Origin: Candidatus Palauibacter rhopaloidicola
GTDB taxonomy: Bacteria > Gemmatimonadota > Gemmatimonadetes > Palauibacterales > Palauibacteraceae
NCBI GenBank assembly: GCA_026914155.1
Contig: JAPPGH010000003.1
Location: 1-64,000 of the forward strand
DNA length: 64,000 bases
Direction of reading: 5' to 3'
Under the pieces are notes generated by a model that saw only the letters and a program-made list of their open reading frames with translations, did no database searches and was not told the origin of the DNA. The position numbers were made by a program, and so were the translations under genes. Position 1 is the first letter of the stretch; each line of letters opens with the position of its first letter. This document shows, piece by piece, positions 1-64,000 of this stretch.

Positions 1-350
1 CATCTTGGCACATCGCGATGCCGTCGGGAGGGGGCGTCCACTCCATCGGCTCCCGGCCAGTAACGGTCGTGAGCCAGCCCGGCGGAACCGCCGAAGATAC
101 CTTCCGGGGCACCGTCCGAAACGAGCTTCGACCGGGCCGTGGCACGCACGCTCTTCGGCCCCTTGGGCGCTCGCCCCATGGACGGCAAGGGCGAGGGGGA
201 CTACCGGGCAGTCCTCTAGTCGCACCGCCAGAATCGCTTTTTCCGCATTGGGAAAAATGTGCCGAGCACTGGTGTGACCGTGACAAGCCTCAGGGATCAC
301 GCCAAGCCGACCGGCGACCGATATTCTGCGGCAGGTGAACCTGCGGAAGG
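1..350. other. Left edge, no confident gene
   Basis: No convincing gene is seen. Short plus-strand frames are open but show no recognisable domain. The frame opening at 18 might be the tail of a gene that starts outside the window, but its composition gives no support. A 6-bp perfect hairpin (GCAGGT-GA-ACCTGC, 331-344) lies just past the stop of the minus-strand ankyrin gene. It has no T-run on the transcript side, so a terminator role is only possible. Confidence 0.4.
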
Positions 351-2198
351 TCACCGCGGGCAGATGCCCAACTCCGCGATGTACGCCTGAGCCTGACGAT
401 TGTAGCCGGCCTCGCAGGGTGAGTCGTTGCGGTCGTTTCTGGCGCTCAGGTCCGCGCCCGCTTCAAGAAGGAGTTCGAACACGTCCTTGGGTGCCATGTA
501 GCCCACGGCGTGGTGCAGGGGCGTCTCGCCGCTTTCATCGACAGCATTCACATCCGCTCCGGCATCGACCAGGGTTGCGGCGATGCGTTGATCCTCCCAT
601 CGCATCGCGAGGTGTAGAGCGGTCTGTCCTCTGGCGTCTCGGGCGTTTACGTCCACGCCCGCCGTCAGCAGGGCGAGGAGAGGTTCCCCATCCGAGCGTG
701 TCGACTGCGACATCAAGTGGTGAAGAGGAGTCGCCCCCGATTCTGATCGGGCCTCGATGTCGGCACCGGCAGCGAGCAATGCTTCCAGCGTCGTCGAATC
801 CCGATTCCCCTCTGCCCACGCGTGCAAGACGCTGAGCCCGTTGCCGTAGCGCGCCGTGATGTCGGCGCCCCGGGCGATCAGGAAGCGGATCAAGTCACGC
901 CTCGCTGGATCCCGGGCTGCGAGATGAAGCGCGGTCTCATCCCGGTCAACCGTGGCGTTGACGTCGGCACCCGCCTCGATGAGGGCGTCCAGTATCGCAG
1001 GAGCCTCGTCCGACCAAAAGAGAGCAACGAAGTGAAGCGCGGTACGGCCGAGTTCGCCCCGCGCGTTCACGTCGACACCGGCTTCGACGAGCAGCGGCAC
1101 ATGGCCCGCTATGCGGACCTCGTGGAGAGCCGTGTTTCCGTGTTCATCTTGAGCAACCGGGTCCGCCCCCGCATCAAGCAGCGCACGCAGGAGGTCGGGA
1201 TTGTCTGTGCTCGCCGCCGCGTGGAGGGGCGTCCTGCCTCTCTCGTCACGAGCGTTCACGTCCGCTCCGGACTGGAGCAGAAGCGGCACCATGCCCAGAC
1301 CGTCAGGATCGCTGACGGCGTAGCTTGCCGCATGAAGCGGCGTGTGCCCCCAATCGTCGCGCGCTTCGAGATCGGCCCCGAACGCAAGAAGTCTTTGGAC
1401 CGCTCGCGTGTAGCCCAAGCGAACCACGGTGTGAAGCGGGGTCTCCCCGTCGTTGTTTCGCGCGTCGGGGTCCGCTCCGGCCGCGACGAGCCGTTCCACC
1501 ACGGATGCGAAGTCCGAGTCGTTCATTTCAGGCGGCAGGTAGACGTTGCCTGGTTCGGCGTTCGGTGACAGATGAACAGGGACGTTCCCCTCGCGACTTC
1601 GGGCGTTCACGTCCGCACCCGCGGCCAGCAGGACCTCGATCATCTCGATGCCGCGATAAACGCCTTCGTGTAGTGCAGTCCGCCTGTGAAAATCCAGCGC
1701 ATTCACATCGCTGCCCGCTCCCAGCAGCGCCCGAACCGTTCCGGTCGATCCCCATTGCGCCGCCGCGTGAAGCGGAGTGTCTCCTTCGTCGTTCCGCGCG
1801 GTCAGATCGGCTCCGTGCGCGAGGAGAAGCGAGGCAACTTCCGGACTCCCGCAAGACGCGGCCTCGTGAAGACCCGTCTGCCCAAACTCATCCTTCGTGT
1901 TCACTTCCGGCGGGGGTTCCGCCCGGAGCAGGAGTTCCAGGGATTCGAGACCACAGGTCTCGCGGACGACCTTGTGGAGGGGCGTCCGCCCGTCCCGGTC
2001 CGGCGCGTCCACGTCGCAACCCTCGGCAAGGAAACGCGCCACCGCCACGACATCGAGGGGCCCCTCCCAGCAACTTGGTGTCTGCGCCTTGGCGGACGAG
2101 CCGCAAGCGAGGGCCGCCAGCCCGCCCGCTACGGCCACGAGCCGCGCGGCAACGGGGGTGCAAGTGCGCCGGACGAGAGCGGCTCGATGCACGCTCAT
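351..2198 (-). CDS. Secreted ankyrin-repeat protein (ank-1)
   Basis: A 615-residue protein made almost wholly of ankyrin repeats. About 15 units carry the TPLH or TALH signature (for example DGRTPLHKVV, DERGRTPLHAAA). An N-terminal signal is followed by either a lipobox-like ALAC or an AKA-Q signal peptidase I site, so export is likely. The start at 2198 is chosen because its ATG overlaps the stop of the upstream ankyrin gene as ATGA; the reading frame stays open 21 codons further upstream without an RBS. The first mature segment (CWEGPLDVVAVARFLAEGCD) matches the paralogue upstream (CWEGGLDRQAVTRFLAAGCD), so the pair arose by duplication. Ankyrins bind proteins; the partner is unknown. Exported ankyrins are often discussed as host-interaction factors in symbionts, which is inference here. 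Confidence 0.88.
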   Translation of the reverse strand: MSVHRAALVRRTCTPVAARLVAVAGGLAALACGSSAKAQTPSCWEGPLDVVAVARFLAEGCDVDAPDRDGRTPLHKVVRETCGLESLELLLRAEPPPEVNTKDEFGQTGLHEAASCGSPEVASLLLAHGADLTARNDEGDTPLHAAAQWGSTGTVRALLGAGSDVNALDFHRRTALHEGVYRGIEMIEVLLAAGADVNARSREGNVPVHLSPNAEPGNVYLPPEMNDSDFASVVERLVAAGADPDARNNDGETPLHTVVRLGYTRAVQRLLAFGADLEARDDWGHTPLHAASYAVSDPDGLGMVPLLLQSGADVNARDERGRTPLHAAASTDNPDLLRALLDAGADPVAQDEHGNTALHEVRIAGHVPLLVEAGVDVNARGELGRTALHFVALFWSDEAPAILDALIEAGADVNATVDRDETALHLAARDPARRDLIRFLIARGADITARYGNGLSVLHAWAEGNRDSTTLEALLAAGADIEARSESGATPLHHLMSQSTRSDGEPLLALLTAGVDVNARDARGQTALHLAMRWEDQRIAATLVDAGADVNAVDESGETPLHHAVGYMAPKDVFELLLEAGADLSARNDRNDSPCEAGYNRQAQAYIAELGICPR

Positions 2199-3676
2199 CG
2201 GCAGATCCCCAATCGAACCCAACGCTCGTATCCCCGATCGGCTTGTCTCGCCAAGTCGCAAATCGCGTTTCCGTCGCTGTCTCTCGCCGTCGGATCCGCA
2301 CCCGCCTCCACCAGCATCTCCAACTGCGGCGCAGGATCACCGTAGCGCCACGCGAAGTGGATGGGCCGCTGCTGCCAGTCGTCGACCGCGTTGAGGTCGG
2401 CTCCGGCGCCGAGCAATAGCTCTAGCTCCGCCCCCCCGCCATCGCCGGATCGAGTCGCCCAGTGATGGAGCGGCGTCGCCCCGTTTCCGCCACGTGCGTT
2501 CACATCGGCACCGGCTGCGAGCAAAAGACTCAGGACCAAGGGACCGCCGGGCCCCGTCACCGCGTGGTGAAGCGGCGTGGAGCCGCCGACGCTGCGAGCA
2601 TCCGGGTCGACGCCCGCTTCCAGCAGCACCTCGACAGCTCTCCCGTCACCGCTCCGAGCGGCCCGGTGGAGGGGAGTGTAGCCTTGGTCGTCCCGCGCTT
2701 CGGGGTCGGCGCCGGCCGTGAGGAGGAGTGGGACGGCATCCGTTGTCCGTGCGCCCCAACCGCTCCCGGCGGCTTCATGCAGCGGCGTGGAGTCCCATTC
2801 GTTGCGGGCCTCCAAGTCGGCGCCCGCAGCCAACAGAGCCGAAATCGCGTTGGGAGAGCCCCGCATGGCCGCATGGTGTAGCGGCGTGTTCCCGTTTCGG
2901 TCCCGCGCGCCTAGGTCCGCGTCCGCCTCCAGAAGAGTCCCGATGATGGACTCGACGATGCCTTCGGGGACCGACTCGTAACGTACAACGTCGCCGACCC
3001 CGTACGTGCCGAAATGAAGCGGCGCATGCCCCTGATAATCCTGCACCGAAGGATCCGCGCCCGCCTCCAGAAGCAGTCTCACGGTGCCGAGATCGTTGAA
3101 GGCCGCTTCGTGAAGGGGGGTCCGTCCGTGGTAGTCGCGGACATTCACGTCCGCGCCCGCGTCCAGCAGCACTCGCGCCGCAGTCTCCACCCCCCAGTCG
3201 CCTGCGACATGCAAGGGTGTCCGGCCCGTTTCGTCGCGCGCGCCCATGTCCGCCCCGGCTTCCAATAGCAGCGCGAGGACATCGACCGAGCAATCCCATC
3301 TACGAGCGGCGTGGTGCAACGGCGTGCCACCCCGATCATCGACTGCGGCGACGCTCGCCGATTGTTCCAGCAGCAGCTCAAGAAGCACCGAATCGCAACC
3401 GTTCTTGAACGCACCGTGGAGCGGGGTCGCGCCGCGCTCGTCCTGTACATCCAGCGCCGCGCCGGCCGCGACGAGCACGTCCGCCGCTTCTGGATCGTTC
3501 GCCTCCACAACCCTATGCAGAGGGGTCTTCCCGTCGGGATTCCGTTCGCGCATGTCGCAGCCCGCAGCCAAGAAACGGGTCACCGCCTGACGGTCGAGCC
3601 CGCCCTCCCAGCACTCAGGCTCCTGGGCGAGGAGCGACGGATGCGTGGCAACAAGGGCCGCGGCAAGCACTAACAT
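2195..3676 (-). CDS. Secreted ankyrin-repeat protein (ank-2)
   Basis: About 493 residues from ATG 3676, with roughly 12 ankyrin repeats (DGKTPLHRVV, ERGATPLHGAF, TGRTPLHVAG and so on). The hydrophobic N-terminus MLVLAAALVATHPSLLAQ would be the core of a signal peptide but has no basic n-region. A far better RBS-ATG lies at 3705 in another frame and would supply that n-region (MRRTTTRVGT), so the gene may carry a frameshift or use a coupled leader (see the next feature). The open frame continues upstream to 4294, but that part is antisense or out-of-frame to the integrase remnant and is not counted. The gene is translationally coupled to ank-1 through ATGA. Its function beyond protein binding is unknown. 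Confidence 0.82.
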   Translation of the reverse strand: MLVLAAALVATHPSLLAQEPECWEGGLDRQAVTRFLAAGCDMRERNPDGKTPLHRVVEANDPEAADVLVAAGAALDVQDERGATPLHGAFKNGCDSVLLELLLEQSASVAAVDDRGGTPLHHAARRWDCSVDVLALLLEAGADMGARDETGRTPLHVAGDWGVETAARVLLDAGADVNVRDYHGRTPLHEAAFNDLGTVRLLLEAGADPSVQDYQGHAPLHFGTYGVGDVVRYESVPEGIVESIIGTLLEADADLGARDRNGNTPLHHAAMRGSPNAISALLAAGADLEARNEWDSTPLHEAAGSGWGARTTDAVPLLLTAGADPEARDDQGYTPLHRAARSGDGRAVEVLLEAGVDPDARSVGGSTPLHHAVTGPGGPLVLSLLLAAGADVNARGGNGATPLHHWATRSGDGGGAELELLLGAGADLNAVDDWQQRPIHFAWRYGDPAPQLEMLVEAGADPTARDSDGNAICDLARQADRGYERWVRLGICR

Positions 3677-3717
3677 GTCCCCACGCGGGTCGTCGTTCGC
3701 CGCATACTCGACCTCCT
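3670..3717 (-). promoter_or_regulatory. Strong RBS and 11-codon leader at ank-2 start
   Basis: On the minus strand AGGAGGT (3717-3711) stands five bases before ATG 3705. This opens a frame reading MRRTTTRVGTC then TAG (3672-3670). The TAG lies across the proposed ank-2 start (ATG 3676-3674). The encoded residues look like the basic n-region of a signal peptide whose hydrophobic part sits in the ank-2 frame. Either one base was lost or gained here, or ank-2 is translated by coupling to a leader peptide. The sequence alone cannot decide between these. Confidence 0.6.
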
Positions 3718-3912
3718 GAGTGGCGCTCCCGTTCAGCGCCTTGGAACGTATAGCTGAGGCGTCGGCAGCAGGGCCAGCCGCCGGCCGCCATTCCCCGTAG
3801 TTTGGAAAGCGCGGCACCGGCTCCACAAGGTGTTCAAGCGGCTTGCATTCAGGAAGAACAACGAGATCGCGGCGGGGGCTGCGGCGAGGGAACTGGCCGG
3901 GTTCGTTGGGCG

Positions 3913-4300
3913 TCAAGTCCTTTTGTCGGCGACCCGGCCCGCGAGATACGCTTCCCAGTCGGCCATGAGCCGACGCCGGCGCTCGAACAGGTCCGTGCGG
4001 CGGTACGCGGCCTCGACCTTGCTCTTGACCACGTGCGCCAGCGCCGCCTCGACCACCTCCCGTGGATGATCCGTCTTCTCCGCCGCCCAGTCCCGGAACG
4101 ACGACCGGAACCCGTGCGGCACCGCCGCGATCCCGTGCTTCCTCAAGAGCCGGTTCAGTCGCTTCCCATCCAGCGCCCGCCCGCGCTCGTTCATGAACAC
4201 GACCGGATTCTTCCCATCGCCCAGCTTCCGCGCCGCCTTCAGAATCTCCAGCACCCGGCCGCAGAGCGGCACCCGCTGCTCCCGCTCCGGTCACGACCTT
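3913..4300 (-). pseudogene. 5'-truncated P4-type tyrosine integrase
   Basis: The C-terminal third of a phage P4-like tyrosine recombinase. Readable hallmarks are RVPLCGRVLEILKAA, the catalytic HxxR box HGFRSSFRDW, the second His in ALAHVV and the nucleophile region AYRRTDLFERRRRLM. The N-terminal DUF4102 domain, the core-binding domain and the first catalytic Arg are missing. An in-frame TGA just before the PEREQRVPL segment ends homology near 4300. It cannot be active. It marks a former integration event next to the two ankyrin genes. An attachment site or tRNA is not visible nearby. Confidence 0.85.
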
Positions 4301-4352
4301 GTTGAGCGTGGATCGCGGTTTGTCGATCCGACGAGGATGCGGCGTCGCCAGC

Positions 4353-4763
4353 CTACCGCACCGTCACCCCGCGCCCAGCCCGGTACGTCGTGTCCGGCTC
4401 AGCCCGTACATGGACCACCGTCTCGCCCGCAGACACGGCCCGGACTCTCGCGGTGCTGTCTCCCGTTGCGTAGACGCTCGCTACCGTCGGGTCCAACGTG
4501 GTCCAGACGAAACGATTACCCGGTGGCACCCCACAGCCCTCCTGTTGAACATCTGCGATGACCAACAGGAGATCCTGCGCAGCTCCGACCTCAAGAGCGA
4601 CACGCAATGTCAATGCGTCTAAACCGGGCACGCCAGGCAATACGATCTGCATGGGGTAACTAGAACATCCTCCGGCGAACACTGTATCCCCTCCGCAATT
4701 TACGCCGGCAGCGATCCCCAAGGCTACCGTCAGCGGTATCCGCCACCCAAGTCCTTTTCTCAT
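4353..4763 (-). CDS. Small secreted Ig-like protein
   Basis: 136 residues. It starts at ATG 4763 with a good RBS (GGAGG, six bases away). An N-terminal signal (MRKGLGWRIPLTVALGIAAG) precedes Cys-rich mature sequence. The C-terminal half (TLDPTVASVYATGDSTARVRAVSAGETVVHVRA, residues ~90-123) has the pattern of a bacterial Big2/Ig-like strand set. It is probably exported; whether Cys near residue 23 is lipidated is unclear because the lipobox is poor. It lies 15 bases after another small gene, likely in one transcript. No function can be assigned. Confidence 0.65.
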   Translation of the reverse strand: MRKGLGWRIPLTVALGIAAGVNCGGDTVFAGGCSSYPMQIVLPGVPGLDALTLRVALEVGAAQDLLLVIADVQQEGCGVPPGNRFVWTTLDPTVASVYATGDSTARVRAVSAGETVVHVRAEPDTTYRAGRGVTVR

Positions 4764-4778
4764 CGCTGCCTCCGTACA

Positions 4779-5125
4779 CTAGCGCCTGGGCATGGCGGCC
4801 CGCCCGCATCCGGTGCCCACGGAAATCTCCCAGGTCCTGCTCAGCTTCTCGTCGAAGTCGTTGGTGGCCGTGAGCCGCAGGAGCAAGGTGCACTCTTCGT
4901 CGTCGTCGATGGACCGCGTGTATCGGTCGTCGGTTCCCGCCGCCGACCACGCGTCGCCACCGTCCGTGCTGACCTCCCACTTGTCCGTGATCGAGTAGCC
5001 ACCCCACTCGATGATGACGATTACGGAGAAACCGGGTCTTGGTTCCCGGCTCGTATCGAGGCCATGCGCCAAGAACTCGCGGGGCTTAATCCGATCACGA
5101 TTCCAACCACGCAGTAAATCCTCAT
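4779..5125 (-). CDS. Small protein, probable frameshift
   Basis: The C-terminal ~85 residues (for example SITDKWEVSTDGGDAW, then SRTWEISVGTGCGRAA at the end) look like a real beta-rich secreted domain. That frame has no clean start. A second frame opens at ATG 5125 with a plausible short signal sequence (MRIYCVVGIVIGLSPASSW) and stops at 5021, where the other frame takes over. No RBS precedes 5125; an 11-base C-run (minus strand) sits directly before it. The simplest reading is one gene split by an indel, or one whose frame or expression changes with the homopolymer. Its function is unknown. Confidence 0.4.
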
Positions 5126-5129
5126 TCCC

Positions 5130-5140
5130 GGGGGGGGGGG
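5130..5140. repeat. 11-base G homopolymer
   Basis: An uninterrupted run of 11 G on the plus strand (C on the minus). It lies immediately upstream of the 5125 start codon and between two divergent small genes. Runs of this length slip during replication and are also a common place for sequencing error. It could alter the frame or promoter spacing of the neighbouring minus-strand gene. Confidence 0.9.
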
Positions 5141-5286
5141 AGCGGCGGTCTCGGATCCCTGGGGCATAATCCCCGCCTGCGAGACGTTTTCGTGGTGTGA
5201 AGATTGTCTGGAGTCTCGCGGCCACCCTTCCGGGTGAACGGGGGCGAAGCCGGACGAGAGATGGCGTAGCCGGGGGAGGATCAGCC

Positions 5287-5742
5287 ATGATTCGACGATG
5301 TGCCTTGACGCTCGCGGCAGCCGGCCTAGTGGTCGGCTGCGGTGGCCCGTTCCCATCCGAACCGCAGGGCGGTGAGATCGTCGGTGCGATCTACGGTGAC
5401 ATGGAAACGGTTGTCTCCGCACCGGACACGGTTCTTGTGGACCAGCCGTTCCCGGTATCGATTCGGACCTTCTTTGGTTGCAACGTGGAGCCTGGCCGAA
5501 CGAAAATCGAGACGACGCGGCTTCACGCGACGATCACACCGTACATGAACTGGCGGCACGGCTCGAATTGTCCGGATCGAGGGCTGGGGAAGGATCTTCG
5601 GCAGGTTTATGTCCGATTCGGTCATGCCGGAACAGGCGAGATCACGGTGATGGGGCTGGACCGGGTTTCGTGGCCTCGGCACGAGCCCCCGGGCAACACG
5701 GTTCGCGTCTACCGTACCGTTCGGGTAATGCACTCCAAGTGA
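5287..5742 (+). CDS. Hypothetical lipoprotein
   Basis: 151 residues. Start ATG 5287 is set by the RBS GGGGGAGGA six bases upstream. An N-terminal signal MIRRCALTLAAAGLVVGC gives a lipobox (VVGC), so the mature protein should be membrane anchored. The mature part has three further Cys and beta-rich sequence, with no family I recognise. The gene is divergent from the small minus-strand genes and converges on the acyl-CoA synthetase. Confidence 0.7.
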   Translation: MIRRCALTLAAAGLVVGCGGPFPSEPQGGEIVGAIYGDMETVVSAPDTVLVDQPFPVSIRTFFGCNVEPGRTKIETTRLHATITPYMNWRHGSNCPDRGLGKDLRQVYVRFGHAGTGEITVMGLDRVSWPRHEPPGNTVRVYRTVRVMHSK

Positions 5743-5967
5743 ATGTCTGGCACACCGGGGCATCTCAAGCCCGTGGCGATGCGCCCGTCGGTTACGTCCC
5801 GCTGCCGCCACCGAAGGCCAATGGAATCCGGTTCTTCCCGGCGGAAATATTGGTGGGAGCAATGCCGCCTATACGAAGGTAAATCGTGTATTGAAAGAGG
5901 TTTACGAACAAAACCCAAGCAGTCCGCGGGAACGTCTTCAGGTTCCGGAAGGGCTTTCAGGCGGCGG

Positions 5968-7590
5968 TCAGTTGATGCGCTTGTCGCGGCCGGTCCATTC
6001 GTGGTCGCGGAGGACGTATTTCTGGACCTTGCCGGTGGAGGTCTTCGGGAGGGAGCCGAACTCGATCGCGTCGGGGCACTTGAAGTGGGCGATGCGGTCG
6101 CGGCAGAAGTCGATGATCTCCGCCTCCGTGGCGTCGGCTTCCGGCTTCAGCGTGACGAAGGCCTTGGGGCGTTCGCCCCATTCGTCGTGGGGGATGGCGA
6201 TGACGGCGCACTCCAGCACGGCGGGGTGGCGGGCGACGGTCTGTTCGACCTCGATGGTGGAGATGTTCTCGCCGCCCGAGATGATGATGTCCTTGGCCCG
6301 GTCGCGGAGTTCCACGTAGCCGTCGGGATGCCACACTGCGAGGTCGCCCGAGTGGAACCAGCCGCCGCGGAAGGCCTCGTCGGTGGCCTCGGGCTGCGCG
6401 TAGTAGTCCTTCATGACGATGTTCCCGCGCATCACGACCTCTCCCATCGTCGCGCCGTCGCGCGGGACGTCCCTGCCCTCCTCGTCAACGACGCGCATGA
6501 GGTCGGAGGTGACGAATCCCTGGCCCTGGCGGGCGAGCAGCCGGGCCTGCTCGGCGGGCGGGCGTCCGTCCCAGTCCGCGTGCCAGGCGCAGGTGGCGGT
6601 GGGGCCGTACGTCTCGGTGAGACCGTACGCGTGGATCGGGTGGAAGTTCAGCGCCTTCAACTGTTCCAGCAGGGTCGGCGAGGGCGGGGCCCCCGCGATC
6701 ATCGTCCTCACCGTGTGCTCCAGCGGCCGGGCCGCCGGATCGTTCACGAGCATGATCTGCACGGTCGGCGCCCCGCAGTAGTGCGTGACGCCCTCCGACT
6801 CGATCAGCGCCCAGATGCGGCCGGGGTCGACCTCCCTCAGGCACACGTGCGTGCCGCCGACGGCGGTCACCGCCCACGTGAAGCACCACCCGTTGCAGTG
6901 GAACATGGGGAGGGTCCAGAGATAGACCGCGCCCGGCGTCATCTCCATCTCGATGAGTTCCCCGATCGCGTTCAGGTACGCGCCGCGGTGCGTGTACACG
7001 ACGCCCTTGGGACGGCCCGTCGTCCCCGACGTGTAGTTCATCGAGATCGGGGCTTCCTCGTCCGCGGGGCCGGCCGCGAGCGGGGGCGCCGCTTCGCTGC
7101 CGGCGAGGAACGCCTCGTAGGGATCGTTGGGCGCCCCGGTATCGTCGATCCGCACCACCGTGACCCCGTCGCCGCGCAGCGCGTCCCCGTCAACGAGGCT
7201 CTCGAGAGCCCGGTCGACGAACAGGTACCGCGCACCGCTGTGCTCCAGGATGTAGGCGATCTCGCCCGCCCCGAGCCGCGTGTTGATCGCGACCAGCACC
7301 CCGCCGGCGGCCGGCACGCCGTAGTGCGCTTCGAGCAGAGGCGGCGTATTCGGCGACAGGAAGGCCACCCGGTCCCCCGGCTCGAGCCCGGCCCGGAGCA
7401 GCCCCGTCGCCAGCCACCGCACCCGAAGCTCGAACTCGCGGTAGGAGTAGCTGCGGCCGCCGTGCACGACCGCCGCCTTGTCGGGGTACACGAACGCACT
7501 CCGCCGCAGGAATTCGAGCGGCGTGAGCTCGGTGCGGTAAGGGCTCCTCTCGCTCACTGAACGTCCCGCGGCGCGCCTGTCGGCCGCCAT
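5968..7590 (-). CDS. AMP-dependent acyl-CoA synthetase/ligase
   Basis: 540 residues, normal for the ANL superfamily. It activates a carboxylic acid as acyl-AMP and transfers it to CoA. Visible signatures in order are the P-loop YTSGTTGRPKG (~residues 187-197), the aromatic/adenine motif YGLTETYG (~320), the GWFHSGDL hinge region (~410) and the catalytic Lys in KTSTGKVQK near the C-terminus. The overall pattern (PMFHCNGWCF, ISGGENISTIEVE) fits the medium-chain or general fatty-acyl-CoA synthetase branch rather than acetyl-CoA synthetase. Substrate cannot be fixed from sequence. The gene starts seven bases after the stop of the upstream propeller lipoprotein, so the two are probably cotranscribed. 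It is cytoplasmic. Confidence 0.93.
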   Translation of the reverse strand: MAADRRAAGRSVSERSPYRTELTPLEFLRRSAFVYPDKAAVVHGGRSYSYREFELRVRWLATGLLRAGLEPGDRVAFLSPNTPPLLEAHYGVPAAGGVLVAINTRLGAGEIAYILEHSGARYLFVDRALESLVDGDALRGDGVTVVRIDDTGAPNDPYEAFLAGSEAAPPLAAGPADEEAPISMNYTSGTTGRPKGVVYTHRGAYLNAIGELIEMEMTPGAVYLWTLPMFHCNGWCFTWAVTAVGGTHVCLREVDPGRIWALIESEGVTHYCGAPTVQIMLVNDPAARPLEHTVRTMIAGAPPSPTLLEQLKALNFHPIHAYGLTETYGPTATCAWHADWDGRPPAEQARLLARQGQGFVTSDLMRVVDEEGRDVPRDGATMGEVVMRGNIVMKDYYAQPEATDEAFRGGWFHSGDLAVWHPDGYVELRDRAKDIIISGGENISTIEVEQTVARHPAVLECAVIAIPHDEWGERPKAFVTLKPEADATEAEIIDFCRDRIAHFKCPDAIEFGSLPKTSTGKVQKYVLRDHEWTGRDKRIN

Positions 7591-7597
7591 CTACCGC

Positions 7598-10240
7598 TCA
7601 CTCGCCGCCGGCCTCCGAGAGCAGCCGGCGGTACACGTCCCGGGCTTCCTCGAACTGGGCGTAGACGTGGTCCTGCTCCGACTGCGACCGCCAGCCGGGC
7701 CACTCACGCGCCTGGCGTTCGAGTTCGTCGATCCAGTCGAGGCCGTACTGCGCGCCCGCCGCGTCGCGGATCGCCTCGCCGCCGACCGTGAACCAGACGG
7801 GGTTCGTGAACCCCTGTGGATAGGCCGCGTCGAGCGGGAACCGTTCCTCTGGCTCTCCCTCCGCCCGCAGGTGAACCCAGCCACTTCCGTCGATCCCGAC
7901 GTCGCCCGAGAACGAGGCCGACATGCGGTCCTCCGAGAGTTCGAGTTCGAGGGCATCCTCGCCGTCACGCACGAGCCAGGCGCGCGTCAGCGGCACGATC
8001 GACCGCACGCTGGCCACCACCTCCACGCTCGTCGCGTCCGCGCCCAGATCTAGGACGGAACCCGGGATCTCCCCGTTTACCGTGAGTTCGACGAGCGGCC
8101 CATTGGTCACGAACGCCGCGGCGCCGCGGAGGCCCTCGAACCACCCATCGGCCGTCAGGCGCCCGTCCGGCGGGCGTACGTATGTCCGCATGGCGCCCAC
8201 GAGCGGCGTGGCGTGCAGGTTGCTGATCGAGTCCTCCCCGCCGGTCGCGCACACCCGCACGTCGTTGCTCCACAGCGCGTAGAGCGGAAAGAAGCCGGCC
8301 CGCTCGGCCGTGGACCATTCGAGCGCGTCACTCGTCCCCAGCACGGCGTCGACCATGAACCCCTTCCCGCCCATCAGCCCGAACGTGAGCGGGTCCACGT
8401 CGCCGAAGTAGGGGTGGACGTAGCCCGTCGTCGCCCCCTGGTCCTTCGCCTTCCGCATCATGTCCGTGTTCGACGGATACAGGCTCTCGATCGCCGTCCC
8501 CTCGTATCCCGTCGTGAAGGGCGAGATGAGGTGGTCGCGCATCCCGAACATGAACACGTGTCCGTAGAACGGCGGCCGGTACTCCTGCCCCACGATGACG
8601 ACCATGTCCTCCATCTCCGCCGACACCGGGTGCTCGCCGCCCCCGGGCACGAAGAACTGGTGGTCCAGGATCCGGTTGTCCTTGTTCGCCACCTGCTCGT
8701 TCACGATGTCCTGGTCCTCCGCCGCGGACATGAACATCAGGTTCTCGAGCGAGTTGTGGAGGTTGCCCGCGTAGTTCATGTGGACGTGCGTAGAGCCGTT
8801 GTGCCAGCCGTCCGCCGAGAGGTCCGCGAACCGGTGCAGCGTGACCTCAAGCTCCACCGTGGCATCGGCCTCGATCGCCACCTTCATGCGCTGCGGCTCG
8901 ATCTCGAAGCCCTTCACGATGGTGAGGTCCGCTTCGCCCGGCGGGAGCGCAACGGTGAACGTCCCGTCCGTGTGGAAGGCCGGATAGCGCCCGCGCTGGC
9001 CGATGCGGGCGTACTCGTCGGGCGGGGCGTGGTACTTTCCGTCCGGCCCCAGGAGGGTGACGCGGGCCGCAACGGGGTCCCTCCCGCTCGCGTCCGTCCG
9101 CACCGTGACCGCGAGCATGCCCGTCGGCCCCGCGTAGGTGCGCTCTCCGATCTCGATCCGCCGCCGGCCGCCGCCGTAGGTCTCGATGAGTTCGAGTTGG
9201 GGGAGACCGCCCTCGTTGGTGATGTAGGCGATCGTCTCCCCATCGGGCGACCAGCGCGGGTGGAAGGCGTCGTGCTCGAAGAAGGTGAGCTTGTACGGCT
9301 CGCCGCCCGTCGTCGGCTGCACGTACAGGTTGTTGAACTGGTCCGCCGCCCCCGCCGTCGACGAGTAGACGAAGCGCCGGCCGTGCAGCGACACGTCCGG
9401 CCGTGTGCGGTACAGCGTCTGCTCCCGCAGCACCGTCTGCGCCTCCAGGATCCCGTCCGCGCGCGCCGGGACCCGGATCACGTTGCCCGAGCCGAGCGGT
9501 ACGTCGCGGTTCGAGACGAGGAGGAGTTCCTCGCCGTCCGGCATCCACGCGGGCGAGATATACATGTCCATGGGCCCGAAGTAGAGCCGGTTGTTGCCGT
9601 AGGAGTTGTCGCTCGTGACCGCGACCTCGGGCCCCGCCCAGTCGCCGTCCGCCACGTCCCGGATGTAGACGTTGAAGTGCCCGTTGGGCGCGCTCGACAC
9701 GTAGGCGAGGCGCGTGCCATCGGGAGAGAACACGGGGTCGGCGTATACGAAGCGGTCGTCCGTGAGCGCGCGCGTCTCGCCCGTCTCCGTGTCGAGGATC
9801 TCGAGCTGGATCCGCTCGCCGCCGTAGTCGGCCGTGTACGCGATCCAGCGTCCGTCGGGCGAGTAGGAGGGGGATGAGTGGTACGTGCCCCCGCGCGTGA
9901 GTTCGGTCGCGTCGCCCGTTTCCACATCCACTTCCCACACGGAGCCGGCCATCCCCACCGCGATCGACTCGCCGTCCGGCGACCAGGCGGGGAACCACGG
10001 CGTCGTCCCCGGCGCCGGCGGCAGGTAGTAGTTGTGCATGTAGTTGCCGCCGTGCCGCACGCCGGGATATCCGCCGAACGGGGGCGGCGGCTCCTCGGCG
10101 AGAACGGGCGCCACGGGTCGGGCCGAGGCGGACTCGAGCAGCCCCGGCTCACCGGCTACGCCGGGCGCGCCATCGCCGGGTTCGCAGCCGAGTATGACGC
10201 CGACGGAGAGAACGAGAACGGGAGCGGGGCCGATACGCAT
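7598..10240 (-). CDS. Beta-propeller + CehA/McbA-type metallohydrolase lipoprotein
   Basis: About 880 residues from ATG 10240 (a longer frame to 10297 lacks a better RBS). The lipoprotein signal MRIGPAPVLVLSVGVILGC has lipobox ILGC. Residues ~80-400 contain repeated PD40/TolB-like blades (AWSPDGESIAVG, SYSPDGRWIAYT, FSPDGTRLAYVS, WSPDGETIAYIT). Then a carboxypeptidase-regulatory-like stretch leads into a PHP-like hydrolase domain opening with WHNGSTHVHMNYAGN, whose HxH would bind metal. This CehA/McbA-like domain includes phosphoesterase or carbamate-hydrolase relatives; the substrate here is unknown. It probably acts on the outer face of a membrane. It lies upstream of, and probably in one unit with, the acyl-CoA synthetase. 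Confidence 0.85.
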   Translation of the reverse strand: MRIGPAPVLVLSVGVILGCEPGDGAPGVAGEPGLLESASARPVAPVLAEEPPPPFGGYPGVRHGGNYMHNYYLPPAPGTTPWFPAWSPDGESIAVGMAGSVWEVDVETGDATELTRGGTYHSSPSYSPDGRWIAYTADYGGERIQLEILDTETGETRALTDDRFVYADPVFSPDGTRLAYVSSAPNGHFNVYIRDVADGDWAGPEVAVTSDNSYGNNRLYFGPMDMYISPAWMPDGEELLLVSNRDVPLGSGNVIRVPARADGILEAQTVLREQTLYRTRPDVSLHGRRFVYSSTAGAADQFNNLYVQPTTGGEPYKLTFFEHDAFHPRWSPDGETIAYITNEGGLPQLELIETYGGGRRRIEIGERTYAGPTGMLAVTVRTDASGRDPVAARVTLLGPDGKYHAPPDEYARIGQRGRYPAFHTDGTFTVALPPGEADLTIVKGFEIEPQRMKVAIEADATVELEVTLHRFADLSADGWHNGSTHVHMNYAGNLHNSLENLMFMSAAEDQDIVNEQVANKDNRILDHQFFVPGGGEHPVSAEMEDMVVIVGQEYRPPFYGHVFMFGMRDHLISPFTTGYEGTAIESLYPSNTDMMRKAKDQGATTGYVHPYFGDVDPLTFGLMGGKGFMVDAVLGTSDALEWSTAERAGFFPLYALWSNDVRVCATGGEDSISNLHATPLVGAMRTYVRPPDGRLTADGWFEGLRGAAAFVTNGPLVELTVNGEIPGSVLDLGADATSVEVVASVRSIVPLTRAWLVRDGEDALELELSEDRMSASFSGDVGIDGSGWVHLRAEGEPEERFPLDAAYPQGFTNPVWFTVGGEAIRDAAGAQYGLDWIDELERQAREWPGWRSQSEQDHVYAQFEEARDVYRRLLSEAGGE

Positions 10241-10374
10241 CGCAGCTCGCAGGCTCGGGGACCGGTGGACAGGGGCCCCCAACTTGCTCCGCGCCAACGG
10301 CCCGGCGCAACGCGGCCCGGCGGCCGGTGTTCGGGGCCCGCCCCGCGATCAGGCCCCGTCTTCGAAGTGGAGCG

Positions 10375-10695
10375 TCAGGCTCCCGGCGGGCGGTAGGAGA
10401 CGCCTCGGGCGACGGCTTCGTCCACGGTCTCGGGGTCGATGAGCACCGTCACGGAGACGGTCAGGGCCCCCGCGGCAGCGATGTTGAGCGAGAGCGTCGT
10501 GGCGGCGGTGGAATCGGGGAGATCGGCGATCAGGAGGAGATCGTCGTCGCCGAAGGCGTAGTAGAAGCCTTCGAGCGTACCGCCCGCGCTTTCGACCGTC
10601 TGGCGCAGCGCTTCGCGGCGTCCGGTGCCGCCCTCGGCGATCAGGCCCTTGAGGCCGGACTGCGTGTAGCTCGTGCGGAACATGTACTTGGCCAT
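10375..10695 (-). CDS. GYD domain protein
   Basis: 106 residues with the start MAKYMFRTSYTQSGLKGL and the segment GRREALRQTVESAGGTLEGFYYAFGDDD characteristic of the GYD family (a small ferredoxin-like fold of unknown function). It is full length and cytoplasmic, with no signal peptide. It lies 47 bases after the ankyrin gene of the DUF1592 operon on the same strand, so it may be the last gene of that transcript. Confidence 0.85.
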   Translation of the reverse strand: MAKYMFRTSYTQSGLKGLIAEGGTGRREALRQTVESAGGTLEGFYYAFGDDDLLLIADLPDSTAATTLSLNIAAAGALTVSVTVLIDPETVDEAVARGVSYRPPGA

Positions 10696-10742
10696 GGTTC
10701 TCCGTATCCGTTTTTGTATGGTTTGGGGTGGTTTTCGGTCGG

Positions 10743-12749
10743 TCAGCAGGTAAGGCAGTTGTTGTTGTTGTGCGAGCCCAGGCTCTCAAGGAGCGCGACG
10801 GTCTCCGGGAAGGGCGAGACGCGCTGCACGGGACCGTTCGCCATGTCGGCCGTCGTCTGGCCGCGGCGGCTGACCACGGTGACGTCGCCCCCCACCTCCA
10901 CGAGATAGAGAATCATCTCGTCGTCGCCGCGCGAGGCCGCGTTGTGCAGCGCCGTGTAGCCATTGTGGTCGCGGGCGTTCACGTCCGCGCCGAGTTCCTC
11001 GACGAGGTACTTCACGGCAGGGATCCAGCCTTCGGGCGTGTGACGGTGCGCGTTGCCCGCGAACCCCTCGCCGTAGCCGACGCCGGAGGCCGCGTGGATC
11101 GGCATCACGCCCGGCCCGCCCGGGGGCACGGGCGGCAGCCCCGAGGCGTCCGGCGCGTTCGCCCGAGCCTGGTCCGCCGCCTCGGCGGCCTCGATCAGCC
11201 TGGCCCTCACGTCCGCCTTGAGATTGTCGAGGTCCTTGTCGGGAAACTCCGCCTGCTCCTCCTCCGGCAACTGGTCCCGAATGTCCTGCAGCAGCTTGAG
11301 GCGCTCCTCCGGCGGGAGTTCGACGTAGGAGGAGTCGCGCAGCGCGTTCAGCGCCTGCTGTCGCAGGAACTCGTCCGGGGAGAGACGCTGGCGCCGGGGG
11401 GGCGCCTTGGTCGGGATGTTCGGGTCGGCCCCGTGCTCGACGAGGAGCTTCATCGCGTCGACGTCCGTCGCGTAGGCGGCGCGCCAGAAGGCGGTGGCGC
11501 CGTTGGTGTCGACGAGACCGCAGTTCCGGTTGCCGCAGCCCGTGTAGACCATGTACCACGGATGGCGGGTGATTCGATGGTTGGGATCCGCCCCCGCATC
11601 GAGCAGCGCGCGCGCCACTTCCAGGTAGTTCGCGCTCTGGAGCGGACGCTCCTGCGGTTGCGGGAAGCGCGTGCGCGGCTGCCAGCGGGCGTTGATCACG
11701 GCCCACAGCGGGGAGACTCCGTTGAGTTCGGCCGCGATGTTCGGGTCCGCACCCCGCTCGAGGAGCATGAGCACGAGATCGAACTGGCCGTTGATCGCGG
11801 CCATCACGAGCGGACTCGTGCCGTCCGCAGCGCTCACGAGGTCGATGTCCGCACCGCCGTCGAGGAGGGCGACGGTCGACTCCACGTACCCCTGGCGAAC
11901 CGCGTGCAGGAGCGGCGTCAGGCCGCCGATCTTCTCGACCGGAGGCAGGAAAAGGCGACTGAAGTCGCTTTCGTTCTCTTCTTCCTCCTCCTCTTCTTCG
12001 GGAAGGCCCTCCGCGTAGATCTCCCGTCCCGCGCGCACGGCGGCCTGGAGTTCGCCGGGCGTCGGCGTGCGCGCCTCGTCCCCCTCCCCGGTGAAGGCCG
12101 CGAGCACCTCCGTCTCACGCTGGCGCGCCAGTCGGTCAAGCTTCTCCTGCTCGATGATGTCGATGACGAGCGACGTGACGTCGGGATCCGCCCCGCCCTC
12201 CAGCAGCGCGCGGATCGCATCGGCCCGGTTGCCCGCGGCGGCAAAGGTGAGGGGCGTCTGGCCCCACTCCGCCTCGACCGCATCGGGATCCGCGCCCGCG
12301 TCGAGCAGAACGGCGACCGCATCGGGGTCTCCCGCCGCCGCGGCGAGGTGAAGCGGCGTGGCGCCGCTGTTCGCGGTCAGCGCCATCACATCCGATCCCG
12401 CGGCGATCAGGTCGCCGAGGATCGCCGCCGAGCCCCGTCGCGCGGCGAGGTGGAGCGGCGTGTACTGCCCGATCCGCGTGACGGCCGCGACATCGGCCCC
12501 GGCGTAGATGAGCATGTCCGCGAGTTCCGCGTGGCCCCTGTCGGCGGCCCAGTGCAGGGCGGTCATCCCGTCTCCCTGCGCCGCGTTGACGTCGAGCCCC
12601 TCCCGCAGGAGTTCGCGCACCGTCTCGACTTCGCCGCGCATGGCGGCGTCGGCGACGGGCGAATCGGGAGGCGAATGGGGCGTCCCCGCCGAAACGAGGA
12701 CAGCCGCGCCGAGGACCGCGAACGCGCGCCGGAGCCTGCCCGCCCGCAC
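10743..12749 (-). CDS. Exported ankyrin-repeat protein of DUF1592 operon
   Basis: About 668 residues from GTG 12749, which lies two bases after the DUF1552 stop. The N-terminal MRAGRLRRAFAVLGAAVLVSAG is a signal sequence. Ankyrin units follow (GDGMTALHWAADRGHAELA, GQYTPLHLAARRGS and others). They are interrupted by a charged linker with an eight-Glu run (residues ~255-275) and by a second helical linker around residues 480-540; two more repeats follow, and the C-terminus is Cys-containing (NNNNCLTC). No start codon other than this GTG lies near the signal sequence. Close linkage to DUF1552 and DUF1592 suggests that the three products act together in the envelope. Confidence 0.88.
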   Translation of the reverse strand: MRAGRLRRAFAVLGAAVLVSAGTPHSPPDSPVADAAMRGEVETVRELLREGLDVNAAQGDGMTALHWAADRGHAELADMLIYAGADVAAVTRIGQYTPLHLAARRGSAAILGDLIAAGSDVMALTANSGATPLHLAAAAGDPDAVAVLLDAGADPDAVEAEWGQTPLTFAAAGNRADAIRALLEGGADPDVTSLVIDIIEQEKLDRLARQRETEVLAAFTGEGDEARTPTPGELQAAVRAGREIYAEGLPEEEEEEEENESDFSRLFLPPVEKIGGLTPLLHAVRQGYVESTVALLDGGADIDLVSAADGTSPLVMAAINGQFDLVLMLLERGADPNIAAELNGVSPLWAVINARWQPRTRFPQPQERPLQSANYLEVARALLDAGADPNHRITRHPWYMVYTGCGNRNCGLVDTNGATAFWRAAYATDVDAMKLLVEHGADPNIPTKAPPRRQRLSPDEFLRQQALNALRDSSYVELPPEERLKLLQDIRDQLPEEEQAEFPDKDLDNLKADVRARLIEAAEAADQARANAPDASGLPPVPPGGPGVMPIHAASGVGYGEGFAGNAHRHTPEGWIPAVKYLVEELGADVNARDHNGYTALHNAASRGDDEMILYLVEVGGDVTVVSRRGQTTADMANGPVQRVSPFPETVALLESLGSHNNNNCLTC

Positions 12750-12751
12750 GA

Positions 12752-14188
12752 TCAGGTCCCCGCGTCCGTCATGGCGGGGTCGGCCTGGTTGAGCGCCATC
12801 GGGCCGGTACTGTCGCCGAACTCGTGCATGTCGTCGACGCCGAGCCCGTGCAGGACGGACAGCATGGCGTTCGCCATCGGCGTCCCGTCCGGCGCCTTGA
12901 TGTGCAGGTTGCCTTCCAGCATCCCGTTCCCGTGGCCGAGCAGGAAGAGCGGCGCCCGCCGGTGGTTGTGCAGGTTCGCATCGGCCATCGGCGAACCCCA
13001 CAGGACCACGCTCTGGTCGAGAAGGCTCTCCTCGCCGTGCATCGTGTTCTTGAGCTTGTCGATGAGGTACGGGAGCTGTCCCACGCGGAACTGGTTGATC
13101 CTGTTGAACTCCAGCACCGCCTCCTCCCGGTTCCCGTGGTGGGAGGCCGGGTGGAAGGGCCGATCCGACTCGCTGTCGGGGAAGACCCGGTTCTGCGCGT
13201 CGCGCCCCGTCTTGAACGAGATCACGCGCGTCATGTCGGTCTCGAGGGCGAGCACCTGGATATCGAACAGCATCTGCATGTGCTCGGTGAACGAGTCCGG
13301 AACGCCGGCCGGCGCCTCGGGCAGGGCGCGCTCATCGCCGCTCGAGTTCCGCCCCTCGACCATCTGAATCCGGCGCTCCAGTTCGCGCACGTTCGTCAGG
13401 TACTGGTCCATGCGGCGCGCGTCCTCCGCGCCGAGGGTACGCTGCACGGTGGAGATCTCGCCCGAAATCCAGTCGAGGATGCTGCGCCGCGTGGCCCGCC
13501 GCGCCGCCCTTTCCGCCTCGGTGCCGCCGGCGCCGAACAGAAGGTCGAAGGCGACCCGCGGATCGCGGATCATGGGCAGCGGTTCGGTCGGCGACGCCCA
13601 ACTCAGCGAGTCGGTGTACGCGCACGAGTAGTTGTACGTGCAGCCGCCCGCCTGATCGAGGTTCTCGATACAGAACTGCATCGACGGCATCGGCGTTTCC
13701 TGCCCGAAGCGCTGCGCGTAGATCTGGTCCATCGAGGTGCCGCAAAAGATGTCCGACCCCTGCGTCTGCTTCGGATGGGCCTGGGTCAGGAACACGGCGC
13801 TCGAGCGGAAGTGGTCCCCGCCGATCTCGGGCGGCGTGAACGCCTCGGCGTTCCGCACGTCCGTGTTGCTGACGATGGTCAGGTGCTCGCGGTACGGCCG
13901 CAGCGAGACGAGCGCGCTCTCATCGATGATCTCGAACTCGCGTCCCGCCTTTTCCGGCGCGAAGAGGAACTTCGTCGCGCCGTGCTCGCGGTTGCACCCC
14001 GCGAGGCCGTGCACCTCCTCGATCGCGATGAGCCGGGTCCCCCTCCCCTCCGTCAGGCTCTTCGCGCTCGTCGATCCCCACAGACGGCCCGCCGGAACCA
14101 TTGCGTCGAGGAACGGCAGGGCGAGCGTAGCCCCGACACCCCGAATGAAGGTCCTGCGAGGCAGGTGCTGTCCAGTGATGAATTCCAT
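12752..14188 (-). CDS. DUF1552 family exported protein
   Basis: 478 residues from ATG 14188, preceded by AGGGAG. The N-terminus PRRTFIRGVGATLALPFLDAM has a twin-Arg and a hydrophobic segment and suits Tat export. The remainder has the DUF1552 pattern (HGATKFLFAPEK, VSNTDVRNAEAF, DIFCGTSMDQIYAQRFG, HHGNREEAVLEF, VVLWGSPMADANLHNH), reminiscent of DUF1501/sulfatase-like folds. The biochemical role is not established. It sits between a c-type-cytochrome-containing DUF1592 protein and an ankyrin protein. The same trio is familiar in Planctomycetes, Acidobacteria and Gemmatimonadota genomes. Confidence 0.9.
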   Translation of the reverse strand: MEFITGQHLPRRTFIRGVGATLALPFLDAMVPAGRLWGSTSAKSLTEGRGTRLIAIEEVHGLAGCNREHGATKFLFAPEKAGREFEIIDESALVSLRPYREHLTIVSNTDVRNAEAFTPPEIGGDHFRSSAVFLTQAHPKQTQGSDIFCGTSMDQIYAQRFGQETPMPSMQFCIENLDQAGGCTYNYSCAYTDSLSWASPTEPLPMIRDPRVAFDLLFGAGGTEAERAARRATRRSILDWISGEISTVQRTLGAEDARRMDQYLTNVRELERRIQMVEGRNSSGDERALPEAPAGVPDSFTEHMQMLFDIQVLALETDMTRVISFKTGRDAQNRVFPDSESDRPFHPASHHGNREEAVLEFNRINQFRVGQLPYLIDKLKNTMHGEESLLDQSVVLWGSPMADANLHNHRRAPLFLLGHGNGMLEGNLHIKAPDGTPMANAMLSVLHGLGVDDMHEFGDSTGPMALNQADPAMTDAGT

Positions 14189-14235
14189 GTTCTCCCTCTC
14201 GGAACGTCGGACCGCCGCGCGGCCGCACGGGCCGT

Positions 14236-16749
14236 CTAGCGGCGGTCTTCGGAAACCTCCTCGGAAACCTCTTCTTCTACCGCGGTCGCGGGCATGGCCC
14301 GCTTCATCCTGAAGGCATCGCCGTTCACGACGCCCATGACCAGCGACGAAAGCTTGTAGTCGTCCTCTTCCGCGTCCTCCACGATCGACCGGATCCACGG
14401 CTGGTCGTAGTACTCGACGCGGCGGCCGAGCGCGTACGCGGCCAGGTTCTCCGTGAAGTTCCGGAGCAGTGGCAGCGGGCGCTTGAGGAGCGCGTCAATG
14501 AGTTCGGGCGGCGTCTGGACCGGCGTTCCGTCGTAGAAGTCGCCGCGCGTGTCCAGCGGCAGCCCGTTCTCCCGCAGGCGCCACTTCCCGGTCACGTCAA
14601 AGTTGTCCAGCGCAAGGCCGATGGGATCCATGAACCGGTGGCAGGACCGGCACGCCGGACTCGCCCGGTGCATCTCCATTCGCTCGCGCGTCGTGAGCAG
14701 GCGGCCGTCCATCGATTCTTCCGTCTCATCCAGATCCGGCACCCCCGGCGGGGGCGGCGGGGGCGGCGTCCCGAGCAGGACCTCCATCACCCACTTGCCC
14801 CGCAGCACCGGCGATGTGCGGTTCGCGAGCGAGGTAAGGACGAGGACGCTGCCGTGGCCCAGGACCCCGACGCGCTCGTCTCCGGAATAGCTCACGCGCT
14901 GGAAGTCGCGCCCGGCCACGCTCTCGAACCCGTAGTGCTGGGCCAGCCGCTCGTTCACGAACGTGTAGTCCGCCCGGAAGAAATCGAGCAGGCTCCGGTC
15001 CTCGCGGATGAGGCTCTGGAAGAGGAGTTCGGTCTCCCGCTTCATGGCGTCCGCGAGGTTCTCGTCGAAGTTCGGGAAGAAGTTCGGGTCCGGGCGGACC
15101 TTGTACAGGTCCTGCAGCCGCAGCCACTGGGACACGAAGCGCGAACTCAGCGCCTCGGAGCGGGGATCGGCGAGCATGCGGCGCGCCTGCCGCTCCAGTT
15201 CGCCGGCATCGGACAGCCGTCCCTCGACCGCCGCGGCGCGCAGTTCCTCGTCGGGCGGCAGGCCCCAGAGGAAGAACGAGAGCCGCGAGGCGAGGTCGAT
15301 GTCCTCCAGCGCGTAGGCCTCTCCGCTCCTGACGCCTTCGGGCTCGCGTTCGAGCCGGAGGACGAAGAAGGGGCTCGCGAGGACCGCCTCGAGGGCCATG
15401 CGCACGCCGACTTCGAACCCGCCCTGCTCGACGCCCATGTCGTAGAACGTCATCAGGCCGTCGACCTCGCTCGGTTCGAGCGGGCGGCGGTAGGCGCTGC
15501 GCGCGAGATCGGTCAGGATGCCGCGGGCGCAGGGCCGTTCCTCGGCGGACGAAGTGGGACGGCAGGTGAAGATGCGCTGGCGGACCGGCGACTCCGACAC
15601 GCCGGTCGGGTTGCGCGGACCGCCGATGATGAGGTCCTGCAGGTGCGGCAGCGTCGTGACCCCGCCGCCGCCCGAACCGCCGCCGGCGTTGGACCACACG
15701 TGCGGCCGGATCAGGTCCTCGTACGGCCCCTCCTGCCGCCGGATGAAGGCGGCGGAGACGCGGTGCTGGCCGGCGCGTACGAAGACGGGTTCCGTCTCGA
15801 CAGGCGTGAAACCGCGGTCATCCGCCCCGCCGCCGCGCCGCGTGTAGTGGAGGAGCGCGACCCGCTCGCCGCCGACCGAAATGTCGATGTCCTCCATGCG
15901 GGAGTTCGCGCCGGAGGTGAAGACGAGCGCAAAGGTGTACTCGCCGTCGGCCGGGAACGTGTGCTCCACGACCATCCCGCCGCGCGTCCCGAACGGGGCC
16001 CCCTCCACGTGGTCCCACGGGTGCTGGGAGACGTACTGCGAGTTCTTGTACGTCGTGTTGACCGGCGGCGCGTTGCGGTCGCCTACCGCCATGCGGCTGA
16101 TCTCGGCCGCCCCGTTCAGGTAGGCGTCGAGGAGCGTCGGCGAGAGCGCCTGCACGTCGGCGATATTGTCGAAGTTGGCGCTCATCTGGTCGTTGGGGAG
16201 CCACTTCCCGGCGTCGACCTCGAGCCCCAGCAGGTCCCGGATCGCCCGCTCGTACTCGGGGCGGTTGAGCCGCTGGAAGGTGCGGCCGCCGGGGTTCGGG
16301 TTCCGGGCCGCGGCGTCGTCGACGATGTCCTCGAGCGTTTCGACGAGTTCGAGGAGTTCCTCCTCCGGCGGACGGCGCACGCCGGGCGGCGGCATCATGC
16401 CGGCGCGCAGCTTGCGGATCATCTTTTCGGCGGTCTCGGCCTCTTCGTCCGCGGCGTCCACATCGAACGGTTCGAGGTCGAGGTTGCCCGCGAACCGGCG
16501 GCTGTTGTGACAGTTGGTGCAGACGCCCTGGACGATGTCGTTCGGCCCCGCCATGACGGGGGCGACGGTCGCCGGAGACGGGGACGGGGCGGGCGCGTGG
16601 ACGAACTCGGCGACCGAACCGACGCCGGGCTGGCCGGCGGCTCCCTCCACGGCCGCGGCAGACGCGACCCGGCCTTCCTGCGCGGAGAGGCTCGCGGGGA
16701 ACGCGAGAACCAGCGCCAGGGCCGCGCCGACCGTGCGGATCGCCATCAT
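14236..16749 (-). CDS. DUF1592 multidomain protein with c-type heme site
   Basis: About 837 residues. ATG 16749 is preferred (AGGAAG upstream, directly before MMAIRTVGAALALVLA); an ATG at 16773 has no RBS. A Sec signal ending SLSAQ is followed by one cytochrome-c heme motif CTNCH (~residue 75). Then come the DUF1587-like segment FQRLNRPEYERAIRDLLGLE, a carbohydrate-binding-like DUF1595/1592 region (LARSAYRRPLEPSEVDGLM), DUF1588 (LANRTSPVLRGKWVMEVLLG) and DUF1585 at the C-terminus. A second Cys pair, CRSCHRFMDPIGLALDNFD, also fits CxxCH, so two hemes are possible. It is expected in the periplasm. It heads the DUF1592-DUF1552-ankyrin operon. Confidence 0.9.
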   Translation of the reverse strand: MMAIRTVGAALALVLAFPASLSAQEGRVASAAAVEGAAGQPGVGSVAEFVHAPAPSPSPATVAPVMAGPNDIVQGVCTNCHNSRRFAGNLDLEPFDVDAADEEAETAEKMIRKLRAGMMPPPGVRRPPEEELLELVETLEDIVDDAAARNPNPGGRTFQRLNRPEYERAIRDLLGLEVDAGKWLPNDQMSANFDNIADVQALSPTLLDAYLNGAAEISRMAVGDRNAPPVNTTYKNSQYVSQHPWDHVEGAPFGTRGGMVVEHTFPADGEYTFALVFTSGANSRMEDIDISVGGERVALLHYTRRGGGADDRGFTPVETEPVFVRAGQHRVSAAFIRRQEGPYEDLIRPHVWSNAGGGSGGGGVTTLPHLQDLIIGGPRNPTGVSESPVRQRIFTCRPTSSAEERPCARGILTDLARSAYRRPLEPSEVDGLMTFYDMGVEQGGFEVGVRMALEAVLASPFFVLRLEREPEGVRSGEAYALEDIDLASRLSFFLWGLPPDEELRAAAVEGRLSDAGELERQARRMLADPRSEALSSRFVSQWLRLQDLYKVRPDPNFFPNFDENLADAMKRETELLFQSLIREDRSLLDFFRADYTFVNERLAQHYGFESVAGRDFQRVSYSGDERVGVLGHGSVLVLTSLANRTSPVLRGKWVMEVLLGTPPPPPPPGVPDLDETEESMDGRLLTTRERMEMHRASPACRSCHRFMDPIGLALDNFDVTGKWRLRENGLPLDTRGDFYDGTPVQTPPELIDALLKRPLPLLRNFTENLAAYALGRRVEYYDQPWIRSIVEDAEEDDYKLSSLVMGVVNGDAFRMKRAMPATAVEEEVSEEVSEDRR

Positions 16750-16809
16750 TCTGTACGCTTCCTGTCCGGGCATTGAAACCGCTTTTTTGAACCGGTTCGC
16801 ACTCGGCGC

Positions 16810-16839
16810 ATTAAAAGATGTATCCGCATAACACGCTAA
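16810..16839 (-). promoter_or_regulatory. Possible promoter of DUF1592 operon
   Basis: An AT-rich island in otherwise GC-rich DNA. On the minus strand TTAGCG (16839-16834) and TTTAAT (16815-16810) are 18 bases apart, about 60 bases before ATG 16749. The -10 match is good and the -35 match is poor. A nearby inverted repeat (AACCG at 16777-16781 and CGGTT at 16793-16797) could be an operator. Support is by pattern only. Confidence 0.3.
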
Positions 16840-16877
16840 GCACGGAACCCGCTGTGTGGCAAGCGGCGGGAGCCCGT

Positions 16878-18323
16878 TCAGAAGTCTCGCCAGCGCACCG
16901 ATTCGGGGGTAATCTCGTCCACGGTTCGGGCGCCCAGAAGCGCCATCGTGCGCCGGAATCCGTCGTCGAACCACTTGAGGACGAGGTCCACGCCCCGCTC
17001 GCCGCCGGCTCCCAGTGCGTAGAAGTAGGCGCGGCCCGCCAGACAGGCCTTCGCCCCGAGCGCGACGGCCTTCGCGATGTCGCTGCCGCGGCGGACCCCG
17101 CCGTCGATGAGGACATCGAGCCGGTCCCCGACCGAATCCGCGACTGGCTGCAGCAACTCCAGCGTCGGGGGCGCATCGTCGAGTTGTCGTCCGCCGTGGT
17201 TCGAGATCACGATCCCCTCGACGCCGGCCTCCGCCGCCAGGACGGCGTCTTCCACCGTCTGGATACCCTTGACGACGATCGGACCATCCCAGATCGAGCG
17301 CAGCCAGTCCACGTCATCCCAGGCCAGCTTCGGATCGAACTGCCGGTTCACGTACTGCGCGAGACCCATGGCGTCGACGCCCCCCGTCCCGCCCGCCGCG
17401 TCCCGGCTCACGGCGCTCGAGAAGATGATCGGTTCGGAGGTGAGGAAGTCCCACGTCCAGCCGGGTTTACGGATCCCATCGATGAACGTGTCGAGGCCGA
17501 GCTGCGGGGGGAGCGTGAAGCCAAGCCGGACATCGCGCTCGCGCCGCCCGAGCACCGCGACGTCGACCGTGAGCAGGAGCGCCTCGTAGCCGGACTCGCG
17601 GGCCCGCTCGACGAGTTCCGCCACCAGGCCGCGGTCCTTCCACACGTAGACCTGGAACCACCGGGGACCGGAACTGACGGCGGCCACCTCCTCGATCGAG
17701 CGGGTGCCGAGCGTCGAAAGGCTGTACGTGATCCCCGCGCGCGCCGCGGCCCGGGCCACGGCGAGTTCGCCCTGTGAATCCGCGATGCGGCTGAACCCGG
17801 TGGGGGCGAGGATGAGCGGCAGCGGGTGGCGCCGGCCGAGGACCGTCACACCGGGGTCCACGTTCGTCACATCCCGCAGGACGCGGGGCCGGAACTCGAG
17901 TTGGTGGAAGGCGTTGCAGTTCCGCGCCTGGGTGCGCTCATCCTCCGCCGCGCCGTCGATGTAGCCGAACACGCCGCGCGGGAGCCGGCGCCGGGCGACC
18001 TCCCGCAGGTCCTCGACGCTCGCGCAGCGGCCGAGCCGGCGCGCGACGGGGTTCAACTCGAGCTTCCTGAAGCGGACGACGGAGCGCAGCGTCTTCAGCA
18101 TCGAGACCTCCGAGACCCCGAACACCGCGGCGAAGAGCGTGCCGCCGGCAAAGCCGAGGATGGCGAGCACCGGCGGCCAAATGTCGATGAGGGACGCCAT
18201 GGGAAGCCCCCCCGGCAGCGTGTCGGCGAGGATCTCGATGACCGCCCCGACGAACGCTCCGGCGAGGGCCCACAGCAGGGCCACGCGGACGATCCCGCGC
18301 ATGTGTCGTCGCCTCTTCTTCAC
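16878..18323 (-). CDS. FMN-dependent alpha-hydroxy acid dehydrogenase with N-terminal TM domain
   Basis: 481 residues from GTG 18323, which overlaps the upstream stop as GTGA and is preceded by GGGAGGGA. Residues ~8-70 form two transmembrane helices (VALLWALAGAFVGAVIEIL; PPVLAILGFAGGTLFAAVFG). From residue 75 comes a complete L-lactate/glycolate-oxidase-type domain (GVFGYIDGAAEDE, LAPTGFSRI, YSLSTLGTRSIEEVA, VISNHGGRQLDDAP with the active-site His, LIDGGVRRGSDIAKA). It should oxidise an L-2-hydroxy acid to the 2-oxo acid with FMN. A strong RBS (GGAGGT) and ATG at 18101 sit exactly at the domain junction. A separate soluble 407-residue form could therefore be made. Its position in the ppsA operon suggests feeding pyruvate or another 2-oxo acid. 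Confidence 0.88.
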   Translation of the reverse strand: MKKRRRHMRGIVRVALLWALAGAFVGAVIEILADTLPGGLPMASLIDIWPPVLAILGFAGGTLFAAVFGVSEVSMLKTLRSVVRFRKLELNPVARRLGRCASVEDLREVARRRLPRGVFGYIDGAAEDERTQARNCNAFHQLEFRPRVLRDVTNVDPGVTVLGRRHPLPLILAPTGFSRIADSQGELAVARAAARAGITYSLSTLGTRSIEEVAAVSSGPRWFQVYVWKDRGLVAELVERARESGYEALLLTVDVAVLGRRERDVRLGFTLPPQLGLDTFIDGIRKPGWTWDFLTSEPIIFSSAVSRDAAGGTGGVDAMGLAQYVNRQFDPKLAWDDVDWLRSIWDGPIVVKGIQTVEDAVLAAEAGVEGIVISNHGGRQLDDAPPTLELLQPVADSVGDRLDVLIDGGVRRGSDIAKAVALGAKACLAGRAYFYALGAGGERGVDLVLKWFDDGFRRTMALLGARTVDEITPESVRWRDF

Positions 18324-19732
18324 GGCTCCCTCCCCACGCGGGCCTCGGCTTCGATCTCGACCCGGTATCCTGATCCGATGAGACCCGCCTGGACCAGCGT
18401 GTTGGCGGGCCGGATGCCGCCGAACCGCTGGCCGTGCGCGCGGGCCACGGGCTCCCAGTCCGCCAGTTCCGGCACGAAGATCCGGGTCCGGACCACATCC
18501 TCGAGGCGTCCGCCCAGCGCTTCGATCGCCCCCTCGATCTTGTCGATGACGAAGTGCGTCTGCGAGGCGGCATCGTCCCCGCCGACCAGGCGATCTCCGT
18601 GGGTGGCCGTCGTCCCGGAGACCGCGACGCGTTCGCCCGTCCGCACCGCCCGGCTGTAACCGGCGAGGTCCTCCCACACTGTGCCGGAGTCCACGCGCCT
18701 CCGGCCGCCGGTCCCGGTCCGGACGGGATACGGCGGCGGAAACTCGTCCAGGTGGTGACTGAGGTCGCCGGCCGCCGTCAGGTAGGGCGGCCGCCGGTAC
18801 TCATCTCCGCAGTCTCCCGGAACGGGGTCCAGCGACCCGCTCGCCACCGCCAGCGTTTTCCGGTCCGCCGCGTCGAGCTTCAGCGACGAGAGGCGCAGGT
18901 TGTCGGCGATGTGCTCGCGGCGCCCCAGCCGCGCGCCGATGATCACCCCCGCCACCGCGGGCCGGTCGAGGATGGCGCGCGCCGCGACGTTCGCCATCGA
19001 GACGCCGTGCTTCATCGCCACCGCCCGGACCGCCGCGAGCAGCACCTGAAGGCGGCCCCAGCCGCCCGCCGCCTCGACAAAGCGGCGGTACTTCATCTCG
19101 GACCACGTCTTCACGCCGTCCGGCCCCGGGTCCTCCACGTCGAACCAGCGCCCGGTCAGGAGGCCGCCCGCCAGCGTGCCGTAGGCGAGGAGCTGGACCC
19201 CGTGCCGGAGACAGACCTCCGTCATGGCGCCGGCGGCGCGCCCGTCGAGAAGAGAGTACGAGACCTGGTTCGAGACCACGTCGATGCCGGTGTGGCACAC
19301 CATGTCGAGGTGGACGGCGTCGAAGTTCGTGAGGCCGAGGTGCCGGATCAGGCCTTCGTCCTTCAGTTCCTGGAGTGCGAACAGGCAGTCGAGCCAGCTC
19401 GGATCCGCGTAGTGCCAGGCGTGGAACTGGAGGAGGTCGATCGCGTCCGCCCGCAGGCGCCGCAGCGACCGCTCCACGGCTTCGCGCACCGTCGCCGGGG
19501 TGTGCGGACCCGGCGCGGGCGTCCACTTGGTGAGGAGCTGCATGTCTCCGTCGCGATGCGGGGCCCGGGACGCGCACGCGCCGGCGATCTCCTCGGCCGA
19601 ACCGTAGTGGTCCGCCATGTCGAACGTCGTGAAGCCCGCCGCCGCGTAGGCATCCATCGCGGTCGCGGCGGCCTCCACATCGATCGGGCCCTCGCGTTCC
19701 AGGTCGGCGACCTGCCACAACCCGGTCAACAC
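18320..19732 (-). CDS. Aldo-keto reductase fused to RidA domain
   Basis: 470 residues. Residues 1-~320 are an aldo/keto reductase (FDMADHYGSAEEIAG, LLTKW, LLQFHAWHY, YGTLAGGLLTG), with the Asp/Tyr/Lys/His tetrad visible. Residues ~345-470 are a RidA/YjgF (Rid) domain (RTGERVAVSGTTATHGD, IDKIEGAIEALGGRLEDVVRTRIFV, RPANTLVQAGLIGSGYRVEIEAEA) with the Arg of the Rid active site. Rid domains hydrolyse reactive enamines/imines from amino-acid enzymes. GTG 19732 has GGAG upstream. In-frame sequence before it (RRELAPGLEISR) looks like a normal AKR N-terminus, so the true start may be a non-standard CTG near 19783. The gene lies downstream of the permease. Confidence 0.87.
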   Translation of the reverse strand: MLTGLWQVADLEREGPIDVEAAATAMDAYAAAGFTTFDMADHYGSAEEIAGACASRAPHRDGDMQLLTKWTPAPGPHTPATVREAVERSLRRLRADAIDLLQFHAWHYADPSWLDCLFALQELKDEGLIRHLGLTNFDAVHLDMVCHTGIDVVSNQVSYSLLDGRAAGAMTEVCLRHGVQLLAYGTLAGGLLTGRWFDVEDPGPDGVKTWSEMKYRRFVEAAGGWGRLQVLLAAVRAVAMKHGVSMANVAARAILDRPAVAGVIIGARLGRREHIADNLRLSSLKLDAADRKTLAVASGSLDPVPGDCGDEYRRPPYLTAAGDLSHHLDEFPPPYPVRTGTGGRRRVDSGTVWEDLAGYSRAVRTGERVAVSGTTATHGDRLVGGDDAASQTHFVIDKIEGAIEALGGRLEDVVRTRIFVPELADWEPVARAHGQRFGGIRPANTLVQAGLIGSGYRVEIEAEARVGREP

Positions 19733-19775
19733 CCGCGAGATCTCCAGACCGGGAGCCAGCTCCCGGCGCTCCGGC

Positions 19776-21326
19776 CTACTCAGGAGGCAACTCGCGGAAG
19801 AGGCGGTCGACGTCCGTCCCGGAGGCCCGCAGCGTTCCCATCTTGCGGATGTAGATGAGCGATCCCAGCGCCATGACCCCGATCCAGAGCGGCGTGGAGT
19901 GGAAATACCACGCCGCGACGTCCGCCCTGAGATCCTTCCACAGGTGCGTCACGAGAAACGTCCCCAGCAGCACGATCCCCGCCACGCACACGCACGTTCG
20001 CGCCGCCGGGCCGCGGAGCACGCGGAAGTTCGCGGCGATCTCCGGGTTCCGCCGCGGGAGGATGAGCACGGAGAGGCACATGAGGAGGAAGTTGACGAGC
20101 ATCGACGTGACCATGATGTCGACGCCGAGGAAGAAATCCCCCGCGAATTCGCTGCCGACGATCGCGACCGAGGCCAGCGCGGTCGAGAGGACGATCGCCG
20201 CGTGCGGCGTGCGGTGCGTCGGGTGCACGCGGGCGAGGCCCGACGGAAAGATCCCGTCCTCGGCCCACGCGAAGACGAGGCGCGAGACGGAGAGGATCAT
20301 CGCCGGCAGGTCGTTGATCAGGGCGATCGCGGCGCCCGCCACGATGAGGACCGTCCACCACGGCGGGAGCACGTAGCCGAGGAGTCCGGGGGCGGTGAGG
20401 TCCTGTTCCTGCGCCCGCGCCCACACGAACTCCCACGGGACCGTGTGATAGACGGCGGCCGTGAAGAGCAGGTAGTAGGCGCCGACGATGAAGACCGCGA
20501 GGCCGATCGCGAGGGGGAGCGCGCGGTTCGGATTCCGCGCCTCGCCGCCCGCCTGCGCGATCGCGTCGAAACCCACGAAGCTGGCGAAGAGGAGGCCGGC
20601 AGCGGCGAGAAAGCCGGCCGGGCCGAGCGGCGGGGGCGCGGCGGCCGGCACCTCCACGCCTTCCCGCGCGAGCAGCGCCGCCGCGAAGTCGCCCTGGTCG
20701 AACGAGAATCCGGCCACGATGACGATCGCGCCGAGCGCGAACATGACGACCATGAGCGGCACCACGGTGCGTTCGTAGGCCCTGAGCCCGCGCAGGTTCA
20801 CCCACGCGAACGTCCACAGCATCGCGAGCGCCAGCGCCACCCGCACCGAACCCGTGTCGAGCGCCCCGGCCAGCCCCTCCATCCCCGTGGCGCCTGCGAT
20901 GTCCCGCAGGAAGGGGACGATGAGATAGGAGACGACCCCGATGACGATGGAGAGGCCGAACCACTGCGAGAAGCTCGCCACGAAGCCCCAGTACGGGCCG
21001 AGCGCCCGGCTCGCGAAGACGTAGCTGCCGCCGGCCCGCGGCATGGCGGAGGCGAGGATCGCGTAGGCGAGCCCCGCGAGGACGGCCGGAAGGGCGCCGA
21101 AGGCGAACGCCGGGAGCACGTTCTCCGCGATCCCGGGCACGTTCCGCTGGATCATGACGGGGACCACGTTGATCCCCGCCCCCAGCATCGAGCAGATGCC
21201 CGTCGCCGCCAGACCCCACAGTCCGAGTTGGCGCGCGAGCCCCGTTCCGCCGGACCCCGGGGCCGCCGTGCCCGCCGCGTCTCCGTTCGCCGGCTTCAGA
21301 CTTCCTCCCCCGCGAGGAACATCCAC
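19776..21326 (-). CDS. APC-family amino acid permease
   Basis: About 507-516 residues with ~12 hydrophobic segments. The first ([23 protein letters not shown]) carries the APC-family GxG region; others include [22 protein letters not shown] and [22 protein letters not shown], both typical of amino-acid/polyamine antiporters. The start is uncertain. GTG 21326 lies inside ppsA without a clear RBS. CTG 21299 overlaps the ppsA stop as CTGA and is preceded by GGAGGA three bases away. There is no ATG before the first membrane helix. The permease is inner-membrane and translated as part of the ppsA operon. Its substrate is unknown. Confidence 0.88.
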
Positions 21327-23683
21327 GTCTCGACGGCGGTGTCCGGGTTGAGGGACATGCTCTCGATCCCCTCCTCCACGAGCCAGCGCGCGAGATCGGG
21401 GTGGTCGGACGGTCCCTGCCCGCAGATCCCGATGTACTTGCCCGCCTTCGTGCAGGCGCGGATCGCCATCGACAGCGTCGCCTTCACCGCGGCGTCGCGC
21501 TCGTCGAAGATGTCGGCGATGAGCCCGGAGTCGCGGTCGAGGCCCAGGGTGAGCTGCGTCATGTCGTTCGAGCCGATCGACATCCCGTCGAAGTGTTCGA
21601 GAAACTCGTCCGCGAGCAGGGCGTTCGAGGGAAGCTCGCACATCATGATGAGCTGCAGGCCGTCCTCCCCGCGGGCGAGGCCGTTCTCCGCCAGGAGGTC
21701 GACGACGGCCCGCGCCTCGGCCACCGTCCGGACGAAGGGGACCATCACCCACACGTTGTCGAGCCCGATCCTCCGGCGAACCCTCCGCAGCGCTCGGCAT
21801 TCGAGTTCGAAGGCGGGACGAAAGCTCTCCGACACGTAGCGGGACGCGCCGCGGAAGCCGAGCATCGGGTTCTCCTCGCGCGGCTCGTAGCGGCGGCCGC
21901 CGATGAGATCCGCGTATTCGTTCGACTTGAAGTCGGACAGGCGCACGATGACGGGCTCCGGCGCGAAGGCCGCGGCGATGGTGGCGATCCCCTCGGTCAG
22001 CTTCTCGACGTAGAACTCGACCGGATCCGCGTAGCCGGCGTGCTGGAACCGGATTTCGTCCCGGAGGTCGTCCGGCAGGTCGTCAAAATCGAGCAGCGCC
22101 TGCGGATGGACGCCGATCATGCGGTTGATGATGAACTCGAGCCGGGCGAGGCCGACCCCGGAGTTGGGGATGGAGGCGAAATCGAACGCGCGGTCGGGGT
22201 TCCCCACGTTGAGCATGATCTTGAGCGGGATCTCGGGCATGGCGCCGAGCCGGATCTCGCCCTCCTCGAAGTCGAGCAGCCCCTCGTAGACGTAGCCCGC
22301 GTCGCCCTCGGCGCAGGACACCGTCACGTCGCCGGCCTCCGCGAGTTGCGCCGTCGCGTCGCCGCAGCCGACGACCGCGGGGATGCCGAGTTCGCGCGCG
22401 ATGATCGCCGCGTGGCAGGTGCGGCCGCCGCGGTTCGTGACGATGGCGGCGGACTGCTTCATCATCGGTTCCCAGTCCGGGTCCGTCATGTCCGTCACGA
22501 GCACGTCGCCGCGCCGGAAGCGCGCGATCTCGGAGGCCGACTCGATGACGCGCGCCGGGCCGCCGCCGATCCGGCCGCCGATGCTGCGCCCCTCGGTGAG
22601 TACGCGGCCCCGTTCCTTGAGCGTGAAGCGGGAGATCACGCCGCCCGCGCGGCTCTGCACGGTCTCCGGACGCGCCTGCAGGATGCGCAACGCGCCGTCG
22701 ATGCCGTCCCTGGCCCACTCGATGTCCATGGGGCGGCCGTAGTGGTCCTCGATGAGGAGTGCCTGGCGGGCGAGTTCGTGCACCTCGTCGTCCGTCAGCG
22801 AGAAGCGGAGCCGGTCCTCCTCCGGCACGTCGACCGTCCGAACGGACGCGGCCTCGTCCCCGGCCGCCGCTCCCGATCCGGCGTAGACGAGCTTGATCGC
22901 CTTGCCTCCGAGGTTCCGGCGGAGGATCGCATGGCGACCGGCGCGCAGGGCGGGCTTGTAGACGTAGAACTCGTCGGGGTTCACGCCCCCCTGCACGACC
23001 GTTTCGCCGAGACCGTACGCGCTCGTGATGAACACAACGTCCCGGAAACCGGACTCGGTATCGAGCGTGAACATCACGCCGCTCGAGCCCCTGTCCGCGC
23101 GGGCCATGCGCTGGACGCCGACGGAGAGCGCCACATCGCGGTGCGCGAACCCCTGGTGGACGCGATAGGCGATGGCCCGGTCGCTGAACAGCGAGCCGTA
23201 GACGTGGTGGACGGCCCGCAGCACCGCGTCGACGCCGCGGACGTTGAGCAGAGTGTCCTGCTGACCGGCGAAGGAGGCCTCGGGGAGGTCCTCGGCCGTG
23301 GCCGAGGAGCGCACCGCGACGGAAATGTCGTCGTCGGACCCGTTTCCGTCTGCGCCGAGTTCGCGATAGGCGGTCCCGATTCGGGCGGCAAGTTCCGGCG
23401 GGAGCGGCGTATCGGCGATCCAGCCCCGGATCTCGCGGCCAGCGCGGGCGAGCGCCCCGAGGTCCTCGACGTCCAGCGCATCGAGTGCAGCGTGGATGCG
23501 TTCTCCGAGTTCGCCCGAGAGGAATTCGCGATACGCCCGGGCAGTGATCGCGAAGCCGCCGGGCACGTCCACTCCCGCTTTCGAGAGATGGGAGATCATC
23601 TCGCCGAGTGAAGCGTTCTTCCCTCCGACGGATTCGAGATCGGCGAGTCCGATGGACTCGAATGGCGCGATATAGCCGGACAC
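21296..23683 (-). CDS. ppsA: Phosphoenolpyruvate synthase (pyruvate, water dikinase)
   Basis: 795 residues, the normal length. It converts pyruvate + ATP + water to PEP + AMP + phosphate, the first committed gluconeogenic step from pyruvate. The N-terminal ATP-binding domain begins [19 protein letters not shown]. The central swivelling phosphohistidine domain has [21 protein letters not shown] (phosphorylated His in TCHAA). The C-terminal TIM barrel has [16 protein letters not shown] and CGQGPSD with the catalytic Cys. It heads a four-gene operon and is divergent from ppsR, which encodes its regulator; only 68 bases separate the two starts. Confidence 0.96.
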
Positions 23684-23751
23684 GGCGACTCCCGAGCCTC
23701 GCGGCCCGTACGGTTGTGTCAGATGGATTGAAGCCGGAAAATCAGCGTACG

Positions 23752-24588
23752 ATGACCCAGCGAACGGTTTTCTTCGTCTCCGACCACTCGGGCGTCACGG
23801 CCGAGACCCTCGGCCACAGCCTGATCGCGCAGTTCGACGCCCTCGACTTCACGAAAATCACCGTACCATTCGTCTCCACCGTCGACAAGGCGAAACGGGC
23901 CGCCAGGAACATCAACACCACGGCGCGCGTGCAGGGGGCGCCGCCCATCGTCTTCAGCACCCTCGTCAAGGAGGACGTGCGCGACACCGTGCGCGAGATC
24001 GTGGAGGAGACCGACGCCCTCTTCCTGGATTTCTTCGACTCCTTCCTCGACCCGCTCGAGAAGGAGTTCGGCCACAAGTCGCAGCACGCCATGGGCGTGT
24101 CCCACGGCATCCAGAACTACCGGGAGTACGACCGCCGCATCGAGGCGATGAACTTCGCGCTGTCTCACGACGATGGCTCGAACCCGCAGGGATACGACCT
24201 TGCCGACCTTGTGCTGATCGGTGTGTCGAGATCGGGCAAGACCCCGACCTGCCTGTACCTCGCCCTCCAGTACGGCGTGTTCGCCGCGAACTACCCTCTC
24301 ACGGGGAGCGATCTGGAGGAGCGGCGGATTCCACTCCCTCTCCTCGACCACCGCGACAAGATCTACGGGCTCACGATCGAGCCCCAGCGCCTCGGGGAGT
24401 TGAGGAGCGCGCGCGGCATCGGCCGGCGCTACGCCTCGCCCCGCCAGGTGAGTTTCGAGATCCGTCAGGCGCAGTCGCTGTTCGAGCGCCTCGACATCCC
24501 CTTCGTCGACGCGACCCGCTGCTCGATCGAGGAACTGGCCAGCCGGATCCTCGACGCGACCCGCCTCGAGCGGCGCACGACATCATGA
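23752..24588 (+). CDS. ppsR: PEP synthase regulatory protein (kinase/pyrophosphorylase)
   Basis: 278 residues from ATG 23752 (DUF299 family). Signatures are the N-terminal [22 protein letters not shown], the P-loop [15 protein letters not shown] (~residue 150) and the C-terminal [21 protein letters not shown] plus [15 protein letters not shown]. In known members it phosphorylates and dephosphorylates a Thr of PEP synthase using ADP/Pi, switching the enzyme off or on. Divergent placement beside ppsA makes this pairing firm. The RBS is weak (GGAAAA). Its stop overlaps an ATG of the next gene as ATGA. Confidence 0.94.
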
Positions 24589-24614
24589 TTCACTCCCCGA
24601 CCGGAGGTCCCGCC

Positions 24615-27600
24615 ATGTGTGATTCCCACCCCGATACGGTTCTCGGCGCCCGTTCGACGCACGGTGCCCGTTCGGCTCCTGCCGGCGTCTTCGCGCTGTT
24701 CGCGCTCGCGCTCGCCGCCCCCGGCAGCGCGGCGCTCCCGCAGGAAGGCGGCGCCTCGCAGGCGTGGGATGTGACCGCGCCGCTCGGCGAGACGCGGGAG
24801 GTCGATTTCACGACGGACGAGGGAACGTGGATGTCGATCGACCTGGATCCGGGCGGCCGGTGGCTCGTGTTCGACCTGCTCGGGCACATCTACCGGCTTC
24901 CCGTGGAGGGGGGCCAAGCGGAGGTCCTCACGCAGAACACGGGCGTGGCCGTCAACTATCACCCGTCCCTGTCGCCGGACGGTTCGACGATCGCCTTCAT
25001 CTCCGACCGCGGGGGGCAGAGCAACCTGTGGCTGATGGACGCGGACGGCTCGAACCCGCGTCCCGTGTTCGAGGACCAGGGGCTGCGCGCGTGGGAGCCG
25101 GCGTGGAGTCCGGACGGGCGCTTCATCGTCGTGCGGCGCGCCTCGACGCGGCGCGGCGGGGGCGGCCCGGCGCCGGGGCTGTGGATGTACTCCAGGGACG
25201 GGGGCGAGGGCGTGCAACTCGTGGGCTCGGACTACTCGGGCGCGCAGTGGCCTTCGTTCTCGCCCGACGGAGGGTCGCTCTACTTCCACTTCCGGGCCGC
25301 GCCACCCGGGCTGGGGTCCGGCCGGCTGGACATGACACAGGGGCACAAGCAAATCCGGCGCCTCGACCTCGAGACGGGGCGGGTGGACGAGATCACGTCG
25401 GGGGTCACGGTGCAGCAGGGGCAGACCTCGAGCGGCGGGGCGATCGCGCCGGAGCCGTCTCCCGATGGGCGCTGGCTCGCCTTCGCGCGTCGCATCCCGG
25501 ATGGGACGATCTCGCACGGGGGGCACCGCTTCGGCCCCCGCACCGCGCTCTGGCTGCGCGACCTGGAAACGGGGGCGGAGCGCGTCCTCATGGACCCGAT
25601 CGAGGTGGACATGGCGGAGGGGATGAAGGTGTCCCGCGACCTGCCGGGGTACACCTGGGCCTCGGACTCGCGGTCCATCGTGGTCTCGGCGGGCGGAAAG
25701 ATCCGCCGCGTCGATCTCGACGGCGCCGTGACGACGATCCCCTTCACGGCCCGCGTGCGGCGCACGATCTCGGAGATGGCGGGGCGCCCGCAGATGGCGC
25801 TCGGCGAGACGTTCAAAGTGAAGTTCCCGCGCTGGACCGCCTCATCGCCGGACGGGAGCCGGCTCGCCTTCCAGGCCGTGGGGCGGGTGTGGATCATGGA
25901 TCTGCCGGACGGGACGCCGCGGCGGCTCACGCCGGACTCGTTCGAGCCGTTCGAGATGGCGCCCGCGTGGTCGCCGGACGGGCGCTCGATCGCCTTCACG
26001 AGCTGGGCGGACGCCGACCAGGGGCATGTGTGGCGGGTGTCGGCGGACGGAGGCGAGCCCGAACGGCTCACGACGCGGGCGGGGGAATACCTCAACACGG
26101 TGTGGAGTCCGGACGGGCGGGACATCGTCGTCACGCGGGGATCGGGAGCGACGACCCACGGCCGCACGGTGGCGAGCAACCAGTTCTTCGATTTGGTGCG
26201 CGTGCCGGCCGCGGGCGGCGACGCCACGCTGATCACGAAGGTGGCGCGTCCCTACACGGGCGGGCGTCCGCTCATGCCGCGGCGGCCCGTCGCGCAGGCG
26301 TCGTTCGGACCGGAGGGACGGCTGTTCTACCCGGAGGCGCTGGGGCCCGACGACGGCGAGCCCGCGGGGACGGAGATCGCCTCCATCCGCCTCGACGGGA
26401 GCGACCGCCGGGTCCACTTCACGCTGCCGGACGCGGACGAGGCGGCGGTGTCGCCGGACGGGGCGTGGCTCGCCTTCCAGGAGGGCGACAACGTGTACCG
26501 GATGCCTTTCCCGTACGGCGGGACCGGGTCGAACATCGTCCGCATCGCCAAGCGCAACGGTCAGCTCCCGGTGACGCAGGTCAGCTTCGAGGGCGGCATC
26601 CATCCGCGCTGGCGCGACGCGAACACGCTCGAGTTCGTGAGCGGCCCGCGCTACTACACGCACGACCCGAACAGCGGCGAGACGGTCGAGACGCCGATCG
26701 GCCTCGAGCTGCCGCGCCACATCGCCGGGGGGAGCGTCGCCTTCACCGGCGCCCGCATCATCACGGCCGAGGACGACCGGGTCATCGCGAACGGCGACAT
26801 CCTCGTGCGGGACGGTCGCCTCGCCTGCATCGGCGACTGCGACACCGCCGGGGCGGATCGCGTGATCGACGCCTCCGGCACGACGATCATGCCCGGCCTC
26901 ATCGACATGCACGCGCACCATCACCGCGACCACGTCGGCGTGATCCCGCAGCGCAACTGGGAGTCCGCGATCTACATGGCGTACGGGGTCACGACGACGC
27001 TCGACAACTCGCAGTGGTCGTCGAACGTCTTTCCCGCGGCCGAACTCATCGAGGCGGGCGCCATGATCGGCCCGCGCACCTACAGCACAGGGGACCCCGT
27101 CTACTCCGGCGACGGGGCGCGCCAGAACGAGATTTCGAGCTACGAGTTGGCGGACCAGAACGTCGCGCGCCTCGCGTCGTGGGGCGCCGTGATGATCAAG
27201 GAGTACCTGCAGCCGCGCCGCGACCAGCGGCAGTGGGTCACGGACGCGGCTCGGGTGCGCGGCCTGCGCGTCACGGCCGAGGGCGGCGACATCGAGTACA
27301 ACATGGGCATGATCATGGACGGCCACACCGGCTGGGAGCACCCGCTCAGCTATGTGCCGCTGTACGGCGACGTCGCGAAGTTCTTCGGCCAGTCCGACGC
27401 CGTGTACTCCCCCACCTTCATCGTCGGCGGTCCGGGCGCCTGGAACGAGGAGTACTTCTACCAGACCGACGACGTGTGGAAGGACGAGAAGCTGCGCCGC
27501 TGGCTCCCGTGGCGGATGCTCATCCCCTCCACCCGGCGCCGGATGATGCGCCCGGAGACGGACTACAGCTTCCCCCTCATCGCGCGCGGCCTCGGCGACA

Positions 27601-28025
27601 TCATCGAGGAGGGCGGCTGGGGAGCGATCGGCTCGCACGGCCAGTTGCACGGCCTCGGCTCCCACTACGAGGTCTGGATGGCCGCGGCGGGGACCGACGA
27701 AATGACCGGGATCGAGATCGGGACGATCCACGGGGCCCACTTCCTGGGTCTCGAACACGAGACGGGGTCGCTCGCCGAGGGCAAGCTGGCGGACTTCATC
27801 GTCCTCAACTCGAACCCGCTCGACGACATCCGGAACACGGCGGACATCCGGCTCGTGGTCAAGGACGGGATCGTGTACGACGCGGACACGCTCGACGAGG
27901 TGTGGCCCGATCCGAAGCCGTTCGGGGACCACTACTGGGTGGACGAGGACGCGCTCATGAGCGACGACCGCCCCACCGACTACTGGGACCGCGCGCGGGG
28001 GAGTTCACCCCTCGGGGAGCGTTAG
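24615..28025 (+). CDS. Secreted TolB-like propeller + amidohydrolase
   Basis: About 1136 residues from ATG 24615, chosen for the RBS GGAGGT six bases upstream. An in-frame ATG at 24585 overlaps the ppsR stop and is an alternative. The signal segment is GVFALFALALAAPGSAALPQ. Residues ~60-690 hold PD40/DPP-like blades (SLSPDGSTIAFISDRGGQ, WSPDGRFIVVRR, WSPDGRSIAFTSW). Residues ~705-1110 are an amidohydrolase of the imidazolonepropionase/dipeptidase type: GTTIMPGLIDMHAHHHRDH with metal-binding HxH, and LADFIVLNSNPLDDIRNT at the end. It probably cleaves amide or cyclic amide substrates outside the cytoplasm; the substrate is unknown. Confidence 0.9.
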   Translation: MCDSHPDTVLGARSTHGARSAPAGVFALFALALAAPGSAALPQEGGASQAWDVTAPLGETREVDFTTDEGTWMSIDLDPGGRWLVFDLLGHIYRLPVEGGQAEVLTQNTGVAVNYHPSLSPDGSTIAFISDRGGQSNLWLMDADGSNPRPVFEDQGLRAWEPAWSPDGRFIVVRRASTRRGGGGPAPGLWMYSRDGGEGVQLVGSDYSGAQWPSFSPDGGSLYFHFRAAPPGLGSGRLDMTQGHKQIRRLDLETGRVDEITSGVTVQQGQTSSGGAIAPEPSPDGRWLAFARRIPDGTISHGGHRFGPRTALWLRDLETGAERVLMDPIEVDMAEGMKVSRDLPGYTWASDSRSIVVSAGGKIRRVDLDGAVTTIPFTARVRRTISEMAGRPQMALGETFKVKFPRWTASSPDGSRLAFQAVGRVWIMDLPDGTPRRLTPDSFEPFEMAPAWSPDGRSIAFTSWADADQGHVWRVSADGGEPERLTTRAGEYLNTVWSPDGRDIVVTRGSGATTHGRTVASNQFFDLVRVPAAGGDATLITKVARPYTGGRPLMPRRPVAQASFGPEGRLFYPEALGPDDGEPAGTEIASIRLDGSDRRVHFTLPDADEAAVSPDGAWLAFQEGDNVYRMPFPYGGTGSNIVRIAKRNGQLPVTQVSFEGGIHPRWRDANTLEFVSGPRYYTHDPNSGETVETPIGLELPRHIAGGSVAFTGARIITAEDDRVIANGDILVRDGRLACIGDCDTAGADRVIDASGTTIMPGLIDMHAHHHRDHVGVIPQRNWESAIYMAYGVTTTLDNSQWSSNVFPAAELIEAGAMIGPRTYSTGDPVYSGDGARQNEISSYELADQNVARLASWGAVMIKEYLQPRRDQRQWVTDAARVRGLRVTAEGGDIEYNMGMIMDGHTGWEHPLSYVPLYGDVAKFFGQSDAVYSPTFIVGGPGAWNEEYFYQTDDVWKDEKLRRWLPWRMLIPSTRRRMMRPETDYSFPLIARGLGDIIEEGGWGAIGSHGQLHGLGSHYEVWMAAAGTDEMTGIEIGTIHGAHFLGLEHETGSLAEGKLADFIVLNSNPLDDIRNTADIRLVVKDGIVYDADTLDEVWPDPKPFGDHYWVDEDALMSDDRPTDYWDRARGSSPLGER

Positions 28026-28945
28026 TCGTTGCCGGCGATGGAGCGGCGGATGGCGCCGGCGGTGATCCCGGCGCGGTAATCGACGAGACGCCGTCCGTTC
28101 TCCGCCGTCAGTTCCAGAGGTGAGAGGTCGACGCCGTTGATCGAGAGGAGGCCGGCGTCCCGCCGCTGATCCGCGCGGATCGTGTTCGGATCGACCGTGG
28201 CCATTATGGATGAATAGTGATAGTCGTCGTGGTACTCGTTGCGCGTCGCCACGCACTCGTCCGGCTGCTGGAATATCCCCAGTTCCTCCTTCAGATAGTC
28301 GCAACTGTAGATGTCTTCCGTATAGTATTCCGGGATGAAATGGACGCGGGCCGGCCGGTCCGCCCAGGCCGCGTTGAGGGCGGCGGCCACATTCTCCATC
28401 CCGCTCACGTTGCCTCCGCTGTCCCCGATGAGGATGAGATTCTCGAACCCGTGCGCGGCGAGGCTGCCCAGGACGTCCGTGAGCATGGCCTCGAACGTCT
28501 CCTGCCGGACGCTGATCGTGGCATGGTAGCGCATGTGCCCGGACGGCGGATCGATGCTCCCCTCGGGGACGAGCTTGATGACAGGGGCGACGAGCGCGTT
28601 CCCAAGTTCGCGCGCGATCGCCTCCGCCGTGGCCCGCAGCACGAAGTTGTGCTTGCCGCTGGCCAGGTAGGGGCCGTTCTGTTCGATGCCCCCGGTGCCG
28701 ATGATCGCCGTCGTCATCCCCTCGGCGAGCGCGTCGCGCACCTCCATCCACGTCATCTCCTCGATCCACACCGTGTCGAGCCGGTCGATCGGGCGCGGAG
28801 CGTCGAGATCCTGAGCCTGGAGCGGCGCGGCGCCGACGGCTGTGAGGGCGACGAGGGCGGAAACGGCGAGGGCGAACAGCGCGCACGCGGCGAGTCGGCG
28901 GGCGCGGCGCGAGGACGGCGTGCGAGGCGGGGCTTGGCTTGCCAC
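28022..28945 (-). CDS. Secreted creatininase-family amidohydrolase
   Basis: 307 residues with a long signal peptide (ALFALAVSALVALTAVGAAPLQAQ; cleavage after QAQ or LQA). The mature part has the creatininase family pattern: AIIGTGGIEQNGPYLASGKHNF (metal-binding Glu and His), GHMRYHATISVRQETFEAML and LILIGDSGGNVSGMENVA. Members hydrolyse cyclic or linear amides using two metals and are usually cytoplasmic, so export is unusual. It is convergent with the propeller-amidohydrolase gene; the two stop codons share bases 28022-28025. Substrate unknown. Confidence 0.87.
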   Translation of the reverse strand: MASQAPPRTPSSRRARRLAACALFALAVSALVALTAVGAAPLQAQDLDAPRPIDRLDTVWIEEMTWMEVRDALAEGMTTAIIGTGGIEQNGPYLASGKHNFVLRATAEAIARELGNALVAPVIKLVPEGSIDPPSGHMRYHATISVRQETFEAMLTDVLGSLAAHGFENLILIGDSGGNVSGMENVAAALNAAWADRPARVHFIPEYYTEDIYSCDYLKEELGIFQQPDECVATRNEYHDDYHYSSIMATVDPNTIRADQRRDAGLLSINGVDLSPLELTAENGRRLVDYRAGITAGAIRRSIAGND

Positions 28946-29056
28946 GGCGGTCTCCCATGTCGAGGCTGCGGCGGACGGCGGACGATCCCTTACTATACGG
29001 CGACGACGGGGCGAGATTCGAGGTCCGCGTGAGAGTCCCCGGAATCGGAGGATCCC

Positions 29057-30808
29057 ATGAAGTCAGTGCCAAACGCCCACACCCGCGCCCTGGGGGCCGG
29101 ATTCCGGCCGGGGCGCGTCCTGCCGGCGAGCGTCCTGCTGGCCGTCCTTGCGCTGGCGTGCGGCCGTCCGGCGTCCGAGGCGGAACCGTTCGACGTGGTG
29201 GAGGCGACGATTCCGGAGATGCGGGCGGCGATGGAGAGCGGGCGGGTCACGTCGCGGCAGATCGTGATGGAGCACCTGGCGCGGATCGCGCGCTACGAGT
29301 GGCAACTGAACGCGGCGGTCTCGGTCAACCCGAACGCGCTCGCGGAGGCGGAAGCGCTCGACGCGGAGCGGGCGGCGGGCAACGTGCGCGGGCCGCTGCA
29401 CGGCATCCCGGTCGCGCTCAAGGACAACATCCACACGACGCACATCCCGACGACGGGCGGATCGCTCGCCTTCGAGGGGTATTTCCCGCCGTATGAGGCG
29501 ACGCTGACGACGAACCTGCGCGAGGCGGGCGCGATCATCATCGCCAAGGCGGGGCTCACGGAGTTCGCGAACTTCATGGCGGGGCCGCCGAACCAGATGC
29601 CGGGCAACTACAACGCCCTCACGGGTTACGGCCTCAACCCCTACGACCCGCGCCGCGACCCGCGGGAAGGCCGCAACGACGGGCGTCCGGCGCTCACCAC
29701 GGGCGGCTCCAGCTCGGGGATCGGGACGGCCGCGAGCTTCTGGTCCGCGAACGTGGGGACGGACACGGGCGGATCGATCATCAGCCCGTCGAACGCGAAC
29801 ATGCTCGTCGGCATCCGGCCGACGATCGCGCGCGTCAGCCGCTGGGGCGTGGCCCCGGTGACGCTGGACCACGACATGGCGGGACCGATGGCCCGCACCG
29901 TGACCGACGCGGCGATCATGCTGGGGGCGATGGAGGGGGCGGCGCCCGACCCGAACGATGCGGCCACCGCGCGGTGCGAGGCGCCCCCGGGCCGGGACTA
30001 CACGCCGTTCCTGAACGCCGATGGGCTGGCGGGCGCCCGGATCGGGATCCCCCGGGCCTTCTACTACGAGCCGGTGGAGGTCGGAGGCGAAACGGTCGGC
30101 GGCCTCCGCAGCGAAGCGGCGGCGCTCATGGCCGAGGCCATCGCGGTCCTCGAGGCGGCGGGCGCAGTGGTCGTGGACCCGGCCGAGATCCCCAGCTTCG
30201 TCGATCCGGACCCCGATGCGAACTTCAACACGTGGCCGCTCTGCATCGGCGGGCACCAGGCGAAGGGTTCGGACGAGGGGTGTTCCGTCAACTTCAAGTA
30301 CGGGATGAAGCGGGATTTCGACGCCTGGCTCGCGTCGCTCGGGCCCTCGGCGCCGGTCGCGACGCTGACGGGGCTTCGGGAGTGGAACCTCGCGCACCGG
30401 GCGGCCGGGTCGATGAAGTACGAGCAGTCGCGCTACGACATCTCCGACGAGATGGACGTGGAGGCGGACCGGGCCCGGAACGCGGCGGACATGGCGAAGG
30501 ACTCGCTTTTGAGCCAGGCGCGCGGGATCGACGCGGTGCTCGACGAGTACGACCTCGACGCGATCTTCACGCCGGGGAGCCGGGGGGCCGCGCTCGCGGC
30601 ACGGGCGCAGTACCCGCACATCGTCGTGCCCTTCGGCTTCGTGCCCAACGCGCCGACGCCGGCCTTTCCCGAGGGTTTCGACGCCCGCGCCGCGCCGTTC
30701 GGGATCGGGTTCACGGGTGCGGCCTGCAGCGAGCCGCGGCTCATCGAACTCGCGTACGCGTTCGAGCAGGCCACCCTGCGCCGCGTGCCGCCGGAGCGCT
30801 TCCCTTGA
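29057..30808 (+). CDS. Amidase (amidase-signature family), lipoprotein
   Basis: 583 residues. The N-terminal signal ends VLLAVLALAC, giving a lipoprotein-type Cys. The amidase-signature catalytic triad is readable: Lys in GIPVALKDNIHTT (~residue 122), cis-Ser in TTGGSSSGIGTA (~218) and nucleophile Ser in GTDTGGSIISPSNANM (~242). It would hydrolyse carboxylic amides to acid plus ammonia or amine. The substrate is unknown. It is the first gene of an overlapping operon with TesB and an NHL lipoprotein, and is divergent from the creatininase gene. Confidence 0.92.
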   Translation: MKSVPNAHTRALGAGFRPGRVLPASVLLAVLALACGRPASEAEPFDVVEATIPEMRAAMESGRVTSRQIVMEHLARIARYEWQLNAAVSVNPNALAEAEALDAERAAGNVRGPLHGIPVALKDNIHTTHIPTTGGSLAFEGYFPPYEATLTTNLREAGAIIIAKAGLTEFANFMAGPPNQMPGNYNALTGYGLNPYDPRRDPREGRNDGRPALTTGGSSSGIGTAASFWSANVGTDTGGSIISPSNANMLVGIRPTIARVSRWGVAPVTLDHDMAGPMARTVTDAAIMLGAMEGAAPDPNDAATARCEAPPGRDYTPFLNADGLAGARIGIPRAFYYEPVEVGGETVGGLRSEAAALMAEAIAVLEAAGAVVVDPAEIPSFVDPDPDANFNTWPLCIGGHQAKGSDEGCSVNFKYGMKRDFDAWLASLGPSAPVATLTGLREWNLAHRAAGSMKYEQSRYDISDEMDVEADRARNAADMAKDSLLSQARGIDAVLDEYDLDAIFTPGSRGAALAARAQYPHIVVPFGFVPNAPTPAFPEGFDARAAPFGIGFTGAACSEPRLIELAYAFEQATLRRVPPERFP

Positions 30809-31752
30809 CCTACGCCGCGCGGGACCTGGTCGATCTGTTCGACCTCGAACCGGTCGAGCGGAACATCTATCGCGGGCAGAACCGGGACATCGGCTCGGGC
30901 CGGATCTTCGGCGGACAGGTGCTCGCCCAGTCGCTCGTGGCGGCGCGCCGGACCGTCGACACCGAGGACCGCTCCGCGCACTCGCTGCACGGGTACTTCA
31001 TCCTGGCCGGAGATCTGGAGATTCCGGTCGTCTACTTCGTGGACCGCCTGCGCGACGGACGGAGCTTCACCACGCGGCGCGTGACGGCGATCCAGCACGG
31101 CCGCGCGATCTTCAACATGTCCGCCTCCTTCCACAAGACGGAGGACGGCATCGAGCACCAGGAGACGATGCCGGATGTGCTGCCGCCGGAGGCGCTCGAA
31201 TCCGAGATCGACATCATACGGCGGCAGGCCGGCCGCGTCCCCGAGCCGCTCCGCTCCCTGCTGACGCAGGACCGGCCGCTCGACCGCCGCCCCGTCGACC
31301 CGCTCGACCCGTTCCGGCCGAAACCCGACCGGCCCGTCCGGCGCGCCTGGATCCGCACGGTGGGAGAGCTCGGCGACGACCCGCTCGACCACCAGGCCGT
31401 GCTCGCCTACGCCTCGGACTACGGGCTGCTGCGCGCCGCGCTGGTGCCGCACGGGCGCACCTTCTTCGACCGCGACCTGATGGGCGCCTCGCTGGACCAC
31501 GCGATCTGGTTCCACCGTCCGTTCCGGGTCGACGAATGGCTCCTGTACGTGACGGAGAGCACGGTCGCGAGCGGCGCGCGGGCGTTTACACGGGGGAGTT
31601 TCTTCACCCGGGAAGGGGCGCTCGTGGCCTCGGTCGCCCAGGAGGGGGTGATCCGGACCGGCGGCCGGCCCGCTCCGGTCGATGGGCCCGCTCCGGCGGA
31701 AGGACCCGCTGCGGCCGATGGGCCCGAAACCGATGAGGGAGACGACACATGA
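30805..31752 (+). CDS. tesB: Acyl-CoA thioesterase II (TesB-like)
   Basis: 315 residues from TTG 30805, which overlaps the amidase stop as TTGA. No other start fits, and the protein then begins at the normal TesB N-terminus (YAARDLVDLFDLEPVE). Double hot-dog features are GRIFGGQVLAQSLVAA, the first hot-dog SLHGYFILAGD, and the second MGASLDHAIWFHRPFRVDEWLLY with the catalytic Asp. It hydrolyses medium or long acyl-CoA. The last ~30 residues are a low-complexity tail of PAP(V/A)xGP units not normally present. It is cytoplasmic and coupled on both sides to genes for exported proteins. Confidence 0.92.
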   Translation: MTYAARDLVDLFDLEPVERNIYRGQNRDIGSGRIFGGQVLAQSLVAARRTVDTEDRSAHSLHGYFILAGDLEIPVVYFVDRLRDGRSFTTRRVTAIQHGRAIFNMSASFHKTEDGIEHQETMPDVLPPEALESEIDIIRRQAGRVPEPLRSLLTQDRPLDRRPVDPLDPFRPKPDRPVRRAWIRTVGELGDDPLDHQAVLAYASDYGLLRAALVPHGRTFFDRDLMGASLDHAIWFHRPFRVDEWLLYVTESTVASGARAFTRGSFFTREGALVASVAQEGVIRTGGRPAPVDGPAPAEGPAAADGPETDEGDDT

Positions 31753-32810
31753 CACTGCGAACGACACAACTCGGCACCCTTCTCTGCCTCGTCGCGGTCA
31801 GCGGCCTCGCCGCGGCGTGCGGCGGCTCCAGCGACGAAGGCGGCTCCGCGAACGCGGACGGCGCGGCGCCGGAGCTTGAGCCCGTCAACGACCTTCCCAA
31901 CCCCTACGAGCGGCTGGAACCCTGGGCGGAACTGCCCCCGGGCGCGGTGCAGTGGGGGCAGGTCACGGGCGTCGAGCAGGGACCCGACGGCCACCTCTAC
32001 GTCATGCACCGCTGCTTCGAGAACAGCTGCGCGGACCGGCCCGAAGACCCGATCGTCAAGTACGACATGTCCGGCCGGGCGCTCGACTCCTGGGGGGCGG
32101 GCCTCTTCAACTATCCGCACGGGTTCCACATCGACCACGAGGGGAACGTCTGGGCGACGGACGCCCGCGGAAACGGGGAACTCGGGCACCAGGTGTTCAA
32201 GTTCAGCTCCGATGGGGAACTCCTGCTCACGCTCGGCCAGGCCGGCGTCGCCGGTCTCGGTCCCGACGTCTTCAACCAGCCGACGGATGTCCTGGTCCTT
32301 CCCGGCGGCGACTTCCTCGTCATCGAGGGTCACGGCGAAGGCAACGACCGCGTCGTGCGCTTCAGTCCGGAGGGGGATTTCCTCGATGCATGGGGAGGAC
32401 CGGGCTCAGGGCCCGGCCAGTTCAGCACGCCGCACGCCATCGCCCGGGATTCGCAGGGGCGGATCTTCATCGGCGACCGGGCCAACAACCGCATTCAGAT
32501 CTTCCTCGAGGACGGGACGTTCCTGGAGGAATGGAAGCAGTTCAGCCGCCCGAGCGGGATCTTCATCGACGAGGACGACACGATCTACGTCGCGGATTCC
32601 GAGAGCTGGGGGCCGAACAATCCCGGCTGGAAGAAGGGGATCCGGGTCGGGAGCGCGCGCGACGGGTCGGTGTCCTACTTCATCGAGGACATCGAGTCCA
32701 CGACGATCGAGCACAGCGGGGCGGAAGCCGTGGGCGTGGATTCGGAGGGCAACGTCTACGGCGGCGTCGTGCGGCGCCGCATGCTCGAGAAGCACGTGCC
32801 GGTGAGGTAG
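31749..32810 (+). CDS. NHL-repeat lipoprotein
   Basis: 353 residues. ATG 31749 overlaps the tesB stop as ATGA. The signal ends VSGLAAACGGS (lipobox AAAC). The mature part is a six-bladed NHL-type propeller (PHGFHIDHEGNVWATDA, FNQPTDVLVLPGGDFLVIEG, FSTPHAIARDSQGRIFIGDRANNRIQIF), resembling peptidylglycine lyase-like and SMP-30-like propellers. No catalytic residues can be assigned. It is the last gene of the amidase-tesB operon. Confidence 0.88.
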   Translation: MTLRTTQLGTLLCLVAVSGLAAACGGSSDEGGSANADGAAPELEPVNDLPNPYERLEPWAELPPGAVQWGQVTGVEQGPDGHLYVMHRCFENSCADRPEDPIVKYDMSGRALDSWGAGLFNYPHGFHIDHEGNVWATDARGNGELGHQVFKFSSDGELLLTLGQAGVAGLGPDVFNQPTDVLVLPGGDFLVIEGHGEGNDRVVRFSPEGDFLDAWGGPGSGPGQFSTPHAIARDSQGRIFIGDRANNRIQIFLEDGTFLEEWKQFSRPSGIFIDEDDTIYVADSESWGPNNPGWKKGIRVGSARDGSVSYFIEDIESTTIEHSGAEAVGVDSEGNVYGGVVRRRMLEKHVPVR

Positions 32811-32844
32811 CGGACCGCCGACGACGCGGAGGACCGCGGTCCTG

Positions 32845-33915
32845 CTACTTCGTCCAGATCACCACAGCCCCGCAGCGCGCGTCGTATCCGCCGAACTCGG
32901 GCGGCAACTCGCCGGCGCCCTGGTACACTTCGATGCCGCCGACCTCCGCCGGCAACACGAGGGTGTCCAGTTCCCGGACCGGAATCGGAGAACCATCGAG
33001 ATAGGCGCTGAGTTCACAGCCCCCGGGCGTGAATCCTCCCGACGCCCTCCGGCTCTCGACCCAGCAGTCGCGGAACCCGGAGCCGGGGCAGCGCAGGCGG
33101 ATGCCGGGCGCGTCGGCGAGCATGTGCGAGACGCGCAGCGGACGCCGGCGGTCGATGTCCTCCACCGTGAAGTACGTGCCCCCGCCGATCAGTTCGCCGA
33201 AGTACTTGCGGTCGTAGAACCCGTTGACTTCCAGCCGCCGGGGCCGGGTGGCGGTCACCACGAGCGGTTCCATCGCCACCGGTGCGGGCACGAGGCCGAT
33301 CTCGAGTTCCGTGCTCAGTCCGCGGACCACCGTCACCTGGTAGCGGAGCGAAGCGTAGCCGATCCTTTCGACCTCGAGCAGGTGCTCCCCGCCGGGCACG
33401 CCGGTGAGGGCGAACCGGCCCTGGCGGTCGGTCTGGACCTCGGCTGGCCGGCCGACCACCGACAGGGTGGCCGTGATCACGGGCTCTTCCGTGGACGCAT
33501 CGAGCACGCGGCCCACGATCCTCCCCGGCTCCGTGTCTCCGAACAGGACGCGCAGGTGGACTTCGACCGGCGTGCCGGGTTCGAAGGCGATCGTCGCCTC
33601 CTCGCTCGAATCATCCCCGAACTCCGCCCATACCGTCGCCCCCGACGCGACGGCGGGGACGCAGAGCGAGAAGCGCCCATCGGCCCCGGCGGGTTCGCGC
33701 AGAGGCCTGAGCACCTGCTCGCTGGTCCAGCGGAGGACGACCGTGGCCCCGGGCAGGTTGAGCGCCCCCGACTCCTCCGTGACGAGCACGTGAAGCGACG
33801 CCCGCTCCCCGCACTCCGCCGCCTCCTGCCCCGCGGCGGAACCGGCCGCCGCGGCCAACTGCGCGAGAACCATGGGCGCCACGGTTGCCGCCCATCGAAC
33901 GGTTCGGATGGTCAT
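32845..33915 (-). CDS. CarboxypepD_reg + TonB-plug-like protein without barrel (copy 1)
   Basis: 356 residues from ATG 33915 with GGGAG seven bases upstream. A signal peptide (…GSAAGQ) is followed by a beta-sandwich of about 100 residues. Residues ~135-225 are a carboxypeptidase-regulatory-like fold (GRIVGRVLDASTEEPV, GRFALTGVPGGEHLLEVERIGY). Residues ~235-356 resemble a TonB-dependent-receptor plug (FTVEDIDRRRPLRVSHMLAD, AYLDGSPIPV, EVGGIEVYQG, CGAVVIWTK). It stops where the 22-strand barrel of a receptor would begin. It is probably periplasmic or outer-membrane associated. It lies 23 bases downstream of a paralogue. Confidence 0.85.
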   Translation of the reverse strand: MTIRTVRWAATVAPMVLAQLAAAAGSAAGQEAAECGERASLHVLVTEESGALNLPGATVVLRWTSEQVLRPLREPAGADGRFSLCVPAVASGATVWAEFGDDSSEEATIAFEPGTPVEVHLRVLFGDTEPGRIVGRVLDASTEEPVITATLSVVGRPAEVQTDRQGRFALTGVPGGEHLLEVERIGYASLRYQVTVVRGLSTELEIGLVPAPVAMEPLVVTATRPRRLEVNGFYDRKYFGELIGGGTYFTVEDIDRRRPLRVSHMLADAPGIRLRCPGSGFRDCWVESRRASGGFTPGGCELSAYLDGSPIPVRELDTLVLPAEVGGIEVYQGAGELPPEFGGYDARCGAVVIWTK

Positions 33916-33938
33916 GTCCCGACTCCCGTGAAGAAACA

Positions 33939-34985
33939 CTACCTGGTCCAGGCGACGACAGCGCCGCATCGGTTGCGTTCGTCCCGGAAATCGGCCGGCA
34001 CGCCCGCCAGTCCCGTGTAGACCTCAAGTCCGGCGATCTGGGTCGGCAGCACCGCTCCCCCTATGCCGTAGCTGCGCTGTGGGATGCCGTCGACGTATAT
34101 GGCCACCGGACAACCCTTCCAGCCCATGAGCCCCGTCGTGTTCACCAACGTCACGCCCCGCCTTTGGATTTCCGGAATATGGTCCTCGATAAAGTGGCCG
34201 ACGGTGCTCGGCTGCCAGCGCTCGATGTCCTCCGCGGTGAGGAACCTGCCGACGCCGAGCATTTCGCCCCGCAGCTTGCGTTCGTAGAAGCCCGTGATCT
34301 CCAGTTGGCGCGGCCGCGTGGCCGTCGCCACGAGCGGGTCCATTTCCGCTGAAGTCGTGACGAGGCCGATCTCCACCTCCGTCGTGAGACCCCGGCGCAC
34401 CGTGACCCGGTGGCGCAGCGGCGCGTAGCCCGAGCGCCGCACCTGCAGTTCGTGGGCCCCGACGGCCAGGCCGCTCAGGACGAACCGACCCCGGCCGTTC
34501 GTCTCGGCCGCCGCCATCCCTTCGGAGACGGACACGGCCGCCGCGCTCAGCGGATCCTCCGTTACGCCATCATTCACCTGGCCGATGATCCGTCCCGTCC
34601 CCGCCGAGCCGGTGAGGATCCGCAACTCGACGTCCGTCGTCGCTCCAGGCTCGAACCCGACGACCGCCTGTTCGCTCGAGCCGTCGCCGAACTCGGCCCA
34701 GAGGGTCGCCCCCCGCGCGTCGTCGGGAACGCACAGTTGGAAGCGCCCATCCGCCCCGGCGGCACCGCGCACCGGCGTGCGCTCGCCGGCCGTCCAACGA
34801 AGGACCACCGTTGCTCCTGACGCGCGCACGGTTCCCGACTCGTCGGTGACGAACACACGCAGCAGAGCCCCGTCCCCGCAGTCTTCCCCCTGCTGCGCCT
34901 CGACGGAGCCGGCGCCGACCGCCAATGGAACGACCAGCCACGCCGCTATCGCCCGTCGGCGTCTCGAATTCAAGTCGTAACCCAT
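33939..34985 (-). CDS. CarboxypepD_reg + TonB-plug-like protein without barrel (copy 2)
   Basis: 348 residues and paralogous to the downstream gene along its full length (shared blocks: SGATVVLRWT against PGATVVLRWT, GADGRF, FEPG, GRIIGQV, PLVATATRPRQLE, CGAVVAWTR). A signal peptide ends GSVEAQ. The order is an N-terminal beta domain, a carboxypeptidase-regulatory-like fold, and a plug-like C-terminus with YVDGIPQRSYG and QIAGLEVYTG. No barrel follows. The two genes form a tandem duplication and probably one transcript. Confidence 0.85.
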   Translation of the reverse strand: MGYDLNSRRRRAIAAWLVVPLAVGAGSVEAQQGEDCGDGALLRVFVTDESGTVRASGATVVLRWTAGERTPVRGAAGADGRFQLCVPDDARGATLWAEFGDGSSEQAVVGFEPGATTDVELRILTGSAGTGRIIGQVNDGVTEDPLSAAAVSVSEGMAAAETNGRGRFVLSGLAVGAHELQVRRSGYAPLRHRVTVRRGLTTEVEIGLVTTSAEMDPLVATATRPRQLEITGFYERKLRGEMLGVGRFLTAEDIERWQPSTVGHFIEDHIPEIQRRGVTLVNTTGLMGWKGCPVAIYVDGIPQRSYGIGGAVLPTQIAGLEVYTGLAGVPADFRDERNRCGAVVAWTR

Positions 34986-35010
34986 ACCTGTCCGCAGTCG
35001 TTATCCGGGT

Positions 35011-36345
35011 TCATTCAAGGGCCGCGTCGATCGCGGCGGCGTGTCTTCCGAGGAAGGCGTCGAATGCCGCGACCAGGGCGTCGCAGTCGTCGTCGTCGTG
35101 CGCGAGCGAGACCGTGACGAACCCCCGGCGGGCCACGTAGAACCCGGCCAGCAGCATCTCGAGTTGGAAGAGGTCGCGGGCCGCCATCGGCGTGTGGGCG
35201 ACGTCGGCGCGGCGGCGGATCGGCCTCCGCTGGAAGTGGACCGTCATGATCGAACCGCGGCCCGTCACCTGCACGGGGGCGTCCCTCGCCGCCGCGACCC
35301 CGTTGAGGGCGGCGCGCAGGGCGTCTCCCCGCACCGTCAGCCGGCGCACCGCGTCGGAGGTGAAGACGTCGCGCAGCCCCGTGAGGCCCGCCGCCATGGT
35401 CAGCGAGTTGTTGTTGTGCGTGCCGGGGTGGCTCAGGTGATTCTCGCGGCGCGGATCGAAGCGATCCATCAGGTCCGCGCGTCCACCGAAGGCGCCGAAG
35501 GAGGCGCCGCCCCCGAGGTACTTCCCGAAGGTCGTGAGGTCGGCGTGGATGTCGAGCGCCTCCTGCAGGCCGCCCGGAGCGAGCCGCGAGGTCTGGACCT
35601 CGTCGAAGATGAGCAGGACGCCCGCCCGGCGCGTCGCATCGCGCAGCGCGTTCAGGAACACGCGGGTCCCGGGGATGCACCCGCCGCCCGCGAGCATGGG
35701 CTCGACGAGCACGCACGCAAGTTCGGTCGCCCGTTCCGCGATGAGCGATCGCGCGGATTCGGCATCGTTGTAGTCCGCGACCGTCCACGGGAAGGGCACG
35801 TTGAGGCGCCGGTCCGGGCCGGTGAAGTTCAGGGGCCCGCCATGATAGGCGCCGTCGAACACGAGCACGCCCTCACGATACGTCACGGCGCGCGCCAGGC
35901 TGACGGCCATGAGGTTCGCCTCGGTCCCCGAGTTCGTGAAGCGCACGCGCTCGACGGAGCGGAAGCGGCGGCAGATGAGTTCAGCGAATTCCTGCTGGTT
36001 CGGGCTCGGCCCGCCGAGCGTCAGGCCCCTCCCCGCCGCCTCGACGATCGCGGCGCGGATGGCGGGGTTCGAGTGGCCGTAGAGCCCGGCCGTGTAGTCG
36101 TTGAGGAAGTCGACATAGACGTGCCCATCGAGATCGTGCAGCCGCGAGCCCTCGCCGCGGACGATGGTGACGGGGAACGGGTCATAGTGGTTGACCGTTC
36201 GCGTGTCCGCCCCCGGCAGGTAGTTCGTCGAGCGCTCGAAGCTCGCCTGGCTCAGGGGATTCGCGGCCGCGTAGCGGGCCGCCGCGTCAGCCGCGAGTTC
36301 CTCCAGCGTCCGCGTCCGGACCGGGCCGGTCGTCATCGGTTCCAT
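35011..36345 (-). CDS. Class III aminotransferase, glutamate-1-semialdehyde aminotransferase-like
   Basis: About 444 residues from ATG 36345 (ATG 36336 is an alternative). PLP fold-type I, class III: FTNSGTEANLMAVSLARA binds the cofactor phosphate; LLIFDEVQTSR carries the PLP Asp; LTTFGKYLGGGASFGAFGG carries the Schiff-base Lys. Overall it is closest to GSA 2,1-aminomutase-like enzymes, but no tRNA-dependent heme genes are near, so a role as an omega- or amino-acid aminotransferase is equally possible. It is cytoplasmic and divergent from an aldo-keto reductase gene. Confidence 0.9.
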   Translation of the reverse strand: MEPMTTGPVRTRTLEELAADAAARYAAANPLSQASFERSTNYLPGADTRTVNHYDPFPVTIVRGEGSRLHDLDGHVYVDFLNDYTAGLYGHSNPAIRAAIVEAAGRGLTLGGPSPNQQEFAELICRRFRSVERVRFTNSGTEANLMAVSLARAVTYREGVLVFDGAYHGGPLNFTGPDRRLNVPFPWTVADYNDAESARSLIAERATELACVLVEPMLAGGGCIPGTRVFLNALRDATRRAGVLLIFDEVQTSRLAPGGLQEALDIHADLTTFGKYLGGGASFGAFGGRADLMDRFDPRRENHLSHPGTHNNNSLTMAAGLTGLRDVFTSDAVRRLTVRGDALRAALNGVAAARDAPVQVTGRGSIMTVHFQRRPIRRRADVAHTPMAARDLFQLEMLLAGFYVARRGFVTVSLAHDDDDCDALVAAFDAFLGRHAAAIDAALE

Positions 36346-36454
36346 CCCCCGCTGAGGTTTTGCTACGTTGCCGGCGCCGCCCGGTGCGCCCCGGGTGAGC
36401 GGGCGTTCCCGGACACCGGCTCCTTGTGGTCCCTGTGGAAGGATACGAAAGAAC

Positions 36455-37423
36455 GTGGAGAGACGAAAACTCGCGCATACCGACCTCGAAGTGTCGCGTG
36501 CCTGCATGGGCACGATGACGTTCGGGTCGCAGACCGATGTCGATGCGGCCGCGGCGATGGTGGACCTGTGCTTCGAACGGGGCGTCGACTTCTTCGACAC
36601 CGCGAACGTCTACAACCAGGGACGGTCGGAGGAGATCCTGGGAGAGGTCCTCGGGGACCGGCGCGGGGAGGTCATCCTCGCGAGCAAGGTGTGCAATCCG
36701 ATGGGCGACCCCGTCGAATACGGCGGCCTCGCGCGCGCTGCGATCCGCCGCGGGATCGACGACTCGCTGCGGCGGCTCGGTACGGACTATCTCGACATCT
36801 ATTACCTGCACCTTCCGGACTATGAGACGCCCATCGAGGAGAGCCTCGCCACGCTGGAGGAGCTTCGCGTCGAAGGGCTCATCCGCTATCCGGCGACGTC
36901 CAACTACAGTGCGTGGCAGATGTGCGAGATGTTCTCCATCTGCGAGCGCGAGGGGTGGGCGAAGCCGTGGATCGCGCAACCCATGTACAACCTCGCGGCG
37001 CGCGGGATCGAGCAGGAATACCTCGCTTTCACGGGCCGCTACGGGATCTCGAACGTCGTCTACAATCCGCTCGCGGGCGGGCTCCTCACGGGGAAGCAGC
37101 GGCCGGAAGCGCCGCTGCCGGGGACGCGCTTCGACGGCAACCGCATGTACCTGGACCGCTTCTGGCACGACGAGTACTTCCGCGCCGTGGCCGAGGTCGA
37201 GATGATCGCCCGGGAGGCGGAGCTGACGCCGGTGCGACTCGCGCTGGGCTGGCTGCGGGCGCAGGAGGGCGCGGACTGCATCATCGTCGGCGCCTCGCGC
37301 ATGGAGCACCTCGAAGAAAACCTCGACGCCTTCGACGCGCCCCCGCTCGACGCCGAGGTGCTCGCCGCCTGCGACGGCGTGTGGGCGCGGCTGCGCGGAC
37401 CGACGCCCGCCTACAACCGCTGA
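36455..37423 (+). CDS. Aldo/keto reductase
   Basis: About 322 residues from GTG 36455, which gives the normal AKR start ERRKLAHTDLEVSRACMGTM; AAGGA lies 11 bases upstream. The catalytic tetrad is readable as Asp/Tyr in FFDTANVYNQGRSEEILG, Lys in VILASKV and His in IYYLHLPDYETP. The C-terminal NADPH site is GADCIIVGASRMEHLEENL. It belongs to the YajO/Tas-like group. It reduces an aldehyde or ketone; the substrate is unknown. It is divergent from the aminotransferase gene. Confidence 0.92.
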   Translation: MERRKLAHTDLEVSRACMGTMTFGSQTDVDAAAAMVDLCFERGVDFFDTANVYNQGRSEEILGEVLGDRRGEVILASKVCNPMGDPVEYGGLARAAIRRGIDDSLRRLGTDYLDIYYLHLPDYETPIEESLATLEELRVEGLIRYPATSNYSAWQMCEMFSICEREGWAKPWIAQPMYNLAARGIEQEYLAFTGRYGISNVVYNPLAGGLLTGKQRPEAPLPGTRFDGNRMYLDRFWHDEYFRAVAEVEMIAREAELTPVRLALGWLRAQEGADCIIVGASRMEHLEENLDAFDAPPLDAEVLAACDGVWARLRGPTPAYNR

Positions 37424-37459
37424 GTCGCGAGGGCGGCGCGAACCACCCCCGGGGCGCCG

Positions 37460-38605
37460 TTACGCGTCGCGGGGCGAGCCCTCCAGCAGACCCTCTAACG
37501 GGCGCTCCTCGGCGCCGTTCTCGGTGCAGACGGCGTAGTGCGTCTCCGCCGAGCCGTACAGGGCGACGCCCGCCGTCTCCCCCTGCTTGTTGAGCAGGAA
37601 GAAGCGGACGTCGAAGCTCGGCAGGCCGCGCGCGTTGAGGAGCCTCGACTCCACCGTGTTCGACCGGATCCGCTCCAGCGTGGCCATGCCGGCATCGAGC
37701 GGGCTCATCCCCTGGCGCATGAACTCGACGGCGAGGAAGGACGAGAGGTTGTACAGGTTCGCCTCGCCCCGGCCTGTCGAGCCGACGGCGCCCACGTCGT
37801 TGTCCACGTACAGGCCGGCGCCGAGGATCGGGGAGTCGCCGGTGCGGCCCGGGATCTTCCACGAAAGGCCGCTCGTCGTCGTGACACCGCAGATGTCCCC
37901 GTCCGCGTTCACCGCGTTGCAGTTCGTCGTTCCCCAGAAGGAATGGGCCGGGATCAGGCCGTCGTCGACCATCGAGAGCCCGGCTTCGAGCCGCTTGCGG
38001 GGGTCGAGCCAGTGGCCGGGGTCGATCCGCCGACGCCATTCGAGCCACAGGGCGCGCGACGCCTCCGTGTTGAGGTCGTCCTCGATCTCGAACCCGAGTT
38101 GGCGCGCGAACGCCTGGGCGCCAGCCCCGACGAGGAGGTGGTGGTCGGTGAGTTCGGCCACGGCCTTCGCGACGAGTGACGGAGTGCGCACGCCCTCGAG
38201 CGCCGCGACGCCGCCGGCCCAGCGCCGGGGTCCGTGCATGCAGCAGGCATCGAGCTGGACGACGCCGTCCGCGTTGGGCAGCCCGCCGTAGCCGATCCCC
38301 ATCTCCGTCGGGTCGTTCTCCGGGATGTTCACGCCCGCCATGAGGGCGTCGAGCACGTCCTCGCCCTCGACGATGCCCCGCAAGGCTCGCTCCACCGAGC
38401 TTTCGGGTCCGCCGTTGTTGAAGCGGATCCCGCTGAGGTCGGAGACGACGATGGGCCGGGCGGCCCGCGAACCGTGGACGGCGGGAGCCCCGAAGCCGTC
38501 GGAGTCCCGGGAAGGGCGACGCTCGGCGGCCAGAGCGGCGGGCGTGGCGGCCGCGGCCAGGCCGGCGGCGGAAGTTCGAACGAAGTCTCGGCGGTCCATG
38601 CTCAT
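37460..38605 (-). CDS. N4-(beta-N-acetylglucosaminyl)-L-asparaginase-like Ntn hydrolase, Tat signal
   Basis: 381 residues; the RBS AGAGGA precedes ATG 38605. The N-terminus MDRRDFVRTSAAGLAAAATPAALAA is a clear Tat signal, so it folds in the cytoplasm and is exported. Family features are VVQLDACCMHGPRRWAGGVAAL and the autocleavage region FWGTTNCNAV, whose Thr would become the N-terminal nucleophile, then ICGVTTTSGLSWKIPGRTGDSPI. Such enzymes cleave the GlcNAc-Asn bond of N-glycan stubs or act as beta-aspartyl peptidases. An exported form suggests scavenging of eukaryotic glycoprotein fragments, which is inference. Confidence 0.9.
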   Translation of the reverse strand: MSMDRRDFVRTSAAGLAAAATPAALAAERRPSRDSDGFGAPAVHGSRAARPIVVSDLSGIRFNNGGPESSVERALRGIVEGEDVLDALMAGVNIPENDPTEMGIGYGGLPNADGVVQLDACCMHGPRRWAGGVAALEGVRTPSLVAKAVAELTDHHLLVGAGAQAFARQLGFEIEDDLNTEASRALWLEWRRRIDPGHWLDPRKRLEAGLSMVDDGLIPAHSFWGTTNCNAVNADGDICGVTTTSGLSWKIPGRTGDSPILGAGLYVDNDVGAVGSTGRGEANLYNLSSFLAVEFMRQGMSPLDAGMATLERIRSNTVESRLLNARGLPSFDVRFFLLNKQGETAGVALYGSAETHYAVCTENGAEERPLEGLLEGSPRDA

Positions 38606-38692
38606 GGTCTCAATCCTCTTCTCGATCGTCGGTCTGAGGGCTCATGCTGCGCCCAACATACGAAGGTCCGGATGGCCGCGGGCGCGAGCCTA

Positions 38693-38721
38693 TGTTATCA
38701 TGATCGGAGATGGAGATAACA
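38693..38721. promoter_or_regulatory. Inverted-repeat operator of the toxin-antitoxin module
   Basis: A perfect 7-bp inverted repeat: TGTTATC (38693-38699) and GATAACA (38715-38721), with a 15-bp spacer. The half-site centres are 22 bp apart (about two helical turns), as expected for a ribbon-helix-helix repressor tetramer. It ends 23 bases before the antitoxin start and lies in an AT-richer patch that probably includes the promoter. Autoregulation by the antitoxin/toxin complex is inferred. Confidence 0.65.
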
Positions 38722-38744
38722 GGAGACTGGGGAGTGGATGCCGC

Positions 38745-38975
38745 ATGATGATTCGGACGCAGATTTCGGTAGACCGCGAACTCTACGAGCGCGTGAGGGA
38801 AACCGCACGGCGGGAGGGGATTTCGATCGCGGAACTGTGCCGGAGAAGTCTGGCCGAAACGCTCTCGAGGCTGCCCGACGAGCAGCCGTGGATGGCCTAT
38901 CTCGGGACGGTCGACGGGGAACCGGGCGACAGCGCCACGGTCGATGAGGTGGTCTACGGGCGGGCGACGCCGTAA
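38745..38975 (+). CDS. Ribbon-helix-helix antitoxin (VapB-like)
   Basis: 76 residues from ATG 38745 (or 38748). The N-terminal TQISVDRELYERVRETARREG followed by ISIAELCRRSLAETL is a ribbon-helix-helix DNA-binding fold. The C-terminal half (PWMAYLGTVDGEPGDSATVDEVVYG) resembles toxin-wrapping tails of VapB antitoxins. The PIN toxin gene follows three bases later. It is expected to bind the inverted repeat upstream and repress its own operon. Confidence 0.85.
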   Translation: MMIRTQISVDRELYERVRETARREGISIAELCRRSLAETLSRLPDEQPWMAYLGTVDGEPGDSATVDEVVYGRATP

Positions 38976-38978
38976 GCC

Positions 38979-39389
38979 TTGAAGGGACGAAAGGTGTTTC
39001 TCGACACCGGCATCCTCATCGCGGCCCTCAACCGGCGGGACCAGTACCACGCGCAGGCGCGTGCGCTGTTCGGCGGGCCCGTGCCGCGCTGGCACACTTC
39101 GGTGCTCGTCTGGTCGGAGGCCTATTCCTGGTTCCTGCATCGCCACGGCGAGGAACAGGCCCGTGCCTGCCGCCGCCTCCTGGACAACCTCGACGGGCTC
39201 GCAGTGCTCGAGGGAACATCCCGGCTCCACCGTGACACCTGCCGGATCCTCGACCGGCTCAGGGGGGCCCGCCTGACCTACGTGGACGCGTCCAGCCTTG
39301 CCCTGATGGAGCGACACGAGATCGGGATTGCCTGGGCGACGGACCATCACCTGGGCCTCACCGGGGCGGAGGTGTTCCCCCGGTCGTGA
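38979..39389 (+). CDS. vapC: PIN-domain toxin (VapC-like ribonuclease)
   Basis: 136 residues from TTG 38979, giving the usual VapC start MKGRKVFLDTGILIAAL; GTG 38994 is an alternative. The conserved PIN acidic residues are in FLDTG, WSEAYS, YVDASSLALM and WATDHHL, the set that binds Mg2+ for RNA cleavage. It is a complete toxin directly behind its antitoxin. Typical VapC enzymes cleave tRNA or rRNA; the target here is unknown. Confidence 0.88.
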   Translation: MKGRKVFLDTGILIAALNRRDQYHAQARALFGGPVPRWHTSVLVWSEAYSWFLHRHGEEQARACRRLLDNLDGLAVLEGTSRLHRDTCRILDRLRGARLTYVDASSLALMERHEIGIAWATDHHLGLTGAEVFPRS

Positions 39390-39453
39390 GCCGCAATCGG
39401 CGCCGCGCGTTCCCGCGGGAACGTCGGGAGAGCCGCCACTGGATGGAGCGAAG

Positions 39454-40230
39454 ATGAGCATTCGGGTCTGCGTGGGAGGGGCGACGGGGTGGACGGGCGA
39501 GAGCGTCGTGGCCGCCATCCTCGAATCGGACGAGTTCGAACTGACCGGGGCCGTGGCGCGGCGGTCGGCGGGACAGACGGTCGGGGCCGTGGAGATCACG
39601 GCCGGCGTGGCGGAAGCGCTCCGCGAGCCGGCCGATGTCTACATCGACTACACGCACCCGAGCGCCGTCTACGCGAACATCATGCGCGCGATCGAAGCAG
39701 GGGTCGCCGCGGTGGTCGGGACCTCGGGGCTCACCGGCCGGGAGTACGGGGAGATCGACGAGGCCGCGCGCGCGGCGGGCGTGGGCGTGATCGCCGCGGG
39801 CAACTTCTCGATCACGGCCGCTCTGCTGAAGCACTTCTCCGGGATCGCGGCGCGCCACGTGCCGCACTGGGAGATCGTCGACATGGCGTCGGCCGGGAAG
39901 CCCGACGCCCCCAGCGGCACCGCACAGGAACTCGCGGAATTCCTGGGGACGGTCGCGACGAACGAATTCGGGCGGCCGGTCGAGGACACCCTGGGATCGC
40001 GGGAGGCGCGCGGGACCACGATCGGGGGCGCGCAGGTCCACTCGCTACGGCTTCCGAGCTACGTCATCTCCGTGGAATCCATCTTCGGCCTCCCCGGAGA
40101 ACGGCTCTCGATCCGGCACGACGCGGGGACGAGCGCCGAACCCTACGTGGCCGGCACCCTGCTCGCCGCGCGGCTGGCGCCGGAACGCGTGGGCCTCACG
40201 CAGGGACTCGACCGCCTGCTCTTCGATTAG
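39454..40230 (+). CDS. DapB-like 4-hydroxy-tetrahydrodipicolinate reductase homologue
   Basis: 258 residues from ATG 39454 (GGAG five bases upstream). It has an N-terminal Rossmann motif VGGATGWTGESVVAAIL, then VYIDYTHPSAVYANI, AAVVGTSGLTGREY and the substrate loop GKPDAPSGTA (~residue 150), all as in DapB. In E. coli DapB the loop is preceded by two His (H159, H160) that act in catalysis. Here the equivalent stretch is EIVDMASAGK, so both His are replaced while the Lys and the PSGTA loop remain. It may be a DapB that works differently or a paralogue with another substrate. No other lysine-pathway gene is near. Confidence 0.82.
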   Translation: MSIRVCVGGATGWTGESVVAAILESDEFELTGAVARRSAGQTVGAVEITAGVAEALREPADVYIDYTHPSAVYANIMRAIEAGVAAVVGTSGLTGREYGEIDEAARAAGVGVIAAGNFSITAALLKHFSGIAARHVPHWEIVDMASAGKPDAPSGTAQELAEFLGTVATNEFGRPVEDTLGSREARGTTIGGAQVHSLRLPSYVISVESIFGLPGERLSIRHDAGTSAEPYVAGTLLAARLAPERVGLTQGLDRLLFD

Positions 40231-40235
40231 CGGAG

Positions 40236-43200
40236 CTAGTTGGGAATCCGTCGTACGATACGCCCATTGCGGTCGCGCACCGTGATCGGTCCGCGGAGGA
40301 TGTCGTCGCCGTATTCGAGCACTCGTCGCGGATCGTATCTGCGCGCCGCATCGGGATCGGGCAGGGTATACGACTCCGCCTCGCCAACGTCCACCGCGTA
40401 GCCCAGATCGGCCAGCGACTGGATGGTGATCCTGCTCAGGGGTTCGCGTACACCGAGGATGTTCAGCGGCGACATGAGTTCTCCGCCGAGCAGGGCCTCG
40501 CCGCCCCGGCAGCGGCTTCCCGGCAGATCCTCGCTCCAGTAGGACTCCCTCCAGTGGCTGTCGCTGGATCCCCGTCCCAGGCAGTTCTCGACCGGGACCT
40601 TCCCGCCGTCCGTGTACGCGTCGCCGCCCGCTTCGTTGAAGGCCGCGGTGGCCAGCGGGCCGGTGAAGTGGGCGTCCTGGCCCGCACTATGCACCCAGGT
40701 GAACAGGAACCAGGTGAGAGTGGGGTTCTCCAGCAGTTGGTGTTGCCTCCAGGCGGTACCGACCCCGAGCGTGTGCCCGATTTCATGGAGTATGAGCTCG
40801 TCCAGGTCGCCTTCCTCCTCGACTCGACGCAGGTCCGCTTCGTCGAACCGCATGGCCCCCATCCAGGGGAGCAAAGACTGGTCGCGCGATTCGCAGAATC
40901 CGGCGGAACCCAACGTCCCCCCGGGACCGTCGATTTCCTTCACGGATACGACGAGAAGCAGATCGTCCACGCTCTCGACGCGGCGGTCCGAGGTAAGCTC
41001 CCAGCAGCCGGTCGGCGTGCCGGCCGGGACCGGCATGTCCGGTAGCTCGGTATCCGCGAGCACCCGCATCCATTTCTCCGCCGCGTTCCGGAAGGCGGCG
41101 GCATGGGTCTCGACCATCGGCGTGATGGAGATCAGCTCGATGTCGTACGAGCCGATATCCGCGCTCATGACAGCCACCGTGAAGGACGACGCGGCCTCGA
41201 GGCCGTCCGGGTCGCTCGCGGTCACCGTCAGCGTCGCCGTTCCCCGCGTCCCGGCGGTGACCGTCAGCGTACCGCCCGAAGCCGAGGCCGTGACGACGCC
41301 GGCCGAGGAGGTCGCGGGGTCATAGGTCAGCGCGTCGCCGTCGGGATCGCCGAAGTACGAGGACATGGCAATCTCGACCGACGCGCCGGCCTCAAGGAAA
41401 TGCACCGGGATGTCGTCCAGAGCCTCCGGAGGCCGGTTGTCCTGCCGAGCCGTCACGGTCACGGCGATGTCCTGCCGGGCCGAGGCCCCATCGGCGTCGC
41501 TCGCGGTGACGCGCACGGTCGTCGTTCCGCGGGCCTGCCCGGAGATCGTCACCTCACTGCCCAGCCGGGAGGCGGTGGCCACGCCGGTGTTCGAACTCGT
41601 GGGGGCGTAGGTCAGCGCATCGCCGTCCGGGTCGCTGAAATACGAGGACACGTCGAGCGTGACGGCTTCGCCCGCCGCGACGGTCTGCGCCGGGATCGTG
41701 CCGCTCGGCTGAGGGGGCCGGTTGCCCTGCTCCACCTCGACGCGGATGTCCTGGTCCACGGCCGCGCCGTGCGGGTCGCTCGCGGTGACGGTCACGGTTG
41801 CCGTGCCGGGGCTCACGGCCGTGATCGCGACGACGCTGCCGGAGACGGAGGCCGTCGCGATCGCCGCGTCCGAGGAGGCGGCTGCGAACGTCAGCACATC
41901 GTCGTCGGCATCGCGGAAGTAGGACGTGACGTCGACGGAGGCCGAGTTGCCGGTTTCGATGGTCTGCGCCGGGATCGAGCCGACCCCCTCCGGTGCCCGG
42001 TTGGTCGCCCTTACCGTCACATCGGCCTGCTGCCGTGCCTCGAGGCCGCCGGGGTCCCGGGCCGTGATCGTCACGACCGCCGTCCCGGCCGCGACGCCCG
42101 TAATCGTCACGGTGCTGCCCGATACGGCGACGCTCGCCACCGCGGTGGCCGATGTTTCCGCCGTGTAGGACAACGGATCCCCGTCCCGGTCCCGGAACCG
42201 CGACGAGGCGTCGATCGTGGTCGATGCATTGGCGACGACGGTCACGGCCGGGATCGTTCCCGTCGCCTCGGGCGCGCTGTTGCGCACTGTCACGTCGAAC
42301 GCCTGCGTGGCTTCGAGCCCACCGAGGTCGCGGGCGGTGATGGTGACGGTGACGGTTCCGCGCGCCACGCCCGTCACGGTCACGCGGCTGCCGGAGACGG
42401 ACGCCGTGGCCACTCCGGTCCGCGACACGGCGGCCGCGTACGTGAGCGCGTCCGCGTCCGGATCGTCGAAGTAAGAGGACAGCTGGATGGCGGCGGACTC
42501 GTTCGCGTTCAGCGTCTGCGCGGGGATGGTGCCCGTCGCCGCCGGGGGCTGGTTGTCGGGCCGTGCGACGGTGACCGCGATGGTCTCCGAGGCGGTCAGA
42601 CCGCCGGGATCCGTTGTGGTCGCCGTCACGGTCGCGCTGCCGGAGGCCACGGCCCGGATCGTCAACGTGTTGCCGATCACCCCGGCCGTCGCGACAGCGG
42701 GGCTGTTCGATGATCCGGCGAACGTCAGGGCATCCCCGTCCGGATCCGTGAAATGGGCCGTGAGGTCGAGCGTCGCCGTCCCCCCGACGGTCAGTGTTTG
42801 CGCCGGGATCGAGCTCCCGGAGGGGGGCCGGTTGGCGCGGGCCTGCACCGTGACCGCGACATCCTGCGAGGCGGAGAGGCCACCCTGATCGCGGGCGGTG
42901 ACGGTGATGGTGGCCGTGCCCGAGCCCACCGGCCGAATCGTCAGCGAACGGCCCACCACGCTCGCGGTCGCCACGCCGGTATCGCTCGACGAACCGCGGT
43001 ACCTCAGCCGGTCGCCATCCGGATCCGTGAAGTAGGAGGACAGATCCAGGGTCGCGGTCCCGTCCGCCGCGACGACCTGCGCCGGAATCGCACGACCCGT
43101 CGGCGCCCGGTTGGGCACGGTCACGCGGATGCGCTGTCTGGCGGACAGGCCGCCGGGATCCCGCGCGGTGACGGTGATCGTGGCCGTCCCGCCCGCGACA

Positions 43201-46200
43201 CCCCGGGCGGTCACGCTGCTGCCCGACGTCGTGGCGGTGGCCACGGATGCGTTGGAACTGGTGGCCGCATACGTCAGCGCGTCGCCATCGGGATCGCTGA
43301 AGTGGGGCGACACATCCACCGTCACCGAACTCCCGCCGTCGACGGTCTGAGCGTCGATCGTCCCCACGGCCGTCGGGGCCCGGTTGCCCTGCGGCGAATG
43401 GACCGTCACGCCGACGTCCTGCTCGGCGGTGAGACCGTCCGGGTCGCGTGCCGTCACCGTGACCGTCGCCGAGCCCTCCGCGACCGCCTCGATCGTCACG
43501 CGGCTGCCGGAAACGCTGACGGTCGCCACGCTCGCGTTCGACGTCGTGGCGGAGAAGGTCAGTCGATCGCCATCCGGGTCGCTGAAGTAGCTGAACGCCA
43601 GGAACCAGTAGGTCTCGCCCGGATCGAGCGTCTGGTCGGGGATCACGGCGGTCGACTCCGGCGGCCGGTTCGGCTGGATGACCTCGACGCGGGTGCGCTG
43701 CCGGGCTTCCTCTCCCTCCGGATCGCTCGCGGTGACGGTGATGGACGTGCTCCCGTCCTCCAACCCCTCGACCGTCATGACGGTGCCCGATACGGTGGCC
43801 GAGGCCACGTGGTCGAAGAACACCTCCGCGGTGTAGCTCAGCGGGTCCCCGTCCGCGTCCGTGAAATAGGGATGCAGGTCGACGGAGAACGTTTCGCCGA
43901 CGTTGAGCGTGCGGTCCGGAATCGTGCCGGTGTCCTCGGGACCGCTGTTGGGTACGGTCACGCCGAACGACTGCCGCGCCTCCAGCCCGCCGGGGTCGCG
44001 GGCCACGACGGTGATGCGCGCCGTGCCGCGGGCGACCCCGGTAATCACGACCCTCCGGTCCGAAATCGAGACCGTGGCCACCGCCGGATTCGACGTTTCC
44101 GCCAGGTAGGTCAGGTCATCCCGGTCCGGGTCGTCGAAGTAGAACCCGAGGAAGACGGTCTCGGTGTCGCCCAGTTGCACCGTCTCGTCGTCGATCGTGC
44201 CCGTGGCCTCCGGTGGCCGGTTCGGCTGGATGACGGTCAGATACGTCCGCTGGCTCACCTCCAGACCGTCGGGATCGCGCGCTGTCACGGTGATGGAGCT
44301 GCTTCCGCCCTGGAGTCCCTCCAGCGTCATGACGCTGCCCGACACGGTGACGCGGGCCCGGTCCTCCCAGAACGGTTCGGCGGCATAGGACAGCGCGTCG
44401 CCATCCGGGTCCGAGAAGTAGGGGGAAAGTTCCACGGCCGCCGTCTCTCCGACGTTCACCGTGTCCTGCGGGATGTCGGCGACCGCCACCGGGGCGCTGT
44501 TGGGAACCGTGGCCGTGAAGGACTGCCGGGCCTCCAGTCCCCCGGGATCCCGGGCCGTCACGGTGATCTCCGCCGTCCCCCTCGCGACACCTGCAACGCT
44601 CAGGCTGCTGCCCGAGACCGTCACGGTGGCGACCGCCTCATCCGACGTTACGGCGCCGTAGGTCAGCCGATCCCGATCCGGGTCGCCGAAATGGAAGAAC
44701 ATGGACACGCGAGACGTGCGTCCCGCGTCGACGGTGATGTCGGGGATGGCATCGGCGATCTCGGGGGGACGGTTGGGCTGGCGCACCCTGATGCGCGGCC
44801 GCTGCGACGCCCCGAGGCCTTCCGGATCGCGCGCCGTGATCGTCACGGACGTCGTCCCCTCGCTCAGCCCCTCGATCGTGAGGACGCTGCCCGACACCGT
44901 GGCTGCGGCGACGCTCGCGAAGAACGGCTCGGCCGTGTAGACGAGCGCGTCGCCGTCCGGGTCCGCGAAGTACTGCGAAAGGTCCACCGTAGCTCTGTCG
45001 CCGACATCGAGCGTATCGCCCGGAACGGCGGCCGTCTCGGAGGGAGCGTTGTTCGGCACGGTTACGGTGAAGCGCTGGCTGGCTTCGAGGTCTTGCGGAT
45101 CCCGCGCCGTCACCACGACCTCTGCCGCGCCGCGGGCGACCCCGGCCACCGTCGCGCGGCTGCCGTCGACCGTGACCATCGCGACGTCCGCGTCCGAGGT
45201 TGTCGCCGTGTACGTCAGCGGATCCCGATCATCGAAATAGGCCCCCAGATACACGCTCCTTGTCCCGGCCGCGGCGACGGTCAGATCGGGAATCGTGCCC
45301 CGGGGTTCGGGCGGCTGGTTGGGCAGGCGAACCGTCAGGCGAGTCCGCTGCGTCGCCTCTCCCCCGCCCGGATCGCTCGCGGTGACCGTGATGGAAGTGC
45401 TCCCCTCCGCCACCGCTTCCACCGTCATCGCGCTCCCGGTCACGGAGACTCGGGCCACACGGTCGTAGAAGGCGGTCGCCGCATAGGTCAGCGCGTCCCC
45501 ATCCGGATCGGAGAAGTACGCGGAGAGTTCCACCGTGCCCGTCTCCCCCACGTCGAGGGTGTCTTCCGGGATCTCGCCGACGGCGGCGGGAGGACCGTTC
45601 GCGACGTTGACGCCGAACGAAAGCGTCGCGGGGAGGTCCCCGGGATCTCGCGCCGTCAGATCCACCGTGGCGCGACCCTCGGACACGCCCGTGACCGAGA
45701 GGACGCTGCCCGAGACGGCGACGGTGCTCACGTCCGGGTTCGACGACCGGCCGGAGTAGGTGAGCCGGTCCCCGTCCGGATCGTAGAAGTATGACAACAC
45801 GTTAAAGGTGATCGTGACGCCGGCGGGGAGCGTCACGTCCGCAAACGGCAGTGTCCCTTCCGGGGCCCGGTTCGACCCTTCGGAGATCGTGACATCGACG
45901 TTCTGCGAGGCGGTCAGACCCGCCGGGTCACGCGCCGTCGCCGTCACCGTCGCGCTGCCCGCGGCGATACCCGCGATCGTCAGCGTCGAGCCCGACACCG
46001 TCGCCGTCGCCACGGAGACGTCCGAACTTTCCGCCGCGTAGGAGAGCGCGTCGCCGTCCGGATCGGCAAAGGACGACGATATGTCGAACGTCACGTCCCT
46101 TCCGGCCGTCAACCCCACCGGCGGGATCGAGCGAACCGCTTCCGGAGCCCGGTTCCCCCGCTCCACCGCGACGCCGACGTTCTGGACGGCGGTCAGGCCC

Positions 46201-46634
46201 GCCGGATCGCGCGCCGTCACGGTCACCGTCGCGGTTCCAGCGGACACTGCCGTAAGCGTAACCGTAGCGCCCGACGTAGAGGCCGTCGCCACCGAACCGT
46301 CGGAACTCTCCGCCGTGTAGGTCAGCGCGTCGCCATCGGGATCCCTGAAGTAGGACGACACGTCAAAGGACGCGCTCTCTCCAGCCGTCAGTCCCCGGGC
46401 CGGGATCGAGCCGACCGCCTCCGGTGCTCGGTTAGGCGTGGTCGGAGGCGGCGGGGGTGGAGTCACGGGGGGCTGGTCGGGCTCCGCCGGGCCGCCGCCA
46501 CCGTCGCCGCAGGCGGCGGCCCATACCAGGAGAAGCGAGGCCACGCCCCAGACGGCGCGGCGGCGGAAGCCTCGTCCCCGGGCGGTGGCGCTAGGACTTC
46601 GGCGGATCGGCGGCAGGCGTCGCCGGCAGCGCAC
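40236..46634 (-). CDS. Giant Ig-repeat lipoprotein with C-terminal leishmanolysin-like protease
   Basis: 2132 residues from GTG 46634. The signal ends LLLVWAAAC (lipid Cys ~42), followed by a Pro/Thr linker. Residues ~68-1828 are 19 Ig/cadherin-like repeats of ~93 residues. Residues ~1829-2132 form an M8 (leishmanolysin-type) metalloprotease: HEIGHTLGVGTAW at ~1950 (HExxH plus Gly), a third His candidate in DSHWRESYW (~2027) and a Met-turn ELMSPLN. In M8 enzymes these three His bind zinc. The architecture suggests a cell-surface stalk presenting a protease to neighbouring cells or host matrix, which is inference. Nucleotide usage matches neighbours. The stop lies five bases beyond the stop of the convergent DapB-like gene. 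Confidence 0.9.
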   Translation of the reverse strand: MRCRRRLPPIRRSPSATARGRGFRRRAVWGVASLLLVWAAACGDGGGGPAEPDQPPVTPPPPPPTTPNRAPEAVGSIPARGLTAGESASFDVSSYFRDPDGDALTYTAESSDGSVATASTSGATVTLTAVSAGTATVTVTARDPAGLTAVQNVGVAVERGNRAPEAVRSIPPVGLTAGRDVTFDISSSFADPDGDALSYAAESSDVSVATATVSGSTLTIAGIAAGSATVTATARDPAGLTASQNVDVTISEGSNRAPEGTLPFADVTLPAGVTITFNVLSYFYDPDGDRLTYSGRSSNPDVSTVAVSGSVLSVTGVSEGRATVDLTARDPGDLPATLSFGVNVANGPPAAVGEIPEDTLDVGETGTVELSAYFSDPDGDALTYAATAFYDRVARVSVTGSAMTVEAVAEGSTSITVTASDPGGGEATQRTRLTVRLPNQPPEPRGTIPDLTVAAAGTRSVYLGAYFDDRDPLTYTATTSDADVAMVTVDGSRATVAGVARGAAEVVVTARDPQDLEASQRFTVTVPNNAPSETAAVPGDTLDVGDRATVDLSQYFADPDGDALVYTAEPFFASVAAATVSGSVLTIEGLSEGTTSVTITARDPEGLGASQRPRIRVRQPNRPPEIADAIPDITVDAGRTSRVSMFFHFGDPDRDRLTYGAVTSDEAVATVTVSGSSLSVAGVARGTAEITVTARDPGGLEARQSFTATVPNSAPVAVADIPQDTVNVGETAAVELSPYFSDPDGDALSYAAEPFWEDRARVTVSGSVMTLEGLQGGSSSITVTARDPDGLEVSQRTYLTVIQPNRPPEATGTIDDETVQLGDTETVFLGFYFDDPDRDDLTYLAETSNPAVATVSISDRRVVITGVARGTARITVVARDPGGLEARQSFGVTVPNSGPEDTGTIPDRTLNVGETFSVDLHPYFTDADGDPLSYTAEVFFDHVASATVSGTVMTVEGLEDGSTSITVTASDPEGEEARQRTRVEVIQPNRPPESTAVIPDQTLDPGETYWFLAFSYFSDPDGDRLTFSATTSNASVATVSVSGSRVTIEAVAEGSATVTVTARDPDGLTAEQDVGVTVHSPQGNRAPTAVGTIDAQTVDGGSSVTVDVSPHFSDPDGDALTYAATSSNASVATATTSGSSVTARGVAGGTATITVTARDPGGLSARQRIRVTVPNRAPTGRAIPAQVVAADGTATLDLSSYFTDPDGDRLRYRGSSSDTGVATASVVGRSLTIRPVGSGTATITVTARDQGGLSASQDVAVTVQARANRPPSGSSIPAQTLTVGGTATLDLTAHFTDPDGDALTFAGSSNSPAVATAGVIGNTLTIRAVASGSATVTATTTDPGGLTASETIAVTVARPDNQPPAATGTIPAQTLNANESAAIQLSSYFDDPDADALTYAAAVSRTGVATASVSGSRVTVTGVARGTVTVTITARDLGGLEATQAFDVTVRNSAPEATGTIPAVTVVANASTTIDASSRFRDRDGDPLSYTAETSATAVASVAVSGSTVTITGVAAGTAVVTITARDPGGLEARQQADVTVRATNRAPEGVGSIPAQTIETGNSASVDVTSYFRDADDDVLTFAAASSDAAIATASVSGSVVAITAVSPGTATVTVTASDPHGAAVDQDIRVEVEQGNRPPQPSGTIPAQTVAAGEAVTLDVSSYFSDPDGDALTYAPTSSNTGVATASRLGSEVTISGQARGTTTVRVTASDADGASARQDIAVTVTARQDNRPPEALDDIPVHFLEAGASVEIAMSSYFGDPDGDALTYDPATSSAGVVTASASGGTLTVTAGTRGTATLTVTASDPDGLEAASSFTVAVMSADIGSYDIELISITPMVETHAAAFRNAAEKWMRVLADTELPDMPVPAGTPTGCWELTSDRRVESVDDLLLVVSVKEIDGPGGTLGSAGFCESRDQSLLPWMGAMRFDEADLRRVEEEGDLDELILHEIGHTLGVGTAWRQHQLLENPTLTWFLFTWVHSAGQDAHFTGPLATAAFNEAGGDAYTDGGKVPVENCLGRGSSDSHWRESYWSEDLPGSRCRGGEALLGGELMSPLNILGVREPLSRITIQSLADLGYAVDVGEAESYTLPDPDAARRYDPRRVLEYGDDILRGPITVRDRNGRIVRRIPN
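41151..46433 (-). repeat. Nineteen tandem Ig/cadherin-like coding repeats
   Basis: Each unit is about 279 bases. It reads NRxPE..G.IP..T...G....DLS.YF.DPDGDALTY.A.SS...VATA.VSG..LTI..V..G.ATVTVTARDP.GL.A.Q...VTV. Units 4-11 alternate between two subtypes: one with DTLDVGE…VEGLxEGSTSITV…QP, the other with TVxxG…VAGVARGTAEITV…TVP. That implies amplification of a two-domain block. The outer units are more uniform and look like single-unit duplications. Confidence 0.9.
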
Positions 46635-46690
46635 GCAACATCCGAATGGCTTTGGTCCTCCTCCTCGAACGTCGATTGGTGTTCGCGAGG

Positions 46691-47269
46691 CTACGGGATC
46701 CGTATACGGACCCCCAACTCCAGCCCGATATGTCCGTCGGGATTGAACCTCGGCAGGATAAGACTCAAGCGTCCCGGACGGTCGTCAAGTGGAATCGGTT
46801 CCCACTCCTCACGATGGATGAAGCTGCCCACAATGCCGCCGACAACGGCTCCGATCGGTGTTCCGACCACAATGATGATCGCGGCCACCGGTAAGCAAAA
46901 AATGGCGATAGCAACGGCGCCCGTCTCCGAGTCCGCCGCTTCCGCGCAGGTCGCGAGAATCCCGCCGCCAAGGGATAGTGGAATCGATGCACCAACCAGG
47001 ATCCCCTCCAGGCCGAGGCGCTTGGTGCCCGTGCTCCGGTCCAACTGTTCGATCGATTGGAATTCGAAGGAGAACAGCGTGCTGTCCCGCACGATCTCGA
47101 ACCCTTCTTCGCTGACGGCTGTAACCTGCCCAACGGCTGTGGAATCCGCGAGGAAAATGCGAACCCGATCACCGACATGCTGGGCTCGTACCGGGACCGC
47201 AGAGCCCATCGCCAACGCAATGATCGCCGATAACGTGATCCCGGAAACGGAACGGCAGACCCTCTTCAT
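46691..47269 (-). CDS. Exported protein with C-terminal hydrophobic hairpin
   Basis: 192 residues; GAAGAGGA precedes ATG 47269. A signal peptide (SAIIALAMGSAVPVRAQ) is followed by an SH3-like segment HVGDRVRIFLADSTAVGQV. Two hydrophobic stretches follow (AIAIFCLPVAAIIIVVG and TPIGAVVGGIVGSF), suggesting insertion in a membrane after export. The C-terminus (HIGLELGVRIRIP) ends like an outer-membrane strand. No family recognised. It is upstream of, and on the same strand as, the giant repeat gene, 56 bases apart. Confidence 0.7.
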   Translation of the reverse strand: MKRVCRSVSGITLSAIIALAMGSAVPVRAQHVGDRVRIFLADSTAVGQVTAVSEEGFEIVRDSTLFSFEFQSIEQLDRSTGTKRLGLEGILVGASIPLSLGGGILATCAEAADSETGAVAIAIFCLPVAAIIIVVGTPIGAVVGGIVGSFIHREEWEPIPLDDRPGRLSLILPRFNPDGHIGLELGVRIRIP

Positions 47270-47581
47270 GTCCTCTTCCCTTTCCTGGACTGTCGTGAAT
47301 CGTTGCAGTAGTAGAATCTGCTATTGAAATGCAGAACAAAGACAGAGGCGATATCTATGGCAACAGAGCAAGAACCGATAGAAAGTGATGATTTTCTTTG
47401 AGGTATAGCGCTCGGAGTCGGCGATTCCCCGGAACCGAGGCCGTGAACGTCTCGCGGTACGTGAAAAAGTCTGCGGGGCCGTTCTCGGAGCGTTCGCGGA
47501 GTCGCGGCCGGCGAGGGTTCCACAACGGACCGCCGGAGTCGTGTGACCGTTGCCGTGTCTGGGTCGTCTCAGTAGTCGTAG
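47270..47581. other. Intergenic region, no confident gene
   Basis: About 310 bases with lower GC near 47290-47400. The plus-strand open frame 47398-47787 is Arg-rich and looks like a shadow of the downstream frame. I see no RNA gene or clear terminator. Confidence 0.4.
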
Positions 47582-47926
47582 CCGGGCAGGCTGAGCAAGC
47601 CACCGCTGGGCGACGGGCCGTTACCAACCGGAACCTGCACAACGTCGGCCTTCGTGCCCTTCGTGGATGGGACCATGGCTGCTCTGTTCGGGGTCAGCGC
47701 TCTCGATTTCGCCCTGACGGATTACGAGGACGAGGATGCCCGGGATGGCCGTCCGTACGCCGTAGGGGCGGCGCTGGTGCTGGGTAGTGCGCTCGGCTTG
47801 TCCTCGTACCGGGGGTTCAAGTGGACGAGCGAATGCCGGGCTCGCCAGTCGATGAGCGAGGAGGCCATCGCCGACTATCTGCGCACCCTGTCACGCGAGG
47901 TGGCCGTGCACGACGATCCCGGATAG
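47582..47926 (+). pseudogene. Remnant of a small membrane/lipoprotein gene
   Basis: The frame is open from just after a TAG (47579-47581) to 47926. It reads PTGTCTTSAFVPFVDGTMAALFGVSALDFAL, then AVGAALVLGSALGLSSYRGF and TSECRARQSM. The first part resembles a lipoprotein mature N-terminus (Cys then hydroxylated residues), but no start codon, RBS or signal peptide precedes it. Only GTG 47654 could start translation, giving 90 residues without the Cys. It is probably 5'-truncated or decayed. The function is unknown. Confidence 0.45.
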
Positions 47927-47962
47927 TCGCGCCGGCGACCCGGCGTCGGGTCGTGACGGTCG

Positions 47963-48988
47963 TCAGCCTGCCGGGCGGTTGGCGACGATCGCGATTCGGG
48001 AGCCGTCGGGGCTCACGGCGAGGCGGGTGGTGCCCTCGACGCCGAGGTCCGAAAAGTCGGCGATCTCCGTCCAGTCCGAGCCCTCCGACCAGGCGAACAG
48101 CCGACCGCCATCTCCCATCAGGATCTCGCCCTCGGGCGTCCACGCGTAGTCCTCGCGACCGGGGATCGTGCGCACGATCCGCTCGCTGGTTCCGGCGGCC
48201 GGGTCGAGGCGCTCGATCCACCACTCCTCGTCCGAGACCTTCCGCACGAAGGAGATCTCCTCCGTCCCCGGAATCCGGTGGATGGACCGGCCGGGACGCT
48301 CGGCCACGATCCGGATCTCGCCCGTCAGCGCGTCCCCCACCTGAAGCGTGGGCGGACTGCCGAGGATGAACATCCCGACGACGTGTTCGTTGGCCCACGC
48401 GTGGTAACCCACCGGCTCGGCGGTGGCGAAGATCGGCCCGATCGATTCGCCGGAGAGGTCGTAGCGCCACAGGTACTGTTTCCCGCGGATCTCGTGGATC
48501 GCGGAGAAGGCGTCCTGCCCCGGGATCTGGAGCGCCGAGAACTCGCTCGCCTCCTCCGTGTGCGTCAACCGCTCGGAGGCGCCGGGCTCGGCCCCGGACG
48601 CCGCGGCGAGCCGCATGATCTCGGTCTGCCTGCGGTCCAGCGCCGCGGTGTGGAGGATCGCCGAACCGTCGAGCAGGAAGCTGGGCTGGTTGTCGTACGC
48701 GTCGCGGTCCGTCGCCCGTCCCAGGTCGGGGATCGACAGCGCGCCGCCTTCGCGGACGAGCGTCCCCAGCCAGATGTCGGTGGAGGGAGAGCCCGCCGCC
48801 GTCGGCGTGTAATCCGCGGGCGCCGGCCCGATCTCCGGCATCGGCCCGTCCGGCGGTTCCGCCGGGAAGGCGCCGGCCTCTTCAGAGCCGCCAACTTCAG
48901 GATCGGCCCCGTCTTCCGGTGCGCAAGCGATCCCGACCGAGAGCGCAAGCGCCAGTGTCGTCGCGGTTCGCAGGGTCATTCGTGCCAT
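47963..48988 (-). CDS. Beta-propeller lipoprotein
   Basis: 341 residues; AGGAGG five bases before ATG 48988 fixes the start. The signal MARMTLRTATTLALALSVGIAC is followed by the lipid Cys. The mature part has blade-like repeats (DNQPSFLLDGSAILHTA, TEEISFVRKVSDEEWWIERL, DYAWTPEGEILMGDGG, RLAVSPDGSRIAIVAN), like TolB/WD40-type PD40 propellers. It has no catalytic domain. It lies 47 bases downstream of the CocE esterase gene on the same strand, probably in one operon with it and the serine hydrolase. Confidence 0.82.
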   Translation of the reverse strand: MARMTLRTATTLALALSVGIACAPEDGADPEVGGSEEAGAFPAEPPDGPMPEIGPAPADYTPTAAGSPSTDIWLGTLVREGGALSIPDLGRATDRDAYDNQPSFLLDGSAILHTAALDRRQTEIMRLAAASGAEPGASERLTHTEEASEFSALQIPGQDAFSAIHEIRGKQYLWRYDLSGESIGPIFATAEPVGYHAWANEHVVGMFILGSPPTLQVGDALTGEIRIVAERPGRSIHRIPGTEEISFVRKVSDEEWWIERLDPAAGTSERIVRTIPGREDYAWTPEGEILMGDGGRLFAWSEGSDWTEIADFSDLGVEGTTRLAVSPDGSRIAIVANRPAG

Positions 48989-49035
48989 CCCTTCCTCCTG
49001 GGGGTCTTCCGGTTAGGGGGATTGGGGTCTTCCGG

Positions 49036-51030
49036 TCACGGGGATTCCGGCAGGACGCCGAGGATCACACGCGAGGGGTGCTCCGCCGAGCGGTAGACGG
49101 TCTGGGTCGCGGCCTGGTAGTCCCCCGGCGCCGCTGTGTACGTGTCCACGAAGGTCTGCGGGTTCCGGTCGTAGGCGGGGAACCACGAACTCTGGACGTG
49201 GACCATGAGCCGGTGCCCGGCCTTGAAGGTGTGGAAGCGGTCCCGGAGGTCGATCTCGATCCGCGTAATCTCTCCCGGCACCATCGGTTCGGGGTTCTCG
49301 AGGTCGTTCCGGAATCGGCCGCGCATGATCTCGCCCGCGAGGTGCATCTGGTAGCCGCCCATGGGGACGTCGCAGTTGCCGCTCGGCGGCGCGCCGTCGG
49401 GGTAGACGTCGATCAGCTTCACGATCCAGTCCGAGTCCGTCCCCGTCGTGGAGACGAAGATCTCGGCCCCGATCGGGCCCGCGATCGTGAGGTCCTCCTC
49501 CAGCGGTTCGGACTGATAGACGAGGACATCGGGGCGCTCCGAGGCGAAGCGCTGGTCCTCCACCTTCCACAGGTGACCCAGGGTCGTGCGTTCCTCGGCG
49601 GAGAACGGCACCGGACTCGCCGGGTCGCTCACGTAGGTATCGGCTGGCGAGTCCGCGGCCGAGTCGGCGGTCCGCGTCGGCGGCTCGAAGGCCAGCGTCC
49701 CGTCCGGCCCCAGGTACAGACTCACCGGGGTGACGTCGGCCGGCGGCCAGGCGTCGTAGGCGCGCCACTCGTTCGTCCCCGTCAGAAAGACGTTCGCCTC
49801 CGTCGCGTCCCAGACGCCCGCGTCCTTCAGGTGGTGCTCGAAGAAGGGGAACTGGAACTCGCGCTGGAAGTGGTGCGACGTTTTCGTGTCGAAGGCGATG
49901 CAGCCGAGGAAGTCGCCGTCCATGCGCGCCCAGCCGCCGTGCAGCCAGGGGCCGACGACGAGCGTGTTCTCGAGCCCCGGATTCTCCGCCTCGACGGTCC
50001 GGTAGATGGACATGGGACCGTAGAAGTCCTCGGTGTCGAACCAGCCCGCCACGTTCAGCGTCGCGGGCCGGACATCGTCCAGGTAGCGGAGGGCGTTCTG
50101 CCGCTGCCAGAACTCGTCGTAGTTGGGGTGGTCGATGAAGTCGCGCCACGCCGGCACGTCGCCGTGGAAGTAGAGTTCGTCCACCGTGGCGGCGGATCCG
50201 GCGTTGAGGAAGAAGTCGTAGCCGGAGGTCGTGCCGTAGTCGAAGCGGGCCCCGCGCGTGTCCGTGGGGCCGTCGCGCCGGCGGGCGTTCCCCGACAGCC
50301 ACGAGAAGGCGTACATGATCCGGAAGGCCCCGTTATGGTGCCAGTCGTCGCCGATGAACATGTCCGACGGCGAGGCCTGGGGCGACGACGCCACGAGTGC
50401 CGGGTGCGCGTCCACCATGCCCATCACGGTCTGCCAGCCGGGATAGGAGATCCCCCACTGTCCGACGCGCCCGTTGTGGTTGTCGACGTTCGCGAGCAGC
50501 CACTCGATCGTGTCCCAGTTGTCCGTGATCTCGTCGGTATCGGTCGGGCCGCGGGGTTCCGGCGCGGGGGCGCGGATGACCTCGAACTCTCCCTCCGACC
50601 TGAACTGCCCGCGCACGTCCTGGAAGGCGAAGATGTACGCGGAGCGGTCGAACTCCCGTGACGGCCCGAGCGGGTTCCGATACTGGCCGGGCTCGTAGGG
50701 ACCGATGGAATAGGGGGTTCGAAAGAGGAGGATGGGATATTCGCGCGAGCGGTCGAGCGGCTCGTAGACGAGCGTGTACAGTTCGATCCCGTCCCGCATC
50801 GCGACCATGTACTCCGACTTCTCGTAGTTCGCCGCGAGATACTCGTCGTGCGCCGCCGCCGCGGCTTCCGCTTCGGTTTGGGCGGCAGCGGTCTGGGCCG
50901 GGGTCGGTGGCGGCGCGTCCGTCGCGTCGTCCGGCGCCCCGCACCCCGCTGCGAACGGCGCGACCGCAAAAAGCACCACCGCCCAGGGCGGGCTCCTGAA
51001 TCGACGGTCCAGCCGGTCCGGTCGCGTCAT
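49036..51030 (-). CDS. CocE/NonD-family acyl hydrolase, lipoprotein
   Basis: 664 residues from ATG 51030 (GGAG six bases upstream). The lipoprotein signal ends VAPFAAGC. The alpha/beta-hydrolase triad of the S15/CocE family is readable: Ser in GQWGISYPGW (~residue 205), Asp in NVAGWFDTEDFYG (~330) and His in VVGPWLHGGWARMDG (~360). The C-terminal jelly-roll (X-Pro dipeptidyl-peptidase C-terminal domain) has EIFVSTTGTDSDWIVKLIDV and GHRLMVHVQSSWFPAYDRNP. It hydrolyses esters or X-Pro peptides; the substrate is unknown. It is the middle gene of a three-gene minus-strand group. Confidence 0.92.
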   Translation of the reverse strand: MTRPDRLDRRFRSPPWAVVLFAVAPFAAGCGAPDDATDAPPPTPAQTAAAQTEAEAAAAAHDEYLAANYEKSEYMVAMRDGIELYTLVYEPLDRSREYPILLFRTPYSIGPYEPGQYRNPLGPSREFDRSAYIFAFQDVRGQFRSEGEFEVIRAPAPEPRGPTDTDEITDNWDTIEWLLANVDNHNGRVGQWGISYPGWQTVMGMVDAHPALVASSPQASPSDMFIGDDWHHNGAFRIMYAFSWLSGNARRRDGPTDTRGARFDYGTTSGYDFFLNAGSAATVDELYFHGDVPAWRDFIDHPNYDEFWQRQNALRYLDDVRPATLNVAGWFDTEDFYGPMSIYRTVEAENPGLENTLVVGPWLHGGWARMDGDFLGCIAFDTKTSHHFQREFQFPFFEHHLKDAGVWDATEANVFLTGTNEWRAYDAWPPADVTPVSLYLGPDGTLAFEPPTRTADSAADSPADTYVSDPASPVPFSAEERTTLGHLWKVEDQRFASERPDVLVYQSEPLEEDLTIAGPIGAEIFVSTTGTDSDWIVKLIDVYPDGAPPSGNCDVPMGGYQMHLAGEIMRGRFRNDLENPEPMVPGEITRIEIDLRDRFHTFKAGHRLMVHVQSSWFPAYDRNPQTFVDTYTAAPGDYQAATQTVYRSAEHPSRVILGVLPESP

Positions 51031-51084
51031 GTCATTCTCCATCTTTCCCGGGTCGTTTCGCGGGCGGCCCAACCCGCTTGGGCC

Positions 51085-52644
51085 TTAGCGACGGCGGCGA
51101 AGTTCCGCCCAGTGCGTGAGGGCGTTCCCCAGGCGCACGTTCGGCAGCGTGATGGCCATCACAGAGCCGTTCAGGACGTCGCCCCGGAGCCGGAGTTCGA
51201 CGGACAGCACGTAGTCGGTGCGGTTCGCGTCCTCGGTGCCGATGTCGCCTCTGAAGCCGCCCCGCAGGTACTCGCCGTCGAAGCGGGCGTTGTTGAGCAG
51301 CGTCCACAGGTCGTCGCCGAGTTGGACGTGGACGCGCCCGCCTTCGTCGATCGCGAGCGCCAGCCGGTGCGGCCCGAGGTGCGTGTCCACCTCGCCGACC
51401 CAGTCTCCGGCGACCTCCGGCATGGGCGCGAAGTCGATCAGCGGGGCGGCGCCGTCCCCGGACTCCTCGAGGATCCCCTCGCGCTCCAGCCGGTGCGGGT
51501 CGGGGACCTCCGGGCGCGTCGGCTTCGGCACGGCGTCCGGGAACAGCGTGTGCCAGAGGAGGTTCGAGATGTAGCCCGTGAGCGGCGTCGCCGAGTTCGA
51601 GAGGACGACGACCGCCGCGTTCTCCTCCGGGGCGATCGCGAGCTCCGTGCGGACGCCGCCCATCCCGCCGCCGTGGCGCTGGAGCCGCAGGCCGCCGGGG
51701 AGGTCGCGCATCACCCAGCCGAGCCCGTACGCGTCGGTGGGCGCGTTCTCCCGGATCGGCTGCCGCATGGCCTCGATGGAGGCGTCCGAGATGATCCTCC
51801 GCTGTTCGGGGAGGTCGCGGCCGAGGTGGAACATCCCGAAGCGGACAAGGTCGTGCGCGCTGCTGAACACGGCGGAGCCGCCGGGGTGGTCGAAGTCGTA
51901 GAACGCGATCGGACTCTGGTCCGTGGCGTACCGCGTCGCCGTAAAGTCCTCGAGCCCCGGGCCGACGTCGACCGACGTCCGGGTGAGACCCAGCGGCCGG
52001 AACACCTCGTCGCGCATGAAATCCATGTACGCCTGCCCCGAGATCCGCTCGATGATGTAGTCGAGGATCCCGTAGCCGAGGTTCGAGTAGTTCCAGCGTT
52101 CGTCCGGCGCCGTCACGAGGTTGGCGTAGCGCCGGATCGTCTCGTCCATGTGTGGCCGCCGGTACGGTTCGTCCTCGTAGAAGAACTGGTAGTGGAGGGG
52201 GAGTCCCGCCGTGTGGCTCGCCACCCGCCGCACCGTGGCGCCCGCCGCGTCCCAGGCCCGCCCGTCGATCTTCGCCGGGCCGAGGTAGTCGTTCGCCGGC
52301 GCGTCGAGGTCGACGAGGCCCCGTTCCACGAGGATCATGAGCCCCGTCGCCGTGATCGGCTTCGAGATCGAGGCCAGCGAGTACATCGTGTGTTCCGTGG
52401 CCGGGATCCGCCGCTCGCGGTCCGCCCACCCGAACCCCTCCGCCCACACGACCTCCCCGCCCCGTGCGACGGCGACGGCCATGGAGGGCTGGTCCCAGGC
52501 CACGAGCGCGCGCCGGATCTCTTCACCGACGGACGAGAAGTCGGGCGCGGACTGTCCGCGCACCTCGGCCGCGCCCGGCCCGCAAGCGACGAGGAGAAGA
52601 ACGCCAAGCCGCGGGACACCAGTGCGTCGGACAACTCGCCTCAT
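51085..52644 (-). CDS. Serine hydrolase of the class C beta-lactamase/esterase family
   Basis: 519 residues from ATG 52644; GAGGAG six bases upstream. The signal VLLLVACGPG gives a likely lipid Cys. The beta-lactamase-like fold has SxxK in LASISKPITATG (~residue 95), the Tyr motif WNYSNLGYG (~190) and HGG in LQRHGGGMGG (~325). The last ~110 residues (PEVAGDWVGEVDTHLGP…) are a lipocalin-like tail domain common in these esterases and D-aminopeptidases. True beta-lactamase activity is unlikely from sequence alone. It is the first gene of the CocE/propeller operon. Confidence 0.9.
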   Translation of the reverse strand: MRRVVRRTGVPRLGVLLLVACGPGAAEVRGQSAPDFSSVGEEIRRALVAWDQPSMAVAVARGGEVVWAEGFGWADRERRIPATEHTMYSLASISKPITATGLMILVERGLVDLDAPANDYLGPAKIDGRAWDAAGATVRRVASHTAGLPLHYQFFYEDEPYRRPHMDETIRRYANLVTAPDERWNYSNLGYGILDYIIERISGQAYMDFMRDEVFRPLGLTRTSVDVGPGLEDFTATRYATDQSPIAFYDFDHPGGSAVFSSAHDLVRFGMFHLGRDLPEQRRIISDASIEAMRQPIRENAPTDAYGLGWVMRDLPGGLRLQRHGGGMGGVRTELAIAPEENAAVVVLSNSATPLTGYISNLLWHTLFPDAVPKPTRPEVPDPHRLEREGILEESGDGAAPLIDFAPMPEVAGDWVGEVDTHLGPHRLALAIDEGGRVHVQLGDDLWTLLNNARFDGEYLRGGFRGDIGTEDANRTDYVLSVELRLRGDVLNGSVMAITLPNVRLGNALTHWAELRRRR

Positions 52645-52742
52645 GTTCGTCTCCTCTGCGAGAGTGGCCCAAGTGCCGGCTACGCTCTCTGGAGGGTGGA
52701 GCAACGCATGTCCGCGCGTCAATGGAACCCGCCCGCCCCACC

Positions 52743-52770
52743 TTGCCAGGTGTTTGAACCCGCATACCTT
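52743..52770 (+). promoter_or_regulatory. Possible leaderless promoter of the barrel gene
   Basis: TTGCCA (52743-52748) and TACCTT (52765-52770) are 16 bases apart, and TACCTT ends eight bases before ATG 52779. No RBS precedes that ATG. The spacing would place transcription start at or next to the start codon, so the mRNA may be leaderless. Pattern evidence only. Confidence 0.3.
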
Positions 52771-52778
52771 CGCCACCC

Positions 52779-53471
52779 ATGGGGATCCTGAGGAAGTCGC
52801 GCGTTCTGGTCGCGGGAGCATGGGCGGCGGTGCAATTGCTGCCGGTAAGCGCCGGAGCCCAGGCCATCGGCGACGATATCGCACACGACTCGACGGAAGC
52901 CGACACCCCCCTGGTCGCTGTGGGCCTGGGCATCAACATCGGGGTGCCGCTCGGCGAGTTCGCCGATCGCGCCGGTACAGGCTGGGGCGTGGGAGGACAC
53001 CTCCTGATCGAGTTCGACGAGCTGTTCGGCATCGAACCGGCGACTTGGCCGCCACTTCGCATCGACGGATCCTGGTTGGAGTATGCCCATGAGACGGACG
53101 ACTTCGTGCTGGGGTCAGTGACCGAATCGCTCGCCATCCGATCCTTCGGCATCGGTCCCCAGCTTGGCAGCACCCGCGGGCCGACCCGATTCGACGCGTT
53201 CGCCATCGCCGGGTTATCGCTGTTCGGCACCAGCACAACGACCAATGTCCTTGGGCAGTCGGATTCCGATTTCGACACGTCTTCCACCGAGCTGTTCCTG
53301 GCGATCGGTGCCGGACTGTCCACCGACCTGCGGGAATCGCTCGCACTGAACCTTTCGGCGTCGCTCCGCTATCACGGCTCTGCCTCGTACAGCACCAGGC
53401 CGGATGAACCTCCGGCACCCGGCCCCGCGAACCTGGCGGCATTCCGCGCAGGGTTATCCTGGAAGCCGTAG
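52779..53471 (+). CDS. Outer-membrane beta-barrel protein
   Basis: 230 residues with a signal peptide (VLVAGAWAAVQLLPVSAGAQA). The mature part has alternating amphipathic strands (LVAVGLGINIGVPLGEF, GWGVGGHLLIEFDELFG, FAIAGLSLFG, ELFLAIGAGLSTDL, LALNLSASLRYHG) and ends in LAAFRAGLSWKP, consistent with an eight-stranded barrel. No specific family recognised. There is no Shine-Dalgarno sequence upstream. Confidence 0.78.
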   Translation: MGILRKSRVLVAGAWAAVQLLPVSAGAQAIGDDIAHDSTEADTPLVAVGLGINIGVPLGEFADRAGTGWGVGGHLLIEFDELFGIEPATWPPLRIDGSWLEYAHETDDFVLGSVTESLAIRSFGIGPQLGSTRGPTRFDAFAIAGLSLFGTSTTTNVLGQSDSDFDTSSTELFLAIGAGLSTDLRESLALNLSASLRYHGSASYSTRPDEPPAPGPANLAAFRAGLSWKP

Positions 53472-53642
53472 CCAGAAGAGAACTCCTGGGGCTTCTGTAG
53501 CGCCCGCGGGCGAGCATCGAGGGGTGGGCGCACGTCGGCTCATTGACCGTTGGGCGAAGGGGCGTCCATGATGCGTCCATCGCGGAGCCGGGCCGGACGT
53601 TTCCGCGGCGCGGCGGACCCTCGAGACCGGAAGGAACGAACC

Positions 53643-55319
53643 ATGTCCGAGATGGATCGGCGCACTTTCCTGCAGGCTGGCGCGGCGGCCGGCGCCCTGC
53701 TCTCCCTCGGCGGCTGCGCGCCCCGGGACGACGCCCCCGGCTCCGGACTCGGAGGATCGGGGGACGAGACCTCGGCGGCCGACATGCGGGACTTCGCGCT
53801 CGAGGAGATCACGATCGACGAGGTCCACGCGGGGATGCGGGCGGGGGAATACACTTGCCGTTCCATCACGGAGATGTACCTGGAGCGGATCGAGGCGCTG
53901 AACCGGCAGGGGCCGCGGCTGTTCGCGGTGCTGGAGACGAACCCCGACGCGCTTGAGATCGCCGACGAACTCGACCGCGAGTTCCAGGCCTCGGGGCCGA
54001 GGGGACCGCTGCACGGGATCCCGCTCCTGCTGAAGGACAACGTCGATACGGCGGACGGGATGACGACGACGGCCGGATCGACGGCGCTCCTCGGGTCCAT
54101 CGCGCCGCGGGATTCGTTCGTGGCGGCGGGGCTGCGCTCGGCCGGGGCGCTCCTGCTCGGCAAGGCCAACATGAGCGAGTGGGCGGGCTGGAAGTCGTTC
54201 GAGTTCGGGGCGTCGGGCTGGAGCGGCCGCGGGTGGGACGGCGGCCGGGGCGGCTTCTGCAAGAACCCGTACGCGCTCGACCGCACGCCGGGCGGGTCGA
54301 GTTCCGGGTCCGGGTCGGCGGCCGCGGCCAACCTTGCGGTCGCGACGATCGGCTCCGAGACGGACGGCTCGATCGTCGGCCCGTCGTCGCGCAACTGCCT
54401 CGTCGGGATCAAGCCCACGATCGGCCTCCACAGCCGGGGCGGGGTCATCCCCATCGCCCACAGCCAGGACAGCACCGGCCCCATGGCCCGCACCGTGCGC
54501 GACGCCGCGATCATGCTCGGCACCATGGTCGGCGTCGACCCTCGCGACCCGCTGACCGCCGCGAGCGCGGGCAACTTCCTGACCGACTACACCGCCGCGC
54601 TCGACCCGGCCGGCCTCGACGGCGCCCGCGTCGGCGTCCTGCGCGAGTACGCCGGCTTCGACAGCCGCGTCGATGCCCTGTTCGAGGAGGCGCTCGACGC
54701 CATGCGGGCGGAAGGCGCGACCGTCGTCGACCCCGTCACGCTCCCGGAGGAACTCCGGTTCGGCAACGAGTACGAGATGGAGGTGCTGTACCACGAGTTC
54801 AAGGCGGATCTCAACGCCTATCTCGCCTCGCTGGGTCCGGACGCGCCGATCAAGTCGCTGGCCGAACTCATCGAGTACAACGAGGCGAACCACGATCTCG
54901 AACTCGCCCTCTACGGGCAGGAGCTGCATGTGCGCTCGCAGGAACGCGGGCCGCTCACCGACCAGCGGTATCTCGACGCGCTGGCCGCGAGCCACCGCCT
55001 CTCCCGCGACGAGGGGATCGACCGCGCCATGGACGAACATCGGCTCGACGCGCTCGTCGGAATCACGGCGGGCATCCCCGCCGTGCAGGATCCGCTCGAT
55101 GCCTCCGGCGGGGGCGGCGGGGGCTGCTCCACGCCGCCGGCGATGGCGGCCTACCCGAACATGACGGTCCCCATGGGCTTCATCGGGGGGCTCCCGGTCG
55201 GAATGTCGCTCTGCGGCCGCGCCTGGAGCGAGGCGACGCTGATCCGGATCGCCTACGCCTTCGAGCAGGCGACGAATGTCCGGCAGCCGCCCGCGTTCCA
55301 GCCCACGCTGCTCGTCTGA
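53643..55319 (+). CDS. Amidase (amidase-signature family), Tat lipoprotein
   Basis: 558 residues from ATG 53643 (AAGGA seven bases upstream). The N-terminus MDRRTFLQAGAAAGALLSLGGC combines a twin-Arg motif and a lipobox (LGGC), so it should be exported folded and lipid-anchored. The catalytic triad is Lys in GIPLLLKDNVDT (~residue 130), cis-Ser in TPGGSSSGSGSAA (~222) and Ser in GSETDGSIVGPSSRNC (~246). A Gly-rich turn near residue 490 precedes the C-terminal Cys. It is related to, but clearly distinct from, the amidase at 29 kb. A DHS-like gene follows 64 bases downstream. Confidence 0.92.
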   Translation: MSEMDRRTFLQAGAAAGALLSLGGCAPRDDAPGSGLGGSGDETSAADMRDFALEEITIDEVHAGMRAGEYTCRSITEMYLERIEALNRQGPRLFAVLETNPDALEIADELDREFQASGPRGPLHGIPLLLKDNVDTADGMTTTAGSTALLGSIAPRDSFVAAGLRSAGALLLGKANMSEWAGWKSFEFGASGWSGRGWDGGRGGFCKNPYALDRTPGGSSSGSGSAAAANLAVATIGSETDGSIVGPSSRNCLVGIKPTIGLHSRGGVIPIAHSQDSTGPMARTVRDAAIMLGTMVGVDPRDPLTAASAGNFLTDYTAALDPAGLDGARVGVLREYAGFDSRVDALFEEALDAMRAEGATVVDPVTLPEELRFGNEYEMEVLYHEFKADLNAYLASLGPDAPIKSLAELIEYNEANHDLELALYGQELHVRSQERGPLTDQRYLDALAASHRLSRDEGIDRAMDEHRLDALVGITAGIPAVQDPLDASGGGGGGCSTPPAMAAYPNMTVPMGFIGGLPVGMSLCGRAWSEATLIRIAYAFEQATNVRQPPAFQPTLLV

Positions 55320-55383
55320 GCGGCCCCACGGCGACCCGCACGCGGCCGACGTCGACCCGAACCCCGGGCCCCGGGCGCAGCGC

Positions 55384-56433
55384 GTGACGCTCACCGACTT
55401 CATCGAACGTCACTACCGCCACTTCAACGCGGCGGCGCTGCGGGCGGCCGCCCGCGCCTGGTGCGAACTGGTCGACGAGGGCGGACAGATGCTGGTGACG
55501 CTGGCCGGCGCCATGAGCACGGCCGAACTCGGCCTTTCCCTGGCGGAGATGATCCGGGCCGGGAAGGTGCACGCGATCTGCGCCACCGGGGCGAACCTGG
55601 AGGAGGACCTGTTCAACCTCGTGGCGCACGACCGCTACGTCCGCATCCCCGACTGGCGCGCGCTCACGGCCGAACAGGAGAAGGACCTCGAGCGTCGCGG
55701 GCTGAACCGCGTGACCGATACCTGCATCCCCGAGGCCGAGGCGTTCCGCGCCGTCGAGGCGCCGCTGCGCGAGCTGTGGCGGGCGGCCGACGCCGCGGGC
55801 GAGCGCCGGCTCCCGCACGAGTACCTCTACCGACTGATCCGCGACCGGACCCTCGCCGACCGCTACCGGATCGATCCGGCGGATTCCTGGCTCGTGGCCG
55901 CGTCGGAAGCCGATCTCCCCCTGTTCGTGCCGGGCTGGGAAGACTCGACGCTGGGCAACGTCCTCGTCGCGGAACAACTCGGCGGCGGACTGGGCCGGCC
56001 CGGACCCGTCCTCGGAGGCACGGAGTACATGGCGGCGCTCGCGGAGTGGTACGCGCATACAAGTACCGGCCGAACGCTCGCGGAGGCGCCCGAAATCGAC
56101 GCCGACGCGGATGCGGCGGGGGCGGGGGTGGACGCGAGTGGCGACTCCGGCGCGAAGCCCGTCGGCCTGGTCCAGATCGGTGGCGGGATCGCGGGCGACT
56201 TCCCCATCTGCGTCGTCCCCATGATCCGCCAAGACCTGCGCAGGTGGTGCCCCTACTGGGCGTACTTCTGCCAGATCAGCGACTCCACCGCCAGTTACGG
56301 GTCCTACTCCGGCGCCGTCCCCAACGAGAAGATCACCTGGGGCAAGCTGGACGTGGACACGCCGAAGTTCGTCATCGAATCCGACGCGACCATCGTCGCC
56401 CCGCTCGTGTTCGGCTACGTCCTCGGCTGGTAG
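55384..56433 (+). CDS. Deoxyhypusine synthase-like protein
   Basis: 349 residues from GTG 55384. NAD-binding DHS fold: GGQMLVTLAGAMSTAELGLSL, then HAICATGANLEEDLFNLVAH, VQIGGGIAGDFPICVVPM, and the catalytic-Lys segment NEKITWGKLDVDTPKFVIESDATI (Lys in WGK aligns with human Lys329). It lacks the GGGVPKHH His of true DHS, as do other bacterial members. An Asp/Ala/Gly-rich insert (residues ~240-258) is unusual. Bacteria have no eIF5A, so a polyamine reaction (for example homospermidine-type aminobutyl transfer from spermidine) is the likely role, by inference. Cytoplasmic. Confidence 0.88.
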   Translation: MTLTDFIERHYRHFNAAALRAAARAWCELVDEGGQMLVTLAGAMSTAELGLSLAEMIRAGKVHAICATGANLEEDLFNLVAHDRYVRIPDWRALTAEQEKDLERRGLNRVTDTCIPEAEAFRAVEAPLRELWRAADAAGERRLPHEYLYRLIRDRTLADRYRIDPADSWLVAASEADLPLFVPGWEDSTLGNVLVAEQLGGGLGRPGPVLGGTEYMAALAEWYAHTSTGRTLAEAPEIDADADAAGAGVDASGDSGAKPVGLVQIGGGIAGDFPICVVPMIRQDLRRWCPYWAYFCQISDSTASYGSYSGAVPNEKITWGKLDVDTPKFVIESDATIVAPLVFGYVLGW

Positions 56434-56445
56434 GCCGGGCGCGGC

Positions 56446-57369
56446 CTAGCGACGGTCGAGGAGCGCCTCCAGATCCCAACCTCCCAGAGCCTCGACGGTC
56501 GAGTGATCCGTCCAGTCGAAGCGGAGCGGCGTGATCGTGACGAGGCCCTCGTTGTACGCCTCGGTGTCGCTCCCGGCCGGGATGGCATCGGGAGGCACGA
56601 ACACCACACTGAACCGCCGTTCTCCGTCGGCGTCAGCGACCTCCGCGCCCGGATCCCCGGTCACCTCCTCGTGGTCGATGTGGAAGTAGCTGCCCCCCAT
56701 GGGCCGGGCCGCGATGCCGCGCGTCTCGGCCGCCGTCGCGGCCGGGAAGTTGAGCGAATAGACGATGCCGATCTCCGGCCCCCGCCGCCGCAGTTCCGCG
56801 ACGAAGCGGGCGACGATGCCGGCGGCGTGCTCGAACTCGCCCGGGCCCGAGTCCTGCGACGCCGCCACCGCCGGTATCCCCAGGTACGCCCCCATCATCG
56901 CGGCCCCCACCGTCCCGGACATGTGCGAGATCTCACCGACGTTCGCGCCGATGTTGATCCCGCTCACCACGAGATCGAAGCCGGATTCCGGCGCGAGCAC
57001 GCGCACTGCGAGGCGGACGGCGCTGGCCGGCGTGACGTCGGCGCAGTTCCCCGCCGGCGTGGCCCGGACGCGGAACTCCTCGTCAAGGCTGATGCTCATG
57101 CTCGTCCCGCTCTGCTGGCGGCAGGGCGCCACGACCGTCACCTCGCCGACCTCCCCCAGCGCCGTCGCGAGCGCCTGAATGCCGGGCGAGTCGATCCCAT
57201 CGTCGTTGGTCACAAGGATGTGGTAGGGAGACGTGTCGCCCGGTGCTTCCGGTGCTTCTCCTGCGGGTTCCGCACCGCAGGCGAGCGTACCGCACCAGGC
57301 AACCGCGGCGAAGGCGCCGACGATGAGCCGGGCCGGTCCGGGCGGTACTACGGCGTTTCTGGCGAACAT
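56446..57369 (-). CDS. surE: SurE-like 5'-nucleotidase with export signal
   Basis: 307 residues from ATG 57369 (GAGGG seven bases upstream). SurE signatures are HILVTNDDGIDSPG (metal-binding Asp pair), QQSGTSMSIS (Ser/Thr) and DLVVSGINIGANVG (Asn), in the correct order. SurE normally has no signal and is a cytoplasmic 5'/3'-nucleotidase and survival protein. Here about 45 extra N-terminal residues form a signal (LIVGAFAAVAWCGTLAC) with a lipobox-like ending, so export and anchoring are predicted. An exported nucleotidase would fit nucleotide scavenging. It is convergent with the DHS-like gene (12-base gap). Confidence 0.88.
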   Translation of the reverse strand: MFARNAVVPPGPARLIVGAFAAVAWCGTLACGAEPAGEAPEAPGDTSPYHILVTNDDGIDSPGIQALATALGEVGEVTVVAPCRQQSGTSMSISLDEEFRVRATPAGNCADVTPASAVRLAVRVLAPESGFDLVVSGINIGANVGEISHMSGTVGAAMMGAYLGIPAVAASQDSGPGEFEHAAGIVARFVAELRRRGPEIGIVYSLNFPAATAAETRGIAARPMGGSYFHIDHEEVTGDPGAEVADADGERRFSVVFVPPDAIPAGSDTEAYNEGLVTITPLRFDWTDHSTVEALGGWDLEALLDRR

Positions 57370-57506
57370 CGGCCATCCCTCTCTGTTTCTGTTCCCGGTT
57401 CCGTTGTTCCGATACTGCGGGATGGATAGTCTCGCACGATGGGATACGGGGAAACCCACAGCCTGTCGGCCCGACGGGTCGGAGCGCGAGCCGTGAGAGG
57501 AACCAC

Positions 57507-57959
57507 GTGAAGACGATCCTGAAGCTGGCGGCGCTCGTCGTTCTGCTGAACGTGGTGCGCTACACGGTGGGCGGGTTCATCGAGGGGTTCACGATCATGG
57601 AACCCATGCACCGGCCCCTGCCGCTCTTCCCCGAGGCGTTCGACCAAGACTTCTCGTCCACCGACTTCATGATCTCGCTGGGGTACAACTACGTGATGTG
57701 GTTCGTGGCGGCGGTCGTCTTCCACCTCCTGAACCCGGTGCTACGGGGCTCGATCTGGGTCCGCAGCCTGAAGAGCTACCTGCTGATGGCCGCCTTCTTC
57801 TGCGCGCTGGCCGCCGTCTACATGAACCACTACGTAGCGGGGATCCGGCCCTTCTACTACTGGAGCATGGTCGACGCGCTCATCGTCTTCACCGTCGTGG
57901 CGCTCGCCAACGCCCTCCTCTACCCCCGGTTCTTCCGCGACCCGCGCGCCACCGGTTGA
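57507..57959 (+). CDS. Small integral membrane protein
   Basis: 150 residues from GTG 57507 (AGAGGA five bases upstream). Four hydrophobic helices: ILKLAALVVLLNVVRYTVGGF, YNYVMWFVAAVVFHLL, YLLMAAFFCALAAVYM and DALIVFTVVALANALL. No family that I can name with confidence. It lies 21 bases before the Big2/LRR gene and is probably cotranscribed with it. Confidence 0.75.
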   Translation: MKTILKLAALVVLLNVVRYTVGGFIEGFTIMEPMHRPLPLFPEAFDQDFSSTDFMISLGYNYVMWFVAAVVFHLLNPVLRGSIWVRSLKSYLLMAAFFCALAAVYMNHYVAGIRPFYYWSMVDALIVFTVVALANALLYPRFFRDPRATG

Positions 57960-57980
57960 AGGTCTAGGAAGGGATTCGGC

Positions 57981-60773
57981 GTGGCGGCTTCAAAGACTCT
58001 CGTGAATCGCGGCAGCATCACGATGGGCCTCTCGCTCCTCGCGGTTCTGTCCTGCGGCGACTCCGCCACGGCTCCGGCCCCGCCACCTCCGCCCGTTCCT
58101 CCTCCCGTCCCCCGGCCGACGACCGTGTCCGTGAGCCCGGCCACGTCCGAGTTGACGGCGCTGGGCGAGACGGTCCAGCTGACGGCCGAAGTCCGCGACC
58201 AGGATGGGCGGACGATGACGGGAGCCGCCGTGACCTGGGCGAGCGACGCCGCGGCGGTGGCAACCGTGAACTCGACGGGGCTGGCGACGGCGGTGGCGAA
58301 CGGTACGGCGACGATCACCGCAACCGCGGGCGACGCGTCGGGAAGCACCTCGCTGACGGTGGCCCAAGCAGTCAGCGCGGTAGCTGTGATGTCGCCCGCC
58401 GACACGCTGGAGGTGGGAGACACACTGCGCCTGGTCGCCGCGGCGACGGACGCGAACGGACACGCCGTGGCGGAGGCGACGTTCGCATGGTCTTCGAGCG
58501 ACGCGTCGGTGGTCGACGTGGACGGGTCGGGGCTGGCCACGGCGGTCGCCGTGGGAACGGCGGTTGTGACGGCCACGTCGTCGGACGTGTCGGGGAGCGC
58601 GGAACTCGTGGTCATCCCGGCGGTCGGCGCGGTGACGGTGCAGCCGGACACGGTGCGGTTCACCGCTCTCGGCCAGTCGGCTCAGTTGTCTGCGGATGTT
58701 CGCGACCATGACGGGCGCGCGCTGCCGGGTGTGGCGGTGTCGTGGTCGAGCGCCGACGCCGCTGTGGCGGCGGTGGACTCGCTGGGACGGGTCAGGGCCG
58801 TGGGCGCCGGCGCGACCGTGGTGGCCGCCGCGGCGGGCAGGGCGGCGGGCGAGGCGGTCGTGACCGTGACGCAGTCGGCGCACCTGGTCGTGGTGTCGCC
58901 GGCGGCGGCGACGATCGCGCCGGGCGACACGCTGCGGCTTGCGGCGGAGGCGTTCGACGAAGACGGCCGCGCGGTCCTCGGGGCGGGGTTCGGCTGGTCG
59001 TCAGGGGACCGTTCGGTGGCGACGGTCGATCCATCGGGTCTCGTGCGTGGTGTCGACGCGGGCACGGCCACGATCACGGCTACGGCGGGAGACGCGCGCG
59101 GAACCGCGCAGCTCACGGTCGCGAACTCGGACCGGGCGACGCTGGAGGCGTTCTACCGCGCGACAAACGGACCGAACTGGGTCGACAGCGAGAACTGGCT
59201 CACGGATGCCCCGCTCGACGACTGGTATGGCGTCGACACGGATGGAGAAGGGCGGGTTGTACGGATTGTTCTTGAAGGCACGGTCGATTCCGCTGGCGCG
59301 AGGCGCACGCCGCACGGCCTGACCGGCTCGATCCCCCCGCAACTGACTCGACTCATGAGCCTTACCGAGCTGAGCCTCCGGCTGAACGAACTCACGGGAC
59401 CGATCCCGCCGGAACTCGGAGACCTCATCCACCTTGGGGGATTGGACCTGCACGGAAACGCACTGGCCGGCTCGATTCCCCCGGAACTTGGAAACCTGTC
59501 CCGTCTGAGGCGGCTGTCGCTTTCCAGCAACAACCTGACGGGCCCGATCCCGGCGGTGCTGGGCCGCCTGTCGGAACTGGGAGAGCTGTACCTCTACCAC
59601 AACGATCTTGAAGGCCCGATCCCGACCGAACTCGGGAACCTGTCCGGCATGGAGCAGCTGTACCTCTACGGAAACGACCTTGAGGGTCCGGTCCCACCCG
59701 GACTCGGAAACCTGTCCCGCCTGGAGCAACTGCGCCTTGACCGCAACGACCTCGAAGGCCCCATTCCGCACGGCTTGCTGCAACTCGCCGATCTGGTGCG
59801 GCTCGACTTCCGGCGGAACGACGGTCTCTGCGCCCCGGGCACCGCCCCATTCGCGGCGTGGCTTCAGGGCATCGAGGAAGGCGAAGGGCCTTTCTGCAAC
59901 CACGCCGACCGCGAAGCGCTCGAGGACCTCCATGAGAGCGCGGCCGGCTCCGGATGGCGGGACTCCGACGGCTGGCTCGCGACCCAGGTGTTGGCAGACT
60001 GGCACGGGGTCACGGCCGATTCCCTAGGCCGAGTGACGGGACTCGATCTCACCGACAACGGTCTCACGGGCAGACTTCCCGTTTCTCTGCGCGACCTGGG
60101 CGAGATGACCCACCTGCGGATCGGCGACAATGAGCTTTCGGGCCGACTGCCGCTGGACTTCGCCGCGCTCCCGCTGGTCGAGTTCCACTATGCGGGCACG
60201 CTGCTTTGCGTCCCCGACGACGACACCTTCCTGAGCTGGCTGACCGGCATTCCGACGCACGAGGGAACCGGGGCGGCGTGCGACGGTCTCTCGGACCGGG
60301 ACATCCTCGAAGTTCTCTACGAAGCAACCGGTGGCCAGAACTGGCGCAACCACGACGGCTGGCTGACGGACGCACCGTTGGATGCCTGGTACGGCGTCGA
60401 TGCCGACCGTAGCGGCCACGTGAGTCAGCTGTCGCTGGCATATAACGGTCTTGCGGGCAGGATCCCGCCGGAACTCGGCAAACTTCAGCAGCCCTTCGGG
60501 TTGAGCCTCCACGGGAACGCCCTCACGGGGCCCATCCCGCCGGAGCTCGGAGACCTCTCCCGTCTGAGGTGGCTGTACCTTTCCGCCAACGACCTCACGG
60601 GGCCGATCCCGCCGGAACTCGGCAGCCTGCCCCTACTGGAGTGGCTTTCCCTTAACCACAACAATCTCGAGGGGCCGATCCCCGCGGAACTCGGAAACAG
60701 CCACCGCCTCCAGCGGCTGTATCTCTACGAGAACCGTCTCCGGGGGCCGATTCCGCCCGAACTAGTAGAATAA
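57981..60773 (+). CDS. Big2-domain and leucine-rich-repeat lipoprotein
   Basis: 930 residues from GTG 57981 (AAGGG seven bases upstream). The signal ends LLAVLSC (lipid Cys ~25), followed by a Pro-rich linker. Residues ~45-390 form four Big2-type Ig-like domains (AAVTWASDAAAVATVNSTGLATAVANGTATI and similar). Residues ~390-930 carry bacterial LRRs of plant-like type (LxGPIPPELGNLSRLRRL), in two blocks, each opening with a RATLEAFYRATNGPNW-like lead. The last residues PIPPELVE stop halfway through an LRR unit with no cap, at the point where base composition turns AT-rich. The 3' end was probably lost or replaced. Surface-exposed binding role inferred. Confidence 0.88.
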   Translation: MAASKTLVNRGSITMGLSLLAVLSCGDSATAPAPPPPPVPPPVPRPTTVSVSPATSELTALGETVQLTAEVRDQDGRTMTGAAVTWASDAAAVATVNSTGLATAVANGTATITATAGDASGSTSLTVAQAVSAVAVMSPADTLEVGDTLRLVAAATDANGHAVAEATFAWSSSDASVVDVDGSGLATAVAVGTAVVTATSSDVSGSAELVVIPAVGAVTVQPDTVRFTALGQSAQLSADVRDHDGRALPGVAVSWSSADAAVAAVDSLGRVRAVGAGATVVAAAAGRAAGEAVVTVTQSAHLVVVSPAAATIAPGDTLRLAAEAFDEDGRAVLGAGFGWSSGDRSVATVDPSGLVRGVDAGTATITATAGDARGTAQLTVANSDRATLEAFYRATNGPNWVDSENWLTDAPLDDWYGVDTDGEGRVVRIVLEGTVDSAGARRTPHGLTGSIPPQLTRLMSLTELSLRLNELTGPIPPELGDLIHLGGLDLHGNALAGSIPPELGNLSRLRRLSLSSNNLTGPIPAVLGRLSELGELYLYHNDLEGPIPTELGNLSGMEQLYLYGNDLEGPVPPGLGNLSRLEQLRLDRNDLEGPIPHGLLQLADLVRLDFRRNDGLCAPGTAPFAAWLQGIEEGEGPFCNHADREALEDLHESAAGSGWRDSDGWLATQVLADWHGVTADSLGRVTGLDLTDNGLTGRLPVSLRDLGEMTHLRIGDNELSGRLPLDFAALPLVEFHYAGTLLCVPDDDTFLSWLTGIPTHEGTGAACDGLSDRDILEVLYEATGGQNWRNHDGWLTDAPLDAWYGVDADRSGHVSQLSLAYNGLAGRIPPELGKLQQPFGLSLHGNALTGPIPPELGDLSRLRWLYLSANDLTGPIPPELGSLPLLEWLSLNHNNLEGPIPAELGNSHRLQRLYLYENRLRGPIPPELVE

Positions 60774-61341
60774 ATGATAGGTCATGTAATATCAACGTGT
60801 TAGTAATTCTGATCGAGCGCATGTATCACTTCACGTATACAGACATGAGCGAGAGCTTACGCGACGGTATCGGAAGTCCGTAGACACCCAAGCGTGTCAA
60901 GCCGCGAATAAAGGTCGAACCCACGGTCCGACCGAACGGTTGCCCGCAGAGGGGTTGCGAGCAAACCTACGGAAGCCGAGCGGCGCGTGGCCTCTTGACT
61001 GACCAGCCTGGCACCCAGCCCTACGGGCGAGTGAGATCGGCGCGCGCCCGTCCGGTCTCTGTTTGCTATCTCCGATTGCGCCAACTTGGCCATCCAGGCC
61101 CATCACGCCTGCTCGCGCAGTTGCGTCGTCACTCACCCTGCCCCCCCTCGCCGCCGTTCGAGCGATCCACTGATCCCCTCCGCCAACCTCCGAAGCCGGG
61201 GCAGCGCGGATGTCGGGGCACCGAGCCTCGGCGCGAACCTCGTCCGTTGCTCGTGGGACGATAGGGGCGACCCTTGGGAATGCCACCCTACGGAGGACAC
61301 ATCCGTTCGCTGGCCGCAATCGGTTGGGTTAGATTGCCACC
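60774..61341. other. AT-shifted intergenic segment, no gene seen
   Basis: 568 bases. The first ~100 are markedly AT-rich compared with everything upstream and contain no gene. The minus-strand open frame 60897-61319 has no recognisable protein pattern and no RBS. I see no tRNA, att repeat or transposase remnant, although the segment sits exactly between a truncated gene and a probable acquired operon. TAGATT (61330-61335) ends six bases before ATG 61342, with TTCGCT 18 bases further upstream. This is a weak candidate for a leaderless promoter. Confidence 0.5.
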
Positions 61342-62892
61342 ATGCCACCTCTCGCGCTCAAGCCGGATTCCAGCTTCTTTCGGAAGATTGCCCTCGGCGC
61401 GGTGGGCAGCAGACACGTGGCGCACGATCTGGAACGGCTGGGCCACCAAGTCGTCGAGCTCGAACGCGGCGCGATGGACACGAAGCTCTGGAAGGATGTC
61501 AAGCGCAAGCGCGTCCGCATTCCAGACCTCGTTTGTGAACTGTGCGGACTTCGCATCGAGAGCCGTGCGAAGGCGAGGCCCGACTTGTCGATGTCCCATA
61601 GCTCCTCGGACCATGAGCGCGCGTGGGACTTCGGTATGGTGAACGCCGACGTAATCGCCTTCCCGGTCTGCAAGGCAGGCGAAGATGAACAGTGGAGCGC
61701 CGGTCGGCTTCAGGAATCGGTCTCCTACTGGCACGAACGCAACTGGATCCGGTGGCATGCTGAAGGCACGGTAAACTACGTGCGCGTCGCTCGGTTCAGG
61801 GCCGTGTCGCGGGACGGTGAGACGACCAAGGGCGTTACCGAAGGATCGGAGACCAGCGTCACATGGAAGGCGTGGTTCTCCAGCCGAGACGGCTTTGTAG
61901 AATCGGTCACGGGTCAGAGGATCACGACTGTTCGAGCTAGCGACGGACATCGTTACACTCGGACGGTTCCCGAAGAGCTCCGAATCACCGTGGCCGTGGG
62001 CGAGGAAATCGCGCTCAATCAGATCCTCGCGTCGAGAGTCAGGCCGGAGACCGATGACGACCTTCGCTGCCCCGGTGTTTGGCCCGAGGGCCACCTTTCG
62101 CAGCTTCTGGCGTCCCGTGAGCGGACTCAACGGTTCACCGGGGTGAAGCTCGCGAGGCTCCGACGGAAGGATTCCGTTTGGGCGACCGTTGCGAGTCTCG
62201 AGCGCGATCGTGAAGAGGACATGTACATCCGGTTGGAGGCAGCAGCGTATCTTGTCGCTGTCCGTGGCGAGAGTGCAGAGCACCTCTTCGCACCGTACTT
62301 GGCGAGTCCCGACCAGCAGATCCGACTGGAGGCGGTCATTTCGTTGGGGGAAGCTGGCACCGATGAGTGCGTGAGGATGCTGAGCGCCATCCTCGACGAT
62401 CATCAGCGCCCGTACTTCGCGCGTAGCGCGGCGGCTTGGTCGTTGAGCCGCATCGGCGGTTTGGAAGCGTGCTCACGCCTAGTGAGGGCGTTTGCGGATG
62501 TGGACCAAGACCTCCGTGAGGAGGCCCTTGAGGGCATCGTCACCCTGGACTCAGACGCTGTACCGGTACTTCTTGCAGGGTTGCAAGAAATGGAGCCGGC
62601 GATCGCGGCGGGGTGTGCCGAGGCGCTGCGCCAGCACGGCGCGGTGTCAGACGAGACCCTCCGAGAGCTCACGGCACAGCTTGCCAGTGGTAACCCCTCC
62701 GTATGGGCCGTTTGGTTGGTCGGTCACCTGCCTAGAGAACCGCTGGCGGGTGCGGTGGCGGATCTTCAAGAAACGGCACCGGAACTCCACTACGCGATTA
62801 CGCTGCTTTGGTCGTTCGTCGAGAGCTGGATAGCGCGGCGGTGGGAACTGCAGCCGGATGCGAACCTCCCCGATAGGAATGATGGACGATGA
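61342..62892 (+). CDS. HEAT-repeat protein with nuclease-like N-terminus (candidate restriction endonuclease)
   Basis: 516 residues. Residues ~15-110 look like a restriction-nuclease fold: an alpha helix HVAHDLERLGHQVVEL, then RIPDLVCELCGLRIESRAKA with Pro-Asp at 61-62, Glu 73, Lys 77 and a CxxC, then a strand VNADVIAFPVC. The PD…ExxxK spacing is close to but not the canonical PD-(D/E)XK. Residues ~130-265 are beta-rich. Residues ~270-500 are HEAT-like helical pairs (MYIRLEAAAYLVAVRGE, QIRLEAVISLGEAGTDE, ARSAAAWSLSRIGG, LREEALEGIVTLDSD). No Shine-Dalgarno; codon usage is less GC-biased than in neighbours. The stop overlaps the methyltransferase start as ATGA. Restriction function is inferred from this pairing. 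Confidence 0.75.
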   Translation: MPPLALKPDSSFFRKIALGAVGSRHVAHDLERLGHQVVELERGAMDTKLWKDVKRKRVRIPDLVCELCGLRIESRAKARPDLSMSHSSSDHERAWDFGMVNADVIAFPVCKAGEDEQWSAGRLQESVSYWHERNWIRWHAEGTVNYVRVARFRAVSRDGETTKGVTEGSETSVTWKAWFSSRDGFVESVTGQRITTVRASDGHRYTRTVPEELRITVAVGEEIALNQILASRVRPETDDDLRCPGVWPEGHLSQLLASRERTQRFTGVKLARLRRKDSVWATVASLERDREEDMYIRLEAAAYLVAVRGESAEHLFAPYLASPDQQIRLEAVISLGEAGTDECVRMLSAILDDHQRPYFARSAAAWSLSRIGGLEACSRLVRAFADVDQDLREEALEGIVTLDSDAVPVLLAGLQEMEPAIAAGCAEALRQHGAVSDETLRELTAQLASGNPSVWAVWLVGHLPREPLAGAVADLQETAPELHYAITLLWSFVESWIARRWELQPDANLPDRNDGR

Positions 62893-63884
62893 AGCTGGAC
62901 CTGCCGAGCGACAAGCAGGTGTATCGTACGCCTCGCGGTCTCCAGCTGTGGGGGGATAGCGCGGAGCTGCTTGGACATCTGCCGGAACAATCGGTGGACC
63001 TGGTCATGACCAGCCCTCCCTTCGCGCTGTTGCGGCAGAAGGCCTACGGTAACGAGGAGCAGGACAAGTACGTCGAATGGCTGGGGAAGTTCGGAGAGGC
63101 TGCGTTCCGCGTGCTGAAGGACAGTGGCAGCTTCGTTCTCGACCTCGGCGGAGCCTACAAGCGCGGCAAACCCGTGCGTTCGCTCTACAACTACCGCGTG
63201 TTGCTGGACTTCTGTGATCGCCTCGGCTACGAGTTGGCGGAAGAGTTTTTCTGGTTCAATCCGTCGAAGCTGCCCTCGCCCATTGAATGGGTCAACAAGC
63301 GGAAGATCCGAGCCAAGGACTCGGTCAACACGGTTTGGTGGTTTTCCCGAACGGCTGAGCCAAAGGCGGATGTCACTCGCGTCCTAGTGCCGTATTCCGA
63401 GCGTATGAAGGCGCTGCTCAAAAACCCCGAGAAATTTTACCGACCCCAATCGCGACCCTCCGGACACGACATCGCCAAGACGTTCGGCAAGGACAACGGC
63501 GGTGCCATTCCCTCGAACCTCCTGCAGATTCCGAACACGGAAAGCAACTCGGGCTACCTGCGGCGGTGCAAGATGATGGGGCGAGACAGACACCCTGCGA
63601 GGTTCCCCAGCGCGCTGCCACGGTTCTTCATTCAATTCCTCACCGACCCGGAAGACCTAGTCTTGGATATCTTCTCTGGGTCCAACACCACGGGCCACGT
63701 CGCGGAGGAACTCGGTCGTCGGTGGATCAGCATGGAACTCAACCGTGACTACGCGGCCCTATCGGCCGTACGCTTCATGGATGGCTGGAGTGACGACGAG
63801 GTGCGTGAAGCGATTAAGCGCCTCGATGCCGGTGAGGTCGTCGAGCTCTACCTCGGGTTGTTGCTTCATGGAATCCCGGGATGA
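62889..63884 (+). CDS. DNA methyltransferase, beta class (probable N4-cytosine)
   Basis: 331 residues. Motif IV TSPPF (41-45) precedes motif I LDIFSGSNTTG (259-269), the beta-class order. (S)PP(F/Y) after a Ser/Thr suggests N4-methylcytosine, though N6-adenine cannot be excluded. HPARFPSALPRFFIQFL (~235-251) is the family's conserved motif X-type segment, and RRWISMELNRDY is motif II. ATG 62889 overlaps the upstream stop as ATGA, so it is coupled to the HEAT protein. The central target-recognition stretch (~120-220) is unlike enzymes I can recall, so the site recognised is unknown. GC content is visibly lower than in the rest of the window. Confidence 0.92.
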   Translation: MKLDLPSDKQVYRTPRGLQLWGDSAELLGHLPEQSVDLVMTSPPFALLRQKAYGNEEQDKYVEWLGKFGEAAFRVLKDSGSFVLDLGGAYKRGKPVRSLYNYRVLLDFCDRLGYELAEEFFWFNPSKLPSPIEWVNKRKIRAKDSVNTVWWFSRTAEPKADVTRVLVPYSERMKALLKNPEKFYRPQSRPSGHDIAKTFGKDNGGAIPSNLLQIPNTESNSGYLRRCKMMGRDRHPARFPSALPRFFIQFLTDPEDLVLDIFSGSNTTGHVAEELGRRWISMELNRDYAALSAVRFMDGWSDDEVREAIKRLDAGEVVELYLGLLLHGIPG

Positions 63885-64000
63885 GGACCGGGTGCCTGAA
63901 GATCAGCGGGACCGACTACTCGTGGCAGTGCAGAGTTGAGGTATTAGCGACTGAGAAAGAGTCTCGGTCGGGCGTAGTGCATTGATCGCGACTACAACGC

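Follow-up and report, generated by a model that had tools for sequence, protein, structure and literature searches.

A two-gene unit in the window, the 64,000-nucleotide stretch of DNA analyzed here, probably constitutes a mobile type II restriction-modification system in which the upstream gene (A) is predicted to encode an unfamiliar PD-(D/E)XK-HEAT endonuclease and the downstream gene (M) encodes the methyltransferase. Judged by sequence, the known component is M, a PvuII-type methyltransferase, and the unfamiliar one is A as its partner; an earlier note's suggestion of an undescribed system thus narrows to A. If this reading is true, the restriction enzyme that goes with a methylase of known specificity has been exchanged for one that looks unrelated, giving a solenoid-based endonuclease whose site (CAGCTG) can be guessed in advance and is directly testable by plasmid digest.

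Both genes lie on the + strand and share an ATGA overlap; a check of the ORF coordinates and frames bore out the arrangement described earlier. The features of the pair are as follows.

61304..61341, + strand: 38 bp before gene A that travel together with the two genes; start of similarity to loci with different flanks
61342..62892, + strand: gene A, coding for a 516-aa protein presumed to be a restriction endonuclease; ORF and homologues
61498..61572, + strand: A residues 53-77, VKRKRVRIPDLVCELCGLRIESRAK, the block richest in invariant positions (19 of 25 across seven diverse sequences)
61822..62181, + strand: A residues 161-280, middle region; no family match, ends in the conserved SRERTxRFTGxKLA
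62194..62850, + strand: A residues 285-503, HEAT solenoid; HEAT_2, HEAT_PBS and alpha-Rep matches, helices in the model
62889..63884, + strand: gene M, 331 aa, PvuII-type N4-cytosine DNA methyltransferase by similarity to 1boo, PADLOC MTase_II and the pPvu1 enzyme; likely site CAGCTG
63009..63023, + strand: M motif TSPPF, residues 41-45, motif IV; invariant in 10 aligned copies
63666..63695, + strand: M motif DIFSGSNTTG, residues 260-269, motif I; invariant in 10 aligned copies

The methyltransferase and its neighbors

By its similarities M is an M.PvuII-type N4-cytosine methyltransferase: residues 9-320 align with PDB entry 1boo (E = 1.9e-128), the protein matches the PADLOC MTase_II profile PDLC03323 (2e-150) and the Pfam methylase family PF01555 (9.4e-40), and it is 59.7% identical to the pPvu1 enzyme, M.PvuII of Proteus vulgaris. 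The TSPPF sequence, which we take to be catalytic motif IV, precedes DIFSGSNTTG, presumably the AdoMet-binding motif I, which aligns with DIFGGSNTTG of 1boo; motif I following motif IV is the beta class order, so the earlier assignment to that class was correct and can be made more exact. Given the similarity to M.PvuII, CAGCTG is the likely target of M by orthology. The earlier note overlooked both the PvuII type of M and the likeness of the A motif to the DpnI catalytic site described below.

The PvuII system of pPvu1 has a methyltransferase similar to M over residues 9-320, for which we propose the same role, together with R.PvuII (PF09225) and a regulator gene, both of which are absent from the A/M pair. 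The restriction and HTH regulator genes of pPvu1 are divergent from its methyltransferase gene, whereas here the partner position is filled by a 516-aa HEAT protein encoded upstream of M, in the same direction and overlapping it. A PvuII endonuclease gene lies near the M relative, in place of A, in all five plasmids opened (59.7-65.2% identity; ten were listed at at least 59%), and so A occupies the expected endonuclease slot. A itself does not match Endonuc-PvuII (PF09225) in Pfam, and an hhalign comparison of the A alignment with five R.PvuII-type proteins paired just a single column. Other partners also occur: Thiothrix and Roseivivax plasmids carry PvuII-type methylases (53.1% and 54.5% identical to M) beside a non-PvuII nuclease gene, with MTaX1 and HNH_2 domains in Pfam and without the HEAT repeats that A has.

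Distribution and mobility of the pair

M adjoins A on the downstream side in 14 of 14 intact A copies in which that side is visible (the contigs of L011 and L100 end before the M position and are outside this count); homologues mostly lacking a methyltransferase beside them, which would have counted against the earlier note's reading, are thus not what was seen. Loci with different flanks resemble one another at the DNA level only in the two genes and the 38 bp before them; the resemblance begins at window position 61304 in L002, L007, L040 and L003 (L003 and L039 are one locus), and at 61305 in L004. The different contexts have no gene in common but these two, a Pfam search found no helicase domain in either product, as befits a type II system, which lacks a translocating motor subunit, and the shared unit contains no C-protein regulator gene, as A and M overlap and similarity begins 38 bp upstream of A. 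By record titles the unit, of which the present locus is a compact case, is found in three phyla, and several of the carrier records seem to derive from sponges and corals; restriction modification is reported to be enriched in sponge metagenomes (PMC5099237).

Near-identical copies of the pair occur in another family, and these copies, with similarity that ends at the gene boundaries, show recent transfer better than composition does. The last two 2-kb windows of the 64-kb stretch have a GC content of 63.3% and 61.2%, against 68-72% in most others, but low values also occur at 4001-6000 (63.3%), 46001-48000 (65.1%) and 1-2000 (65.6%), and composition alone is therefore weak evidence of acquisition.

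Directly before the ATG of A is the sequence TTAGATT, present in 10 of the 16 upstream stretches compared and absent from L006, L008 (which has TAGATT only), L009, L057, L058 and L100. It is promoter-like by eye, and a leaderless transcript is possible; a consensus promoter scan gave no match.

Decayed loci were also found. In L059, the one copy with a broken M, A is broken as well, and in L009 A is wrecked and M intact, a pattern, seen at one locus of each kind, that would be expected if A is toxic without M.

Relatives of the A N-terminus were absent from the plasmids, phages and viral contigs searched, the two plasmid matches to A being to HEAT only. Searches with whole A matched 22 of 100 genomes, four at full length including its own, and 274 of 339 genomes, where G323 was the only full-length match among the rows listed and the others listed start at A residue 222 or later; these whole-protein searches were swamped by HEAT matches. 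A weak match in G1024 was dropped as it was antisense to another ORF.

The solenoid and candidate active site of A

The HEAT-like C-terminus that had been claimed for A is evident in Pfam as HEAT_2 (1.6e-15, best stretch 319-398) and HEAT_PBS; residues 289-450 match designed alpha-Rep proteins in the PDB, and the AlphaFold model of full-length A has a run of helices over the solenoid. HEAT repeats are also what A has in common with PADLOC HEAT-ARM_XIII, to which the 22-bit match is confined to the repeats (profile positions 876-1041 of 1972). Against six homologues, dN/dS is 0.06-0.21 over three regions of gene A, and constraint on the solenoid (0.08-0.14) is similar to that on the N-terminus (0.06-0.14).

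Residues 1-280 matched no sequence family in Pfam or the PDB. For the N-terminus, Pfam, PADLOC, PHROGs and the PDB (phmmer and profile) returned nothing usable, and residues 1-160 gave no convincing match: the best from PHROGs, an HNH family at 0.046 in two of nine members, was taken as chance, and one PDB search listed 23 chains, led by a transposase at 0.56 and followed mostly by RNA polymerase beta' (at least 0.63) over the Cys-containing stretch. We presume A to be an endonuclease of a kind not found among the libraries searched. The full-length model (pLDDT 43, with low confidence in the N-terminus) has an order of elements that fits an alpha-beta-beta-beta-alpha-beta core except for an extra helix at 47-56, and the model of residues 1-160 (pLDDT 37.8) is without the helix at 90-96.

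The most conserved block of A, residues 53-77, carries D62-x2-C65-x2-C68-x4-E73-x-R75-x-K77. Nine rows aligned over residues 1-160, among them relatives 52-58% identical in that region, all share P61, D62, C65, C68, E73, R75, A76 and K77, and the Pro-Asp, Glu, Lys and CxxC residues singled out in the earlier note are among these; that note's nuclease-like N-terminus is supported at the level of this PD..E-x-R-x-K block, the nuclease fold itself being putative at a model pLDDT of 37.8. The candidate active site would comprise D62, E73 and R75/K77, with C65 and C68 as a CxxC knuckle; the decayed A copy in L011 differs at positions 73 and 75. An HNH nuclease is less likely, since the 9-row alignment shows a single invariant His (H86) beyond the knuckle and no other CxxC that is invariant.

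The spacing of the block is identical to that of the DpnI catalytic core (PDB 4esj, 4kyw), D-x2-C-x2-C-x4-E-x-[KR]-x-K. At +13 from the Asp, DpnI carries Lys where A has Arg75, and DpnI also has a second, upstream CxxC (C34, C37) with no counterpart in A. According to PMC4117772, the metal ligands of DpnI are Asp53 and Glu64 and its catalytic lysine is Lys66; the enzyme has a winged-helix C-terminus and is specific for methylated DNA. The C-terminus of A is instead HEAT, and Pfam matched no winged helix in A. Arg75 at the position of the catalytic Lys is, on this alignment, a departure from the PD-(D/E)XK motif. A search for D-x2-C-x2-C-x4-E-x-[KR] in the open frames of the collected loci (430,457 residues, a set rich in A relatives) returned copies of A, the DpnI homologue used as a yardstick, and nothing else. 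A profile alignment of A and DpnI lands exactly on the D-CxxC-E motif with a score of 21.0 (column shuffles: mean 12.96, sd 2.42, 2 of 300 scoring as high); the hhalign probability to DpnI is only 2.2%. Family searches with A did not reach DpnI, and Pfam matched no nuclease family; plasmid and phage searches supplied one usable kind of DpnI homologue (two Neisseria records), and the viral-contig scan supplied none.

Proposed mechanism and alternatives

In the type II system that we favor, M would methylate N4 of a cytosine in CAGCTG, and A would be the cognate endonuclease, with an N-terminal PD-(D/E)XK-type nuclease domain. The Cys-x2-Cys knuckle of this domain would lie, as it does in DpnI, between the two metal ligands, here Asp62 and Glu73, and the lysine role would fall to Arg75/Lys77. 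Unmethylated invading DNA would be cut by A and host DNA protected by M. We infer that the most likely task of the HEAT solenoid is to hold or position the DNA or the second subunit, replacing the compact body of R.PvuII.

The solenoid could instead sense a phage component or DNA state and gate cleavage, making A a nuclease of other than plain type II kind and M a self-marker. HEAT repeats are protein-binding scaffolds, a paper on the phage-sensing protein DSR2 reportedly refers to HEAT repeats many times, and the constraint on the solenoid is about that on the N-terminus, all of which would suit a sensor; we nevertheless consider this unlikely, given that just two genes are common to the different contexts, that the plasmid M relatives opened have a conventional type II endonuclease in this slot, and that no sensor family was matched beyond the repeats-only hit to HEAT-ARM_XIII. 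Doubtful, too, is a new architectural class of restriction enzyme in which a HEAT solenoid, by reading DNA conformation, oligomeric state or a phage signal, gates a zinc-knuckle PD-(D/E)XK core with an E-x-R-x-K site and makes cleavage conditional, even though the methylase is of ordinary PvuII type.

The lack of a nuclease profile match or a confident N-terminal fold, and Arg in place of the canonical motif Lys, would also fit A being no nuclease but a DNA-binding protein that assists or regulates M, perhaps by setting where or when M, as an epigenetic methylase, acts. This seems quite improbable: the Asp and Glu in the most conserved block of A resemble metal ligands and are spaced as in nucleases, the plasmid M relatives (59.7-65.2%) adjoin an endonuclease instead, and L009 keeps M beside a wrecked A. 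That A is a modification-dependent nuclease cutting foreign-methylated DNA, with M merely traveling along, draws on the local resemblance to DpnI and is very improbable indeed, since one type of methylase adjoins all 14 intact copies whose downstream side can be seen, M would bring no obvious gain and would be dangerous if its mark were read, and A lacks a winged-helix match.

For the type II system, we also counted CAGCTG sites. Their density does not separate carriers from non-carriers among the 17 genomes of the genus or in genus g27, and lends the reading no support. Per Mb, the three carriers of the genus stand at about 127, 112 and 108 (ranks 2, 3 and 7 of 17), and values for the 14 non-carriers range from about 99 to 323; in g27 the density is about 235 for the carrier G058 and about 379, 192 and 276 for three other genomes. 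There are 523 CAGCTG sites in the own genome versus 3050 of the reversed word, which is an unmatched control, and 6 in the window versus 10.4 expected.

The gene pair and the likely target of M

The presumed endonuclease gene, A, and the gene of its methyltransferase partner, M, are arranged as follows.

61342-62892, + strand: gene A, ORF of 516 aa
62889-63884, + strand: gene M, ORF of 331 aa, with an ATGA overlap with gene A

The contig, one of 63 in a host assembly of 4.1 Mb, stops at 64163, soon after gene M, and the view downstream is limited to that. Gene M matches PF01555 in Pfam (E 9.4e-40), the PADLOC MTase_II model PDLC03323 (2e-150) and the M.PvuII structure, PDB 1boo (1.9e-128, residues 9-320 aligned), and it is 59.7% identical to the enzyme of pPvu1, the Proteus vulgaris plasmid with the PvuII system; since the likeness to M.PvuII spans the whole aligned length, the stretch between the motifs included, the target of M is likely CAGCTG, as for M.PvuII. 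In its own genome gene M is the sole strong match to the methylase model (1.5e-149), the four others being at 2.7e-7 or weaker.

The number of intact A copies with a visible downstream side is 14 (the window and, from other records, L001-L008, L010, L038, L040, L057 and L058), and in 14 out of 14 M follows A immediately in the same orientation, either overlapping it or starting within about 20 bases; these copies are not fully independent, since L001 and L038 belong to a single genus and carry the same 3.4-kb stretch as the window. The A of a further stretch, L100, reaches the contig end and so falls outside the 14. Three copies of A are broken. That of L009 is frameshifted and lacks residues 325-478, with M intact; that of L011 breaks off at a stop codon following residue 139 and has changes at 73 and 75, on a stretch that meets a contig end; and in L059 A, the neighbouring HEAT gene, is frameshifted, and M residues 1-138 were not found where expected. 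Loss of M only along with A is the pattern that fits a toxic endonuclease, here in a single case. A MerR-resolvase gene and a TnpB-like ORF (TnpB, IS607-like by eye) stand at the expected place of those M residues (L059:4344-6988). The broken copy of L011 (L011:8001-8572) is decayed and is the second A of its genome, the Synechococcus MAG SB0668, whose other A belongs to the intact pair L008.

The place of R.PvuII

A plasmid search with M matched 45 records, of which 25 were listed, with at least ten at 59% identity or more among the matches listed; eight plasmid records were examined, including five of those ten. In the Apilactobacillus, Aeromonas, Acinetobacter and Gluconobacter plasmids a gene neighbouring the M relative matches PF09225, the family of R.PvuII, and in the fifth, Proteus pPvu1, the M partner is annotated PvuII. 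Given these neighbours, A holds in the window the place that R.PvuII occupies in these plasmid relatives; a profile comparison of A with R.PvuII found no likeness. The M relatives of Thiothrix (53.1%) and Roseivivax (54.5%) have an MTaX1-HNH gene alongside, and annotation shows no nuclease gene directly beside that of Ensifer (50.7%). On the Roseivivax plasmid (L086:1063-4549) the PvuII-type methylase is flanked by an Mrr-like gene as well as the MTaX1-HNH gene, which is another partner combination for such a methylase.

The N-terminal region of A and its likeness to DpnI

The C-terminal half of protein A is HEAT. Residues 1-280 of the window protein have no Pfam match and no PDB match better than E 0.6; in A relatives this region matches five Pfam families at E 0.029-0.33, each in at most two of the nine members. 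For residues 1-160 there was no match in PADLOC and no convincing one in PHROGs (best 0.046) or PDB (best 0.56). All three regions of A are under purifying selection (dN/dS 0.06-0.21 against six homologues). The most densely conserved block of 25 residues is 53-77, VKRKRVRIPDLVCELCGLRIESRAK, with 19 of 25 invariant in seven diverse sequences; one of these ends at residue 430, and the comparison is invalid past that point.

This block holds a motif resembling the catalytic site of DpnI, whose sequence was matched to 4esj. The stretch reads VADFYCNHCSEEFELKSK in DpnI and IPDLVCELCGLRIESRAK in A; relative to the Asp, the two share C at +3 and +6, E at +11 and Lys at +15, and position +13 is basic in each, Lys in DpnI and Arg in A. 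In DpnI, Asp53 and Glu64 are metal ligands and Lys66 is catalytic, according to PMC4117772. The pattern D..C..C....E.[KR] was found only in A copies and a DpnI homologue among 430,457 residues (open frames of at least 100 codons in the window and 106 loci); as A relatives are abundant in this set, which differs from a random proteome, the count shows that the pattern is rare and says nothing on homology of A and DpnI. Profile comparison of the two aligned only the motif stretch (score 21.1, probability 2.2%). Rerun locally, the real score was 21.0, with 2 of 300 column shuffles as high, a reversed DpnI profile at 10.4 and the R.PvuII profile at 12.5; the conserved cysteines may raise the score artificially.

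A full-length model of A (pLDDT 43) has helix 24-32, strand 37-39, an extra helix 47-56, strands 63-65 and 71-73, helix 90-96 and strand 105-111, elements compatible with PD-(D/E)XK. This carries little weight in view of that pLDDT and of a differing 160-residue model (pLDDT 37.8), which has only two strand residues, 71-72, and lacks the helix at 90-96.

We propose that M would mark CAGCTG and that A would cut the unmarked site via a two-carboxylate metal centre of D62 and E73, with R75 or K77 activating water and the Cys knuckle steadying the hairpin between D62 and E73; the HEAT solenoid may serve as a clamp on DNA or hold subunits together, and cutting could possibly be gated by phage or DNA state. 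Among the open-licence papers listed, no title or abstract opening names a HEAT-repeat type II endonuclease; neither HEAT nor solenoid occurs as a whole word in the searched text of the review PMC4081073, and the portion of PMC11037411, on winged-helix nucleases, that was covered adds nothing on A. Gene A is possibly already annotated elsewhere, for example outside that literature or in REBASE.

Distribution and movement of the pair

A single pattern scan across some 85,000 species genomes gave 11 loci with A, with titles from Gemmatimonadota/Gemmatimonadetes/Palauibacter, Acidobacteria (Bryobacterales, Vicinamibacteria), Cyanobacteria/Synechococcus and one 'Gammaproteobacteria'. The last title (genome G317) is probably outdated, since its contig number, coordinates and score are identical to those of G301, a genome that belongs to the window's own phylum and shares a genus with G058, another surveyed genome. 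Several records are presumably of sponge or coral origin, judging by titles, and mis-binning of MAG contigs is possible in single cases. Counting the centre genome throughout, A was found in 5 of 298 genomes of the window's own phylum and in 4 of 297 in that of the Bryobacterales genome (the same 4 in a larger overlapping draw of 396). The class of the Vicinamibacteria genome gave hits in 3 of 193, among them the broken L009 and a hit discarded as antisense; the ten genomes in the family of G449, another surveyed genome, gave the same three relatives as the survey of the Bryobacterales phylum. Full-length A occurs in 4 of 100 relatives, and once among the matches listed for 339 genomes of the cyanobacterial phylum; no copy turned up in searches of phages, plasmids or viral contigs. 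The most distant pairs are L057, L058 and L059 (41-51% by matched segment), and the A of L100 is 45% identical.

DNA likeness of the window to L002, L003 (the same locus as L039), L007 and L040 begins at 61304, 38 bp before A, and its other end falls in a range from about 80 bp upstream to 25 bp downstream of the M stop, and the flanks of these four are unlike the window's; with the likeness bounded at the edges of the pair, the moving unit is essentially genes A and M with a short upstream strip. The 3.4 kb that L001 and L038 have in common with the window match it at 98%; L038 comes from another family within the same class. TTAGATT, promoter-like by eye, lies a few bases before the ATG of A in 10 of 16 upstream stretches; a consensus promoter scan upstream of A found nothing.

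The surroundings of the pair vary. At L038:5167-12080 a relaxase gene stands on one side of it and a phage-type integrase gene on the other, which suggests an integrative mobile element. A ResIII/DEAD helicase protein of about 966 aa, possibly a further defence gene, is close to the pair at L039:3111-6011, where the protein was scanned, and a 967-aa ORF at L004:5093-7996 begins with residues that suggest the same protein; L010 carries an AbiEii-like AAA protein as well. Upstream of the pair in the window, 57981-60773 is a 930-aa ORF that contains leucine-rich-like (LTGPIPPELG) and, as judged by eye, Ig-like repeats, and the pairs of L010 and L038 are flanked by sequence that partly resembles it (64-76%).
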